Shown one piece after another: positions 1 to 64,000 of a DNA stretch of 64,000 nucleotides (position 1 is the first letter of the stretch; the number at the start of each line of letters is the position of its first letter). The position numbers were made by a program, and so were the translations under genes. Below the pieces are notes generated by a model, which did no database searches, was not told the origin of the DNA, and was given only the letters and a program-made list of their open reading frames with translations. This stretch comes from Calvatia gigantea. Its lineage: Eukaryota > Basidiomycota > Agaricomycetes > Agaricales > Lycoperdaceae. Location of the stretch: the NCBI GenBank assembly GCA_025093985.1, contig JACAAK010000020.1, forward strand, positions 62,001-126,000. The letters are read 5' to 3'.

Positions 1-471
1 TGATCCAAACCGATTGATTTTGGACTCATCTGTCCAAATAACCCTCTTCCAGTCCTCCAGGGTCCAGTTAACATGTGCTTCTGCCCACTCCAACCTTTTC
101 CTCCTATGGACAGCAGTAAGTTTAGGTCGTTTCCGCTTGACTACAGCCTTCATTCCAGCTCCTCTGAGTGCCCTGCGCACTGTTTTGGTGGATACAGGCT
201 GGGCAATAACATTTTGAAGTGATTTGGTGACTTGGGAGGCATTGTCAGCCTTGCGAGAGGTGATGAGGCGAACAGAATAGTGGATATCAGAGGGAGAAAG
301 TTTAGATGGGCGGCCACCAACAGATTTGGAAAGTGTTGATCTATGTTTGGAGCGAATCCTAGAAATAGTACTGACTCCCAGACCAGTAATAGAAGCAATA
401 TGATGAGCAGATTTCCCTTGGTCCAGGTAAGAGAGGACTCTATTGGTCTGAGTAGAGGAAAGAGAGCGCAT
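1..471 (-). CDS. Tc1-like transposase, N-terminal part (open to the window edge)
   Basis: This is a cut-and-paste DDE transposase that would act in the nucleus on the element's own terminal repeats. The frame is open for 157 codons to the window edge. Residues 1-60 look like the paired-type helix-turn-helix (a run of short helices around HHIASITGLGVSTIS). A GRP-type linker (VGGRPSK) follows, then the second DNA-binding segment (SLQNVIAQPVSTKTVRRAL). The first catalytic aspartate is visible near residue 149 in WTDESKINRFGS. I chose the ATG at 471 because it starts directly before the usual SLSSTQ N-terminus; an in-frame ATG at 528 would add 19 residues. No stop is seen, so this end could be functional, but the remaining catalytic residues are outside the window. 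Confidence 0.8.
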   Translation of the reverse strand, partial: MRSLSSTQTNRVLSYLDQGKSAHHIASITGLGVSTISRIRSKHRSTLSKSVGGRPSKLSPSDIHYSVRLITSRKADNASQVTKSLQNVIAQPVSTKTVRRALRGAGMKAVVKRKRPKLTAVHRRKRLEWAEAHVNWTLEDWKRVIWTDESKINRFGS

Positions 472-793
472 ATAGTTGTAAAGGTATAGTGGGGGAGTTA
501 ATTTGCACCTGAGAATAAGCACATCCATTTATACATCACCCTACATGGTCACATGATTTTATTTGTATTTATTTGATTGCAATAAACGAAGTCATGTGCT
601 CAGAATTTGAGAGGGACAAAACTGTTCCAATGTACTTAAAATATTAATTAATTAATAACTCCCCCAAAACAAAGGATTACATAATCATACTTTGCATATG
701 ATTAGATAAGATACTGGACTATCTACAATTAAATTAGGAAGTGCACAGCCACAGTAGTCCTTGAGTTATGAGCTGATCTTCTGAAAAGTTCAA

Positions 794-821
794 AACATTG
801 GAACGGTTTTGTCCCTTACTG
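794..821 (-). repeat. Tc1 terminal repeat with an inverted partner at 613-633
   Basis: The minus strand from 821 reads CAGTAAGGGACAAAACC followed by GTTCCAATGT. The motif GGGACAAAA(C/T)TGTTCCAATGT-like recurs in the opposite orientation at 613-633, differing at one base. The inner copy is inverted, not direct, so it does not match the IR/DR layout of Sleeping Beauty-type elements. Confidence 0.6.
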
Positions 822-823
822 TA

Positions 824-1113
824 TCTTATCAACAATGTTTGGCCAAACTGATAATCTGGCCAGCCTTCAGACATTAGAGAGTAGAAGAATGGACAGTGGG
901 AAGTTTTTTGCTTTGTAAGTTCTGACAAATGCTGTGCTATTTGGGCAGCTCAGGATAAGAGAGTGAGAGGAAGGCTTATAAATGCTTAGTCAGAGCTGAC
1001 AAATCTTAGTCAGCAGTAGCACAGGATTACCAATTCTGACAAATACTGACTAAAATTTGTCAGCACACCCCCCAAATACCTCCCAGACACCCTATTATCC
1101 CACTCTATATAGA
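824..1113 (-). mobile_element. Helitron unit 4 (5' end only, broken by Tc1 insertion)
   Basis: The minus strand from 1113 begins TCTATATAGAGTGGGATAAT and follows the same 5' terminal sequence as the units starting at 2624 and 13764. It is recognisable as far as about 855 and is then lost next to the Tc1 element. It contains the repeated words CTTAGTCAG and TTTGTCAG in both orientations, a feature of this family's 5' region. No ORF is supported. Confidence 0.6.
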
Positions 1114-1150
1114 CTAGGCCAGATTCCATGCCTTCAGCATGGGTAGTACT
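1114..1150 (-). other. Helitron 3' terminus: hairpin and CTAG (unit 3)
   Basis: On the minus strand a perfect hairpin CCATGC-TGAAG-GCATGG is followed by AATCTGGC and the terminal CTAG (1117-1114). The next base is the T that opens the following Helitron. This is the expected 3' termination signal for rolling-circle transposition. Confidence 0.8.
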
Positions 1151-1375
1151 TTAGTCTTTTTAGTTATTTTAATTCTTACAGTTATTCAGGTTGCAGTTTA
1201 AGTTCATTAATTTTTCTCTTAGTATTAAATTACATCCAGAGTAAGAGTCCAGTCATTTTTATAAACAATTCAAAAACAATCAATTATCATTCTACAAACT
1301 ACAATTCCCATATCCTAACTAACCAGCTATATTAATCTTCAGAGTCAGCTTTATCATTTAGTATTAGTTAACTTA

Positions 1376-2265
1376 ATCTCATTATCACTTTATTATCACT
1401 TGTTATCTCACTATCAGTACATTCTTATCTGCTATCAGCCTGTACTAATCTACTTAACCAAATTATTAGCCTGTATTAATCTATGTAATTATTTTATCAG
1501 CTAATGTCAGCCAAGGTAATTTCATTATTACTTGTTATCTTACTATCAGTAAATCAGTAAATCCTTCTCTACTATCAGCCTATGTCAATCTACTCAATTA
1601 GCCAGTATTTGCCAAGTTAATCTCATTATCACTTGTTATCTTACTATCAGTACATCCTTATCTGCTATCAGTCTATGTCAATCTACTCAACCAAATTATT
1701 AGCCTGTATTAATCTATGTAATTACTTTATTAGCCAGTGTCAGCCAAGTTAATTTCATTATCATTTATCTTGATCTCTCCAGTTAGGTTATCAGTTTACC
1801 CAGTTATATTATCAGTTATCTTACTATCAGTAAATCCTTATTTATTATCAGCCTGTCTCAATCTACTCAATTTTATGATCAGTCTATGTTATTTTCCATA
1901 ATTACCTTATCACTCTTGTTATCAGTTATTATCTTACTATCAGTGTCTTTATCTTATATACCTTGTTATCAGTCTGTGTTGATGTATAGTATTATCTTAT
2001 CAGCTAGTGTTAGCCAAGTTCATCTCATTATCAGTTTATCATCAGTTGTTATCTTACTATCAGTAAATCCTTATCTGCTATCAGCCCATGTCAATCTACT
2101 CAATCACCATATGTTAATTTGTATAATCATCTTATCAGCTAATCTATTAGACAGAATGTAATAATCTAGCCAGCTCAGTATCAATATTTCTGTCAGTAAA
2201 TCCTATCTGCTATTAGCCTGTGTCAGTCTACTCAATTTTATAATCAGCCTATGTTATATCAATTA
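1376..2265. repeat. Degenerate minisatellite, unit about 120-130 bp, inside a Helitron
   Basis: Imperfect tandem units share the words TTATCAGC, GTTAGCCAAGTTAATCTC, TTACTATCAGTAAATCC and GTCAATCTACTCAA. The same repeat occurs in the Helitron at 11899-13764, where two units of 122 bp can be phased (13301 and 13423). No coding potential. Confidence 0.7.
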
Positions 2266-2624
2266 TCAGCATGATACTCTAAAGGATGAAAGAGTGGAAC
2301 AACAGTATGGGGTTTTTTGCTTAGTCAGTTCTAACAAATCTGGCCAGCCTTCAGGCATTAGAGAGTGGAAGAATGGACAGTGGGAAGTTTTTTCTTAGTC
2401 AGTTCTGATAAATGCTATGCTATTTGGGCAGCTCAGGATAAGAGAGTGGGATGAAGGCTTACAAATGCTTAGTCATTGCTGACAAATCTTAGTCAGCTCT
2501 GACAAATCCTGTGCTGTTCTGACTAAGGCTGTGCAAAAACAGCACAGGATTATCAATCCTGACTAAAATTTGTCAGTACCCCCCCAAATACCCCCAGACA
2601 CCCTATTATCCCACTCTATATAGA

Positions 2625-2655
2625 CTAGGCCAGATTCTGTGCCTTCGGCATGGGC
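2625..2655 (-). other. Helitron 3' terminus: hairpin and CTAG (unit 2)
   Basis: Minus-strand hairpin TGCC-GAA-GGCA within CCCATGCCGAAGGCACAG, then AATCTGGC and CTAG (2628-2625), then T. It matches the terminus at 1114-1150 with a few transitions. Confidence 0.75.
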
Positions 2656-2824
2656 AGTACTGTTCAACTTTCAAGTACTTTCATATTCTAATTTATTTTT
2701 CCTACTCTCATTTTTCTCACAATTACCTTATTTGAACTTTCTTACTTATTTTCATCCAACATTTATCACTGTTCAATTTTCCTTATTTTCATTACATATA
2801 CCTGTCCATTTTTTATCTACAATT

Positions 2825-5646
2825 TTACAATCTAAGTCCACCAAGTACTTCTTTGTACACTACATTCATAGTCTTTGTGTGTTCATTTTGCTCAGGTAAC
2901 ACTACCTTGATTCTTTCTCCTGAAGTACACTGAGATAATCCCACATACAACTGCCCATGTGAAAACACTGAAGTCTGCAAATTAATCCCAACATGTTTCA
3001 CTGACTGCCCTTGAGACTTGTTGATCGTCATTGCAAATCCAAGTCAAACTGGGAATTGTCTGTGCTTCAATGGGATTGGCAGTGTTTCAGCTGATGGCTG
3101 TAGTATGATCCTTGGAATCAGCACTGTACTTCCTGCATATCTCCTGTCCCCAGAAATAATCCTACACTCCAGTACCCTCCTCTTGATATCTGTCACCACC
3201 ATTCTTGTTCCATTACATAGTCCCTTTGATGGGTCCAAGTTCCTCAGCAACATTACTGGACAACCAATCTTCAACACCAACTTGGCCAGAGGCAACCCAC
3301 TTGCCCTAAGAGAGTTCAGGTACTCTGGTAGATAAGGCTGATATCCATTCATCACTTGGTCTGCCAGCTCTATAGAGTCAGCACCCATAAGAATATGTGG
3401 GTTCCCTGGAAACTTCCCAAGAATACTTTCATTGATGTCATCCACTTCATCATTTCTGGAAGAAAGTATTGTCCTGTCCAAGAAATATTGATCTTCTTTG
3501 TTGCCTTGTCCAATATCAGGATAAATTGACCCAATAAGACCATCCATATCTGCACAGCACATTTCTGGAGGGATTTCAACCATTTCTTTAGCATTCAAGT
3601 TTGTTCCTGCCCCAATTTCCAGTAACCATGCAGCATGGTGATCACTTTCTGGTGTCCTATCCAACCTCATGTTCTGCACTAAGTAGTGCACTTCTGTGGC
3701 TCTCCAGAGCTCACTCCTACACAGGGATGCTGCAATAATCTCCTGTCTCGACCCTCTTGGAACCACAGGAAGTATTTGGCAAAAGTCACCTCCAAATACA
3801 ACTGTAATTCCACCAAAGAATCTGTCATTTTCAAGCAAGTCCCTGAGACTCCCGTCCACAGATTTGATGCTATGTCTGTGTTGCATGGGTACTTCATCCC
3901 AGATAATCATTTTGGTTTTCTCCAGGACTCTATGCATCTGAGGATTGCACTTGATAGATGCTACTGATGTTTCATCTGCAGGAATTGGTATCTTGAATCT
4001 TGAATGTGCAGTTCTTCCACCTTCAAGCAGTAGTGCAGCGATACCTGAGGAGGCAACACAAAGTGCTACATCACCTCTTGACCTCACAGCAGCAGCAAGA
4101 GTGTTACAGACAAAGGTTTTACCACCTCCACCTGCACTGTGAATAAAGATCATTTTGCCCAAGTTGTTGTTGACTGAATCAAGGGCAGCATTATACACTG
4201 ATCTTTGTTCAACATTGAATGATTGAGTATTTCTCTCAACCATATCTGCCAATGCTATTGGATCATAGGCAAGCTCTTCTGCCAGCATGAAGTTCTGTGC
4301 AATATCCTCCCAATTCTCTTCTTCTCCTGGTCCCTGAGACAGTGGCATTGGTGGATAATCCCTGAGAGTTTTGCCAGAATTCATAAGAATTCTATTCAAC
4401 AGATGCAAACTATAGTCATAGATTTGCTCTTCTGTGAACTCCCTATTTCTGTACTGGGGGATCCTTCCTAGCCTATGCCTCAAGTCATCACAAATCTTGG
4501 CCCTAAAATCATTCCAGAGAACTTCAGGTGCAGCTGGATGGCAGTTTTGAAGGATTACTACAAACAACTGGCAAAGTGAACTCCCTGTTTGCATATCCCC
4601 AGCTTCATTCAGACATTGGGCCCACTCTCTATCATCCTCCAACAGTCCTCTGGCAAGACAGGCTGCTTTGTAGGTGTCATAAACAGTGCCCTCAAATGTC
4701 CTGATATCTTGAAATGAGGTAGCATCTGGGACCACAGTTAAAAGCATCCTAAGGTAGAACCTTTCCCCTACAGCTGGAGATGCAAAGTACATCCTCCCAA
4801 TTGCATAGCCTCTTTGCCTGACCTTCCACTCTTTGTTCTTCTTCACATAAACCCAAGATTTAGGAAAGTCCTGGTACAGGATGTGGTGAGCTTCAGGATG
4901 TTGTCTATTGGCCTCAAACCAGGCTGTAAGTGGTGTCCTGTCAATGTTGGGTCTACCCAAGACCTGAGCATGATTATCCTCTGGATTGAAATATACCAAG
5001 TATTGGTTCTCCAAGTGTATAGGCAGCCTATAAACTGTTGGAGACTCTTCATGCATAGAATATTCAAAAGTGTGCCACACAGCTTCAACAGGAGACAGAT
5101 AGCAAGAGTCAACATGCTCTTTAATTTCATCTCTGTTGCTCTGGACCTGCAGATATTTCCAGGGTTGTCCTGTCATGGCCCTTGTAGAGATATTTGTGGA
5201 CATACTTCACAGACTCAATAGATGCACAAATTTCAACATTGATGTGACATCCATACTTTGAGCTGAGATAAAGCATTGTAAGCCACAACTCTCCTGTTGT
5301 CATAGGTGAAGCCATTCTTGACAAAAGTGCATCCATCATCAGGTCTGGCATATTTGGGATATCCATCTTCTCCATATAGTGTTGTAGGCCTGAATTCTTT
5401 GGGAAATCCTTTGCTACATTTTCCATTCACCATACACTTGGCATTGGGATGATCAGGACCACATGGACCATGGAGCATCATGGATGTAACCACTCTATGC
5501 AGGTAAGGTTGATCTGGGATTTTTGCAGACACCATAGAGTCAACATGCAGGCTATCTCTGATTTTGTCTAGGTTTTCAACCCAAATCAAGAGGTGCATGT
5601 GAGGTAATCCTCTTTTCTGGAACTCTATGGTGTGTACCATTGCCAC
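2825..5646 (-). pseudogene. Helitron RepHel fragment, 3' copy (HUH end plus helicase)
   Basis: This is the downstream copy of the duplicated half. It opens at the HUH segment (HTIEFQKRGLPHMHLLIW) and lacks everything N-terminal to it. Two frame changes near 5245 and 5150 separate the Rep C-terminal piece (containing SSKYGCHINVEICAS and YKGHDRTTLEI) from the helicase frame at 5203-3044. The helicase has the P-loop HSAGGGGKTF (about 4117-4150), the DEAD-like IIWDEVPM (about 3890-3911) and GGDFCQILPV. A TGA, probably from CGA, interrupts QFPV-LGFAM at about 3044. The reading frame then continues into motif [12 protein letters not shown], ending at 2825. Apart from that stop, this copy's C-terminus is in frame. 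Confidence 0.8.
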
Positions 5647-5805
5647 ACTTTCAAGTACTTTTCATATTCTAATTTATTTTTCCTACTCTCATTTTTCTCA
5701 CAATTACCTTATTTGAACTTTCTTACTTATTTTCATCCAACATTTATCACTGTTCAATTTTCCTTATTTTCATTACATATACCTGTCCATTTTTTATCTA
5801 CAATT

Positions 5806-8183
5806 TTACAATCTAAGTCCACCAAGTACTTCTTTGTACACTACATTCATAGTCTTTGTGTGTTCATTTTGCTCAGGTAACACTACCTTGATTCTTTCTC
5901 CTGAAGTACACTGAGATAATCCCACATACAACTGCCCATGTGAAAACACTGAAGTCTGCAAATTAATCCCAACATGTTTCACTGACTGCCCTTGAGACTT
6001 GTTGATCGTCATTGCAATCCAAGTCAAACTGGGAATTGTCTGTGCTTCAATGGGATTGGCAGTGTTTCAGCTGATGGCTGTAGTATGATCCTTGGAATCA
6101 GCACTGTACTTCCTGCATATCTCCTGTCCCCAGAAATAATCCTACACTCCAGTACCCTCCTCTTGATATCTGTCACCACCATTCTTGTTCCATTACATAG
6201 TCCCTTTGATGGGTCCAAGTTCCTCAGCAACATTACTGGACAACCAATCTTCAACACCAACTTGGCCAGAGGCAACCCACTTGCCCTAAGAGAGTTCAGG
6301 TACTCTGGTAGATAAGGCTGATATCCATTCATCACTTGGTCTGCCAGCTCTATAGAGTCAGCACCCATAAGAATATGTGGGTTCCCTGGAAACTTCCCAA
6401 GAATACTTTCATTGATGTCATCCACTTCATCATTTCTGGAAGAAAGTATTGTCCTGTCCAAGAAATATTGATCTTCTTTGTTGCCTTGTCCAATATCAGG
6501 ATAAATTGACCCAATAAGACCATCCATATCTGCACAGCACATTTCTGGAGGGATTTCAACCATTTCTTTAGCATTCAAGTTTGTTCCTGCCCCAATTTCC
6601 AGTAACCATGCAGCATGGTGATCACTTTCTGGTGTCCTATCCAACCTCATGTTCTGCACTAAGTAGTGCACTTCTGTGGCTCTCCAGAGCTCACTCCTAC
6701 ACAGGGATGCTGCAATAATCTCCTGTCTCGACCCTCTTGGAACCACAGGAAGTATTTGGCAAAAGTCACCTCCAAATACAACTGTAATTCCACCAAAGAA
6801 TCTGTCATTTTCAAGCAAGTCCCTGAGACTCCCGTCCACAGATTTGATGCTATGTCTGTGTTGCATGGGTACTTCATCCCAGATAATCATTTTGGTTTTC
6901 TCCAGGACTCTATGCATCTGAGGATTGCACTTGATAGATGCTACTGATGTTTCATCTGCAGGAATTGGTATCTTGAATCTTGAATGTGCAGTTCTTCCAC
7001 CTTCAAGCAGTAGTGCAGCGATACCTGAGGAGGCAACACAAAGTGCTACATCACCTCTTGACCTCACAGCAGCAGCAAGAGTGTTACAGACAAAGGTTTT
7101 ACCACCTCCACCTGCACTGTGAATAAAGATCATTTTGCCCAAGTTGTTGTTGACTGAATCAAGGGCAGCATTATACACTGATCTTTGTTCAACATTGAAT
7201 GATTGAGTATTTCTCTCAACCATATCTGCCAATGCTATTGGATCATAGGCAAGCTCTTCTGCCAGCATGAAGTTCTGTGCAATATCCTCCCAATTCTCTT
7301 CTTCTCCTGGTCCCTGAGACAGTGGCATTGGTGGATAATCCCTGAGAGTTTTGCCAGAATTCATAAGAATTCTATTCAACAGATGCAAACTATAGTCATA
7401 GATTTGCTCTTCTGTGAACTCCCTATTTCTGTACTGGGGGATCCTTCCTAGCCTATGCCTCAAGTCATCACAAATCTTGGCCCTAAAATCATTCCAGAGA
7501 ACTTCAGGTGCAGCTGGATGGCAGTTTTGAAGGATTACTACAAACAACCGGCAAAGTGAACTCCCTGTTTGCATATCCCCAGCTTCATTCAGACATTGGG
7601 CCCACTCTCTATCATCCTCCAACAGTCCTCTGGCAAGACAGGCTGCTTTGTAGGTGTCATAAACAGTGCCCTCAAATGTCCTGATATCTTGAAATGAGGT
7701 AGCATCTGGGACCACAGTTAAAAGCATCCTAAGGTAGAACCTTTCCCCTACAGCTGGAGATGCAAAGTACATCCTCCCAATTGCATAGCCTCTTTGCCTG
7801 ACCTTCCACTCTTTGTTCTTCTTCACATAAACCCAAGATTTAGGAAAGTCCTGGTACAGGATGTGGTGAGCTTCAGGATGTTGTCTATTGGCCTCAAACC
7901 AGGCTGTAAGTGGTGTCCTGTCAATGTTGGGTCTACCCAAGACCTGAGCATGATTATCCTCTGGATTGAAATATACCAAGTATTGGTTCTCCAAGTGTAT
8001 AGGCAGCCTATAAACTGTTGGAGACTCTTCATGCATAGAATATTCAAAAGTGTGCCACACAGCTTCAACAGGAGACAGATAGCAAGAGTCAACATGCTCT
8101 TTAATTTCATCTCTGTTGCTCTGGACCTGCAGATATTTCCAGGGTTGTCCTGTCATGGCCCTTGTAGAGATATTTGTGGACAT
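5806..8183 (-). pseudogene. Helitron Pif1-type helicase domain, 5' copy
   Basis: This is the SF1B helicase half of RepHel, which unwinds the donor strand during rolling-circle transposition. In the open frame 8183-6024 the P-loop is near residue 350, the Walker B-like IIWDEVPM near 430, and GDFCQILPVVPRGSRQ follows. The ORF is broken after RQFPV by a TGA, and a further 1-bp deletion shifts the frame before [13 protein letters not shown] (to 5806). It is joined to the Rep part through two frame changes near 8245 and 8130. Those frame changes are shared with the other copy, so they are old (or one is an unrecognised intron). It encodes no complete protein as written. Confidence 0.82.
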
Positions 8184-8212
8184 ACTTCACAGACTCAATA
8201 GATGCACAAATT

Positions 8213-10504
8213 TCAACATTGATGTGACATCCATACTTTGAGCTGAGATAAAGCATTGTAAGCCACAACTCTCCTGTTGTCATAGGTGAAGCCATTCTTG
8301 ACAAAAGTGCATCCATCATCAGGTCTGGCATATTTGGGATATCCATCTTCTCCATATAGTGTTGTAGGCCTGAATTCTTTGGGAAATCCTTTGCTACATT
8401 TTCCATTCACCATACACTTGGCATTGGGATGATCAGGACCACATGGACCATGGAGCATCATGGATGTAACCACTCTATGCAGGTAAGGTTGATCTGGGAT
8501 TTTTGCAGACACCATAGAGTCAACATGCAGGCTATCTCTGATTTTGTCTAGGTTTTCAACCCAAATCAAGAGGTGCATGTGAGGTAATCCTCTTTTCTGG
8601 AACTCTATGGTGTGTACCATTGCCACAGCTGTACTGAACAGACCATCCTTGACTTCTTTGAGTAGTGCTTTCTTCTTCTCCTGGAAAACTCTAGCCACAA
8701 TTTCAGCACAATCTGTAGATGCCTGTTTGGTCCTGCCATCATTCCTGTTGACCAATAATGCCTCCTGTACTTCAGGCCAATTGGGGTTGGCAGTCATTGT
8801 CAAGAAGATGTCTGGTTTCCCAAATGTCCTACAGATAGCCATAGAATCCTGGAAAAGTTGGTTCATGTAGTGTTCACTCCCAACATGAGAGGAAGGTAGG
8901 ATAACTCTTTGACCATAATTTGCCAAGTTGAGGTTTTCATCTCTATCTCCAACAGCTGCATCCTGAAGGCCCTGGTAAACTTCAGCTCTAATCTCCTTTT
9001 GATGAGTCCTATACCAGTGGAGGTTACTCTGCTCAATAGAGGCCCAAGCATCAACCAAAAACTGCTGGAACAATTTGCCAGCCCAAAATAGTGGTGGCTG
9101 AGGTCCAGGTCTGATGTGAAAGTGGTAGGCATAATAACATCTTTGGGTAACCTTTTTGGACCTTGGATTGTTGCCAACTCCTGGCTGTGCTGGTAGATTG
9201 GTATGCCAACCAGAGTCACCATAGGGAAACAGCAACACATAATGGAGTGGGGAATATGAGCAGGATAAGTTGCTGATTCTTTGTAACCAACCAGTTTGAA
9301 GGCGTAGGATGATATCTCTGTGTTTTGAAACATCTACATCTCCAGTTTCAGGAACAATGACAGATATTTCATCAACTGTTGGAGCATTGTATACTCTTTG
9401 GTCATTTTCTGCCAATACCCTGAGTCTGGCATAAACTGAATGGTGTTCATGCTGAGGTTTGGCATTCATGATTTGAAATGCCTGCTGATATGCACCCACA
9501 TAAGGATTGTGTTGGTGCAACATAGCTTGGAGTTCATCCATAACAACAGGATCACAGAAAGCTTGGTTATTTTGCATTCTGAGATCAAGTTGTTCAGCAG
9601 GATCATGAATGTAAATTTGGGCATAGACAGGTGGTTGGCCTTTAGTAGGAAGTAAGGCTCCTGAGAGGTGACAGAGTTCTCCACTGATTTTGAAGCAGTA
9701 TGGACCTGATGATCTTGTGACAGATTGGTCAATCTTGGCCCCCAGTGATGTAAAGGCAAGGGCAGCATTATAGCGCCTGATATTTGACTTGAAGGCTTCT
9801 GAGTGAGGGCTGACACCACATAAAAGATTTTCCAGTTCATGTGGTATGGAATGGTAGGGTAGTAGAGCAATCTGGCCTTGAAGACAACATGTTCCAAATT
9901 TGGGGTTGATTCTTGAAGAATTTGTGAGCTTTTCAGACATAAAGTGAAGAGCTCTACAATTGGGACACTCCACATTCATTGGACCCAAGCTGTGGATTTC
10001 TGGAGGCTCTGAATAAGGGTGACATGCTTTTGGAATATTTTGTCTTCTTGGAGGAGGTGGTGGTGGTGGTTCATTATTTGGATCATAGTCCTCCATATTT
10101 CCAATATCACCCATATCCAATGCATTTCCTAGGTGTGGTGGTATAGCAGGAGCTTGGGCTTGAGCTTGTTGAAGCATGGCTAAAGCTGCCAGCTCCAGTT
10201 TATCAAGGTCATCATCCTGGTCAAAGAAATGATCATCTTCATCCTCTTCTATTTCAGCTTGATGTTCTTCCCTCCACTGTTGTAATAACCTCTGCAACTC
10301 TTGTTCCCTATTTTCCCCAGCAGCTCTATCCTCATCCTCTCTTAGTTCCCTTTGTAGCTGTATAGCTTCCTGGGTCCTAATTCCTATTTCCTGAGTTAAC
10401 CTTTCTTCTTCTTCCCTAATTCTTCTCTCCTGTTCCTCCCTATCTCTAGCTTCTCTTTCTTCCTCCTCTCTAGCTCTCCTCAACTGCTCCTGTTCTTCAG
10501 CCAA
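8213..10504 (-). CDS. Helitron Rep (HUH nuclease) part of RepHel, with Helitron-like N domain
   Basis: This 763-codon frame is the rolling-circle replication initiator, which nicks the Helitron end and stays bound through tyrosine. Residues 1-115 are a charged coiled coil of E/R/Q repeats followed by an acidic stretch. A proline run (about 140-150) precedes a Cys pair (VECPNCRALHF). A long Helitron-like N-terminal domain follows (for example LHYVLLFPYGDSGWH). The HUH motif GLPHMHLLIW lies near residues 635-645. The frame ends prematurely at 8213 through a frameshift in LSQLK; the correct continuation (SSKYGCHINVEIC) lies in the next frame. Upstream the same frame is blocked by a TAA at 10538, so the start shown is not the native one. 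Confidence 0.85.
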   Translation of the reverse strand: MAEEQEQLRRAREEEEREARDREEQERRIREEEERLTQEIGIRTQEAIQLQRELREDEDRAAGENREQELQRLLQQWREEHQAEIEEDEDDHFFDQDDDLDKLELAALAMLQQAQAQAPAIPPHLGNALDMGDIGNMEDYDPNNEPPPPPPPRRQNIPKACHPYSEPPEIHSLGPMNVECPNCRALHFMSEKLTNSSRINPKFGTCCLQGQIALLPYHSIPHELENLLCGVSPHSEAFKSNIRRYNAALAFTSLGAKIDQSVTRSSGPYCFKISGELCHLSGALLPTKGQPPVYAQIYIHDPAEQLDLRMQNNQAFCDPVVMDELQAMLHQHNPYVGAYQQAFQIMNAKPQHEHHSVYARLRVLAENDQRVYNAPTVDEISVIVPETGDVDVSKHRDIILRLQTGWLQRISNLSCSYSPLHYVLLFPYGDSGWHTNLPAQPGVGNNPRSKKVTQRCYYAYHFHIRPGPQPPLFWAGKLFQQFLVDAWASIEQSNLHWYRTHQKEIRAEVYQGLQDAAVGDRDENLNLANYGQRVILPSSHVGSEHYMNQLFQDSMAICRTFGKPDIFLTMTANPNWPEVQEALLVNRNDGRTKQASTDCAEIVARVFQEKKKALLKEVKDGLFSTAVAMVHTIEFQKRGLPHMHLLIWVENLDKIRDSLHVDSMVSAKIPDQPYLHRVVTSMMLHGPCGPDHPNAKCMVNGKCSKGFPKEFRPTTLYGEDGYPKYARPDDGCTFVKNGFTYDNRRVVAYNALSQLKVWMSHQC

Positions 10505-11262
10505 CCTTAACTCTTCATCTCTCCTCCTTATTTCCTCTTATTGTTGTTGTTCAGCCAAAAGTCTTTGTCTCTGTAAAGCCAATGCTTCTTCTTGTTGTCT
10601 AATTCTCTCTTGATCATCTCTAAGATGTTGTTCAAGTGCTGCTATTCTGGCTCTTTGGGCATTTTCATCTGGAGTATTCAATGCTACATTTCCACCCCTG
10701 CCTCTACCTCTTCCTATAATTGGAACAGCAGGAATGTTTTGTAACATGTTCCTAAAGTGAACAATTTGATTTGGCAGAGGCCTATCCAAATCTGCTGGAA
10801 TGATAGTCTGGGGTATGTTTAGGATTGGTGGAGGGTTTAAGACTGGTAGAAGATTTAGGACTGGTGGAGGATTTACTGTAGGACTGGTGGAGGGTTAAAT
10901 CCAGTGGTTGGCCTTGTTGTATTTGATGGACCTGCAGTAGGTTGTACAATACCCAAAGGAACTTGTGGTAGTGGTACTATAGTTCTTGGTATAATGGTTT
11001 GTGAAATTTGTGGAAGACCCAAGGGTAGTCTACTTATCAAGGGATGATCCAAGTCATCAGGAATTATAGTTTGTGGAATCATAGCTACTAATCTAGCACC
11101 ATGAAGTATTGGTGCAGGGACAGCTGAGATAGCTCTGTCACAATGATCATCTGGGTCTATCATTTGAAGACATTGTAAATGCTCTTCTGCCCTGACTTCT
11201 TGGCGGGTCCTCTCAGGAGTGGTGGGTGGAGATGGTGGTGGTGGTGGTGGTAGATCCCTAAG
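10505..11262 (-). pseudogene. Helitron RepHel N-terminal extension (proline-rich and coiled coil)
   Basis: The frame of the Rep ORF continues upstream of the TAA at 10538 as more coiled coil (QERIRQQEEALALQRQRLL), a GRGRGRGG patch and a proline-rich region. The latter contains imperfect repeats of IPQTIIP-DLD-PL and a polyproline run at about 11235-11255. A frame change near 10870 separates the segment 11163-10873. A possible 50-bp intron lies just upstream: GTGAGT at about 11310 and CTAAC...TTACTTAG at about 11262 on the minus strand. If spliced, it would place an ATG immediately before the DLPPPP stretch. Confidence 0.5.
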
Positions 11263-11263
11263 T

Positions 11264-11898
11264 AATAAGTTAGTAACAGAAAGAATATTTCAAATCATAG
11301 ATAACTCACATTTTTAGCCAATTTATAGATAGAATATAGGTATAGAAGCAGTATAAGAGCCAAGAATGTAGTGGTAATAAGTTAAGTTTTGTTGAACCAC
11401 ACCTACTAGAGTCCACTCCTTATATACCATTCAGGCAGTGAAAATTAATAAGGCAGATTCACAGTATTAGTGATTAGTGATTAGAGTAGTGAGTCATAGA
11501 AACAGGCAATGACTCATTTTTTCAGTATGGACAGTTGTCTGACTAAGGAAATTATATATAGACTGTAGTCTGAGTTATTCTCTGTCATTCTGGGGATATT
11601 TTATAATTTTTACACCAGGTGGAGTGTTGAATTTTGTCATGGACTGAGTGTTGGTCTCCCAAAGCACTGAGGTGGCAGTGTTTGATGTGAAAAGGGTGGC
11701 AGTGTTTGATGCAGTGGCAGTGTTTGATGTGAAAAGTAGGATATGGGAATGTTTGAAGGAGTAGAAGGGAACAACTTTTGCTTAGTTAAAGCTGACCAAT
11801 TCTGACTAAGGCTGTGCAAAAGTAGCACAGGATTACCAATGCTAACTAAAATTTGTAAGCAAGGACCCCAAACACACCATTATCCCCCTTTATAATGA
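11264..11898 (-). other. 5' leader of the autonomous-type Helitron, no gene seen
   Basis: It starts TCATTATAAAGGGGGATAATGG at 11898 and includes the family's CTTAGTCAG/TTTGTCAG words (11760-11890), then AT-rich sequence. A short direct repeat of GGCAGTGTTTGATG appears at 11665-11735. It presumably holds the promoter; I see no certain TATA box. Confidence 0.5.
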
Positions 11899-11930
11899 CT
11901 AGGCCAGATTCCGTGCCTTCAGCACAGGTG
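11899..11930 (-). other. Helitron 3' terminus: hairpin and CTAG (unit 1)
   Basis: On the minus strand a GTGC-TGAAG-GCAC hairpin is followed by GGAATCTGGC and CTAG (11902-11899). The next base is the T of the following unit (TCATTATA). Confidence 0.75.
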
Positions 11931-12261
11931 GTACTTTAGTCCCTTTAGTTATTTTAATCTTTACAGTTATTCAACTCACAGTTTAACTTCATTAATTTTT
12001 CTCTTAGGATTACATCCATTTTTAGAGTACATATTCTACATAAAATATGACAAGTTAATTACATACAGAATTGGTTACAACATCCAAATTATACTTTGTC
12101 ATTGTAATTTTTATTATTATTTTTCTTTATCTTTGTATTTTACTCTAAACATCCATGTAATACTAACACAAAATTTAATGCACTTACACTATAACTTCAA
12201 TAACTTTAAAAATAAGAGTAACTGAGAACACAAAACTACTGTCCATACTGAAGTACCACCT

Positions 12262-13456
12262 GTGCCAATATAATTACCTTATCAGCCTTGTTATCAGTTA
12301 GTTATCAGCCTATGTCAATCTACTTTGTTTTTCAATCAGCCTATATTGATGTATAGAGTTACCTTATCAGCTAGTGTTAGCCAACTTGATTTCATTATCA
12401 GTTTATCATCAGTTGCTATCTTACTGTCAGTAAATCCTTATCTACTATCAGTCTCAGTCTACTCAGTTTTATAATCAGCCTATGTTATATTATCCTTATT
12501 TGCTATCAGTCCATGTCAGTCTACTTAGTTTTATAATCAGCCTAAATTATATTATCCTTATCTGCTATTACCCAGTGTTAGTCTACTCAATTTTATAATT
12601 AGCCTATGTTATTAGATTCATATCTTAGTGTTATCAATTCCCCCAACTGTAACCTGACCAGTGTATATATGAATGTATCTCTCTGTTGTGGATTTCACAG
12701 TCCCCATCACACTACTGTACTCATTTCTGTTTCATATTCATTATGCACCTGTTTCACCTATCTTAGTCCCAGCAATCTCTGAGCCTTGACTCATATGCTA
12801 TCACACCATTGTCACCAGACATTTCACATAGTAACTCTATCCATTCAACTGGATAACCTTCTTGTATTTAAGTATACATACATCCTCCTGTATTCAGTAT
12901 GCTTAACTACCTTTAGTTCTTCTTCCCTTACTTGCCCTCAAGTCTTAGCCTAAGTTGTAACCTGAGGTTTCACCCGACTAAGGTTGTAACACTTTCTCCT
13001 AATACTGTGTCCCTAAGAATACTTCCCAAGTGGTTGTTCTAGAAGTGTTGGAATCACCAGTCTTAGCCAAGTTAATCTTATTATCAGTTGTTATCAGTAC
13101 ATCTTTATCTACTATCAGTCTATACCAACCTACTCAACTTTATTATCAGTCAATGTTAACTTTCATAGTCACCTTATCAGCAATGTTAGCTGAGTTAGTC
13201 TTGTTATCAGTTTTTATCAGTACATCCTTATCTGCTATCAGTCCATGCCAATTTAGTTAACTTCATTATCAGTCAATATTAACTTGTATAATTACCTTAT
13301 CAGCTAGTGTTAGCCAAGTTAATCTCATTATCAGTTGTTATCTTACTATCAGTCCATTTTTATCTACTATCAATCTACTCAACTTCATTATCAATCAATG
13401 TTAACTTGTATAATCACCTTATCAGCTAGTGTTAGCCAACTTAATCTCATTATCAG
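12262..13456. repeat. Minisatellite blocks (12262-12650 and 13060-13456) split by a solo LTR
   Basis: These are the same TTATCAG-rich imperfect repeat as at 1376-2265. The best-phased pair is 122 bp apart. The array was one block before the G1 solo LTR inserted. Confidence 0.65.
12684..12991 (+). mobile_element. Solo LTR of Gypsy family G1
   Basis: 308 bp from TGTTGTGG to GTTGTAACA, closely resembling the LTRs at 16701, 34201, 47064 and 60541. It has a TATA-like TATTTAAG followed by the word ATGCTTAAC. Flanks CTCTC and CTTTC look like a 5-bp target duplication with one C/T change. No internal Gypsy sequence adjoins it, so it probably arose by LTR-LTR recombination. Confidence 0.8.
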
Positions 13457-13764
13457 TGGCCAGCCTTCAGACATTAGAGAGTGGAAGAATGGACAGTGGG
13501 AAGTTTTTTGCTTTGTAAGTTCTGACAAATGCTGTGCTATTTGGGCAGCTCAGGATAAGAGAGTGGGATGAAGGCTTACAAATGCTTAGTCATTGCTGAC
13601 AAATCTTAGTCAGCTCTGACAAATCATGTGCTGTTCTGACTAAGGCTGTGCAAAAACAGCACAGGATTATCAATCCTGACTAAAATTTGTCAGCCTACAC
13701 CATTGTCCCCCTCTTATAGCCCCCCTGAAGCCCCCAGACACCCTATTATCCCACTCTATATAGA

Positions 13765-14523
13765 TTCCAACACAACAACTACATCTATGCCTCCACTCAG
13801 TACTCTCCCTTCCTCCTTGATACTGGATGTTACCCATGTATGGGATTTGAGCCACATCAGCCACCCTCAAAGATTGAATCAATTAATGAGTTCACCAAGC
13901 AGATGGAGTTGACACTAGAAGAGGCAAAGTCTGCACTGGTCAAGGTAAAGAATGACATAACCTACTATTACAACCAATGTCATATGCCTACACCAATATA
14001 CAAGCCAGGCAACAAAGTTTATCTCAAAGCAAACAATATCCAGACCACCCATCCATTGAGGAAGCTTTCCCACCAATGCCTCAGGGCTATACATCATAGA
14101 CAAGCAGGTCAATGCAAATGCCTACCATCTCTATCTCCCCCATTTTATGAAATGCCTTCACCCAGTCTTCAATGTTGTCAAGCTGACACCTGCACCACCT
14201 GATCCAATCAAAAACTGCCAGGTGAAACCCCCACCTGATCCCATTATTGTCAATGAAGAAGAGGAATGGGAGGTCAAAGAAGTCCTCAACAGCTGCATCC
14301 ACTACAAATAACTTCAATATCTCATCAAGTAGAAAGGCTTTGGGACAGAACACAACTTGTGGGAGCCAGCTGATGGAGTCCATGCCCTAGAACTGGTCCA
14401 AGAGTTTTACTGCAAGAACTCTGGCACCTCCTGCCTCATCCATGCACTTATGTTTGGCTCACTCCCCTTCCAACCAATCCAACACCATGCATCAAGATGC
14501 TGTGATTTTGAAGGGGGGGTGGA
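13765..14523 (+). pseudogene. Gypsy G4 integrase C-terminus and chromodomain, remnant
   Basis: Decayed end of a chromovirus polyprotein. The frame from about 13770 includes the end of the integrase core (TQYSPFLLDTG) and the GPY-like region (YKPGNKVYLKANNI). Near 14245-14420, across stops, lies a chromodomain (EEEWEVKEVLNS, then LQYLIK-KGFGTEHNLWEPADG). A polypurine tract (TTTTGAAGGGGGGG, about 14505-14520) precedes the LTR. The 5' side is cut off by the Helitron array, which inserted in this element. Frameshifts near 14090 and several stops rule out function. Confidence 0.75.
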
Positions 14524-14871
14524 TGTTAGGGCAACCCCTGACAGCCCCCCCAGGCTGTCCCACAACCCTCAGCCCTCACCCACACTCAGCCATGTGGATA
14601 TGGACAACAACTGGAGATCACAACAGACAATGATGGACTTATGTACACAATGAAACAATAGGATAATAGACAGTAAAACTAGTATATAGCAACTTGTACA
14701 CCTGCAGGGGACCCCTTATCTGATTCTCTAAGGATTCCCCCACAGGTAAGTAGTCTGTACACATGTTTGTAATATAACTAAGGATTCCTCTGCAGTTACC
14801 TGCTCATCTACTCTACCTGACTCACAGGAGCCTTGTACCCCAAGCTGCTTGGACTGCAGGTTGCCCTTACA
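14524..14871 (+). mobile_element. 3' LTR of Gypsy G4 (copy 1)
   Basis: 348 bp from TGTTAGGGCAACCCC to GGTTGCCCTTACA. The ends form short inverted repeats (TGTTAGGGCAA / TTGCCCTTACA). Other copies are at 16325-16621 and 47436-47769. Confidence 0.8.
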
Positions 14872-15185
14872 ACATCAGACTTATTTCTCAAGTCTAAGCT
14901 TATTGAAGGGGTCCCATAGCTCTGTATAGATGCATTGGAATGGTTTTACCACTTGGTCCAGCCAGAATCACAACTGGTCATATGGTACACTGTTAGAGTT
15001 GCTTTTAGTTTAAGTACAGTGGTCATCCTGTAGCCACCACTATCCATCATCAATGGCCATAGTGTTCTACAGTGATCAAGTACTCTTTTATTATACTGTT
15101 GGGCTCTTAGATTAGGTTGTACTACTACAGGAAGGTTTGATGTAATCATTAGATTAGGCTTGTATACCTTAGATTAGTGATTTTC
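14872..15185. other. 314 bp without a recognisable feature
   Basis: Sequence between two G4 remnants. It is CpG-poor and has no ORF or repeat I can assign; it is presumably the old flank of the first G4 copy. Confidence 0.4.
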
Positions 15186-16324
15186 AAACATGAAAACAGC
15201 TTTGCTGTTACAGTAGATGACATCCAGACCACCTGCCTATCAAGGAAGCTTTCTCACTAATACCTTGGACTATATGTCATAGACAAGCAGGTCAATACTA
15301 ATGCCTACCATCTCTGCCTCCCCTGCTATTATGAACTTACCACATCCCTGGACTCTTCTTACTATTAACCTTCTATTTGGACTTTCCTTTTTCCCTTTCC
15401 TATACCCTGGTCTGTTCTTTATTTATTTATCACATGTACTTCTACCTCTGCTTCTTATGACTCATTCTAAGTCATGTTTCCTGTTTCACCTTCTCTATCC
15501 CCATTATCAGACTTCTATTTACTCATCTCCATCTTCCTATACTCATATTGCTTCTTCTCTCTTCCCTATAACTCCTTAGATTACCAATTAACCTGTAGTA
15601 GTCTCCCATTGACTCATACCCTCTTACTACATAGTTACTCATCCCTTATGCATAGCTAGTATATAAACCTTAAGTAGTACATTTGTATTACCTTAGGTTA
15701 TTCTAGAAGCTTCCTTATCTTTGCTTGTCTGTTACAAGGTTAACAACCTTGGGGACTGCAGTGACATTTAACTCAGACTTCTCAGACAAGTGCAAGCTTC
15801 TACTTGAGGGAGTGATCCAAAGTCTGCACAGAAGTCATTGAGACTTGTCAAATACTCCTGGGCTATAGTATTGAACCTCTCCCTGAGTGGAGACAATCCA
15901 GGCCCAGTTGTGAAGTAAGGTAATACATGTACAGTAACACCTGCTCTATGCAACATCTCTATCCAGTCTTTAATATTGTCAAACTCACACCCACACTACC
16001 CAATCCAATTGAGAACTACTGCACCAAACCCCCACCCAATCCCATCATTGTCAACAAAGAAGAGGAATGGGAGGTTGAAGAAGTCCTTAACAGCCACATC
16101 CACCAAAGATGACTTCAATATCTCATCAAGTGAAAAGGCTTCAGAACAGAACACAACTTGTGGGAGCTAGCTGATGGAGTCCACACCCTAGAACTAGTTC
16201 AGGACTTCTACCACCAAAATCCTGGCACCCCCTGCCTCATCCATGCACTTACCTTCAGCTCACTTCCCTTTCAACCAATCCAGTACCATGCATCAAGATG
16301 CTGTGATTTTGGAGGAGGGGTGGA
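15186..16324 (+). pseudogene. Gypsy G4 integrase/chromodomain remnant, copy 2, with a 600-bp insertion
   Basis: 15205-15342 matches the first G4 copy (DIQTT, VIDKQVNTNAYHL). 15940-16220 continues it (HLYPVFNIVKLTP, EEEWEVEEVLNS, LQYLIK-KGF, LWELADGVHTLELVQ), ending in a chromodomain. Between them about 600 bp (15343-15938) is foreign. That insert has a TATA-like GTATATAAACC near 15659, is pyrimidine-rich at its left, ends in CAGTAACA, and is flanked by imperfect CCTGCT words. It could be another solo LTR, but I could not prove its ends. The polypurine tract is at about 16310-16322. Confidence 0.6.
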
Positions 16325-16621
16325 TGTTAGGGCAACCCCTAACAGTTCCCCTAGACTATCCCACAACTCCACACCCTCACCTACACTCAGCCACATGGAC
16401 ATGAACAACAACTGGAGATCTTGACAGACAATGATGGACTTACATACATAATGAAACAATAGGACAATGGACAGTAAAGTAGTATATATCAACTGGTACA
16501 CCTGCAGGAGACCCTTATCCAATTCTCTAATGATTCTCCCACAGTTATCTGTTTATCTGCTTTGCCTGCCTCATAAGAGCCTTGTGTCCCTGAGCTGCTC
16601 AGACTGCAGGTTGCCCTTACA
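16325..16621 (+). mobile_element. 3' LTR of Gypsy G4 (copy 2, about 50 bp shorter)
   Basis: From TGTTAGGGCAACCCC to TTGCCCTTACA. Relative to the copy at 14524 it lacks about 50 bp around the GGTAAGTAG...CTGCAG segment. Confidence 0.75.
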
Positions 16622-16700
16622 GGGCTCATCTGTAACCCTGCTCAGGCATATGATCAAGGATCCTGAGATTGGCCAAATCACTTTCCCACATATTGGATTC

Positions 16701-17006
16701 TGTTGTGGTTTTCACCATTCCCATTGCACTACTGCACTTGTCTCCATTCTGTATCTATCTATGTACTTGTTTCACCTATTTCAGTCCTCAGCAATCTCCA
16801 AGTATTGACTCACATATTACTATGCCACTAATGTTGGATGTTTCATGTAGTTACTCCATCCATTCAACTGGATGCCCTTTTGTATATAAGCATACATACA
16901 CACTCCTGTATTCAGTACACTTAACCACCTAGTTCTCTCCCTTTACTTGCCCTCAAGACTTAGCCTAAGCTACAACCTGAGGTCCTATCAGACTAAGGTT
17001 GTAACA
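16701..17006 (+). mobile_element. 5' LTR of Gypsy G1 copy a
   Basis: 306 bp from TGTTGTGG to GTTGTAACA. The TATA box TATATAAG is at 16883-16890. The word ACACTTAACCA at 16917-16927, 34 nt downstream of the TATA start, is an exact complement of the primer-binding site and probably marks the mRNA 5' end. Confidence 0.85.
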
Positions 17007-17008
17007 TT

Positions 17009-17019
17009 TGGTTAAGTGT
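17009..17019 (+). promoter_or_regulatory. G1 primer-binding site, candidate self-priming
   Basis: TGGTTAAGTGT lies two bases after the 5' LTR. Its reverse complement ACACTTAACCA occurs once in the LTR at the predicted transcription start (16917-16927). In other G1 copies the site is TGGTTAAGCGT. A tRNA ending in CTTAACCA would also fit, so self-priming is an inference. Confidence 0.6.
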
Positions 17020-17086
17020 CCCCACCTCACCTTGCAAGGAGAAGGCTGAAATAGGCCTGAACAATGATGAACCCAGGAGCTAGTAT

Positions 17087-18253
17087 ATGAGCTCGAACCC
17101 AGATGAATATAGAGAACCAAATCTTGAAGTCACAGATGACAAGTCCAAAACATCAGATGAGGAAGAAATAAGGAACCCCAAAGTACCTGTAGAACTAGTA
17201 GAACAGATACATGATGAACCTGGAGTGAACCCACAAGGAGCAAACCCAACAGGGAAAGAAAAAGTACTATCAGAACTTCTAAATGAACTTGACTTAGCAG
17301 AAGAAGAGTTAAGACATCAGAAGAACCCAACACAAGAACAGGAGGAATCCAACTCAAACAAATCAAGTTCAGATGAGACAGAATCAGATTATCTAGAGAT
17401 GCCTGACAATGCCACACTCACACCAACATCCAGTAAAAAAGGCCTAGTGCCAGATCCTGGATTCTTTGGTAGTACCTACACCAAATTTGACAACTGGTGA
17501 AGAGCCATGATGCTCTTCATGAAATTCAACAAAATTAGCTTAGCTGACAACAAGGCCATAGCAGTCTTAGCCAGGCTACAAGGAGGGACAGCAGGAGCTT
17601 ATGCTGCTATAAAAGCACCACAAATCCTAGAAGGCGAAGACTCAGTAGATTGGAAGGTATTTTCTGAAGACTTTAGGAAAACCTTCTCAGATGATGCATC
17701 AAACAGTAAAGCAGAATGGCAAATCAAAAAATTTAAACAGGGAAATCAGAACACTGCTGACTACTTGATTGAATTCAAAGTCCTGATGAACAAAGCCAAG
17801 ACTGACAGCAAACATGCCATGTTCTTACTCAGGAAAAACACCTGACAAGATATCATCTATACAATTACAGGATATCTCCCTAGCACCAGGCCAGACACAT
17901 ACATGGAATGGAAGGAAGCAATACTTTCCATTAGACAAGGATACAAAGCATTGGAGTACTGAGGAAATAAGAAAACTAGCATAGGCACCATATATAGAGG
18001 AATGGGAGAACCCATGGAGATAGGAAGCAGGTGCCACATCTTCAACACCAAAGGAGAACCTAAATGCTACAATTGTGGCATCTTCAGACACATCACCAAA
18101 AATTGCAAGAAACCCAAGGGGTTAACCTGCTACAACTGTGGCAAGACTGGCCACATAGCCAAGATCTGCACTGCACCCAAGAAAACACAGGTCCAAGGAG
18201 TAGAAGAGGTCAAACAAGAAGAGAAAAAGGATTTTTCTGAGGACTTTGAGTAG
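17087..18253 (+). pseudogene. Gypsy G1 gag (copy a)
   Basis: Capsid/nucleocapsid protein that packages element RNA. The ATG at 17087 starts MSSNPDEYREPN, shared by all G1 copies. An acidic N-terminal third is followed by the capsid-like region (AMMLFMKFNKIS to YLIEFKVL). Two CCHC knuckles follow: CYNCGIFRHITKNC and CYNCGKTGHIAKIC. Stops: TGA at 17498 (TGG to TGA), TGA at 17843 and TGA near 17960. The terminal GAG TAG (ends 18253) is at the same place in the copy at 39049, so it is probably the native gag stop, with pol in the -1 frame. Confidence 0.8.
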
Positions 18254-19625
18254 GTGCTGCCTTGCAAGTCAAAAAACTTGTATCTAGAATATCAGACAAA
18301 TTTTACATGATGAAGAAATCCTATGACAGTATCATGATGTCCCCAATGCAGGATACCCAGGACAGCACAGAATGAGGGAACTCATCACCAGGGACTACTG
18401 GTGGCCAACAATACAGAAAGACATAAGGAGATACATCTAAGGATGCCAAACCTGCAAAAGAAACAAAGCATGAATAGCTCCACTCAAGTCACCACTACAC
18501 TCCCTCCCTACACCAAATGGGCCTTGGGAAGAAATTAGCATTGACCTGATTGGACCACTACTAGAGTCACAAGGAAAGGATGCAATACTTATCATTGTTG
18601 ATCATTTCACAAAAATGATATAGCTTATAGCAACAAAAACAGATGTTTCATCCAAGAAGGTAGTACAAATTTATCAACATGAAATATGGAAACTCCACAG
18701 AGTGCCAAGGAAAGTGCTCAGTGACTGAGGTCCCCAATTTGCATCAGAGTTCACAAAAGAATTGTTCAAAGGAATTGGAACAGAACACAATCTGTTGACA
18801 GCATATCATCCCCAGATAGATAGACAAACTGAGCACATCAATAGAGAAGTGGAGACCTATCTCTGACTATACTGCAATTATAACCAAGATGACTGGACTG
18901 AATGGCTCCCTATTGCAGAATTCCAGTACAACAACAAACACCACAGAGGAACAGAAGAAACACCATTCTTCCTGAACTACAGAAGGCATCCATGGAAAGG
19001 GAAAGACAATGAGGCAACCAACAACCCCACAGCCACAGAGTTCCTGAAACATCTACAGACTGCCCAAGACAATGCCTCATCAGCATTGTGATTATATCAG
19101 GAGAAGATGAAACAACAGTATGACAATAGCAGGCTTCATACTAGGACATACCAAATTGGTGACAAAGTGTGGCTTGAAAATACAAACATCCATACCAATC
19201 AAGCATCAAAGAAGCTAGGCCAAAAAAGGTATGGACCTTTCTATATTAAGGAAAAAATAGGAGAAGCAACATACCAGCTCAACCTGCCAGAGGAATGGGC
19301 TATCCACAATGTGTTCAATGAACAGCTGTTGACACCAGTACAGAAAGCAGAATTCCCAAGCCAACAATGTACACCAGTGCCTGATCCAGTGATCATCAAT
19401 AATGAAGAGGAGTATGAGGTTGATGAGATCTGAGGACAACAAAAATGAGGATGGGGATATCAATTTCTAGTGCATTGGAAGGGGTATAGTAACAAAGAAG
19501 ATATGTGGACAGCAGAATCCAACCTTGGAAATGCAAAAGAGGCCATATGAGATTACCTGAAAAAGTATCCAGAGAATACCCATAAAAGAGGGGACAGAAA
19601 ATCCAAGAAAGCATCCAGCAAACCA
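18254..19625 (+). pseudogene. Gypsy G1 pol with PR-RT-RNase H deleted; integrase and chromodomain remain
   Basis: After gag, the start of the protease frame (about 18265-18315) is joined directly to the integrase zinc region (AGYPGQHRMRELI, then GCQTCKRNK, about 18340-18470), so about 2 kb of PR, RT and RNase H is missing. The integrase core follows: WEEISIDLIGP, SD-GPQFASEF and AYHPQIDRQTEHINREVE carry the D, D and E positions. The C-terminal region 19107-19433 is open (MKQQYDNSRLH to DEI). A chromodomain continues past TGA stops (YQFLVHWKGYSNKEDMWTAES) to a lysine-rich tail. It is non-functional through numerous stops. Confidence 0.8.
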
Positions 19626-19652
19626 GCCAATGAACAAGCCTACTAAACAGAC

Positions 19653-20598
19653 ATGCCCACCTCTCAATCTAACCACATTGCTATCCCTTCCCTCATCCAC
19701 CCCAACCCCACTAGAATCTCATCTGTCCCACTACCTGCTTCAGGTAATAACAAAGCACCCTTCCCAAGTGGCATACATTTCAATATGGCCAAAACACTGT
19801 CACCAGCCCAAGGACTCTTAGAAGACCTGCTCAAAGATGTCAACAACATTACCAACAAGGAATTAACCACCATCACAGCCCAGAACAAAAGGCTGAACAC
19901 CAATTGCCTAATCACACTCTCCACTGCATGCATCACATTTGCCAACATGTATGCTGGCTTTGAAAATGCATCAGCCTCCACCAGCCAACACATCCCTGCC
20001 ATCTTTTGTGCACTTGCTCAGTCCCTCCTCACCCCATCAGAACAAACCCACATTGACAGTTTGCAAAGCAGGATTGACCTTGCCCTTGAGGTATTCAAGA
20101 ACCTTGACATCATGAAAATCTTCCTTGAATTAGGAGACATCACCTCCAACCTACTTGGCAGAGACACCACCTCTGATGACACTAGCACAGAGAAACTCAT
20201 CAACAGGATCCACACCACACTTAAAGAACTCTGAGATACTGTCAGGCCCTCCACTACACCACCTATACAAGCTGGCACTCCCATGGATGAAGAAATCATG
20301 GTCTCCATGAAGGAAGAGGTCAATGTACTATGAAGGTTCATCAAAACCATTACACCTCCACAAATCATCTCAGTTTTTTAGCCACCTGCTTGCTTTTGCA
20401 CTATACTACCTGGCCAAGAATGTAACTAGTACTATTGGAGCTTGATAGTCAAGAACTATTGGGAGAATTCCACTATCACTGAGTTCTCCTATGAAGGAGT
20501 CCCAGTCCCTATCCATCAAGACAGACAAAGCCATTTACCTGTCTTCTTTATGCAATCCAACAATGAGAAGTACCTCATTAGTGCCACCAAGAACCTAT
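19653..20598 (+). CDS. Gypsy G1 third ORF (ORF3) of unknown function, copy a
   Basis: This ORF follows integrase in sense orientation, in the position where env-like genes sit in some retroelements. The uninterrupted part is 193 codons (19653-20234); homology to the G1 copy at 34558-35518 continues across three stops to 20598. It is predicted mostly helical (for example LLEDLLKDVNNITNKELTTITAQNKRL). A conserved C-terminal block reads YYW-IVKNYW-SST, then GVPVPI-QDRQSH, ending SATK. I see no signal peptide or membrane segment, which argues against an envelope protein. I do not recognise the family. The homology stops at 20598; neither the polypurine tract nor the 3' LTR follows, so the element is truncated here. 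Confidence 0.55.
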
Positions 20599-20599
20599 G

Positions 20600-21770
20600 A
20601 GCAGCAAGACTTTATAATGCTGCTATATCTCTCTAACCAGTGGCTTGTCCTGGATGAAGTCTTGGCAAAGGTCACCAAAGAATTGGAGTCAAAGCACACA
20701 TTTTGTTACTGGCAACTCTGTCCTCTCTATCACTTTAGTTACCACAAAGGTCACTAGACTCAGTGACAAGCCCAAACATAGGCAGTCATTGCACATGATT
20801 GGTTTGGCAATTGGATTGGCCTATTATACTGGATGATATGCAAAATTCCAGACCTGACCCACATTGAAGGAATCACTCCAGCAATATGGTTCCAGCAGGC
20901 TGTTCAGCTTGGGATCAACCAAGCTATCCTGGATGGCCTGCAGGTGGCTCCTCTCCTGCACAGGTACTGGATTATAGAACATGTTGGAGTTATCCTCCCA
21001 TATTCTGAGAACAACCAACCAAGCACCTCTTCATTCATTTTGTCTGGTGTCCCTGTATGGTACCAATGGGGTCCAAGAGAGATAGCTGCATTGACAAATA
21101 CTCCAAATTTTCCTCTCAAACACCTGCCCAAGTGGCAGCTCCAGAAGGCAACAACTTGGCTTACTCAGGAGCCTTCTACTCATATAGCTGCAGGACCCTT
21201 AATAGGAGTGATGCCATTTGTTCCTACCTCACTGCCTTCTATACCTACCAGTGAAATCTTTGAGTTTGTTCCACCCTCTCCTATCCCATTTGAACCTACC
21301 ACTGAGTTTCCACTCTTTACTCCCACCTCTCCACCTCCTGAGGTCCCTGAGGGAGGCATTCCCCAACCAAAAATGGCCTGTGAAATTTTGGAGGAGTTTT
21401 TCCAGAAATGAAAAGCTGAAAATGCAAGGCATAGAAAAAAGGAAACACCCACAGGTCACCAATCACAGAAGGACTGCCAGAAAAACCCCCCTACAGTTAA
21501 GGCTCCAGTTTATATCTGGGACTGGGATTTTGATATTTCCAGTCTTTTCAAATAAACTCTTGTTTGCAGGGCAGACCATGAAGCCACACTTGTAGACTTT
21601 GGTTCCAAGCAGGAGTGATATGATTCTTTCTTCAATGAGTGGAACTGCTCCAACAAACTTGAACTGGATCCAGAATCTGATAACAAAGCCAAATTCACAG
21701 CTGATGACATTGGAAGGCAAGAATCACAAATTTTGAGACTGCTTTCCTTAAGTGCTCCTCTCAAGTAGAA
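20600..21770 (+). pseudogene. Unidentified decayed coding remnant
   Basis: A 192-codon frame (20833-21411) contains VGVILPYSENNQ and SGVPVWYQWGPREI, then a proline-rich segment, and stops by TGA at FFQK. The same frame continues as a charged region (RHRKKETPTGHQSQ). It then reads VYIWDWDFD, and YDSFFNEW near 21620-21650 followed by acidic residues. Stops at almost regular places look like CGA/TGG decay. I do not know a characterised family; the pattern recalls large dispersed hypothetical proteins of mushroom genomes, which is memory and not a search. It could be a host gene fragment or part of a transposon. Confidence 0.35.
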
Positions 21771-22235
21771 CTTTCACTCCCACCTGAACATTCAATTGAT
21801 TCATAACTCCTTGAAATGTTGTGATTGTACTATGGGTTTGTTCCTCCACTGCCACTACCTGATTGGGCACCTGGAGAATGTTCACCTGTAGAGTGCTGCA
21901 ACACTGTTGCCTTCACTGGAATCTCTGGAGCTCAACAGGATTCAGACCTCTTCAAGAAGCCAATAGCCCACCTGTGTGTCCAATTCCTATGTCACTTTTG
22001 GTAAGTTCCACTGGTTAAACTTCCTGTAGAGAGCTGGGATCTCCACTCATCCAACTGCCTTTATATTGTAGCATCCTTGTGAGTTCACACCATCTGAATT
22101 GTCATTTCAAGTAAAGGAAAACACTTGTTTATGTTTGACTTTGCCAACCTTTCAACCATTCCATGGAAACTTGCTGTCCACTCTGCTTTGCTAGCTCTCT
22201 TGATCTACTGACTTCCAAATTCCTTGGTTGATGAA

Positions 22236-22865
22236 TGTTAAGTGCAGGTCACATGGGTGAGACAACTGGAGTCTAGATGCCTAAGGATTATGTATGGATG
22301 CAGATGAAGGTGGGTGAAGTGGGCAAACTCAGGAGGACTATGGCTTCAACATATGTGTTGTGCCCTTCTGCTGATGAGTGGTCCTAACTTCAGAACAAGG
22401 GATGAGGACAGAGACAGAGGCAAGGACAGAGATAGAGGCAGAGGTGGAACAGGAGTAGTGTGTCACTAAGTTGATTTCAGACTGAGGATTACAAGCAAAG
22501 TAGCTCTGGTTTATATATGTGAGGAAGGGTGGTTCTACAAAAGGAAACTACTATGACTTCATGTACTAGCCAGATACAGCTGCTAGATAGAAACACTAGA
22601 AATGTAACTAACTAAAAGGAATAAGGTGAAACAGGAACATTATGAATGAAAAAAGGGAATTGCAATGGAAATGGGAGTAGATATGACAACCAGAGAAATG
22701 TACAAGGAGGATAATCAGAAATTAACATCAGACATCAATAATAAGAATGGAGTGCAGGGGAAATGGGGGAGAGCAGGTAAGAGTAAATGGTAAATAAAAT
22801 ATAAATGGAGTGTAGTTTGGGTATGAAGTGGGTGAAGTGGGTGAGCATGCATACAGGTTGTGACA
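22236..22865 (-). mobile_element. Solo LTR of Gypsy G2
   Basis: 630 bp, reading TGTCACAACCTG...CTTAACA on the minus strand. It is flanked by the perfect 5-bp repeat ATGAA (22231-22235 and 22866-22870). It matches the LTRs at 33293, 52238 and 59667. No internal Gypsy sequence adjoins it. It splits the unidentified coding remnant. Confidence 0.9.
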
Positions 22866-22870
22866 ATGAA

Positions 22871-23495
22871 TAAGACATTGCCATCTACCTTTTGGAGCAT
22901 GGTATCAAGTTCAGGATGCTGCATCCATTGAAAGATCTTAAGTTTACTCCCGAGGAAAGACATGAACCAGTCCCCACCCATATCTGTGTCACTACAGATC
23001 AATTCTCAAATACAGACTTTGAGTTCTATGAGCAGGATATATCACTTTGTTACAGATTGATCATCTTCATGTAACTGCCCATAGATAGCTGCCATGTAAA
23101 AGCTGCTGGAGGTCTTCTCCATCTAAAAATCCCTCCATGTACTCACAGAATGGGCAGTATGTGTGAGGGGAAATAAACTGTTCATGTATCTATAGTAATC
23201 ATGCTGTATTCTATTCCAGAAATTACTGTGACTTGCCTGGATTTGTTGGCCTAGTTTCTCCTGCAAAGGTGCCAAATTCAAACCACCACACTTCTTGAGC
23301 CTGAAATCCATTTTCTCAATTGGCTCCCAGTCCCTTATGCCACCAAAAAGTCATATTTGCACAATCTCTGGACTTGGGTCCTTTTTCCTAGTGTACTGCT
23401 GGCTCAAAGATATGCAAGACAGCCATTCTCCTACTTGATTTCCAGTTGTCACTCTTATCAGTGCATTGCCCACCTCCATTTTTAGGTTGCCCACC
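22871..23495 (+). pseudogene. Possible continuation of the unidentified coding remnant
   Basis: After removing the solo LTR, the plus frame 22871-23074 reads DIAIYLLEHGIKFRMLHPL and DFEFYEQDISLCYR, a plausible further segment of the same protein. The rest is stop-rich. A minus-strand frame (23311-23123) is open for 62 codons, but nothing supports it as a gene. Confidence is low. Confidence 0.3.
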
Positions 23496-24065
23496 TGTTA
23501 TGATCAGGTTATGCAGGATATCGGCTGAAGGTTAGCTGCCAGGTGACATTGGATGAGAATATACAGAGCAGGTGAATTTGGACAAGTATGAGATTTAGAC
23601 TTAGTGGCTTCAATATATGTATTGTGCCTTCCTGCTGTTGTCGAAGTCTGTATTTCAGGAGGGGGTAAGGTCAGAGGGTTGGAGGAACAGAACCAGAGAG
23701 GAACAGGATCAGAGGGTGTAATTATGGTTGATAATCAGACTAAGGATTTACAAGCATGGGGACTAGGTTTATATACTAGTCTGAAAAGTGGAAAGTACAA
23801 AAGTAATGGTGAACAAAGAATGTATGGCTGCCAAGGGCAGCTGTCTAACAAGACACTGGGATTAAGTTTTAACTATAAGGTGATAGTAGGAGAAGTTGAA
23901 GGAGATAGAGATTAATATGGAAAACAGGATATCAGACCAACTGACAGAAAGAATGAAGAGTACTCCAATACAGCTGGACTAAGGTAATGATGACTATGAG
24001 TGGGGGAAGTGGATGAGAGTGGGGGAAGTGGGTGAGAGCAGGTGAACTGTGTGTGGGTCATGACA
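23496..24065 (-). mobile_element. 3' LTR of Gypsy G3, old minus-strand copy
   Basis: 570 bp reading TGTCATGACC...GATCATAACA on the minus strand. It aligns base by base with the LTR at 27381-27926, but most CpG sites there are TpG or CpA here. The polypurine tract (minus CCTAATGGGGGGATAC) adjoins at 24066. Confidence 0.85.
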
Positions 24066-24216
24066 GTATCCCCCCATTAGGGCTGAGCCTTTGAGGCCAT
24101 GAAATTGAACTGTGGAAATCTCCAATTAGACTTTTGATGGTGCATGTAAATTCTGTCACCTTGGAAATTTTACAGTCCCATTCTCTTGCTCTAATTATAC
24201 TAACTTGACCACTACC

Positions 24217-24334
24217 ATGTCCAGCCCTATCAAGAAAACTGCCATGGAGAAACAGGCTGAGCTGGAGGCCATGCATGAATACAAGCAGCTTAAGCTGGAA
24301 AGGCAAGAAGAGGTAGAATGGCAGGCCAAATGCA
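24217..24334 (+). pseudogene. 5' fragment of the antisense accessory gene (old G3 copy)
   Basis: From the ATG at 24217 it reads MSSPIKKTAMEKQAELEAM and continues as a charged helix, homologous to the first 40 codons of the gene starting at 27232 on the other strand. It runs antisense to its own element, 151 bp from the LTR, and is cut at 24334 by the inserted younger G3 copy. Confidence 0.7.
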
Positions 24335-24340
24335 AGATGG

Positions 24341-25956
24341 GACGTCTACCCTAAAGGGGGGAATAATGACTATGCTACGGTCAATCCTCACAACTTCAGA
24401 CCCGTCTTTACTCATGAACAGCTTTCAGCCTCTGTCCGCGCTACATACCTATATGCCCCTTCCCTTCGCGCAGCCACGATCATTGACCTTGATCAACTCC
24501 ACTCTGATATCCTCTCAGCTCTCCCGCTTGACCTGTCCACAGCCACTCACATAGCTAAACCAGAAGGACGGTGGTCCGTCGACTCGGCTGGTTTTCTCCG
24601 CCTTGATGACAGGATCTACGTTCCTGATGCTAACAAGTTACGACTTCGAGTCTTACAGTACAAACATGATCACATCCTCTCTGGCCACTTCGGTCAGAAC
24701 AAGACTCTCAAACTCGTCCGCAGAGACTACACTTGGCCCGATATCCGGTCGGCTGTCAAGGACTTCTGTAAGTCATGTGTCACTTGTATGCGATCTAAAC
24801 CGCAGCACCACAGGCCATACGGACTTCTCAAGCAACTTCCCATCCCTGAACGGCCCTGGAACTCTATCTCTATGGACTTCATTGAGAAGCTCCCTACCTC
24901 CTCTGAGTTCGATATTATCCTCGTTATCGTTGACAGACTCACCAAACAATCCCTGTTCATTCCTACCCACGACACGATCACATCGGCCGAGTTGGCCCGA
25001 CTATTCGTCATTCATGTATTCTTGAAGCACAGTGTTCCCGAACACGTCACATCTGATCGTGGTTCTGAGTTCGTCTCGCACTTCTTCTGGTCGCTTGGAA
25101 AAGCACTGGACATGAAGTTGCATTTCACTTCAGGGTTACCACCCGGAAGGCGATGGACAGACCGAATGGACCAACCAGACCCTCGAGCAATACATTTGTG
25201 TCTACTGCAATTATCAGCAGGACAACTGGGCAGAATTACTTCCACTAGCTGAGTTCGCTTACAACAACGCTCCTAGTGCCACGACTGGTGTTTCTCCATT
25301 CTTCGCTAACAAGGGTTACATATCACCTGAACATCACAGTATACCCCGAGAGAGATTTAGCTTCTAGATGGGCCCAACAATTCGTTGTCGACCTTGACGA
25401 ACTCCACGACGTGCTAAAGGCTGAGATCAAGCTTGCTCAAGGACGTTATCAGACATCTGCTGACACTCGCTGACTTCCTTCGCCCGACTTCACTATCGGT
25501 CAGAAAGTCTTTGTCAAGGCCAAGTTCTTCCGCACGACTCGGCCATCCAAAAAGCTCTCTGAGAAGTATCTCGGTCCTTACAAGATTATAGCACAACCCA
25601 GTTCCATTTCATTCACTCTCAGACTCCCTGACTCACTTCGCGCTGTTCACCCAGTATTCCATGTCTCTATGCTAGAACCTGCCACACCCAACACCTTCGA
25701 TGGCCACTCTGAGCCACCTCCCCCGCCTGTCGCAGTTGAAGGTGAACCGGAGTACGAAATTGCTCGCGTTGTTGACTCGAAAATCGACCGCTGTCGAGCT
25801 TGCAAGCTTTTGTACAAAGTTATCTGGTTAGATTATGAAGACACTGAAGAAGAGTCTTTCTGGTTACCTGTTACTGAGCTAGCACATGCGGCTGAACTTC
25901 TTGCAGACTTTCATTCCTCTTATCCTTCTAAGCCTGGACCTTTGAACCCTCTATGA
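24341..25956 (+). pseudogene. Gypsy G3 pol: integrase and chromodomain
   Basis: It opens in the linker after RNase H (WDVYPKGGNN). It carries the integrase zinc region (HDHILSGHFGQN, CKSCVTC), then the core: SMDFIEKLPT (first Asp), TSDRGSEF (second Asp), and the region of the Glu near 25140. There a one-base insertion (GGGTTACC for GGGTACC) shifts the frame. The core continues as [18 protein letters not shown] with another indel near 25320. A TGA at about 25470 follows TSADTR. The C-terminus 25476-25956 is open (PDFTIGQKVFVK to a chromodomain, EGEPEYEIARVVDSK, YKVIWLDYEDTEEESFWLP). It ends 122 bp from the convergent accessory gene. Confidence 0.85.
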
Positions 25957-26077
25957 TTTTTTTTCCTTACTTAAATTTCTTTCACACTTCATTCACACAG
26001 ACAAATCAGTTTATTGCACATTATCAACTATCAACAATTATGTAAAGTCCAAAATATGAGGAGAAGACGGCCGCGGA

Positions 26078-27232
26078 TCACTGGGCAGTTTCACCCGACT
26101 CAGCCGCTTCCTCCACTTCTTCCTTCTTTTCCTCTTCACTCTTGTTTCCATTGTCTTCCTCTATCTCCATTACTACCTCCATTTCCTCCTGGGTTTCACC
26201 CGGTGTGTGGGCCTCCTCATTGTCATCCTCGTTGTCATCATCATTGTCAGCCAGCCCCAGGGCATCCATCACCTGCTGAACCATCAGTCCAATGCTGCAC
26301 TGATACCCACTGTTCTTGATGACTGCGGCCTCAACATTCCTCCTGAGCTCATTCGCCTGCTCCAGCCAGCAGCAACTGCTCCTCTCCAACCTCAATCAGC
26401 CAATCCGTCCTCACCCCTTGATCCTCCATAATGGACGCGATCCGCTCCAGGATATCGTTTTGGCGAGTAAGGAGAGCCGCGAGTTGATCATTGCTGACCC
26501 TGAGATACTTGGGTGGCGACAGTGATCGGCCGATGACGGGCGGGTGGAAGGCGACAAGCCTTCTTCGACAGCGAACATTCGAGGCACTTGGTGACCTCGC
26601 GACTAGAACGGCCATTAGCACAATCACTGGGAAGCTAAGTGCCACTTACCTTGACGTCGACTCCCTGATTGTGCAAGGATCACCGTTGTCGAGACATCGC
26701 TCGCACTTATTATGGCCACCCATCTTGACCTTCTTTCCGTCGACTGCAGGTGGCTCGTCCTCGCCCGATTCCCTCCAGTCTGGGTCTGGCTTGCCCCCGA
26801 AATCCAACTCTTCATCGACGTGTCTCCTTTTTAACGATGGTGGCGCCTTCCCAACCCACTCCTTCGTGATCTTCCGTTGATGTCGCTTCTCGGCCGCTAT
26901 CTTTTTATCCGCGTCATCAGCGGCCTTACGCTTTCCTTCGCGTTTACTCGCCCGCAGCCAACTCTTCACGTTGCTCCTCCTCCCGCGCCTCTTGTTCCTC
27001 GCTGTTCCTTCCTCTCCCATGCCTCTTGCTCCTCCCACTCCTTCTTTTCCCGTGCTTCTCGTTCCGCCCGTTCCTGCCTTTCTCGCTCCTCGCTCTCTTC
27101 CAATTCGTGCAGCTCGCGTTCTGCCTGCCGTTCCGCCTCCTCCTGCCTTTCCAGCTCGAGCCGCTTGCATTCGCGCATGGCCTCCAGCTCGGCCCGTTTC
27201 TCCACGGCAGTTTTCTTGTTGGAGCTAGACAT
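26078..27232 (-). CDS. Antisense accessory gene of Gypsy G3: coiled coil, acidic, six-cysteine protein with a 47-bp intron
   Basis: This gene lies between pol and the 3' LTR, on the strand opposite to the element. From the ATG at 27232 the first 80 residues are an E/R/Q coiled coil. A frameshift near 26980 leads into a basic stretch, then KCERCLDNGDPC (C-X2-C-X6-C). A GTAAGT donor at 26649 and TTCTAG acceptor at 26603 define a 47-bp intron with branch-like GCTAAT; splicing joins it to KCLECSLSKKAC (C-X2-C-X6-C), 13 residues after the previous Cys. After a small indel near 26545 come a leucine-rich helix (NDQLAALLTRQNDILERI) and an acidic tail to 26078. AATAAA on the minus strand lies at 26015-26010. 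The homologous gene at 52996-54157 has the same layout. It could be a DNA-binding or regulatory protein; the function is unknown. Indels break it now. Confidence 0.6.
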
Positions 27233-27380
27233 GGGAGTGGTCGAGGTGGTGGTTAGAGTAGAGAATGGGACCGTAAAATTTCCAAGGTGACGGAATTTAC
27301 ATGCACCATCAAAAGTCTAATTGGAGATTCCCACGGTTCGATTTCACGGCCTCGAGGGCTCGGCCCTAATGGGGGGATAC

Positions 27381-27926
27381 TGTCATGACCGCGCACGTTC
27401 GCCTGCTCTCATCCACTTCCCCCGCTCGTAGTCATCGTTACCTTAGTCCGGCTGCATTGGGTGCTCTTCATTCTTTCTGTCAGTCGGTCTGATATCCTGT
27501 TTTCCATCTTAATCTCCATTCCCTTCAACTTCTCCGCTATCGCCTTATAGCTAGAACTCGATCCTGGTGTCTTGTTAGACGGCCGTCCTCGGCGGCTGTC
27601 CATTCTTCGTTCACCATTACTTTCGTACTTCCCGCTTTTCAGACTAGTATATAAACCTAGTCCCCATGCTTGTAAATCCTCAGTCTGATTATCGACCACG
27701 ATTACGCCCTCTGATTCTGTTCCTCTCTGTCTCTGTTCCTCCAACCCTCTGACCCCACTCCCTCCTGAAATACGGACTTCGACGACAGCAGGAAGGCGCA
27801 ACACATACGTTGAAGCCGCTGAGTCCAAATCTCGTACTCGTCCGAATTCACCCGCTCCGTACGTTCTCACCCGACGTCACCTGGCGGCTAACCTCGGCCG
27901 ATATCCTGCATAACCCGATCGTAACA
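27381..27926 (+). mobile_element. 3' LTR of Gypsy G3, young plus-strand copy
   Basis: 546 bp from TGTCATGACCGCGC to GATCGTAACA, CpG-rich, with TATA box GTATATAAACC near 27648 and AGTCTGATTATC about 34 nt downstream. The polypurine tract CCTAATGGGGGGATAC directly precedes it (27365-27380). Confidence 0.88.
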
Positions 27927-28413
27927 AGGTTCTAACATAGAGACATGGAAAACTGGGTGAATGGTGTGAAGTGAGTCAGGGAGCTTGAGAGTGAATGAAA
28001 TGGAACTGGATTGTGCTATAATCTTGTAAGGACTGAGATACTTCTCAAAGAGCTTTTTGGATGGCTGAGTTGTGCAGAAGAACTTGGCCTTGATGAAGAC
28101 TTTCTGACCAATGGTAAAGTCAGGTGAAGGAAGTCTGTGGGTGTCAGCAGATGTCTGGTAATGTCCTTGAGCAAGTTTGATCTTAGCCTTTAGCATGTCA
28201 AGGAGTTCGTCAAGGTCAACAACAAATTGTCAGGCCTGCCTAGAAACTAAATCTCTCTTGGGGTAAACTGTGATGTTTGGATAATAACCCTTGTTAGTGA
28301 AGAATGGAGAAACACCAGTCATGGCACTAAGAGCATTGTTGTAAGCAAACTCAGCTAGTGGAAGTAATTCTGCCCAGTTGTCCTGCTGATAATTGCAGTA
28401 GACATGAATGTAT
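27927..28413 (-). pseudogene. Gypsy G3 pol fragment, old minus-strand copy (integrase C-terminus)
   Basis: Reads LKAKIKLAQGHYQTSADT, PDFTIGQKVFIKAKFF, ending in HPVFHVSMLEP at 27927, where the young G3 copy abuts. Upstream (28200-28413) comes the end of the integrase core ([17 protein letters not shown]). At 28413 it is interrupted by Copia C2. It belongs with the LTR at 23496-24065. Confidence 0.8.
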
Positions 28414-28767
28414 TGTTAGAATGGCAAACTTGGGCTGAAACCAAGTGGTACAGGTCACAACATTGAATGTTGGACCTCATTTTCTTGTTTCTATTATGAG
28501 TACCTTTGACCATGGCCATTTTCTGTAATGTTTATTTGTCTTATTGTCCACTTTACTTAGACCATTTGTCATAGTATAAAAGTCCACATATTATGTACTG
28601 CACCTCAGTTCTCATGCATATATCAAGAGACTGAGGTGAGTTTCAGCTTATATTCTTGTGTTACTTATCATACTGATTGTGTTGTAGTTACTATTGTATA
28701 CTTTCAGGTAATGAATACAAGTTCTCATACATATATCGAGAGACTGAGTTACTATTGTATTCTTTCA
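28414..28767 (+). mobile_element. 5' LTR of Copia C2
   Basis: 354 bp starting TGTTAGAATGGC and ending at TCTTTCA. It contains a TATA-like GTATAAAAG (about 28574) and two CATATATC-GAGAGACTGAG repeats. GGTTATTGACTC follows directly and resembles the half-tRNA iMet primer site (GGTTATGG...) with changes, so the 3' boundary is approximate. Confidence 0.65.
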
Positions 28768-28838
28768 GGTTATTGACTCTACCCTATTATGCTACTGCTG
28801 AATAATTACATTGCCTTTACTCAATATCAATTATAGAA

Positions 28839-30021
28839 TGTCAACAGTCAACAACATACTACCCCCCTTGGTGCCAAAGTTGGATGTATCCAGAAGAAAT
28901 TGGGTGATTTTCTCACTGCATTTCCAGATGGTAATCCAAGGGAAAGGTTTATGGGGGCACTTTGATAGTAGTATGCCACATCTGGTGGAGTCAACATCCA
29001 GTCCTAAAGCTACACAGACCTCACCTACTTCCAAATCTCCTACTGCAGGAGATTCTGGTTCTGCATCCCCTGATCCTACCTCTCCAATGCCTATTGTCCT
29101 TGCTACATTGGAAACTATTGCAGTCTGGGAGTGGAATGAAGACATCACTCATTCTCTGCTTGCCCAGCAACTCTCTGACTCTACACTTGTTGTTGTCTCT
29201 GGTAGTTCCACAGTCAAAACCATATGGGATGCCATAGTACATGACTATACCTACAAGAGTGCTTTTTCACAGGCCTGCCTTTGTCAAGAATTCATGACAG
29301 CATGTTGCCCTGATAAGGGCAATGTCCATGCATTCCTCAACAAACTTCATGTGAAAAAGGCTGAATTATCTGCTGTAGATGACTCCATTAATAATGATGA
29401 CTATGTATAATCCAATCCCTACCTTGATGGCTTGCTACATATACCTCAAACCAACTGTCAGCAGCTTGTCTTTACACTTCTCTCCAAAACACCATTGACC
29501 CAGATGTTCTAATTACCATCATCTGCAATGAATGGGAAAGAATACAATCTTTTGGAAATCAATCCAAGAATAGTGCCAAGACTGAGGGGGATAATGCAAT
29601 GGGTGTTGAAGCTGGTGGAAATGGAAAGGGAAAGGATGGGAAAGGAAAGAAGAAGGGTGCCTGCCACAGATATAGAGAACTCAGCCACTGGAAGTGAGAA
29701 TGCCTACTTCTAAACCAGGATAAGAAGGATGGGGGAATGTCTTCAGCTAAGCCTGGTGCTAGTGCGAATGTTGTAGAGGATGAGGATGACATGTCTTTTA
29801 TGGTTGATACAGTAGATGTTGATATTGATAGAACAGGAATGGAGTTTGATGATGACTGGGGAATCCAGGTATCAGTGGAGGTGGAGGGTATGAAGGTGCT
29901 TGAGGAATGGTTTGGGAATGACAATGGGACCACCAACAAAGCCTTGTATGTTTCTACAATACCTGATGAAGGTGTGGATGAAGTCAGGAAGGTCAGTAAA
30001 ACACATACCCCTGCAATTTGA
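28839..30021 (+). pseudogene. Copia C2 gag
   Basis: The ATG at 28839 starts MSTVNNILPPLVPKLD, a typical Copia gag N-terminus, open to 29410 (191 codons) with SRRNWVIFSLHFQ and a central helical region. After stops, a ruined CCHC knuckle is visible near 29660-29703: CHRYRELSHWK-stop-EC, where C-X2-C-X4-H-X4-C is expected. An acidic region (29737-30021) leads toward the protease. Confidence 0.65.
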
Positions 30022-33000
30022 GTTGAAATCTTTGATTTAGGATCCTCTCAGCATATTTCACCCTATTGCAATGAATTTTCAACATTAAAAACTATCTTAC
30101 CTTGTCCCTTGTATGTGGCTAACAAGCAAAATTTCAATGCTGTTGGTCGGGGAAAAATTATCCTTAATGTACTGAATGGAGATTCAACTTTGGAGCTATG
30201 TTTACAGGAAGTCCTCTATTCCCCAGAAGCCAGCTACACACTTATTTCCCTTGGTCAGCTGGACAAAGCAGGATTCACAGCTACATTTACATATAGGAAG
30301 TGTATTATTCATGATCCTGGAGGGGCATGTGTGGCAGAAATTCCTAAAAATGAAAGGGGATTGTACAAGATGGTCAGGGAGAACTGTAAGGAAGTAAATA
30401 CAGTCAGAGAAACACTCACCTTGAATATGTTGCATTGTCAACTCAGTCACATCACTCCTGCAGCAGTTCAGAAGCTTGTATGTGATGGAATGGTCACTGG
30501 TCTGAAGCTTGAAGGTGGCAAGTTAGCAGACTTCTTCTGTGAATCATGTGCTTGCACAAAGATAACAAGGCTCCCAATTGCGAAGGTTAGACAAGGGAAA
30601 AGGACAAAGGCATTGGGTGAGGAGGTTCATTCAGATGTGTAGGGACCCTCAAGGGTAGCAATGAAGAAAGGACAACATTATTATGTCACTTTCACAAATA
30701 ACTATTCGAGGTGGACTCACATTGATTTTCTCACAAACAAGGCTGAGGTTTTCTAAGCCTCCAAGAACTTTGAAGCATGGTGCAACACACAGTTTGGCAT
30801 TCATATTAAGGTGCTACACTCAGACAAGAGGAGTAAATATACAGGTGGTGATTCCATCAATACCTTAAGTTGTGTAGCACTGAATCAAAGTTTACTGTTC
30901 ACAACATGCCCCAACATAATAGAGTGGACAAGCATCAAAACTGAACTATTGTTGAATGTGCTCAGGCACTATTTCATGCCAGTAGATTGTCAAGGTGTTT
31001 GTGGGTGGATGCTGTTGTGCATGTAGTATAGTTAATGAATTATACTGGGACAAAGGCTGTTGAGGAAAAGACACCTTTTAAGATGGTGTATGAGGAAAAG
31101 CCAGACTTGTGAGGGTTGTGAGAGTGGGGTGACAAAGTATGGGTGCATCAGCCAGAAGGTGACAAGATGGGTGATAGAGTGAAAAAGAGGCAATGGATTG
31201 GTTATGATCTCAAGAGCAATGGCTCCTGGATCTGGTCTTCAGACACTGGTGCCATCAAGGTTGAGTGAAATTTCCATTTCACTAGTGATGACTGTTCTGG
31301 TCTTGAGGGGGAGCAAGAATCAGTATACAAGACTTATACTGGTGCACCACTTACCACAAATCTCACCCCATTCATTACAAACAACACTATCCCCTCCAAT
31401 AACAACCCAACCCCACCCCCTGATCCCACTCCACCAAGTCTTAAGAGCAATGGTAGCAACAATGAACCAGTAAGCAAAAAACCATCTAGAGAACAGCCAC
31501 ATCATACCCAAAATCCAAGTCAGAAGGCATATGAAATTCTTGAAGGAAAGGCAGTTATCTTGGCTAAGGAATTGGACTGGGAGGAGGTTCAGGCATTCAT
31601 GACAGAGATGGAAGATGCTAAGGCTTTGGAACCAGGGAGCTTGAAGGAAGCTAAGGAGAGAGCAGATTGGGAGCTGTGGAAGAACACAATGGATGAGGAA
31701 CTCAAGATATTGCATGAGGCTGGGATGTGGAAACTTGTTGATCTGCCAGCCAGGGTCAACATTGTGGGATCAAAGTGGGTATACAAGGTGAAGAAAGACA
31801 TGGCCAGAAATGTTGTACAGTACAGGGCCTGCCTTGTTGCCCAAGGATTCTCGCAAGTCCCTGAAGTTGACTATTTCAACACTTTTGCCCCCATTGCCAA
31901 ACTTACATCTATTCCCACCATGCTTGCCATCACTGCTGCCTGAGATCTGGAAGTACATCAGATTGATATCAAAGGGGCCTACCTTAATGGAAAGCTCACT
32001 GATGATAAGATCATGTACATGTGCCAACCTCCAGGCTTCATTGATCCATTCTATCCTTGTCAGGTATACTAACTGAAAAAGACACTCTACAGTCTCAAGC
32101 AGTCCAGTAGGCATTAGTACCAGCATTTATGTGAGATCTTGGTTGATAACCTTGGATTCACACACTGCGACATTGATCACTCTGTATTTTTTAAGATTGA
32201 TTCCCCCAACCTCACAATCATTCTGGTTCATGTTGATAACTGTACTCTTATCTCAACAGCACTCAAGCTTATTGAATGGGTGAAGGAAAGAGTGAAGGAT
32301 TTTGTGGAGATTACAGATCTTGGAGAAATTCACTGGCTATTAGGTATAGAATTGAAGAAGGATAGAGCACAAGACAAGCTTATGCTCTCTCAACATTCAT
32401 ATATTGATGTGTTGCTCTGCTGCTTTGGACTTGAGGATGCCAAGCCTGTCAGTACACCTATGGATCCTTCCACCCACCTCACATCTGGTCAATCCCCCAA
32501 GTCAACAACCAACATCACTTGCCTGGCCAAAGTCCTCTATCAAGAGGCTGTTGGCATGCTTATGTACACTACCCTCAGAACATGACCAGATATCGCTTAT
32601 GCAGTTCAGGTTCTTTCAAAGTTCTCAAAGAATCTAGGTAAGGCTCACTGGGAAGCAGTTAAGTGGGTATTTCACTATCTCAAGGGTACATGGGATATAT
32701 GGTTAACTTGTAGAGGAAATGGAGAACACTTGGAAGGTTTTACAGATGCAGACAGCAACATGGCAGAAAATTGCCATGCTACATCAGGATACACTTTCAT
32801 TGTAAATAGTGGAGCTGTCTCATGAAGCACAAAATGCCAAGAGATTGTTATGCTATTTACTACTGAATCCAAGTATATAGGTGTGACACATGCTATAAAG
32901 GAGGCTTTGTGGCTCCAATTGTTTATCACTCAAGTTCTCGCATCCACCCTCTCTACCACCAACCTCTTCTCCGACAATCAGTCTGCAATCACACTTGCTA

Positions 33001-33198
33001 AGGATCACCAATATCACACTCACACTAAATACATTGACATATGATACCATTTCATATGCTAGGTTATTGAGGAGGGGAAAATTCATTTGATTTACTGTTC
33101 TACTGGAAATATGGTAGCAGATGTATTTACAAAGGCACTCCCCTCACTGAAAGTGAAGCACTTCACCCATGAACTTGGCCTCACCACAGTTTGAGAGG
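30022..33198 (+). pseudogene. Copia C2 pol (PR, IN, RT, RNase H)
   Basis: The protease active site is altered to FDLGSSQHIS (D-S-G to D-L-G). GAG-pre-integrase: NMLHCQLSHITPAAVQ to FCESCACTKITR (30420-30570). The integrase (30640-31100) is stop-rich. RT begins at about 31700 (MWKLVDLPARVNIVGSKWVYKVKKD). The segment around VHVDNCTLIS (about 32225-32260) corresponds to YVDD with the catalytic block changed. RNase H: FTDADSNMAEN, then TTESKYIGVTHAIKEALWL (about 32740-32920), ending HFTHELGLTTV at 33193. The element is dead but complete in domain order. Confidence 0.75.
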
Positions 33199-33292
33199 GA
33201 GTGTTAGAATGGCAAACTTGGGCTGAGACTGAGTGGCACAGGTCACAACATTGAATGTTGGACCTCATTTTCTTGTTTCTATTATGAGTACC

Positions 33293-33922
33293 TGTCATAA
33301 CCTATATGCATGCTCACCTGCTTCACCTGCTTGCACCTGAACTATATCCCTTTTATATTTTATTTACCATTTGCTCTCACCTGCTCTTCCCCATCTCCCC
33401 CATACTCCATTCTTATTATTGATGTCTGATGTTAATTTCTGATTATCCTCCTTGTACATTTCTCTGGTCATTATATCTACCTCTGTTTCCATTGCAATTC
33501 CCTTTTTCCTATTCATGGCATTCCTGTTTCACCTTATTCCTTTTAGTTAGTTGTATTTCTGGTGTTTTTATCTAGTGGCCGTACCTGGCCAGTACATGAA
33601 GTCACAGTAGTTCCCTTTTGTAGAACCACCCTCCCTCACATATATAAACTGTAGCTACTTCACTTGTAATCCTCAGTCTGAAATCAACTTAGTGACACAC
33701 TACTTCTGTTCCACCTCTGCCTCTGTCTCTGTCCTTGCCTCTATCTCTGCCCTCATCCCTTGTTCTGAAGTTAGGACCACTCATCAGCAGGAGGGCACAA
33801 CACATATGTTGAAGCTACAGTCCTCCTGAGTTCACCCACTTCACCCACCTTTGTCTGCATTCATGCATAATCCTCAGGCATCTAGACTTCAGTCATCTTA
33901 CCCACATGACCTGTGCTTAACA
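33293..33922 (+). mobile_element. 5' LTR of Gypsy G2 plus-strand copy
   Basis: 630 bp from TGTCATAACCTA to CTTAACA. TATATAAA is at 33641-33648; AGTCTGAAAT at 33675-33684 starts 34 nt downstream and is the exact complement of the primer-binding site at 33925-33934. Confidence 0.88.
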
Positions 33923-33924
33923 GT

Positions 33925-33934
33925 ATTTCAGACT
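33925..33934 (+). promoter_or_regulatory. G2 primer-binding site, candidate self-priming
   Basis: ATTTCAGACT lies two bases after the LTR and is the exact reverse complement of AGTCTGAAAT at the predicted mRNA start (33675). It does not start with TGG, so a normal tRNA 3' end is unlikely. The minus-strand G2 copy has the same pair (59655-59664 and 59904-59913). Confidence 0.65.
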
Positions 33935-33972
33935 CCCAACTCCTGCTGTCAATTTCTATTCCTTCACTTACT

Positions 33973-34200
33973 ATAGCTACATTTGTCAGAACTAAGACTG
34001 GCACAACTATCCATTGGTCCCTTTGTAACAACCCCAAATAATCCCCTTCATTAACCCAATCTACCCCCAGAACTCACAGATCGAAATAATCCCACCTATC
34101 CATTCCAGGCAATTTTCCACAAAACTCCCCTAACCCCTTCACAGAGCCAATCTGGGAGGAACTTCCTGAACATAGCTCTGGCCCACCTTGGGGCCCAAGT
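33973..34200 (+). pseudogene. Gypsy G2 gag, first segment (plus copy)
   Basis: The start codon is mutated to ATA at 33973, compared with ATG in the copy at 59616. The frame then matches that copy (ATFVRTKTGTT) with decayed codons until a G1 element interrupts it at 34200. It resumes at 47371. Confidence 0.7.
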
Positions 34201-34507
34201 TGTTATGACCTTAGTCTGAGTAAACCTCAGGTTGCAACTTAGGCTAAGACTTGAGGGCGAGTAAGGGGAGAGAAACTAGGTAGTTAAGCATACCGAATAC
34301 AGGAGGGTGTATGTATGCTTAAATACAGGAGGACTATCCAGTTGAATGGATGGAGGTAACTACATGAAACGTCCAATGTCTATGGCATAGTAATCATGAG
34401 TCAGGGTTCAGAGATTGCGCAGGCAGGAATAGGTGAAACAGATGTACAGGAGGTAGGAATGTAGACGAATATAGAGAGAGCGAAATGATTGGTGAAAGTT
34501 CACAACA
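34201..34507 (-). mobile_element. 3' LTR of Gypsy G1 (minus copy)
   Basis: Reads TGTTGTGAACTTTC...AAGGTCATAACA on the minus strand. The polypurine tract AATTGGGGGATAT adjoins at 34508-34520. Confidence 0.88.
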
Positions 34508-34557
34508 ATATCCCCCAATTTGGCTTCATGCCTCAGGAAGCTCATTGAAATCTCCGT

Positions 34558-35518
34558 TTACGACTGTGCAGCAGCGAGTGCTTTCTTAGTGGCAGCAATT
34601 AGAAACTTTCCTTCATTGGAGCGCACTAAGAAGATGGGTGAGTGGCTTTGTCTGTCTTGTCGGATAGGGACTGGGACGCCATTGTATGGGAAATCGGTGG
34701 TGGTGGAGCTGTCCCAGTAGTTCTTGACTATCGAGTTCCAATAGTGTTGGTCCTTTTCTTGTCCTGGTAAAACAGTGCGGAATCTTGCGGGCAGTAGAAA
34801 AACTGATACAAGTTGTGGCAGTGTGATGGTCTTAATGAAGCAATGGAGGGCATTGACTTCTTCTTTCATCGAAACTGTGGTTTCCTCATCCATGGGGGTG
34901 TCAGAGCAGGTTGGCGGTGTGGGGTTGATGGTGTCATGTAATTCGGACAGGGTGATGTGGATTCTATCAACCAAGGTATTAATGTCAGGATCTTCATTTG
35001 ACTTGTCTCTTCCGAGTAACTTCATGGCTATGTCGGCGAGTTCTAGGAATATGTTGGCAATATCGAGGTGATTGAAGACCTCAAGGCCCAAATCGATTTG
35101 GCTTTGGAGTCCTTGGACGCAATCCTTTTCATTAGGGGTGAGGGTAGACTAGTTTAGGGCTCAGAAGATGGCAGGGATGTGTTGGTTGGTGGAGGAGGAG
35201 GCGGTGGTGAAACTGGCGTACATATCGGCGAAGGTGATACATGTGGTGGCGAGGGTAATGTGTCAGTTTACTACCAGTCGTTTGTTCTGGGCGGTAATGT
35301 TCTTGATCTCGCTGTTGGTTGTCTTGTCGACGTCTTTGAGCAAGGCTTCGAGGAGTCCTTGTGCAGGGGATGGTGTTTTAACGAGATTGAAATGAGTTCC
35401 CTGGAGAGCAGGTGCTCGGCTGTTGCCTGATTCAGGGAAAGGAAGAGAGGAAATTCTGGTGGGAGTGGGATGGACGAGGGAGTTGATAGCAATGTGGTTG
35501 GATTGGGAAGGCAGGCAT
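34558..35518 (-). pseudogene. Gypsy G1 third ORF (ORF3), minus copy
   Basis: Homologue of the ORF at 19653-20598. The ATG at 35518 follows the pol stop (35529) by only a few bases, and the ORF ends 51 bp before the LTR. A one-base change near 35505 and three stops (near 35270, 35160 and 35150) break the N-terminal half. The last 177 codons (35091-34558) are open: GLEVFNHLDIANIFLELADI, a helical middle, then YWNSIVKNYWDSSTTTDF, GVPVPIRQDRQSH and FLIAATKKALAAAQS. Retention of the same blocks in two decayed copies suggests it was a genuine protein of this family. I do not recognise it and see no membrane segment. Confidence 0.6.
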
Positions 35519-35528
35519 GTTTGTTTTA

Positions 35529-38500
35529 GTTCTTTGTCTGGGTTGTTTGTTTTGTTGCTTTTTTGTCTTTTCTGCCCCCTCTTTTATGGGTATCCTCTGG
35601 ATGCCTTTTCAGGTAGTCTCTTATGGCGTCTTTAGCATTTCCTAGGTTGGACTCTGCTGTCCACATATCTTCTTCATTGCTGTATCCCTTCCAGTGGACC
35701 AGGAACTGATAGCCCCTTCCTCGCTTTCATCGTCCACGGATCTCGTCGACTTCATATTCTTCTTCATTGTTGATGATCACTGGGTCAGGTGCTGATGGCT
35801 GTTTTTGACTCAGGAACTCTGCCTGGTGTACTGGTGTCAGGAGCTGTTCATTGAATACATCATGGATGGCCCATCCATCTGGTAGTTTCAGCCGATATGC
35901 TGCTTCCCCTATCTTTTCCTTAATAAGGAAAGGTCCATACCGTTTTTGGCCTAGCTTCTTTGATGATTGATTGGTATGGATATTGGTGTTTTCTAACCAT
36001 ACTCTATCTCCTGTTTGGTAGATGTTGGCGTGGATTCTGCTGCAGTCGTGTTGCTGTTTCATCTTTTCTTGATATGTCCATAGTGCTGATAAGGTATTGT
36101 CTCGGGCACGTTGTAGTTGTTCCAGGAATGCTGTGGCGACAGGGTTGTTTGTTATTGGCTTGTTTTTTCCTTTCCATGGATTCCTTCCATAATTTAGGAA
36201 AAACGGTGTTTCCTGTGTCCCTCTGTGTCATTTGTCATTGTACTGAAACTCTGCAATGGGAAGCCATTCCGCCCAGTTGTCCTGGTTGTAGTTGCAGTAC
36301 AGGCGGATATAGGTTTCTACTTCTCTGTTGATGCGCTCAGTTTGGCCATCTGTTTGCGGGTGGTATGCGGTTGATAGATTTCATTCGATACCGAGCCCTT
36401 TGAACAGCTCCTTGGTGAATTCTGATGTGAATTGAGGTCCTCGGTCACTGAGCACTTTCCTCGGCAGTCCATGTAGCTTCCATATTTCGTCCCGGTATAT
36501 CTTTGCAATGTTTTTAGACGATGCATCCGTGGTTGTCGCTGAGAGTCGTATCATTTTTGTGAAATGATCCACAATGACTAGTATTGCATCTTTTCCTTTA
36601 GACTCTGGCAGTGGTCCGATCATGTTGATACTAATTTCTTCCCAGGGCCCATTTAGTATTGGAAGGGGATGTAGTGGCAATTTGAGTGGCATCATTCTAG
36701 ATTTGGCCTTTTGACAGGCTTGACACCCCCAGATGTACTTCTTGATGTCTTTTCGTATTGACGGCCACCAGTAGTCTCGGCTGATTAGTTCCAGTCATCC
36801 TATGTTGTCCTGGGTGTCCCGCATCTGGGGTGTCATGGTACTGTATTAGGACTTCCTCTCGTAGTTTCTGATCAGGTGGAACATATGCGCTATTCTGCTT
36901 GTAGATTATTCCGCTGTCTTCGGTGAGTTGGGACCCTTGCTTCTTCAGCTCAGTTAGGACTACTGTTTTCCGCTGAGTTCGGTTTCGAATTCGCTCTAGA
37001 AAGTTAGGTTTGATGAATAGTTCTGCTCGTAGGAGTATTGTGCTGTCTGTGCCCTTTGTCTGTAGCCAGCTTTCTCGAATCATGGTGACTAGTTTGTCTT
37101 CTTGTTCTTCTGGCATTTGGTGGATGCGCAACAGAAGGTCCACTTTTGTGTTTGTTTTCCCCGGTACATGTCGTAGTGTGAAGTCATAGTCTTGTAGTCG
37201 TAAATACCACCGTGCTTGTCATCTGTTTAGCTTTTGTGGTTCTCGGTAGTATTTCAGGTTCTCATGGTCCGTCCAAATTTCAAATTGTTCTTTGGCATCT
37301 AGGAGGTAATGTCTCCATTCCTTCAGGGCATGGACAATGGCTAGTAGTTCCTTGTTGTATATTTCATAGTTCCGTTCTGCCGGTGACAGGGTTCGTGATG
37401 TGAAGGTGATGGGATGCCATTTTTCTTCTTGTAGTTGTGAGAGTACCCCTCCTAGTGCATAGTCTGATGCATCGACTTCTACTCTGAATTGGCCGTGTCT
37501 TTGTGGTAGTGTCAGGACCGGTTCCTCGGTGATGCATTTCTTGAGTTGGTTGAATGAGTCTTGGTGCATTTGTGTCCATTCCCATGTGGCTGCTCCTTTG
37601 AGCTTGTTTAGGGGTCCCGCAATTGTGCTAAAGTTCTTGATGAAGCGTCAATAATAGTTTGCGAATCCCAAGAACCTCTCTACTCCTTTGGTGTTTTTGG
37701 GTTCGGGCCATTCTCATACTGATTTTACTTTGTCTTCTTCCATTTCAATTTGTCTGTGTCCTACTTTTACTCCTAGCATGGGGATTTCTTCTGCATCAAA
37801 AATGCACTTGGTCTGTTTGAAACATAGATTGTACTGGGCTGCTCGTTCCAGGCATTGTATTGTCCGTTCTTTTAGCTGCTCTTTGGTGTCTCCCGGGATG
37901 GCAAAGTCATCCATGTAGTTCACAATGTCTCCATTTTGTAAGAGGTCACGGAAGATGCTTGTCATCATTCTGGAGAATGTTCCTGGTGAGTTGCTTAGAC
38001 CGAAGTACATGACCATAGGTTCGAAGAGCCCTTCATTGGTGAGGAAGGCCGCTTTCCATTCATCTCCCTCTTTGATCCTGACATTGTTGTATCCCCAGAT
38101 GATGTCCAGTTTGTTGAAGTATTTGGCTTTTCCAAGTTTGTCAATTACTTTGCCAATTCTTGGCAACAGGAGTTTTATCTTTGACAACTACGTTGTTTAA
38201 ATGTCTATAGTCCTGGATCAGCCTTTTTGATCCGTCTTTCTTCGGGATGAAGAATGTTGGTGCTGCATAAGGGGATTTCGATGGTTGTATTCTTCCCGAT
38301 TCTAGGTTTTCCTTGATGAATGCCTTGAGTTCGTTCTGTTCTTTAACTGTCATGTTATATGTTCCTGCACTGATTTCCTTTGGGGCATCTTCCGTTAGGA
38401 TTATCTTGTGGTCCCATTCGGTTCATTCTGGGAGCTTATCAAATGTCGTCTTGTTGAATAAGTGCATGAATGGCTATATGTAGTCTGGCAGGTCCTCCAG

Positions 38501-39040
38501 TTTAGTTGGATCTGGTTCATCCTCTTCTTCCCATAGGTCTTCTGTGGTCATTATGCTTCACAGTTTTTCGGTGATGGCAATGTTCTGGTGGGGAAATTGG
38601 CAGTCTGGTGGACACCGGGTGAACTTGATTTCTCCGTTGTTCCAGTCTACCTCTGGGTTGTGTTTGACCAGCCAATCATGTCCTAGAAAGATCTCTGCTC
38701 TGTCTTGTAGTTGTACAATGGAGGCCTCGATCTGTTCTTTATGTCCCTGGATGTCGATGTTGATTGTTGTAGTTTCTGTTACTTTTCCACCTTGATTGGG
38801 CATTCCGTCTGCATTTAGTACCATGATTTGTCGTTCCAATTTTTGGGTGGGGAGTCCTTCTTTGTCTACCAGTTTTTTGCTGATGCTGCTGGTTGTGCAC
38901 CCTGAGTCTACAATGGTGTTGACTGTTATCTCCTTTCCTGCCGTTTGTATTTTTCCTTTTAGATTTAGTTTGCGCTTTCTTCTCTGGGGAATCGTGTAGA
39001 ATTTGTCTGATATCCTAGATACAAGTTTTTTGACTCTCAA
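35529..39040 (-). pseudogene. Gypsy G1 pol: PR, RT, RNase H, IN, chromodomain
   Basis: Protease VDSGCTTSSI (about 38880-38910) in the open frame 39040-38558. RT 38353-37690: FFIPKKDGSKRLIQDYR, YFNKLDIIWGYNN and the catalytic NYMDDFAIPG near 37900. RNase H 37569-37219 (VEVDASDYALGG, YNKELLAIVHALKEW, IWTDHENLKYY). Integrase zinc region near 36880-36710, core [40 protein letters not shown], and C-terminal GDRVWLENTNIHTNQ. Chromodomain EEEYEVDEIRGR then YQFLVHWKGYSNEEDMWTAES (to about 35630). Lesions include a frameshift near 36790 and stops near 38440, 37650, 37220, 36380, 36230 and 35730. The pol frame is -1 relative to gag. Confidence 0.88.
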
Positions 39041-39048
39041 GGTAGCGC

Positions 39049-39689
39049 CTACTCGGAGTCTTTGGAAAAATCCTTTCCCTCTTCGTTGATGGTTTCTTCT
39101 ATTCCCCGGACTTGGATTTTCTTAGGTGCAGTGCAGGCTTTGGCTATGTGTCCCCTTTTCCCACAGTTGTAGCATGTTAACCCCCTGGGCTTCTTGCAAT
39201 CTTTGGCGATGTGGCCAAAAATGCCACAGTTGTAGCATTTGGGTTCTCCTTTGTCGTTGAAGACGTGATGTCTGCTTCCTATTTCCATGGGTTCACCCAT
39301 TCCTCCGTAAGTGGTGCTGGTGTTTGTCTTCCTATCTCCTCGGTATTCGGATGCCTCATATCCTTGTCCGATGGACAATATGGCTTCCTTCCATTCTGCA
39401 TATGTGTCTGGCCTGGCTGAGGGTGGATAGCCTGTGATCGTGTATATGATGTCTTATCGAGCATTCTTTCTGAGTAAAAACATAGCGTGTTTGCTGTTGG
39501 TCTTGGCTTTGCTTTTTAGCACCTCGAATTCAATCAAGTAGTTGGCAGTGTTTTGGTTTCCTTGTTTGAATTTTTCAATTTGCCATTCGGCCTTGTTGTT
39601 TGAGGCGTTGTCTGAGAAGGTTCTCCTAAATTCCTCAGAGAAGACCTTCCAGTCCACTGAATCTTCAGATTCTAGGATAGCTGGTGCTC
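39049..39689 (-). pseudogene. Gypsy G1 gag, C-terminal part (minus copy)
   Basis: Continues gag after the Copia C1 insertion: capsid region (WQIEKFKQGNQNTANYLIEF), TAA at 39456 (CAA to TAA), then GMGEPMEIGSRHHVF and two CCHC knuckles, CYNCGIFGHIAKDC and CYNCGKRGHIAKAC. It ends GAG TAG at 39049, the same stop as copy a. Confidence 0.85.
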
Positions 39690-39694
39690 TCATG

Positions 39695-40103
39695 TGTTAA
39701 GACGAGTACACCACGGTAGCTTGCGCTAGTGGCGGAGGGGAGTCGTACTCACTGGGTTTGTTGAGATATTGATTATAGACCGTTGCTAGAGGATATTGGA
39801 GTGGAATGATGGGCAGAAGAATAGACTGGATTGTCTAAAGAATATACGCATACTACATAGGTCTTATATATCTAATGTCTCTGGTCTGTGCGCCATTCTA
39901 CCTAATACAGGTGAGGTCTTATCTGCCAGTAGCATATACAGAGCATACTGCGTACATTGTTCTACTTAATAGACCATGACCAGCAACCTAGAGCGCGGTC
40001 TAGTACATTGTTCGTTATCTCTCTTCAAGAGTGAAGTACTCAAGAAGCCGTTTCAGCTATAAATAGACTGAACCAACGTAGTGGTACGGATCGAGATTCA
40101 ACA
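39695..40103 (-). mobile_element. 3' LTR of Copia C1
   Basis: 409 bp reading TGTTGAATCTCGATCC...CGTCTTAACA on the minus strand. A TATA-like CTATTTATAGC is at about 40057-40067 (minus). The polypurine tract next to it (minus, about 40104-40128) reads CTCCCTCCTTCAAGTGAGGAGGAGT, with GAGGAGGAGT directly at the LTR. Confidence 0.92.
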
Positions 40104-40128
40104 CTCCTCCTCACTTGAAGGAGGGAGA

Positions 40129-43100
40129 TTAACGTTTCATCGATTGAGCGGCTTTATCCCATGCTTCAATATCGGAACCGAAAACTAGTCCTAACTCAGG
40201 ACGGAAGAGATTGATTTTGGTTACGCCAAGATTCTTTGTAAAGATATCGGTGGGATTGTCTTGTGAAGACACATCACCAATAACAATGATACCCTCCTCG
40301 ACCAATTCTCGCACGTAGTGGTAATGAATATCCACGTGCTTCGATCGTTTTTCAACAATGGGATTTTCAGTCCAGAATTTGGACCCATCATTGTCGCCGT
40401 AGAGAATGGGAGTTGGGTGCTCGATATTGAGCTCCTCCAGAAGCTGTGACAGCCATTTCACTTGACGTGAAGCGTCAGACAGTTCTTTATATTCCGCCTC
40501 GGTGGACGATAGTGAAACCGTCTTTTGTCGCCGTGAAGTCCAGGTTACAGCACCGGACGCGATCATACAAACATTTCCCGAAACGGATCGGCGGGTTTCT
40601 GTATCTTGAGCCCAGTCCGAGTCACTGAGGCATTCCAGCGTCACCGCGGATTTCCCAGTATCGCCTTCATATTTCAATGCATAGTTCCTTGTCATAGACA
40701 AGTACTTTAGTACATGAATTCCAGCGCGATAGTGCTCAGGAGTTGGGTTAGCGGCATGTTGTGCCAGCTTAACTACGGCAAAGGCTATGTCGGGCCTAGT
40801 ACCGATCATCAAGTACATTAAAGATCCAACCAATTGTTGGTACTTTTGATGGAAGGGGTGCGATGCAGTTTCCTTATTCGTTACGAATTGGAAGCCAGCT
40901 GGTAATGGTGTTTTAGCCGCGGCAGACTGCGGAACCTGGAAGCGCTGCAAGATCTTATCCAGGTATTTAACCTGTTGGATGAAGATTTGACGCTTGGAGC
41001 GATTCCTGGAAATTTTCATCCCAAGGAATTCTTCACAGGGACCATGGTCTCTGCATTCCCACTTTTTCGTGAACTTTCCCTTCAACTCATTGAGGAGGGG
41101 GGAGTTTTTCTTTCCCAAGAAATTCACGTCATCAACATAGACAATGGCTACTACTAGCTCTTTCGTCTTTGGATGTCTGTGAAAGTATACAGCGTAGTCG
41201 GATTTGCAGCGGGTAAATCCCAGCTCAATCATAGATTGATGCAATTCTTTCCACCACTGGCGACCAGCTTGTTTAAGGCCGTATATCGCTCGTCTAAGTC
41301 TCCATACTTTTCCCTCCTGCCCGGGAAGTCGAAACCCTTCGGGCTGTTCCATGTATATTTCCTCATCCAGTTTGCCATAAAGATAGGCAGTTTTTACGTC
41401 AACGCTATGCATATCCCAATCGTGGATTGCAGCGAGTGCAAAGCTTACACGTGCAGACTCGTAGCGGACAACTGGTGAGAAAAGCTCGTTGTAATCGATG
41501 CCTTCTATCTGCGAGAACCCCTTCGCAACTAAGCGAGCTCGCAGGCGGCCATCAGATTTCTCGAGAAATACCCAACGGTTTTTAACCGTCCTCCTTCCTT
41601 TCGGAAGATCTACTAATTCGTACACCCCGCGTTTCTTCAACGCTTCGAGTTCCTCGATACACGCAGCCATCCATTTTGCCTTGACAGGCTCAGGAAGCTT
41701 AAGCATGTCACGGAAAGTTTCAGGTTCTCCGTGTGCGGTGTTGTGTACCGTCTGTATCAAGAAATCGATCAATTTTACTCCTCCCTCAGCGACAAGCCTT
41801 TCAATGTCCATATCATTAACATCATGAGATGTCGGATCATTGTTTTCAGGCATAGGCGGCAGTTCTGGACGTGGAGGGAGCTGAAATGGAGGCATATCAA
41901 AGGGTCGTGGCGGGTACCGCTCAGCACGAACTCTTTGCCTCACATATTCAGGATGATTAGTCCTTGCTCTTCGCTCTCGAATAATTTCGTCCGGAGGGGC
42001 ATTGGCGCGTACGCGCTGCCTTTGCCTCTGCTGCTCTTGTCGGTGAGTCCGATCTATTTCTCTTTCAATTGAAATTGGATGCCGATTTTCTCCATATGTA
42101 TTACCCGGTCTAACAGGAGGCCTGCCTTGTCGTTCAGAACGACGCGGCTCTACCTGATCAGAACTGACAGCACGACGTTTTGGGACAGGGATTGGGAATT
42201 CTTTGTTCTCGGTATCCCATACATCTCTGTCCACATGCCAATTATCACGTACATCAGGTTCCTCCTCAACGGTCGTTCCACGCGAAGGTGGCGACTCAGG
42301 CGGGGGAACCCAAGGTGGCGTATTGCCAGGTGATGGCCGTCGTAAATTTATGCTGTCCGGCGGAGTAGACTCTCGCCGGGGTAAAGGAGGTGCAGGCGGA
42401 GAATATTTCGGTTTAAGTGGTGGAGAAACTGGGGGTAACAATATTGGTTGATCAGGTGGAGGTGGAACAATTCCAGCGTCATCCGAAGATGGCGGAATAG
42501 GTGGTTCATTTCCTAATCCTGGTCTAGGCAGATTTCTCTCTCCTCCGTGATTAGGCCGGTTACTGCTATCCGGCACTGAATCGGGGCATTTAGGGAAATA
42601 TCCCTCGTCGAACAAGGCGTTTGGTGATATGAAGATCACATTGCCTGCCGTGTGCCGCATAAAGACGTAATTTTTACTGCCTTTGTATCCAAGAAAGATC
42701 ATCATCTCGGATTTTGCGGACAATTTGTTTGGGCGGATCTCATCGGGTAGATATACATACGCGCCGCATCCAAACACACGGATATGGGACAAATTAGGTT
42801 TCACCTTCGAATAACACTCAAAAGGTGTCTTCCACTGTAAACGCTGGACTGGTGTGCGATTGTATAAATGCACAGCTGTATTCAACGCAAATTCCCACCA
42901 CGAGTCAGGTAGACATGCCTGTAGCCTTATAGCTTGGGCTTTCTCGTGTAGGGTGCGGTTCAGTCTCTCTGCTCTCCCATTTTGCTGATGTGCATAGGGA
43001 GCAGTGGTTTCGTGGGTAATTCCACGCGCCGAGAGCCCTGCCAATAGCTTTTCATTGACATATTCTCCTCCATTATCGGTGCGAAGTCGTTTGACGTGCA

Positions 43101-43629
43101 TACCGGAGAGGTTCTCTAACGCACTGATCAGCTGAATCAGCTTTTCAGAAGCCTCAGACTTCTTTCGAAGGAGGACTATATGTGCGTGAGAAGAAAAGTC
43201 ATCAAGGAACGTCATGGCCCATTTATATTTATGGTAGCTCATGACGGGCAGTTCCAGCAAATCTGAGTGACATAGCTCTAAGACTGCGGAGGCTCGCTTG
43301 GAGTTAATCGGGAAGGGGTTATTATGCATTTTCCCCTTGGCACAGCCGTCGCAAATGCCTTTCCGAGTAGATGGCGCGGGAATCGACGCGATGCCCTCAA
43401 CGTGCTTTGGAAGCTCGGAGAGCGCGCGATCCGAAGGGTGTCCCATTCGACGATGCCAATCGATATAATCAAGTTGGCGTAAAGTCAACGCTACTGGTTT
43501 CTCCTTGCTATTTTGCAAGACATACGTGTGCACCGTATGTACATTGTTTTTAAACAAACGATGAGGCCAGGCGGATATTACTGCTCTTCCTGATTTATCA
43601 CGGATGGTGGTTCCTTTCACGGTTGCCTC
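40129..43629 (-). CDS. Copia C1 pol: integrase, reverse transcriptase, RNase H
   Basis: Open for about 1,166 codons after the TGA at 43632-43630 and in the same frame as gag-PR. Numbering from 43620: GAG-pre-integrase with its zinc pattern (HRRMGH to CDGCAKG, about 52-100), and integrase core with LELCHSDLLEL, FLDDFSSH, LRTDNGGEY and HQQNGRAERLNRT (about 115-235). A proline-rich and R/Q-rich linker spans about 340-600. RT has VKTAYLYGKLDEEIYMEQP and the catalytic YVDDVNF near 826. RNase H has SDSDWAQD, STEAEYKELSDA and VDIHYHYVRELV, and the ORF ends at 40129 just before the polypurine tract. All catalytic motifs are present, so this half looks functional. Confidence 0.95.
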   Translation of the reverse strand, partial: EATVKGTTIRDKSGRAVISAWPHRLFKNNVHTVHTYVLQNSKEKPVALTLRQLDYIDWHRRMGHPSDRALSELPKHVEGIASIPAPSTRKGICDGCAKGKMHNNPFPINSKRASAVLELCHSDLLELPVMSYHKYKWAMTFLDDFSSHAHIVLLRKKSEASEKLIQLISALENLSGMHVKRLRTDNGGEYVNEKLLAGLSARGITHETTAPYAHQQNGRAERLNRTLHEKAQAIRLQACLPDSWWEFALNTAVHLYNRTPVQRLQWKTPFECYSKVKPNLSHIRVFGCGAYVYLPDEIRPNKLSAKSEMMIFLGYKGSKNYVFMRHTAGNVIFISPNALFDEGYFPKCPDSVPDSSNRPNHGGERNLPRPGLGNEPPIPPSSDDAGIVPPPPDQPILLPPVSPPLKPKYSPPAPPLPRRESTPPDSINLRRPSPGNTPPWVPPPESPPSRGTTVEEEPDVRDNWHVDRDVWDTENKEFPIPVPKRRAVSSDQVEPRRSERQGRPPVRPGNTYGENRHPISIEREIDRTHRQEQQRQRQRVRANAPPDEIIRERRARTNHPEYVRQRVRAERYPPRPFDMPPFQLPPRPELPPMPENNDPTSHDVNDMDIERLVAEGGVKLIDFLIQTVHNTAHGEPETFRDMLKLPEPVKAKWMAACIEELEALKKRGVYELVDLPKGRRTVKNRWVFLEKSDGRLRARLVAKGFSQIEGIDYNELFSPVVRYESARVSFALAAIHDWDMHSVDVKTAYLYGKLDEEIYMEQPEGFRLPGQEGKVWRLRRAIYGLKQAGRQWWKELHQSMIELGFTRCKSDYAVYFHRHPKTKELVVAIVYVDDVNFLGKKNSPLLNELKGKFTKKWECRDHGPCEEFLGMKISRNRSKRQIFIQQVKYLDKILQRFQVPQSAAAKTPLPAGFQFVTNKETASHPFHQKYQQLVGSLMYLMIGTRPDIAFAVVKLAQHAANPTPEHYRAGIHVLKYLSMTRNYALKYEGDTGKSAVTLECLSDSDWAQDTETRRSVSGNVCMIASGAVTWTSRRQKTVSLSSTEAEYKELSDASRQVKWLSQLLEELNIEHPTPILYGDNDGSKFWTENPIVEKRSKHVDIHYHYVRELVEEGIIVIGDVSSQDNPTDIFTKNLGVTKINLFRPELGLVFGSDIEAWDKAAQSMKR

Positions 43630-45015
43630 TCAAACGTAGCCGTTCCGAAGAATCTGGCCCGAGGACATTAACCGTTCTGTGATTTCTTTGATGTAAAAGA
43701 CCGGCGCAATACATGAAGTAGCGCTCTTGGACTTTCCCTTGTCTGTCACGTCATGCTGGAAAATCACAGACCCTCGTCCTGTCATTTCATAAATCCGGTT
43801 GCCAGCGGCTTGTATAAGCCCGAAATGGCCCATCTTTACCTCTGCGAAATCAGAGAGATAACCGGTGACATGGTACGATGCTCCTGAATCAAGGAGCCAG
43901 TCTGCGTTATTCACTGAATGTTTATTCCCTTCTTCTCGACACTTTTGGCATTGAGACAAATCACAAATGTGATATGTGATGATCTGATTAAGATCCTCAT
44001 GCTCTTCGTGGAGATCTGATCTTAACTTGTCTGAATACTCGTGATTATTCACGGTATATGTAGCGTTCATCTCACTTTCCAGCTTAGTTATACCAGCGGA
44101 ATAAGCAGAAGGGGAAGCGCCTTGGGCGCGCTTCCAGCATACATTGCAGTTTAAGAAGTCCGTACAGCGATGTCTACGACGAGTCCCTACAGGAGGCGGA
44201 CGACGTGCTACATCTGCATAGGTGCCCCGCTCTCTTCGGCGGCCACCTGGTCGTCCCAACTCAACCTCGGAATCTCCAGGGCGTCCCGCTCCGAGGCGGA
44301 CAGACCCTGCGTCTGTATCGTTCCGTCCCATCCGTTGATGGGGCTGCACATCATCTTCTGCGTCAGAACAAGAATAGTAGTCAGTTGAAGGTACTGACCC
44401 ACACCCTCCGTCGGAACCGTAGTCGGTGTCCGAGTCGTTGTCATCTAAGACCGACTCTAGGACTGACTCGATTTCCTTCGGTGCCTGCTTCTTCTTGAGC
44501 GGCTTGGGCTTCTTGATAATCGCCGGCTTGTTATACACAGGTGCCGGCCACACGATCTCGTCTTCCTCCCTTGTGACGGTGGATGGATTATTATCGACAT
44601 CCATCTCGTCAAAGCGCTTCCACATCTCCTCCGAACTCTCGCCCGACGATGAAATCGAATCGAGACGTTTGTCCCAATTCTTCAAGGCGGTAACCTTGGC
44701 TTTTACCGAAGGTTTACGACGAGCTTCGGGCTCGGGCGCAGTGATGCGCGACGCGAGCGGAGTGGCATTACTGCCAGTGGCAGCTGAGTTAGAAGCAACT
44801 GGAGGTACTTTGGCTCGACGCGTTGCTTCTACAAGAGCACGGGTGGATGGTGGCGGCACAGTTTGTGCCTGCGACACGAAGTCCACGTCCTGGATATAAC
44901 CGGAAGAAGTGGCGGCGTTGCCTTGCGCACCTCCCTCCTTTCCCTTTCCCTTTCCTTTCCCTCGAGGGCGCCACCGGCGTTTCTTTTCGCCGTCGCCTTC
45001 TCCTCCAGACGGCTT

Positions 45016-45046
<31 letters not shown>

Positions 45047-45903
45047 TGGGGCTTTTTAGACCCCGAAGGTTGCTGCTGACCTTGCGGTCGCTGCTGTCCT
45101 CCTTGCTGCTGGCGCTGCTGCTGCTGCTGCTGCCCACCTCCCTGTCGTGGAGTAAAGCGCGCTCGTTGCGCGTGGGCGGTCTGGTTGGAGGCGTAAGCGG
45201 CAATAATGCCGCTTCGGGCCTTATCCCACGTCAGCTCGTGAAGCGACGTGTTCGAAGTGAGGAGTGTCTGAGCTACGTGGCTCAAAGACGGGTGGAGAGA
45301 GTGGAGAAGGATCATTGTCTCGATCTCCGGGGCGATGCCACTATCCATGGCGTCAAGCTGCCCGAAGATCTGCTGGAGCTCGCTCATCTTGAGCGAGGGA
45401 TCACCACCGAGGGGGAGCTCAAACGTTATCGCGCGAATGAACTCGTTATAAACCTGAGCTGGTCCAGGAAGGCCATATTGGCCCTGCAACTGAGACCAGA
45501 GAGCGCGAGCGTCCCGGGCGGAATGCTTGAGCATGCTGTTGGGGAGAGTTGCCTCAATCAACCCAAGGGCGCGCATCCGGAGGTTGTTGGCCATACCAAC
45601 ACTGCGGCGTTCCTCAGCAGTCACAGGAATAGGAGTTCCTGGTCGTGCGGGACGTGCCGGCGAAGTGGAGGTAGCCGGGACAGCGGGGTGCTCAGGTCCA
45701 TAGGCCTGCTCGTATTGGACTGGCTCGTCCAAGGCTCCAGAGAAATCCCATCCGGTCCAGGAGCAGTCGTTTAAGGAAATGCACATCAGTGCAGACCGAA
45801 GGCGAAGCGACCAGATAGTGTAGTTCCCCGTCCCAGTAAGGACGGGAAGCTGCCCGCTAGGGGTTTGAACAAAGCCCTGCAGAGCAGGGGCCGGTTTAGA
45901 CAT
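43630..45903 (-). CDS. Copia C1 gag and protease
   Basis: I start at the ATG at 45903 (MSKPAPALQGFVQTPSG) because the N-terminal Copia gag domain begins there (LTGTGNYTIWSLRLRSAL); the frame is open upstream to 45960. Residues about 1-260 form the gag domain (ending in LTWDKARSGIIAAY). Glutamine-rich tracts follow, then a K/G/R-rich RNA-binding patch (WRPRGKGKGKGKEGG) in place of an obvious CCHC knuckle there. A Cys-rich stretch (CTDFLNCNVCWKR, then CDLSQCQKC) lies before the protease active site WLLDSGASYHVTG near residue 665. The frame ends with TGA (GTT TGA GAG) and continues in frame into pol. It is either a recoding site or a single CGA-to-TGA mutation. Confidence 0.92.
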
Positions 45904-46081
45904 ATCTAAGATAGGGTAAACACGCGTTAGCATCATGTAGGACTGCAGTGCGTGATGCACGCGTCACAACATGGGGCAGACTCAGGGATCAAATGGACCA
46001 AAGGACCACCGTCTCCCAGGTTGCGTACGACCGTAGCCTCCTACACTCTACCAGCGTTGCAAACGCGGTTGGAGTGAGCGG

Positions 46082-46099
46082 CGGTCGGGGCCCATAACC
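46082..46099 (-). promoter_or_regulatory. Copia C1 primer-binding site (initiator tRNA-Met half-molecule type)
   Basis: GGTTATGGGCCCCGACCG directly follows the 5' LTR. GGTTATGGGCCC is complementary to the anticodon arm of initiator tRNA-Met (GGGCCCATAACC), the internal site used by Drosophila copia. The tRNA itself is not in this window. Confidence 0.75.
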
Positions 46100-46508
46100 T
46101 GTTAAGACGAGTACACCACGGTAGCTTGCGCTAGTGGCGGAGGGGAGTCGTACTCACTGGGTTTGTTGAGATATTGATTATAGACCGTTGCTAGAGGATA
46201 TTGGAGTGGAATGATGGGCAGAAGAATAGACTGGATTGTCTAAAGAATATACGCATACTACATAGGTCTTATATATCTAATGTCTCTGGTCTGTGCGCCA
46301 TTCTACCTAATACAGGTGAGGTCTTATCTGCCAGTAGCATATACAGAGCATACTGCGTACATTGTTCTACTTAATAGACCATGACCAGCAACCTAGAGCG
46401 CGGTCTAGTACATTGTTCGTTATCTCTCTTCAAGAGTGAAGTACTCAAGAAGCCGTTTCAGCTATAAATAGACTGAACCAACGTAGTGGTACGGATCGAG
46501 ATTCAACA
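46100..46508 (-). mobile_element. 5' LTR of Copia C1
   Basis: 409 bp; I see no difference from the 3' LTR. A 139-bp leader (45961-46099) separates it from the longest gag frame. Confidence 0.93.
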
Positions 46509-46513
46509 TCATG

Positions 46514-46984
46514 GCTGTGTATGCTCCTGCGGTTCCCCTCTGCAGTCTGGCTAAAACTGCTATGGCTTTGTCGTCTGCCGAAACTATTTTGTTGAATTTC
46601 ATGAAGAGCATCATCGCTCTCCACCAATCATCGAACTTGGTGCGGGTACCATCGAAAAATCCCGGGTCTGGCACTAGGCCTTTCCCTACTGGGCGTTGCT
46701 GCTGGTACTACTGCGTTATCAGTCATGTCGGAGTCAGTTTCTGATTCTGTTTCGTCTAAACTTGATTTGTCTGATTTCTCCTGGTGTACTATCTCTTCCT
46801 CTGCTAGGTTGAGTTCATTTAGAAGTTCTGATAACACTTCTTCTTCTGCTAGGTTTGCTCTGGGTTCGTCATGTGTTTCTTCAGGTACTTCGGGGTTCCC
46901 TGTTTCTTCTTTGTCTGATGTTTCTGATTCATCGTCAGTGACTTTGAGGTTTGGTTCTCTGTATTCGTCTGGGTTTGAGCTCAT
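46514..46984 (-). pseudogene. Gypsy G1 gag, N-terminal part (minus copy)
   Basis: The ATG at 46984 starts MSSNPDEYREPNLKVTDD, acidic as in the other copies. A one-base insertion near 46690 shifts the frame before LVPDPGFFDGTRTKFDDWW, and the capsid region (MMLFMKFNKIVSADDKAI) runs to the Copia C1 insertion. The rest is at 39049-39689. Confidence 0.85.
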
Positions 46985-47050
46985 ATACTAGCTCCTGGGC
47001 TGTTTCTGTTCAGGCCTATTTCAGCCTACTCCTTGCAAGGTGAGGTGGGG

Positions 47051-47061
47051 ACGCTTAACCA
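47051..47061 (-). promoter_or_regulatory. G1 primer-binding site (minus copy)
   Basis: TGGTTAAGCGT on the minus strand, two bases after the LTR. The LTR carries ATGCTTAACCA (47154-47144), complementary at 10 of 11 positions; the mismatch is a CpG-type transition. Confidence 0.6.
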
Positions 47062-47063
47062 AA

Positions 47064-47370
47064 TGTTACAACCTTAGTCTGAGTAAACCTCAGGTTGCAA
47101 CTTAGGCTAAGACTTGAGGGCGAGTAAGGGGAGAGAAACTAGGTGGTTAAGCATACCGAATACAGGAGGGTGTATGTACGCTTAAATACAGGAGGACTAT
47201 CCAGTTGAATGGATGGAGGTAACTACATGAAACGTCCAATGTCTATGGCATAGTAATCATGAGTCAGGGTTCGGAGATTGCACAGGCAGGAATAGGTGAA
47301 ACAGATGTACAGGAGGTAGGAATGTAGACGAATATAGAGAGAGCGAAATGATTGGTGAAAGTTCACAACA
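47064..47370 (-). mobile_element. 5' LTR of Gypsy G1 (minus copy)
   Basis: 307 bp, TGTTGTGAACTTTC...GGTTGTAACA on the minus strand; near-identical to 34201-34507. Confidence 0.9.
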
Positions 47371-49052
47371 CAAGTAGTGGAAACGATATAGGCACAGTTC
47401 CCCCTGGAGACTCTGGCTACCCTGGTGGTGGTAACTGTCAGGGCAATCCCTAATAGTCCCCCAACCCTTGGTCCTCACCTGCACTCAGCTGCATAGACAT
47501 GAACAACAACTGGAGATCCTGAAGGACAATGACAGACTTATGTACATAGTGAAACAATAGAACAATGGACAGTAAAGTAGTATATATCTACCTGTATGCC
47601 TGCAGAGGATCCTTATCTGATTCTCTAAGGATTCCCCCACAGGTAAGTAGTCTGTACACATGTTTGTAATACAACTAAGGATTCCCCTGCAGTTATCCAC
47701 TCATCTGCTTTGCCCAACTTATGAGAGCCTTGCATCCCTGAGCTGCTCAGACTGTGGGTTGCCCTTACAGTAATGATGGTATTAATAATGAAGACAACTA
47801 CAGTGATAACCAAGATGATGGTCTAGAATATGCCGATTACCCTTACCCCAATCCTGATGATGGTGGAGATGATGGACCTGGAGGTGACAATGAATCTGAA
47901 GAACTATTGGATGATAATGACAATGGTGACAATGAAGCAAGCACTAGTGAGCTGCACAGCTGTCAGGGACTTGATTGCCCTCTGGCCTGTGCTATTAGAT
48001 CCCTCACTAATGCTATAGACAATTGTGCCCACTCTCAGCTGCCTCAGCCTCCTCAATGTCCCTATACTAAGGCCTGCAAACCTGAACCATTCAGCAGTGC
48101 CAACCCTGATGACCTTCCCCACTTCCTTTTCCAATGTTGACTCTATTTCTGTGCCAACCCTGCACAATTCACATCTGATACCACCAAGGTCAACTTCACT
48201 CTCACTTTCCTCACTGACATTGCTCTTCACTAGTTTGAAACAGGCATTGACTAGGAAGAGACTCAAGGTATATCCCATGCCTGGTCCACTGACTGGGACA
48301 AGTTCACCACTGAGCTCAAGACCAACTTCAGTGTAGCTGATTTGAAGAGCGAGTTGGCCAAACTCCTCGAGAATTTGAAGATGAAGCATGGTGAGAAGAT
48401 CACTACATATAACATCAAATTCATGTGGCTCTCATCCTGACTTTGATGGGGTGATGATGTCCTCTGCTACTGTTATTACAAAGGCCTCCCGGATCATCTC
48501 CAAGACACCCTCTCTTCTCACCCCAACAGCAAACCCACCTCTTTCAATGAAATGTGAGAGGCAGCCATCATCCTTGACAACTGTTACTGGGAACAACAAT
48601 GTGAGAAGACCTGCATAATGGAAGTAGCTGAATCAGCATCCACTTCTCTCAACAGGAAGTTGGGTAACAATCCTAGACCCTCCTTGAACAAGGCCAGTAA
48701 CAGCAGCAACAACAGCAACAACAACAGCAAAAGCAATAGCAACAATCCCAACTACAGCAACAGCAACAAGGGCAATACTTCAAACAAATCCACCAACACT
48801 ACCCCTTCCTTCTCCACACCCGCCAAATTATCCTCCCCTGCTAAACCTGACTTATCTGACAAGCTTGGCAAAGATGGCAAACTAACCACCAAAGAATGGA
48901 AGCACTGCCTTAACAACAACCTCTGCCTTTTCTGTGGCAACACTGGCCACAAGGTTAGTGAGTGTAGGAAGAAAGCTGCTTTGACTGCAAAGGCTGTTGC
49001 CCACAAGGCTGAAGTAGTTGGGGAGAGCTCTGAAAAGAGCTCAGGAAAATGA
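47371..49052 (+). pseudogene. Gypsy G2 gag, second segment (plus copy), interrupted by a solo LTR
   Basis: Gag resumes after the G1 insertion with GYPGGGN, is interrupted by a G4 solo LTR (47436-47769), and continues with an acidic N/D-rich region (GLEYADYPYPNPDDGG). The capsid-like retrotransposon gag domain (PDDLPHFLFQC to about 48600) follows, then an S/N-repeat tract and one CCHC knuckle, CLFCGNTGHKVSEC (about 48920-48965). A TGA at about 48437 is at the same codon as in the other G2 copy. The stop TGA (49050-49052) overlaps the pol ATG. Confidence 0.8.
47436..47769 (+). mobile_element. Solo LTR of Gypsy G4
   Basis: 334 bp from TGTCAGGGCAATCCC to GGTTGCCCTTACA. Flanks GTAAC (47431-47435) and GTAAT (47770-47774) are a target duplication with one transition. 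It lies within G2 gag. Confidence 0.88.
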
Positions 49053-49445
49053 GTGGCAGTCCTCAGGACTCTGCACAGGCTAAGGACTGCATTGAACTCA
49101 CCTGTGCCACAGAGTGTTTTTGGCTCAATGCTTCTGCTCTTTCTAACTCCAATTCTCTGCAGCTTTTCCTTTCTTCCCCTTCCATCCTTTCATCTGCTTC
49201 ATCTGATCTCATCTGCTTCAAGGCTCTCATTGATAGTGGGTCTACCCATTGTTTCATGGACTCTGACTTTGTATATTTATATGATCTTCCAACCTCACCC
49301 ATTTCTCCTATTAAACTTCATCTCTTTGATGGCTCATCTAACGCATACATTACTGAACTAGTGAAGCTTCCTGTTACCTTTGACTGTGGTGAATCTATGA
49401 CTCTGGACTTTTACATCACCTGGCTTGACTCTTCCTGCTCTGTGG
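49049..49445 (+). pseudogene. Gypsy G2 pol, N-terminus and protease (plus copy)
   Basis: The ATG at 49049 overlaps the gag stop as ATGA. It is open through the aspartic protease (ALIDSGSTHCFMDSDFVY) to VV at 49445, where an old Copia LTR (TGTTGAGAG...) replaces the expected YNWLN segment. RT and the rest of this copy are not in the window. Confidence 0.8.
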
Positions 49446-49968
49446 TGTTGAGAGAATGAGATAACATCCCAATCACAACACTACTATGCTAGTGTATGCA
49501 TGAGCAGTGGAGGATAGTCATACTCACCCAGAGACAGTCCAAGGGAGATCCAGAGGATCCAAGAGAGGCTTACTAGCCTATTAACTCTGAAGAGGAGGGT
49601 GAAGCATGCTTAAGAGAGAGTGGATGTTTGTAGAACCAGTAAGAGGTGTCTATACTCAAAGACATACATAATTCATACTACATAGAGGTACTTATACTAA
49701 GTCCTAGGTGATGTGACCATACAACCTGAAACAGGGAGGTAACACTATCTACCAGTAGCATAAAGGGTGTATACTGTGTATAATGCATGTACTAGAAGGT
49801 TCCATGTGGAGTTATCTAACCAGCTACAGTAGTGCAGTATGTTACTCTTGTACATAGTCCATAGTTCTAGAGTCCATTATTATTGACCCTCTGAAAGTGA
49901 AGTACTCAAGACCTGTTACAACTATAAATAGACTGAACCAACATAGTGGTATGGATTGAGATTCAACA
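49446..49968 (-). mobile_element. LTR of an old Copia C1-like element (C1b)
   Basis: About 523 bp. The inner end (AAATAGACTGAACCAACATAG...GATTCAACA) aligns with the C1 LTR, with CpG to TpG/CpA changes. The outer end and middle have diverged and carry insertions. It interrupts G2 protease. Confidence 0.7.
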
Positions 49969-52237
49969 CTCCTCCTCACTTGAGGGAGGGAAGATTAACA
50001 CTTCAACTATCAAGCAACATAAGTCATGCTCCAAATATTGGAATATTTTCTTCAATGATCAAGCAGCAAGGCCTGACTTTGACATTGGAATCTTTAAATA
50101 GATGAGTGGCAGAGGCCAAGCTTCAAATACCAAAGTCATCAACAAGCAAGTGGATAAATCCAGTATTGGAGTTGGAAAAGAAAAATCTATAGTAGGTAAG
50201 GAATTGATTCTGGTTTCGCTAAGATGCCCTGAAGGAACAACAGCATGATAGTTTTGTAAGGTGGCAACCTTGTGCCAAGCAACAACTTATCTCCAGTTTG
50301 AGTTTTTAACTGTAGCAAGATGCCAGCAAAGTATAGCCTGAATCAATTATCCTGTAACTCAATTAAACTCTTGTATATAACTTGCAATGACTTTTGTCTG
50401 AGAGTAAGAGTAGGATTGCTCAAAGAGCTCCTCCAGAAATTGTAACAGCAGTTCACATAACATGAAGCATTTAAGCAATTCTGTTTTCCCATGTTTGATA
50501 TGAGAAGATGGAGAAAAACCATCCTGCTGATGTGAAAACCTAAGCAATATGCTGGTCACTATCAAGCATTCGAGTGCTGTATATTGTTGAAAGCAGCATC
50601 CTTGTGCCAGTGAATCCAAGGCCACTGTCTACAGCTATAAATTGCCAGCTATAACTATGATGGATCAATCTACTGCAGCATCCCTGTGCCAGTGGGTGAC
50701 GATGCAGACAAGCCATGTTTTGATTTAATAGCAAACCAATTTAATGGTCTCATAGGCGGAAGGGTTCATAAATCCCCTTTTTGATGTATTTTCCCATCAA
50801 CTCTGAAGAGGAGGAGGGAATGGTGAAGTACCCATAAAGTTTTTCCATTAGCTCCTGAAGAGGTGGAAGGATCTAAATAGACCCTATATATTTTTTCTCA
50901 ACTTTGCGAAAAGGAGAAAGAATATAATCCTGAATTCATTTTTCTTTTCAACTCTGAACATGAGGAGAGAGGGATGATTCCCTGGTACACTTTTTCCATC
51001 TACTCATGAAAGGAGGAAGGGATGTGTTCTGCATTGTTTTATCTATGACTCATAAGAGGAGATTGGTACAATTTTTGAAGACTGATGAATATATATTTTT
51101 CCTGCAACAATGGCAGAAAGGAATATTTCAAAACCTATAAAGCTATTTTTTCCTGTAACTCATAAGAGGAGAAAGGGATAGTTCCCTAAGTGAATATGTT
51201 TTTCCTACAACTCATTAGAGGAGGAGGGTACACTTCAAAAACCCCTTCACATTGATGTAGGGTGAGGTTTTTTTGCAGCAGCAACCTTGTGCCAGTGGCA
51301 CAAGGCTATTAACCTTTATTATCTCTGTGAGGTCAATGAAAGTGGTTGGAGAAGTAGTGGATGGAATCCCAGCTCAATCGAATGGTGGCAGATGAAGTCC
51401 AGCTCAGTTCATGGATTGGTATAATCTCTTCCATGAAATGACTAAGTCACTTGTCTATATCTTCTAGTTCTTTTCTTCTTATCTGGTAAGCTGAAGCACA
51501 TCAGATTATTCCATGTAAATCTTTTCATCCAGTCTGCTTTTTTAAGGCAGTTTTATTATCAATGCTTTGCAATATGCAATCAAGTGCAGAATACATGCAA
51601 TCTCAGCGAATAACTGGAGAATAGTTCACAAACATCAATGCCTTCAACTAATGAAGCTTCCACACTACTGGTGTGTGCAGGAAGTAGGTGGTCATCAAGT
51701 TTGGAGTAAGATCTAATGGTTTTTATGCTATTTCCTTGCTTTTTCAGCTAAATCACTTTTATTTCCTCTGCATTGCTTAATGTGTTGAGTTCCTTAACAC
51801 ATGTTACTCAATCATATTGCCTGTATGGGCTCAGAGAGTGTTTATCATGTCACAGATTTGTTGCAGTGCTCATCGTGGTTAAACCAGCAGATGGACTAGT
51901 GTATAACAAAAGCTTTTTAGGGCTAATTCTATGTGTGGTGTGAACTGGCAATTAAGTACTTGTTTTACTGTACTCCTCCCTCAGTGACAAGCCTAAGAAT
52001 GTGTCATGCTCATTGTGAATGGCAGATCCACATCATGGCATAGCAGTTCTGGACTAGAAAGATGCTAGCTCATATAAAGATTTTCTTGAAAAAAAAAAAG
52101 TAGTGGCAATCTTATGCCAGCAATACTCCTCCTACTCACATACTTTTTAGGATGATGTGTCTGAGCATTTTAATGCATGGTCTGGTAGACATTGGTGTGA
52201 GTGTGCTGTCTTTGCCTATGCTGCTCTTGTCAGTGAG
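49969..52237 (-). pseudogene. Decayed Copia C1b internal region
   Basis: No frame remains, but C1 landmarks follow in order: CTCCTCCTCACTTGA next to the LTR (as at 40102), the region around 51500-51600 resembling C1 41340-41450 (CCATGTA, CATCCAG, GGCAGTTTT), TACTCCTCCCTCAG at about 51970 (C1 41774), and TTTGCCTATGCTGCTCTTGTCAGTGAG at 52211-52237 (C1 about 42020-42046). It is very AT-rich with many small indels. The full-length G2 element is inserted at its 52237 end. Confidence 0.6.
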
Positions 52238-52859
52238 TGTTAAGCGCGGGTCACGTGGGTGAGACGACCGGAGTCTAGACGCCCGGAATGATGTGTGGAT
52301 GCGGACGAAGATGGACAAAGCAGGCGAACTCGGGAGGACCATGGCTTCAACATATGTGTTGTGCCCTCCTGCCAACGGGTGGTCCTAACTTCAGAATAAG
52401 GGACAAGGGCAGAGTCAGAGGCGGAGACAGAGACAGAGACAGAGGTAGGATAGAAGTAGCGTGTCGCTAAGTAGATTTCAGACTGAGGATTACAGGCGAA
52501 GTAGCTATGGTTTATATACGCGAGGAAGTGTGGTTCTACAAAAGGAAACTACTACGACTTCAGGTGCGGGCCAGGTATGGCCGCTAGATAAAAACACCGG
52601 GAATGCAACTAGCTAAAAGGAATAAGGTGAAACAGGAACAATATGAATGGTAAAAGGGATTGCAAGGGAAACGGGAGTAGGTATGATGACCGGAGAAATG
52701 TACAAGGAGGATAATTGGAAATTAACGTCAGACATAATAGTAAGAATGGAGAGCGGGGGAGACAGGGGAGAGCAGGTGAGAGCGAATGGTAAATAAAATA
52801 TAAAGTATAGTCTGGGTAAGAGCGGGTGAAGTGGGTGAGCGCGTGTACGGGTTATGACA
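52238..52859 (-). mobile_element. 3' LTR of the full-length Gypsy G2
   Basis: 622 bp, TGTCATAACCCG...CGCGCTTAACA on the minus strand; TATA box TATATAAACC present. More CpG sites survive here than in the 5' LTR. Confidence 0.92.
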
Positions 52860-52995
52860 GTATTCCCCCCTTAGGGCCGAGCCCTCGAGGCCATGAAGGT
52901 GTCGTGGGAAATGGAGTTGAAAAATTTGATGCGGGTATAAGATCCGCACTTTTGAAAATTTTCCTTTGCTTGCCTCTTGACCTCCTACTACCACC

Positions 52996-54157
52996 ATGCC
53001 TCCCAAGACTACTGCCCAACTACAAGCTGAACTCGAGGAGAAACATGAATGCGCCAGACTTCAGTGTGAGCAGGAGGAAGAGGACAAGCGCAGGTTGATT
53101 GTGGACCTCGCCGCTGCTGAAGCCAAAGAAAGAGCGGATAGGGAGAAGCACGAAGAGGAGGAGAGGAAGAGGCGCGATGAGGAGAGGAAACAAGAGGAGG
53201 CAAAGAAATGTGACGAGCAGAAGAAGCGGCTTGAGGAGGCAGCACGTAAGAAAAGGGAGGAGCAAGAGGAGGAGAACATGGAGGAACGACGACGTAGGAA
53301 GAGGAAGGCCCGGGAGGAACTGGTAGCGGGTCCCAGCCGATTGAGGAAACGGCCTGAGGGTGGAGGATTCGGACGAAGAGGACAATGCGCTGGGGTCATT
53401 GGACGAGGAGGAAGAGGAGGAGGTTCAGCTGCAGGTGCGTGTTCCCATAGGTGGGGACAACCCCTGCAAGCGCTGCATTGACATGGGTATCAGGTGTCAA
53501 CCCGGACAGACCTGCTCCAAGTAAGTGCGGCCTCTTCCTGTTGAATATTAAGCTGAGAAGTCCTTAGCCGGGTTACCACCAAATGCGTGACTTGCGTCAA
53601 GGGCAAGCGAAAGTGTGAGCCGCCGGGTGGAAGTGCCAAGGTCTCGAATCCCCACGTCCTCGCATGACATCTCGACCGATTCGTGACCGCACTTGAAGAG
53701 AACACCCTATGCCTCAACGAAATCATCGTTTTATTGCGTCAGCAGAACGCGTGGATGGCACACAAGTCCTGATACCTGAGAACATGATACCCGCAATTTG
53801 GCCGTGATCTTGAGGGAGACCATTGCAAATGGAGAGGAGTTCCGCACCCTCGGCCTGGTGGTGAGTCAACGGGATCCTCAGCACACAGGAAGGACTGAAC
53901 GTTCAGGACAGATTGCAGAACGGCTGCCTGGTGCGGATATCCAACGGCATGTGGATGAGGCGGGTGACATCGACATCGAGGACCAGGGTGAGGGGCCGTC
54001 ACAACCGGTGTGAGAAGGGGGTGAGCAGATGGACTTGGATGAGGAAGAGAAGGGAAACGGTAGTAGTGGAGAGGAAGGAAGTGAAGAAAGTGCGGAGGAG
54101 AGCAGAGAAAAAGAAGACAGTGTGGAAGAGGGTGTAGAAGGGGGCCAGCATGAGGAT
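52996..54157 (+). CDS. Antisense accessory gene of Gypsy G2: coiled coil, acidic, six-cysteine protein with a 47-bp intron
   Basis: Encoded opposite to its element, 136 bp from the 3' LTR. The ATG at 52996 starts MPPKTTAQLQAELEEK; residues 1-105 are a charged coiled coil, then KRKAREELVAGPSRLRKR. A frame change near 53355 leads to an acidic segment (EDSDEEDNALGSLDEEEEEE), then PCKRCIDMGIRC (C-X2-C-X6-C). Donor GTAAGT at 53521 and acceptor CCTTAG at 53567 give a 47-bp intron; it splits a codon after the second base, at the same site as in the G3 gene. Next comes KCVTCVKGKRKC, 13 residues after the previous Cys, and a helix (LEENTLCLNEIIVLLRQQN). An acidic tail (MDLDEEEKGNGSSGEEG) ends at about 54157, after TGA codons at 53665 and 54011 and a frame change near 53775. 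AATAAA is at 54211. It may be a nuclear regulator; the function is unknown. Confidence 0.62.
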
Positions 54158-54283
54158 TGAGGGTGTGCGGGTGAACGCAGCTTTCCTCGCTCCTTGTGAT
54201 TTTGATGTTTAATAAAGTTGCATGTCCAATAATAATAAAAAAAGTCTGTCCATGAATGAGAGTGAAAATAAGTCCATTAAGTG

Positions 54284-57200
54284 TTACAAAGAATGCAAGG
54301 GACCAGGCTTAGCAGGATAAGCTGTATGGAAATCTGCCACAAGTTCAGCTGCATGCTCTAATTCAGTAGCAGGCAGCCAAGAAGACTCTTCTTCAGTATC
54401 CTCATAACCCAACCAAATAACCTTGTATAATAACTTGCAGGCACGTCGACAGTCGATCTTCGAGTCAACAATGCGGGCGATTTCGTACTCCGGCTCGCCT
54501 TCGACTTCAACGGGCAGAGGAGGCAGGTCAGAGCGGCCATCAAATGGGTTAGGTGTGGCAGGTTCAAGCATCGAAATGTGGAATACTGGGTGAACAGCAC
54601 GCATTGAGTCAGGTAAGCGTAGAGTATAAGAAACAGAACCGGGTTGAGCGATAATCTCATAAGGACCCAAATACTTTTCTGAGAGTTTCTTTGATGGTCG
54701 AGTCATGCAGAAGAACTGCGCCTTAACAAAGACCTTTTGCCCAACTGTGAAGTTAGGTGCGGGTGTCCGGCAGGTATCAGCGGATGACTGGTACCGTTCT
54801 TGAGCTTGCTTGATCTCGGATTTGAGTACTGTGTGGAGTTCATCGAGGTCGACGACGAATTGACGTGTGCGTGTGGACACCAAGTCGTGTTCTGGATAGA
54901 CTGTGATGTTGGGATGATAGCCTTTATTAGTGAAGAATGGGGAGACACCAGTAGTGGCACTAGGAGCATTGTTATAGGCAAACTCAGCTAGTGGCAGTAA
55001 CTCAGCCCAGTTGTCCTGCTGGTAGTTGCAGTAGATGCAGAGGTATTGCTCGAGAGTCTGGTTAGTCCGTTCGGTTTGTCCGTTGTCCTCAGAGTGATAC
55101 CCGGAGGTGAAGTGTAACTTCATGTCCAGTGCTTGTCCAAGCGAGTGGAAGAAGTGCGAAACGAATTTGGAGCCGTGATCAGATGTAACATGTTCGGGAA
55201 TGCCATGTTTCGAGAATACATGAATGATGAATAGGGGGGCGAGTTCAGCTGAGGTGATGGTATTGTGAGTGGGAATGAACAAAGATTGCTTGGTAAGGCA
55301 ATCAACAATAACAAGGATAGTGTCGTAGCCGGAAGATGTGGGAAGTTTCTCGATGAAGTCCATAGAGATAGAGTTCCATGGCCATTCAGGAATGGGGAGC
55401 TGCTTGAGGTTTCCATAAGGTCGGTGTCGTTGTGGCTTAGAGTGCATGCAGGTGACGCAGGATTTGCAGAAATCTTTGACTGTCGTGTGGATTTCGGGCC
55501 AAGTGTAATCACGTCGGACTAACTCCAGAGTCTTGTTCTGACCAAAGTGTCCAGAAAGGATGTGATCGTGCTTGTACTGTAGAACGTGAAGTCGAAGATT
55601 GTCAACATTGGGAACGTAGATCCTGTCGTCAAGGCGGAGAAAACCGGATGAATCTACAATCCAGCGTCCTTCAGGTTTGGCTAGGTGTTGAGCCGCAGTC
55701 AGGTCTTGCGGAAGAGATGAAAGGATGTTGGAATGCAGCTGATCGAGGTCAATGATTGTGGCTGCGTGAAGGGAAGGGGTATAAAGATAAGTAGCGCGGA
55801 CGGAGGCTGTGAGTTGTTCATGAGTAAAGACTGGACGGAAGTTGTGAGGATTGACTGTAGCGTAGCTATTATTCCCCCCTTTAGGGTAGACATCCCATCA
55901 TCTAGTTAAAGCGTCGGGCTTCGTACCAAGTTGGCCGGGGTGAAAGTGGATGGTGAGATTGAACTGTGACAAGAATTTGGACCAGCAAGCTTGACGGTGG
56001 GTGAGGATTTTAGTGGTGCAAAAGTATTCCAGATTCTTATGATCAGTGACCACGTCAATGGGAAGGGGAGCACCTTCAAGATAATGCCACCAGATCCTAA
56101 AGGCTTCAAAGATAGCCAGTAGTTCCTTGTCATGTGTGTTGTAGTTCAACTCGGCTGAAGTGAATGTGCAGAAATGGAAAGCCATGGGGTGAACTTCACC
56201 ATCCTCAGTGACGATAGAGAGGATGGCAGCTAGCGCATAGTCAGATGCGTCTGTCTCGATGATGATTTGAGCATCAGGGATCCAGTGGGTCAGGATAGGA
56301 GCAGAGGTGAAAGCGTCCTTCAATGATTGGAAAGCCTCTTGACATTTATCATTGAAGTTCCAAGGAATACCCTTGTGGGTAAGGCGGGTGAGAGGAACTA
56401 CAATGTCAGAGTAGTTATAAATGAAGCGATGATAGAAATTGGCGAAACCTAAGAAGGACTGTATGTCCTTGATCTTCTTCGGTTCTGGCCAGTCTTGGAT
56501 AATCTTGACCTTGTCCTCAGACATCTTGAGACCATCAGGGGAAAGAACATAACCAAGATATTCAACCATGTCAGACTCAAATTCGCACTTATCCGCACGG
56601 GCGTAGAGACCGTTCTGCCTAAGCTGCTTGAGAACCTCGCGGACTTGCTTGCGGTGTACGCTGATGTTGTTGGAATAGATGAGTATGTCATCAAGATAGA
56701 CTGTAACACAGACATCTAAGAGATCTTTGAAGATGTTGTTCATGAACCACTGGAAGGCAGCAGGTGCATTGGTAAGGCTGAAAGGCATAACGAGCCACTC
56801 AAACGATCCGTAGCGGGTTCGGAAGGCCGTTTTCCATTCGTCACCTTCTGCAATGCAGACGAGGTGATAAGCGTGACATAGGTCAATCTTGGTATAGATG
56901 CGGGCTTTGCGGGGTGAATCGAGTAGGTCGGATATGAGAGGAAGGGGGTAGCGATCCTTCTTGGTAATGCGGTTGAGACCTCAGAAATCGACGCATAAAC
57001 AGAGCGAACCATCCTTTTTCTTGACAAAGAGGACAGGGGCTCCGTGAGGGGAGTTGGAGGGGCGGATGAATCCAATAGCAAGATTTTTGTCAATGAATTC
57101 GCGTAGAGCCTCTAGTTCAACCTGAGATAGGGAATAGATGGTACCAACTGGTGGTTGGCCACCTTCTTCGAGATTGATCTGAAGGTCGTACGGCCGATGT

Positions 57201-58042
57201 GGAGCAAGCTTGTCAGCCTTCATTTTACTGAAGACGTCAGCAAAATTGTGGTACTCTTCCGGAATATGGGACCAGTCGTCCTGAGGCTCCTCAACAGAGG
57301 TGGAGGAAGCTGTTATAGATGGGTCATTGAGATTGAGGCTATACTGAACTGAACCAGGGAGGCGAGAGGCACAGAGGAAGGTGGTGGCGTTAACCAGTGA
57401 GATGTGCGGATGAGCCGTGTCAACTGTGCCTGTAACAGAAGTGGCGGAAGAAGCAGATAGTGAAGACTGTGAGGTGACAGATGGGGCAGCTGAAGTGGAC
57501 ACCACAGAGGATGCAGGTACGACTGGAATGGACGCACTGTGAGCAGAAGTGGCAGGAAGTTCAGGCTGAAGCGGTCGGAAAGTGATATGGCCCAGAACCC
57601 AGTCAATCGACAGATTGTAGCGGTTGAGCCAGTTATATCCAAGAACCACAGAGCAAGAAGAGTCAAGCCGGGTGATGTAAAAGTCCAGAGTCATAGATTC
57701 ACCACAGTCAAAGGTAACAGGAAGCTTCACTAGTTCAGTAATGTACGCATTAGACGAGCCATCAAAGAGACGAAGTTCAATAGGAGGAATGGGCGTGGTC
57801 GGGAGATCATATGAATGTACAAAGTCAGAGTCCACGAAGCAATGGGTAGACCCACTATCAACAAGAGCCTTGAAGCGGACAAGATCAGATGAAGCGGATG
57901 AAGAAACAGAAGGGGAAGTGAGATAGAGCTGCAGGGAATTGGGGTTAGAAAGAGCGGAAGCGTTGAGTCAAAAACACTCTGTGGCATAGGTGAGTTCAAC
58001 GCGGTCCTCAGCCTGTGCAGAGTCCTGAGGACCGCCACTCAT
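54284..58042 (-). pseudogene. Gypsy G2 pol: PR, RT, RNase H, IN, chromodomain
   Basis: Starts at ATG 58042, overlapping the gag stop. TGA at about 57967 (TGG to TGA). Protease ALVDSGSTHCFVDSDF (about 57870-57830). RT: KKKDGSLCLCVDF, then TGA at 56981 (CGA), IDLCHAYHLV, and the catalytic TVYLDDILIYSNN near 56690. RNase H: IETDASDYALAAIL and HDKELLAIFEAF (56260-56100). TGA at 55898 (CGA). The integrase is open: HDHILSGHFGQN with CKSCVTC, SMDFIEKLPT, TSDHGSKF (usually DRGSEF), GYHSEDNGQTERTNQT. The chromodomain EGEPEYEIARIVDSK to YKVIWLGYEDTEEESSWLP ends at 54284. Only three in-frame stops separate it from a full pol frame. Confidence 0.92.
55868..55885 (-). other. Candidate central polypurine tract in G2 pol
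   Basis: CCTAAAGGGGGGAATAAT, between RNase H and integrase, nearly matches the 3' polypurine tract CCTAAGGGGGGAATAC at 52860-52876. The G3 copy has the same pair (about 24349 and 27365). It also encodes PKGGNN, so the similarity could be a coding constraint. Confidence 0.45.
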
Positions 58043-59616
58043 TTTTCCGAGCTCTTTTCAGAGCTCTCCCCAATCACTTTGGCCTTGTGGGTGACAGCCT
58101 TTGCAGTCGAAGCGGCTTTCTTCCTACACTTGCTAACCTTGTGGCCGGCGTTGCCACAGAAGAGGCAGAGGTTGTTGTCGAGGCGGCACTTGCGTTCTTC
58201 GGTAGTCAGCTTGCCGTCCTTGCCGAGTTTGTCGGATAAGTCAGGTTTAGCGGGGGAGGACGATTTGGTGGGTGTGGAGGAGGATGGGGTAGTGTTGGCG
58301 GGTTTGTTCGAGGTGTTGCCCTTGCTGCTGCTGTGGTTGGGCTTGTTGCTGTTGCTGTTGTTGTTGTTGCTATTGCTGTTGTTGCTGTTGTTGTTGCTGC
58401 TGCTGGCCTTGTTCAAGAAAGGTCCAGGGTTGTTACCCGACTTCCTATTGAGAGAAGCGGATGCCAATTCGGCCGCTTCCTTCGCATGGGTCTTCTCGCG
58501 TTGACGTTCCCAATAGCGATTATCGAGGATGATGGCTGCTTCACGCATTTTGTTGAACGAGGTGGGCTTGCCATTGGGGCGAGAAGAGAGGGCGTCTTGG
58601 AGACGATCAGGGAGGCCTTTGTAGTAGCAGTAGCAGAGGACGTCATCGCCCCATCGAAGTCAGGACGAGAGCCGCATGAATTCGACATTATAGGTGGTGA
58701 TCTTCTCACCATGCTTCATCTTCAGATTCTCCAGGAGTTCGGCCGATTCGCCCTTCAGGTCGGCTACACCGAAGTTGGTCTTGAGCTCAGTGGTGAACTC
58801 ATCCCAGTCGGTGGACCAGGCATGGGATATGCCTTGAGTCTCTTCCTGGTCGATGCCAGTTTTAAACCAGTGAAGAGCAATATCAGTGAGGAAGGTGAGG
58901 GCGAAGTTGACCTTGGTGGTATCAGATGTGAATTGTGTAGGGTTGGTGCAGAAGTAGAGTCGACATTGGAAAAGGAAGTGAGGAAGGTCATCAGGGTTGG
59001 CACTGCTGAATGGTTTGGGTTTGCGGGCCTTAGTACGGGGAGGTCGAGGAGGCTGGGGCGGCTGAGAGCGGGCACGATCGTCTATGGCGTTAGCGAGGGA
59101 TCTAATAGCACGGGCCAGAGGGCGATCAAGTCCCCAACGGCCGCGTGGCTCACTAGTGCTTGTTTCATTATCACCATCGTCATCATCATCCGATGGTTCC
59201 TCGGGTTCGTCATCGCCTCCAGGCCCATCGCCTCCACCATCATCAGGATTGGGGTAAGGGTAATCGGCATATTCTAGACCATTATTCTGGTCATCACCAT
59301 AGTTGTCTTTATCATTAATACCATAGTCACCACCACCAGGGTAGCCAGGATCTCCAGGTGGGACTGTGCTGCCTACGCTGTTTCCACTATTCAGGCCCCA
59401 ATGTGGGCCAGAGCTATGTTTGGGAAGTTACTCCCAGATTGGCTCTGCGAAGGGGTTAGGGGAGTTTTGTGGGAAGTCGCCTGGAACGGATAGGTGGGAC
59501 CATTTCGATCTCTGAGTTCTGGGGGTGGATTGGGTTGATGAAGGGGTTCGTTTGGGATTGTTGCGAAGGGACCGACGAACAGTTGCGCCAGTCTTAGTTC
59601 TGACAAATGTAGCCAT
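58039..59616 (-). pseudogene. Gypsy G2 gag (minus copy)
   Basis: The ATG at 59616 starts MATFVRTKTGATVRRSL. A TAA at 59430 follows EPIWE; then a G/D/N-rich acidic stretch, the retrotransposon gag domain (PDDLPHFLFQC, NFALTFLTDIALHWF, HGEKITTYNVEFM), a TGA near 58664 (TCC TGA CTT), and RPNGKPTSFNKMREAA. An N/S-repeat tract and the CCHC knuckle CLFCGNAGHKVSKC follow, near 58130-58170. The gag stop TGA is 58041-58039, and the pol ATG is 58042-58040. Confidence 0.85.
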
Positions 59617-59654
59617 AGTAAGTGAAGGAATAGAAATCAACAGCAGGAGTTGGG

Positions 59655-59664
59655 AGTCTGAAAT
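59655..59664 (-). promoter_or_regulatory. G2 primer-binding site (minus copy)
   Basis: ATTTCAGACT on the minus strand, two bases after the 5' LTR; exact complement of AGTCTGAAAT in the LTR (59913-59904). Confidence 0.65.
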
Positions 59665-59666
59665 AC

Positions 59667-60288
59667 TGTTAAGCGCAGGTCACACAGGTGAGACGACTGG
59701 AGTCTAGATGCCCAGAATGATGTGTGGATGTGGACAAAGATGGACGAAGCAGGTGAACTCGGGAGGACCGTGGCTTCAACATATGTGTTGCGCCCTCCTG
59801 CCAACGGGTGGTCCTAACTTCAGAATAAGGGACAAGGGCAGAGTCAGAGGCGGAGACAGAGACAGAGACAGAGGTAGGATAGAAGTAGCGTGTCGCTAAG
59901 TAGATTTCAGACTGAGGATTACAGGCGAAGTAGCTATGGTTTATATACGCGAGGAAGTGTGGTTCTACAAAAGGAAACTACTACGACTTCAGGTGCGGGC
60001 CAGGTATGGCCGCTAGATAAAAACACCGGGAATGCAACTAGCTAAAAGGAATAAGGTGAAACAGGAACAATATGAATGGTAAAAGGGATTGCAAGGGAAA
60101 CGGGAGTAGGTATGACGACTGGAGAAATGTACAAGGAGGATAATTGGAAATTAATGTCAGACATAATAGTAAGAATGGAGAGTGGGGGAGATGGGGGAGA
60201 GCAGGTGAGAGCGAATGGTAAATAAAATATAAAGTATAGTCTGGGTAAGAGTGGGTGAAGTGGGTGAGTGCGTGTACAGGTTGTGACA
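59667..60288 (-). mobile_element. 5' LTR of the full-length Gypsy G2
   Basis: 622 bp; same length as the 3' LTR with scattered C/T and G/A differences, mostly at CpG. The TATA box (GTATATAAACC, minus, near 59940) lies about 34 nt before AGTCTGAAAT. Confidence 0.92.
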
Positions 60289-60540
60289 GTGAGCCAAAAT
60301 GAGTTCTCTTGAAATTTAACACCTAATCCATTATAGTTGATACCTTATAGGTGGCCAGTACAGTAATATAATGTGGCTCAGCCTAGTCAGGTTCAAATAA
60401 TGCAATGCTAATCAACTGGAAACTTTATAATTCCTTTACAACAGTCATTCCACATAAAGTAGCAATACAGAAGTATGGTGTATCTAAGGTGGTAGATCTC
60501 CTTTTTAAGGAAATGTGTATGATAGCATAATATTGGTGGT
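60289..60540 (-). pseudogene. Old Copia C1b sequence resumed, no intact gene
   Basis: After the GTGAG duplication the first 40 bases loosely follow C1 from about 42043 (a CTCTTGAAATT-like word for TTTCAATTGAAATT). The remainder is too decayed to assign. It ends where a G1 LTR begins at 60541. Confidence 0.4.
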
Positions 60541-60844
60541 TGTTATGGTTTTCTACCAATCAAGTCGCACTCTGTCCTTGTCTGCATTCCTATTTCTAGT
60601 ATATCTGTTTCAGCTATTCCTGTCGAGCAATCTCTGTCTATGACTCATGTTAACTACTACACCAGCCTAATTGGATGTTTTACATAGTTACTCCATCCAT
60701 TCAACTGGATGGCTCCCTGTATTTAAGTATACATACATCCACTGTATTCAGTATGCTTAACCACCCTTTGTTCTCTCCCCTTACTTGCCCTCAAGACTTA
60801 GTCCAAGCTGCAACCTGAGGTCTTATCAGACTAAGGTCGTAACA
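60541..60844 (+). mobile_element. 5' LTR of Gypsy G1 copy b
   Basis: 304 bp from TGTTATGG to GTCGTAACA. TATTTAAG is at 60720-60727, ATGCTTAACCA at 60753-60763, and the primer-binding site TGGTTAAGTGT at 60847-60857. Confidence 0.88.
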
Positions 60845-60927
60845 TTTGGTTAAGTGTCCCCACCTCACCTTGCAAGGAGTAGGCTGAAATAGGCCTGAAC
60901 AAAACAAGACAACCTGGGAGCTAGTAT

Positions 60928-61957
60928 ATGAGCTTGAACCCAGACAAATATAGAGAACCAAATCTTGAAGTCACTGATGACAAATCTGAAACATCAGATG
61001 AAGAAGAAACAGGGAACCCTGAAGTACCTGAAGAACCAACTAGAGGAACACACGATGAGTCTGGAGCAAATTCAGCAGAAGAAGAAGTACTATCAGAACT
61101 TCTAAATGAACTTGACCTAGCAGAGGAAGAGTTAATTCATCAGGAGAACCTGAGACAGGAGAAATCAGACGAATCAAGCTTGGACAAAACAGAATCAGAA
61201 ACTGGCTCCAATATGACCAACAATGCAGTAGTACCTGCAATGATACCCAGTGGGAATGGCTTAGTGCCAGACCTGGGATTTTTTGATGGTACCTGACCAA
61301 ATTTGATGATTGGTGGAGAGCAATGACACTCTTCATGAAATTCAACAAAATAGTCTTAGCAGATGACAAGGCTATAGCAGTCTTAGCCAGGCTAAGAGGA
61401 GGGACAGCAGGAGCCTATGTAGCCATGAAGGCCCCACAAATCCTAGATGGAGAAGATTCAGTAGATTGGAAAGCATTCTCCAAGGACTTTAGAAAGACCT
61501 TCTCCAATGATGCCTTGAACAGTAAAGTGGAATGGCAAATCAAGAAATTCAAACAAGGGAACAAAAACACAGCCAACTATCTAATTGAGTTCCAAGTCCT
61601 AAAGAGTAAAGCAAAAACAGACAACAAACATGCAATGTTCCTACTCAAGAAGAATGCCAGGCAGGACATCATCCATACCATCACAGGCTATCCACCTAGT
61701 GCCAGACCAGACACCTATGTGGAATATACAGAAGCCATTCTTGCTGTGGGGCAAGGGTACGAAGCATCAGAATACTGAGGAGATAAGAAAACCAACACTG
61801 GAATGACCTATGGAGGAATGGGAGAACCAATGGAGATAGGCAGCAGACATTACATCTTCAATGCAAAAGGGGAACCAAAATGCTACAATTGTGGTATTTT
61901 CGGCCACATTGCCAAGGACTGCAAGAAGCCCAAAGGGCTAACCTGCTACAACTAAGC
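60928..61957 (+). pseudogene. Gypsy G1 gag (copy b)
   Basis: The ATG at 60928 starts MSLNPDKYREPNLEVTDD; acidic N-terminus. A base is lost near 61290 after FFDGT, shifting the frame. The capsid region 61323-61778 is open (MTLFMKFNKIVLADDKAI to GYEASEY), then TGA (CGA) at 61776. The first CCHC knuckle CYNCGIFGHIAKDC is intact (about 61880-61921). The second is cut after TCYN by a deletion at about 61953. Confidence 0.82.
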
Positions 61958-64000
61958 TTGTAGACAAGGAACGGATCTCCATGAAAAAACTAAAACAAGA
62001 AATTATGGTCCTCAATGCTGATGGGACAACAAATCAAGGAGGAAAGGTTACGGAAACTGCCACTATTGAAATGGAAATCAAGGGACACAAGGAGACGATC
62101 AAAGCATCAGTAGTCCAACTCCAAGACAGAGCAGAAATATTTCTAGGACATGACTGGCTGACCAAACATAACCCTGAAGTAGACTGGAAAAAGGAGAAAT
62201 CAAATTCATCCAATGCCCACCAGACTGCCATTTCCCACACCAGAGTATCCAGGTCACCCAAAAAATCTGAAGCATGGCTGTCACAGAAGACATATGAGAA
62301 GAAAAGGACAAGCCAGACCTGACTGAACCAGCAGATCTGCCAGACTATGTTCAGCCATTCACACACCTGTTTAACAAAACAACCTTTGACAAGCTACTGC
62401 AATGGACAGAATGGGACCACAAAATAATCCTAACTGAGGATGTACCCACAGAAATAAGTGCTGGAACATACAACATAACAATCAAGGAACAGGACGAACT
62501 CAAGGCCTTCATTAAGGAAAACCTCAAGTCAGAACACATATGGCCATCAAAATCTCCATATGCAGCCCCCACCTTCTTCATACCAAAGAAAGATGGTTCA
62601 AAATGATTAATCCAGGACTATAGACAATTAAACAATATAGTGGTAAAGGACAAAATGCCACTACCCAGAATTGGAGAAGTTATTGACAAATTGGGAAAAG
62701 TGAAATACTTCAACAAACTTGACATTATTTGGGGATACAACAATGTCAGAATCAGGGAAGGAGACGAATGGAAAGCAGCATTTTTGACCAATGAAGGATT
62801 GTTCAAACCAACCATAATGTATTTCAGGCTTAGCAACTCACCTGGAACATTCTCCAGGATGATGACAAGCATCTTCCAAGACCTGCTGCAAAACAGAGAC
62901 ATTGTAAACTACATGGATGACTTCACAATCCCAGGGGACACCAAGGAACAACTAAAAGAAAGAACAATATGGTTCTTGATGCAAGCAGCCGAATACAATC
63001 TCTGCTTTAAATGAACCAAGTGCATATTTGACACCAAGGAAATTCCTATGTTGGGAGTAAAAATAGGACACAGACGCATTGAAATGGAGGAAGAGAAAGT
63101 CAGGGCAGTATGAGATTGGCTAGAGCCCAAAAACAAAAAGGAAGTGGAATACTTCCTAGGCTTTGCAAATTACTACTGCTAGTTCATCAAGAACTTCAGT
63201 AAAATCGTGGCCCCACTCAACCAGCTCAAAGGAGCTGTTGAATGGAACTGGGAACAAGAACACCAGTCAGCATTCAACAAATTAAAACAATGAATCACAA
63301 AAGAACCCACCCTGACACTGCCACAAAGAAAGGGACAATTTTGAGTAGAAGTTGACACCTCAAACTATGCACTAGGAGGAGTCCTATTACAAGAACAAGA
63401 CAAGAGATGGCACCCAATTGCATTCACATCGCAGACACTCTCCCCAGCAGAATGAAACTACAAAATCTATGACAAGGAATTACTGGCCATTATCCATGCC
63501 CTAAAAGAATGGCGACACTATCTACTAGATACAGAGGAGAAATTTGAAATCTGGACCAACCATGAAAATCTCAAGTACTACAGAGAACCCCAGAAACTCA
63601 ATGGATGACAAGCAAGATGGTACTTAAGATTACAGGACTATGACTTCACACTATGACACATGCCAGGCAAGACAAACACAAAAGCAGACTTACTGTCCAG
63701 AATTTGCCAAGAACCAGATGAGGAAAATGATGGAGTAATCACCATGATCCAGAAAAGTTGGCTACAAGGCAAATCAGAAGACAAAGAAGAGTCTGAAGAA
63801 ACCATCCTACTCCACACAGAATTACTCATCACACTGACATTTATGGACCAGATAAAGGCAAATTACCAGAGAGATACGAGCATCACTATGGAGCTTCTAA
63901 ACAAGGAATCCAATATCATGGAACATAATGGAATCATTTACAGGAAAAACAGCATGTATGTACCACTGGACCCCACACTCCATGAAGAAATTCTACAACA
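61955..64000 (+). pseudogene. Gypsy G1 pol (copy b), PR catalytic site deleted, runs off the window
   Basis: The deletion joins gag to LVDKE, downstream of the protease DSG, so the active site is missing. The protease tail (IFLGHDWLTKHNPEVDW) leads into a frameshifted linker. RT follows from about 62450: FFIPKKDGSK-stop-LIQDYR, YFNKLDIIWGYNN and the catalytic NYMDDFTIPG near 62910. RNase [39 protein letters not shown] (63340-63600). The start of the integrase N-terminal region is at the window end. At least eight TGA stops appear where other copies have R or W. CpG is nearly absent. Confidence 0.85.

Follow-up and report, generated by a model that had tools for sequence, protein, structure and literature searches.

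A putative antisense accessory gene with a conserved 47-nt intron and six cysteines in two chromovirus families of Calvatia gigantea

Introduction

Why would a fungal retrotransposon carry a gene-like frame, apparently interrupted by an intron, on the strand opposite gag-pol? The question is raised by G2, a Ty3/Gypsy element in a 64,000-nucleotide stretch of Calvatia gigantea DNA (assembly GCA_025093985.1, contig JACAAK010000020.1, positions 62,001 to 126,000 of the forward strand; hereafter the window), and by a second element of the same window, G3, which carries a homologue of the gene in a similar arrangement (27232-26078). A preliminary description of the window had proposed a real accessory gene, transcribed from within or next to the 3' LTR, that might regulate the element or read host chromatin state.

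Antisense accessory genes are already known. Boty-like elements of Botrytis cinerea contain the antisense gene brtn (Zhao et al. 2011, cited in PMC7264820, PMC8365987 and PMC4227169), and the plant antisense aORFs described in passages of PMC7264820 and PMC11963269 include gene23 of Grande, those of RIRE2 and PvRetro13, and TRP28 of Retand. In HTLV, the spliced antisense genes HBZ and APH-2 to APH-4 are expressed from the 3' LTR, and HBZ, a nuclear zipper protein, reduces transcription from the 5' LTR, according to passages of PMC10186651. The function of such genes in LTR retrotransposons is described as open in the review PMC7264820, and the legend of figure 3 in PMC2864245 labels some elements as having an 'add. 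ORF' whose function is unknown. In the literature searched here, no fungal chromovirus was described as having a spliced antisense gene for a zinc-cluster-like protein. What distinguishes the present case is its conserved intron, its cysteine cluster and a conserved box upstream.

Results

Layout of the elements in the window

G2 is a chromodomain Ty3/Gypsy element on the minus strand (52238-60288), bounded by a pair of LTRs that are 96.3% identical across 624 nt and flanked by a 5-bp target duplication (Table 1). Pfam profiles give the order, in element sense, as gag, protease, RT with RNase H, and integrase with a chromodomain; since RT, RNase H, integrase and chromodomain all lie between the LTRs, G2 is a chromovirus. 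The antisense gene sits on the opposite strand between pol, whose stop is at 54284, and the 3' LTR, with its ATG at 52996. In both elements the gene is convergent with pol and stops about 120 nt from it.

Table 1. Positions of the features of G2 and G3 in the window
Feature	Position	Strand	Basis
Target-site duplication GTGAG, left	52233-52237	.	read from sequence
G2 3' LTR	52238-52859	-	96.3% to 5' LTR over 624 nt; border called by eye
Polypurine tract adjoining G2 3' LTR	52860-52870	-	read from sequence
22-bp box GGCCTCGAGGGCTCGGCCCTAA (element sense), upstream of antisense gene	52871-52892	-	sequence and genome pattern search
G2 antisense gene exon 1, broken: charged coiled-coil-like region, basic patch, first cysteine triplet	52996-53520	+	
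G2 antisense gene intron, 47 nt, GTAAGT...CTGAG...TTAG	53521-53567	+	
G2 antisense gene exon 2, broken: second cysteine triplet, leucine-rich helix, acidic tail, stop	53568-54160	+	
AATAAA, candidate poly(A) signal of G2 antisense gene	54211-54216	+	
G2 pol: integrase with H2C2, rve (under its cut-off), Tf2-1-like SH3, chromodomain	54284-55897	-	Pfam profiles
G2 pol: reverse transcriptase and RNase H	55898-56980	-	Pfam profiles
G2 aspartic protease region	56981-57967	-	Pfam profiles
G2 gag (capsid-type domain)	58660-59427	-	Pfam profiles
G2 5' LTR	59667-60288	-	LTR comparison; border called by eye
Target-site duplication GTGAG, right	60289-60293	.	read from sequence
Third antisense gene, 5' fragment, runs into G3 pol	24217-24348	+	read from sequence
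G3 pol, integrase part, split over two frames	24336-25956	+	
AATAAA, candidate poly(A) signal of G3 antisense gene	26010-26015	-	
G3 antisense gene exon 2, broken	26078-26602	-	
G3 antisense gene intron, 47 nt, GTAAGT...CTAAT...CTAG	26603-26649	-	
G3 antisense gene exon 1, broken	26650-27232	-	
22-bp box of G3 element	27348-27369	+	
G3 3' LTR	27381-27926	+	far end by BLAST extent

Reading of the sequence bears out the position, strand and distances first given for the two genes, their 47-nt GT-AG introns in the same codon and in phase 2, and the AATAAA downstream of each. The third copy said to keep its 5' end is indeed a 5' fragment. At 24336-24339, a minus-strand element, with its LTR and the 5' piece of its antisense gene, abuts the pol of a plus-strand element, a rearrangement. 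The statement that G2 and G3 each encode the protein does not hold for the window itself, where both copies are broken: when G2 is spliced and read straight through, frame changes and seven stops are encountered, and in G3 both exons contain frame changes. The preliminary description must have read across these shifts of frame. Open copies are found elsewhere in the genome.

Two further elements lie in the window. At 2679-10537, a frame for the N-terminal part of a Helitron stands next to two near-identical 720-aa Pif1-helicase frames. These repeat directly at an interval of 2.98 kb, their 300-nt samples being 100% identical; either a Helitron was duplicated in tandem here or the assembly is at fault. 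A Copia element at 39695-46399, with long open gag and pol frames and direct repeats whose 300-nt samples are identical, is apparently a recent insertion.

Copies across the genome

The 46-Mb genome (77 contigs) contains 38 DNA matches to the G2 antisense gene and 41 to that of G3, window copies counted. The G2 alignment comprises 33 rows (the window copy and 32 of 37 other matches, with five partial matches left out), and the G3 alignment 39 rows (the window copy and 38 of 40 others, with two pieces left out). Most copies of both families are decayed. With no base changed, 3 of the 33 G2 rows (371 aa) and 5 of the 39 G3 rows (367 or 372 aa) can be read through the whole spliced frame; one of the three open G2 copies, L013, is without one cysteine. 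AATAAA occurs in the stretch past the gene in 27/30 G2 rows and 37/37 G3 rows. Decay in the aligned rows is mainly C to T at CpG, with 8.7 (G2) and 9.2 (G3) changes per site summed over rows versus 0.7-2.3 in other sequence contexts, a pattern that suggests cytosine methylation or a CpG-directed mutation process.

The gene is linked to pol. Among 79 candidate G2 pol ends, 40 were scored (one short piece among 41 listed rows being omitted), and 37 of these face an antisense gene on the opposite strand within 1.8 kb. Conversely, 36/38 G2 gene matches have a pol neighbour and 37/41 G3 matches adjoin a pol end within 1.3 kb. The gene matches lacking a scored pol neighbour, two of G2 and four of G3, are all partial or truncated.

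In 20 other Gypsy loci of this genome, hand-chosen from two pol comparisons (150 scored of 919 and of 937 candidates), a pattern scan over 4 kb from the pol end on found no antisense cysteine-intron-cysteine pattern; such a scan misses decayed copies and some of the 20 are decayed, while a like scan with other settings recovered both G2 and G3 in the window. These loci are 34-44% identical in the pol end where a value was listed (17/20). As far as tested, the antisense gene would thus be a trait of one chromovirus clade. No relatives were seen among viral contigs (65 pattern matches, none confirmed), phages or PDB sequences, collections where little fungal DNA is expected. Among other Gypsy loci of the genome, L092-L096 and L099 have long sense-strand frames after pol (471-570 aa), which in L092 and L096 end in zinc-knuckle-like cysteine/histidine repeats and there apparently represent a sense accessory ORF.

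A conserved intron

All aligned copies having the region keep the intron. In G2 it is 47 nt long in 32/33 rows and 48 nt in one, with a GT start and an AG end in 33/33; in G3 it is 47 nt in 38/39 rows, that is, in all having the region, with a GT start in 37/38 (one has AT) and an AG end in 38/38. A branch-point-like CTGAG or CTAAT stands 11-12 nt ahead of its end. Cysteines 3 and 4 flank the intron in G2 and G3 alike: it falls in the eighth codon past cysteine 3, in phase 2 and, by hand count, 23 nt after the third cysteine codon. The lack of likeness between the two intron sequences, noted earlier, is seen again here, as they differ past GTAAGTG. In L079, a G2 copy that has diverged to 77% identity, the intron is likewise 47 nt long and reads GTGAGT...TTAG.

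A 92-aa query spanning the junction found no intron-less G2 copy in the genome; it matched G2 copies as two pieces, and the few longer matches (to residue 40-42) continue into stop-bearing intron sequence. This is expected if the intron is antisense within genomic RNA. Sense genomic RNA carries the intron reversed (ending CT-AC), so that it should stay unspliced there and persist through each round of transposition. From these features, splicing of an antisense transcript appears highly likely.

When the whole window was scanned for a pair of cysteine triplets with a short intron between them, only the G2 and G3 places fitted. The scan also turned up 15 intron-less matches: a cluster of 14 that overlap one another in a single stretch of low complexity (58314-58433), plus another at 48774-48688. 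Forty first-order Markov sequences gave no match of either kind, intron-bearing or intron-less; this control does not model low-complexity sequence, as the 15 intron-less window matches against none in the Markov sequences make clear.

The encoded protein

The G2 and G3 proteins share one order of parts: a charged N terminus, a basic patch, acidic residues, six cysteines, a leucine-rich helix and an acidic tail. Within the N-terminal ~115 residues 66% are E, K, R or Q, and we read this region as coiled-coil-like. The basic patch, RKRPRVED in one protein and KRRRVDE in the other, occupies an equal aligned position and to us resembles a nuclear localization signal. The cysteines follow the layout CX2CX6CX13CX2CX6C in both proteins, in agreement with the spacing originally described, and their codons are retained in 26-32 of 32 G2 rows and 36-38 of 38 G3 rows.

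The two proteins are otherwise strongly diverged. In a global alignment 110 of 336 aligned residues are identical (33%; z 7.6 over window-shuffled sequence), whereas the adjoining pol end is about 80% identical between the families (mostly 76-85%). The similarity between the proteins exceeds that of all 200 whole-protein shuffles, and for the cysteine-helix core it exceeds 500/500. BLASTP of the whole G2 against the whole G3 protein yields only a 20-residue match (E 0.014), and when the two are compared in six frames, significance is reached for exon 1 (E 2e-4 to 3e-4) but not for exon 2 (E 0.3-0.6).

A profile search of the cysteine region, proposed at the outset, did not place it in a known family: Pfam Zn_clus (PF00172) scores 7.2-15.8 bits against a cut-off of 21, with the first triplet aligned to a later part of the profile. 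Gal4-type clusters have their basic residues in the first cysteine triplet, and the Zn(2)-Cys(6) linker is usually shorter than the 13 residues found here. The first triplets of the G2 and G3 proteins are CKRCIDMGIRC and CERCLDNGDPC, and the basic residues sit in the second, CVKGKRKC and CSLSKKAC. Because of the score under the cut-off and the basic second triplet, the protein is best termed zinc-cluster-like rather than a member of PF00172, with which it shares the six cysteines in the form CX2CX6C...CX2CX6C. There was no Pfam match to a bZIP domain in the antisense protein.

Selection on the spliced frame

Substitutions were put on gene trees by parsimony, and the ratio of nonsynonymous to synonymous changes (N/S) was compared with the value expected when those changes are reassigned among sites matched for base and CpG context. 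The test used 30 of the 33 G2 rows (without L033, L035 and L040) and 35 of the 39 G3 rows (without L068, L076, L077 and L078), with pol-end controls of 28 (G2) and 34 (G3) rows. On terminal branches the spliced frame is neutral, at 1.00 (G2) and 1.03 (G3), with subsets at 0.97-1.09; these branches mostly represent decay after insertion. On internal branches the ratio in G3 is 0.77 (P 0.002; exon 1 0.82, P 0.03; exon 2 0.68, P < 0.001), and in G2 it is 0.89 (P 0.10; exon 1 0.74, P 0.016; exon 2 1.03). Without CpG-context changes, the internal-branch ratios of the two families are 0.79 and 0.62 (z -1.7 and -2.3). On the older branches the signal of selection on the antisense frame is thus significant in G3, whereas the G2 value as a whole falls short of significance and the terminal branches carry no such signal.

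At the pol end the same test gives internal ratios of 0.86 (G2) and 0.80 (G3), neither significant alone (P 0.19 and 0.18), and terminal ratios of 1.15 (G2) and 1.09 (G3); the test is noisy, as the off-frame values of pol scatter from 0.82 to 1.44. Older branches of the antisense gene therefore seem constrained, clearly in G3 and weakly in G2. Within families, the gene looks to have been kept about as strictly as the pol end, although G2 exon 2 departs from this and the power of the test is modest.

Forward frames 1 and 2 of the antisense gene show no constraint in the branch test. The sense-strand frame with the common wobble position also gives 0.77 in G3, as it must. A sense-strand gene was rejected on other grounds, as in all eight unbroken copies every element-sense frame of exon 1 is interrupted by one or more stops; in exon 2, one element-sense frame is open in one unbroken copy.

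A 22-bp box upstream of the gene

The leaders of the G2 and G3 genes are poorly alike save for 22 nt next to the polypurine tract, which match perfectly (Table 1). This box occurs at 67 places in the genome with up to two mismatches, 25 of them exact, and its reversed pattern at none. Of these places, 63 lie within 1.3 kb upstream of an antisense gene (30 G2, 33 G3), and 16 of the 79 gene matches are without a box within two mismatches. It is absent from the 20 other Gypsy loci, where the best match to an 18-nt core has 5-8 mismatches. The box may be an operator or promoter of the antisense gene, or a cis-element of plus-strand synthesis; because it adjoins the polypurine tract, it may serve reverse transcription instead.

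Discussion

The G2/G3 sequence is very probably a real, conserved gene. Copy number, linkage to pol, retention of the intron and constraint confined to the older branches support this part of the preliminary description well; its further part, a spliced transcript from in or near the 3' LTR and control of the element, is plausible. As a whole explanation we favor an element-encoded nuclear DNA-binding regulator, to which we assign a probability of roughly 0.55. The gene would be an accessory gene of one chromovirus clade, placed between pol and the 3' LTR and read opposite gag-pol. Its mRNA would start in or beside the 3' LTR, shed the 47-nt intron and end at AATAAA short of pol. The product, a protein of ~370 aa, would dimerize by its coiled coil, enter the nucleus, fold a six-cysteine zinc cluster and bind the DNA of its own element, the best candidate site being the 22-bp box between start codon and LTR. 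There it would tune transcription of the element, as spliced antisense HBZ does for HTLV-1.

These steps differ in likelihood. That the protein is nuclear and binds nucleic acid is a prediction that we hold slightly more probable than not, and that it regulates through the box is a proposal less likely than not. Doubtful to about the same degree, or a little more so, is the fullest version, in which a sequence-specific repressor or activator binds the box shared by G2 and G3 and acts on its own promoter and on the 3' LTR, an HBZ-like arrangement that would have arisen independently in fungi, with the protein diverging fast and the box fixed. Rapid protein change beside a fixed box and a fixed cysteine frame would fit a regulator under conflict. 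For the idea that the protein reads host chromatin state nothing was found in favor, as the chromodomain sits in pol and not in the antisense protein.

Comparison with known systems places the gene among antisense accessory genes. Boty is likewise a fungal LTR element with a CHROMO domain (PMC4227169, in the passages cited) and an additional antisense gene, but in another fungus, and brtn is likened here by description, not by sequence. The plant aORFs, as the cited passages of PMC7264820 and PMC11963269 describe them, are also antisense between pol and the 3' LTR and present in most copies; the gene23 protein is nuclear and TRP28 is predicted to bind DNA. They differ in having, where known, a TRP28 or SMC domain rather than a six-cysteine cluster, and the word "intron" is absent from the main text of both papers. 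The G2/G3 gene agrees with aORF-3R in place and strand and in its presence in most copies; its conservation looks similar to that of the pol end within families (pol control P 0.18-0.19) and far below it between them (33% versus about 80%). The HTLV antisense genes belong to a retrovirus and encode a bZIP domain or none, with no zinc cluster reported in the cited passages of PMC10186651, and the likeness to HBZ is at most a functional parallel.

Among the alternatives, a real protein gene with a role other than transcriptional is unlikely, though it fares best. The protein could help the pre-integration complex as a cofactor of nuclear import or of integration, or act as a particle chaperone, and both the basic patch at an equal aligned place in the two proteins and the charged, coiled-coil-like N terminus would suit such roles; a passage of the aORF review also takes up nuclear entry of the pre-integration complex (PMC7264820). 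Particle accessory proteins, however, are normally made from genomic RNA, and a separate antisense mRNA would better suit a regulator.

Less probable by a good deal is that the antisense transcript itself acts, through dsRNA, silencing or interference with pol transcription, the frame being incidental. The gene does converge on pol, stopping about 120 nt from it, and dsRNA-mediated control is raised in a passage of the review (PMC7264820), but the constraint on older branches falls in the codon positions of the spliced frame. This favors selection on the protein, as does the retention of the cysteines and of the intron position in two families whose proteins are 33% identical.

Capture of a host gene, or a nested mobile element, carried as a functionless hitchhiker is more improbable again. 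Zinc-cluster genes do occur in this genome (19 matches) and most copies of the antisense gene are decayed, but the gene is present in nearly all scored copies of two families, the few matches without a scored pol neighbor (2/38 and 4/41) being partial or truncated, and internal branches show constraint. Moreover, the 19 zinc-cluster matches do not coincide by place with the antisense genes, and the protein searches listed element copies. A chance open frame, opposite a sense gene or in a low-complexity region, has very little probability: GAG codons abound in the region, so that few stops fall on the complementary strand, and first-order Markov controls understate low-complexity matches, but two families with differing intron sequences share the cysteine layout and the place and length of the intron, their protein similarity lies above all 200 whole-protein and 500 core shuffles, and the window scan and the stops in the sense frames also speak against it.

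If the regulator reading is correct, the intron would mark the product as coming from the antisense strand only. In one genome, the elements thus offer an antisense accessory gene with a conserved intron, conserved cysteines and a candidate binding box, along with eight unbroken copies among 72 aligned rows. Its expression, splicing, DNA binding and effect on the LTR are directly testable, and the box is the most testable lead.
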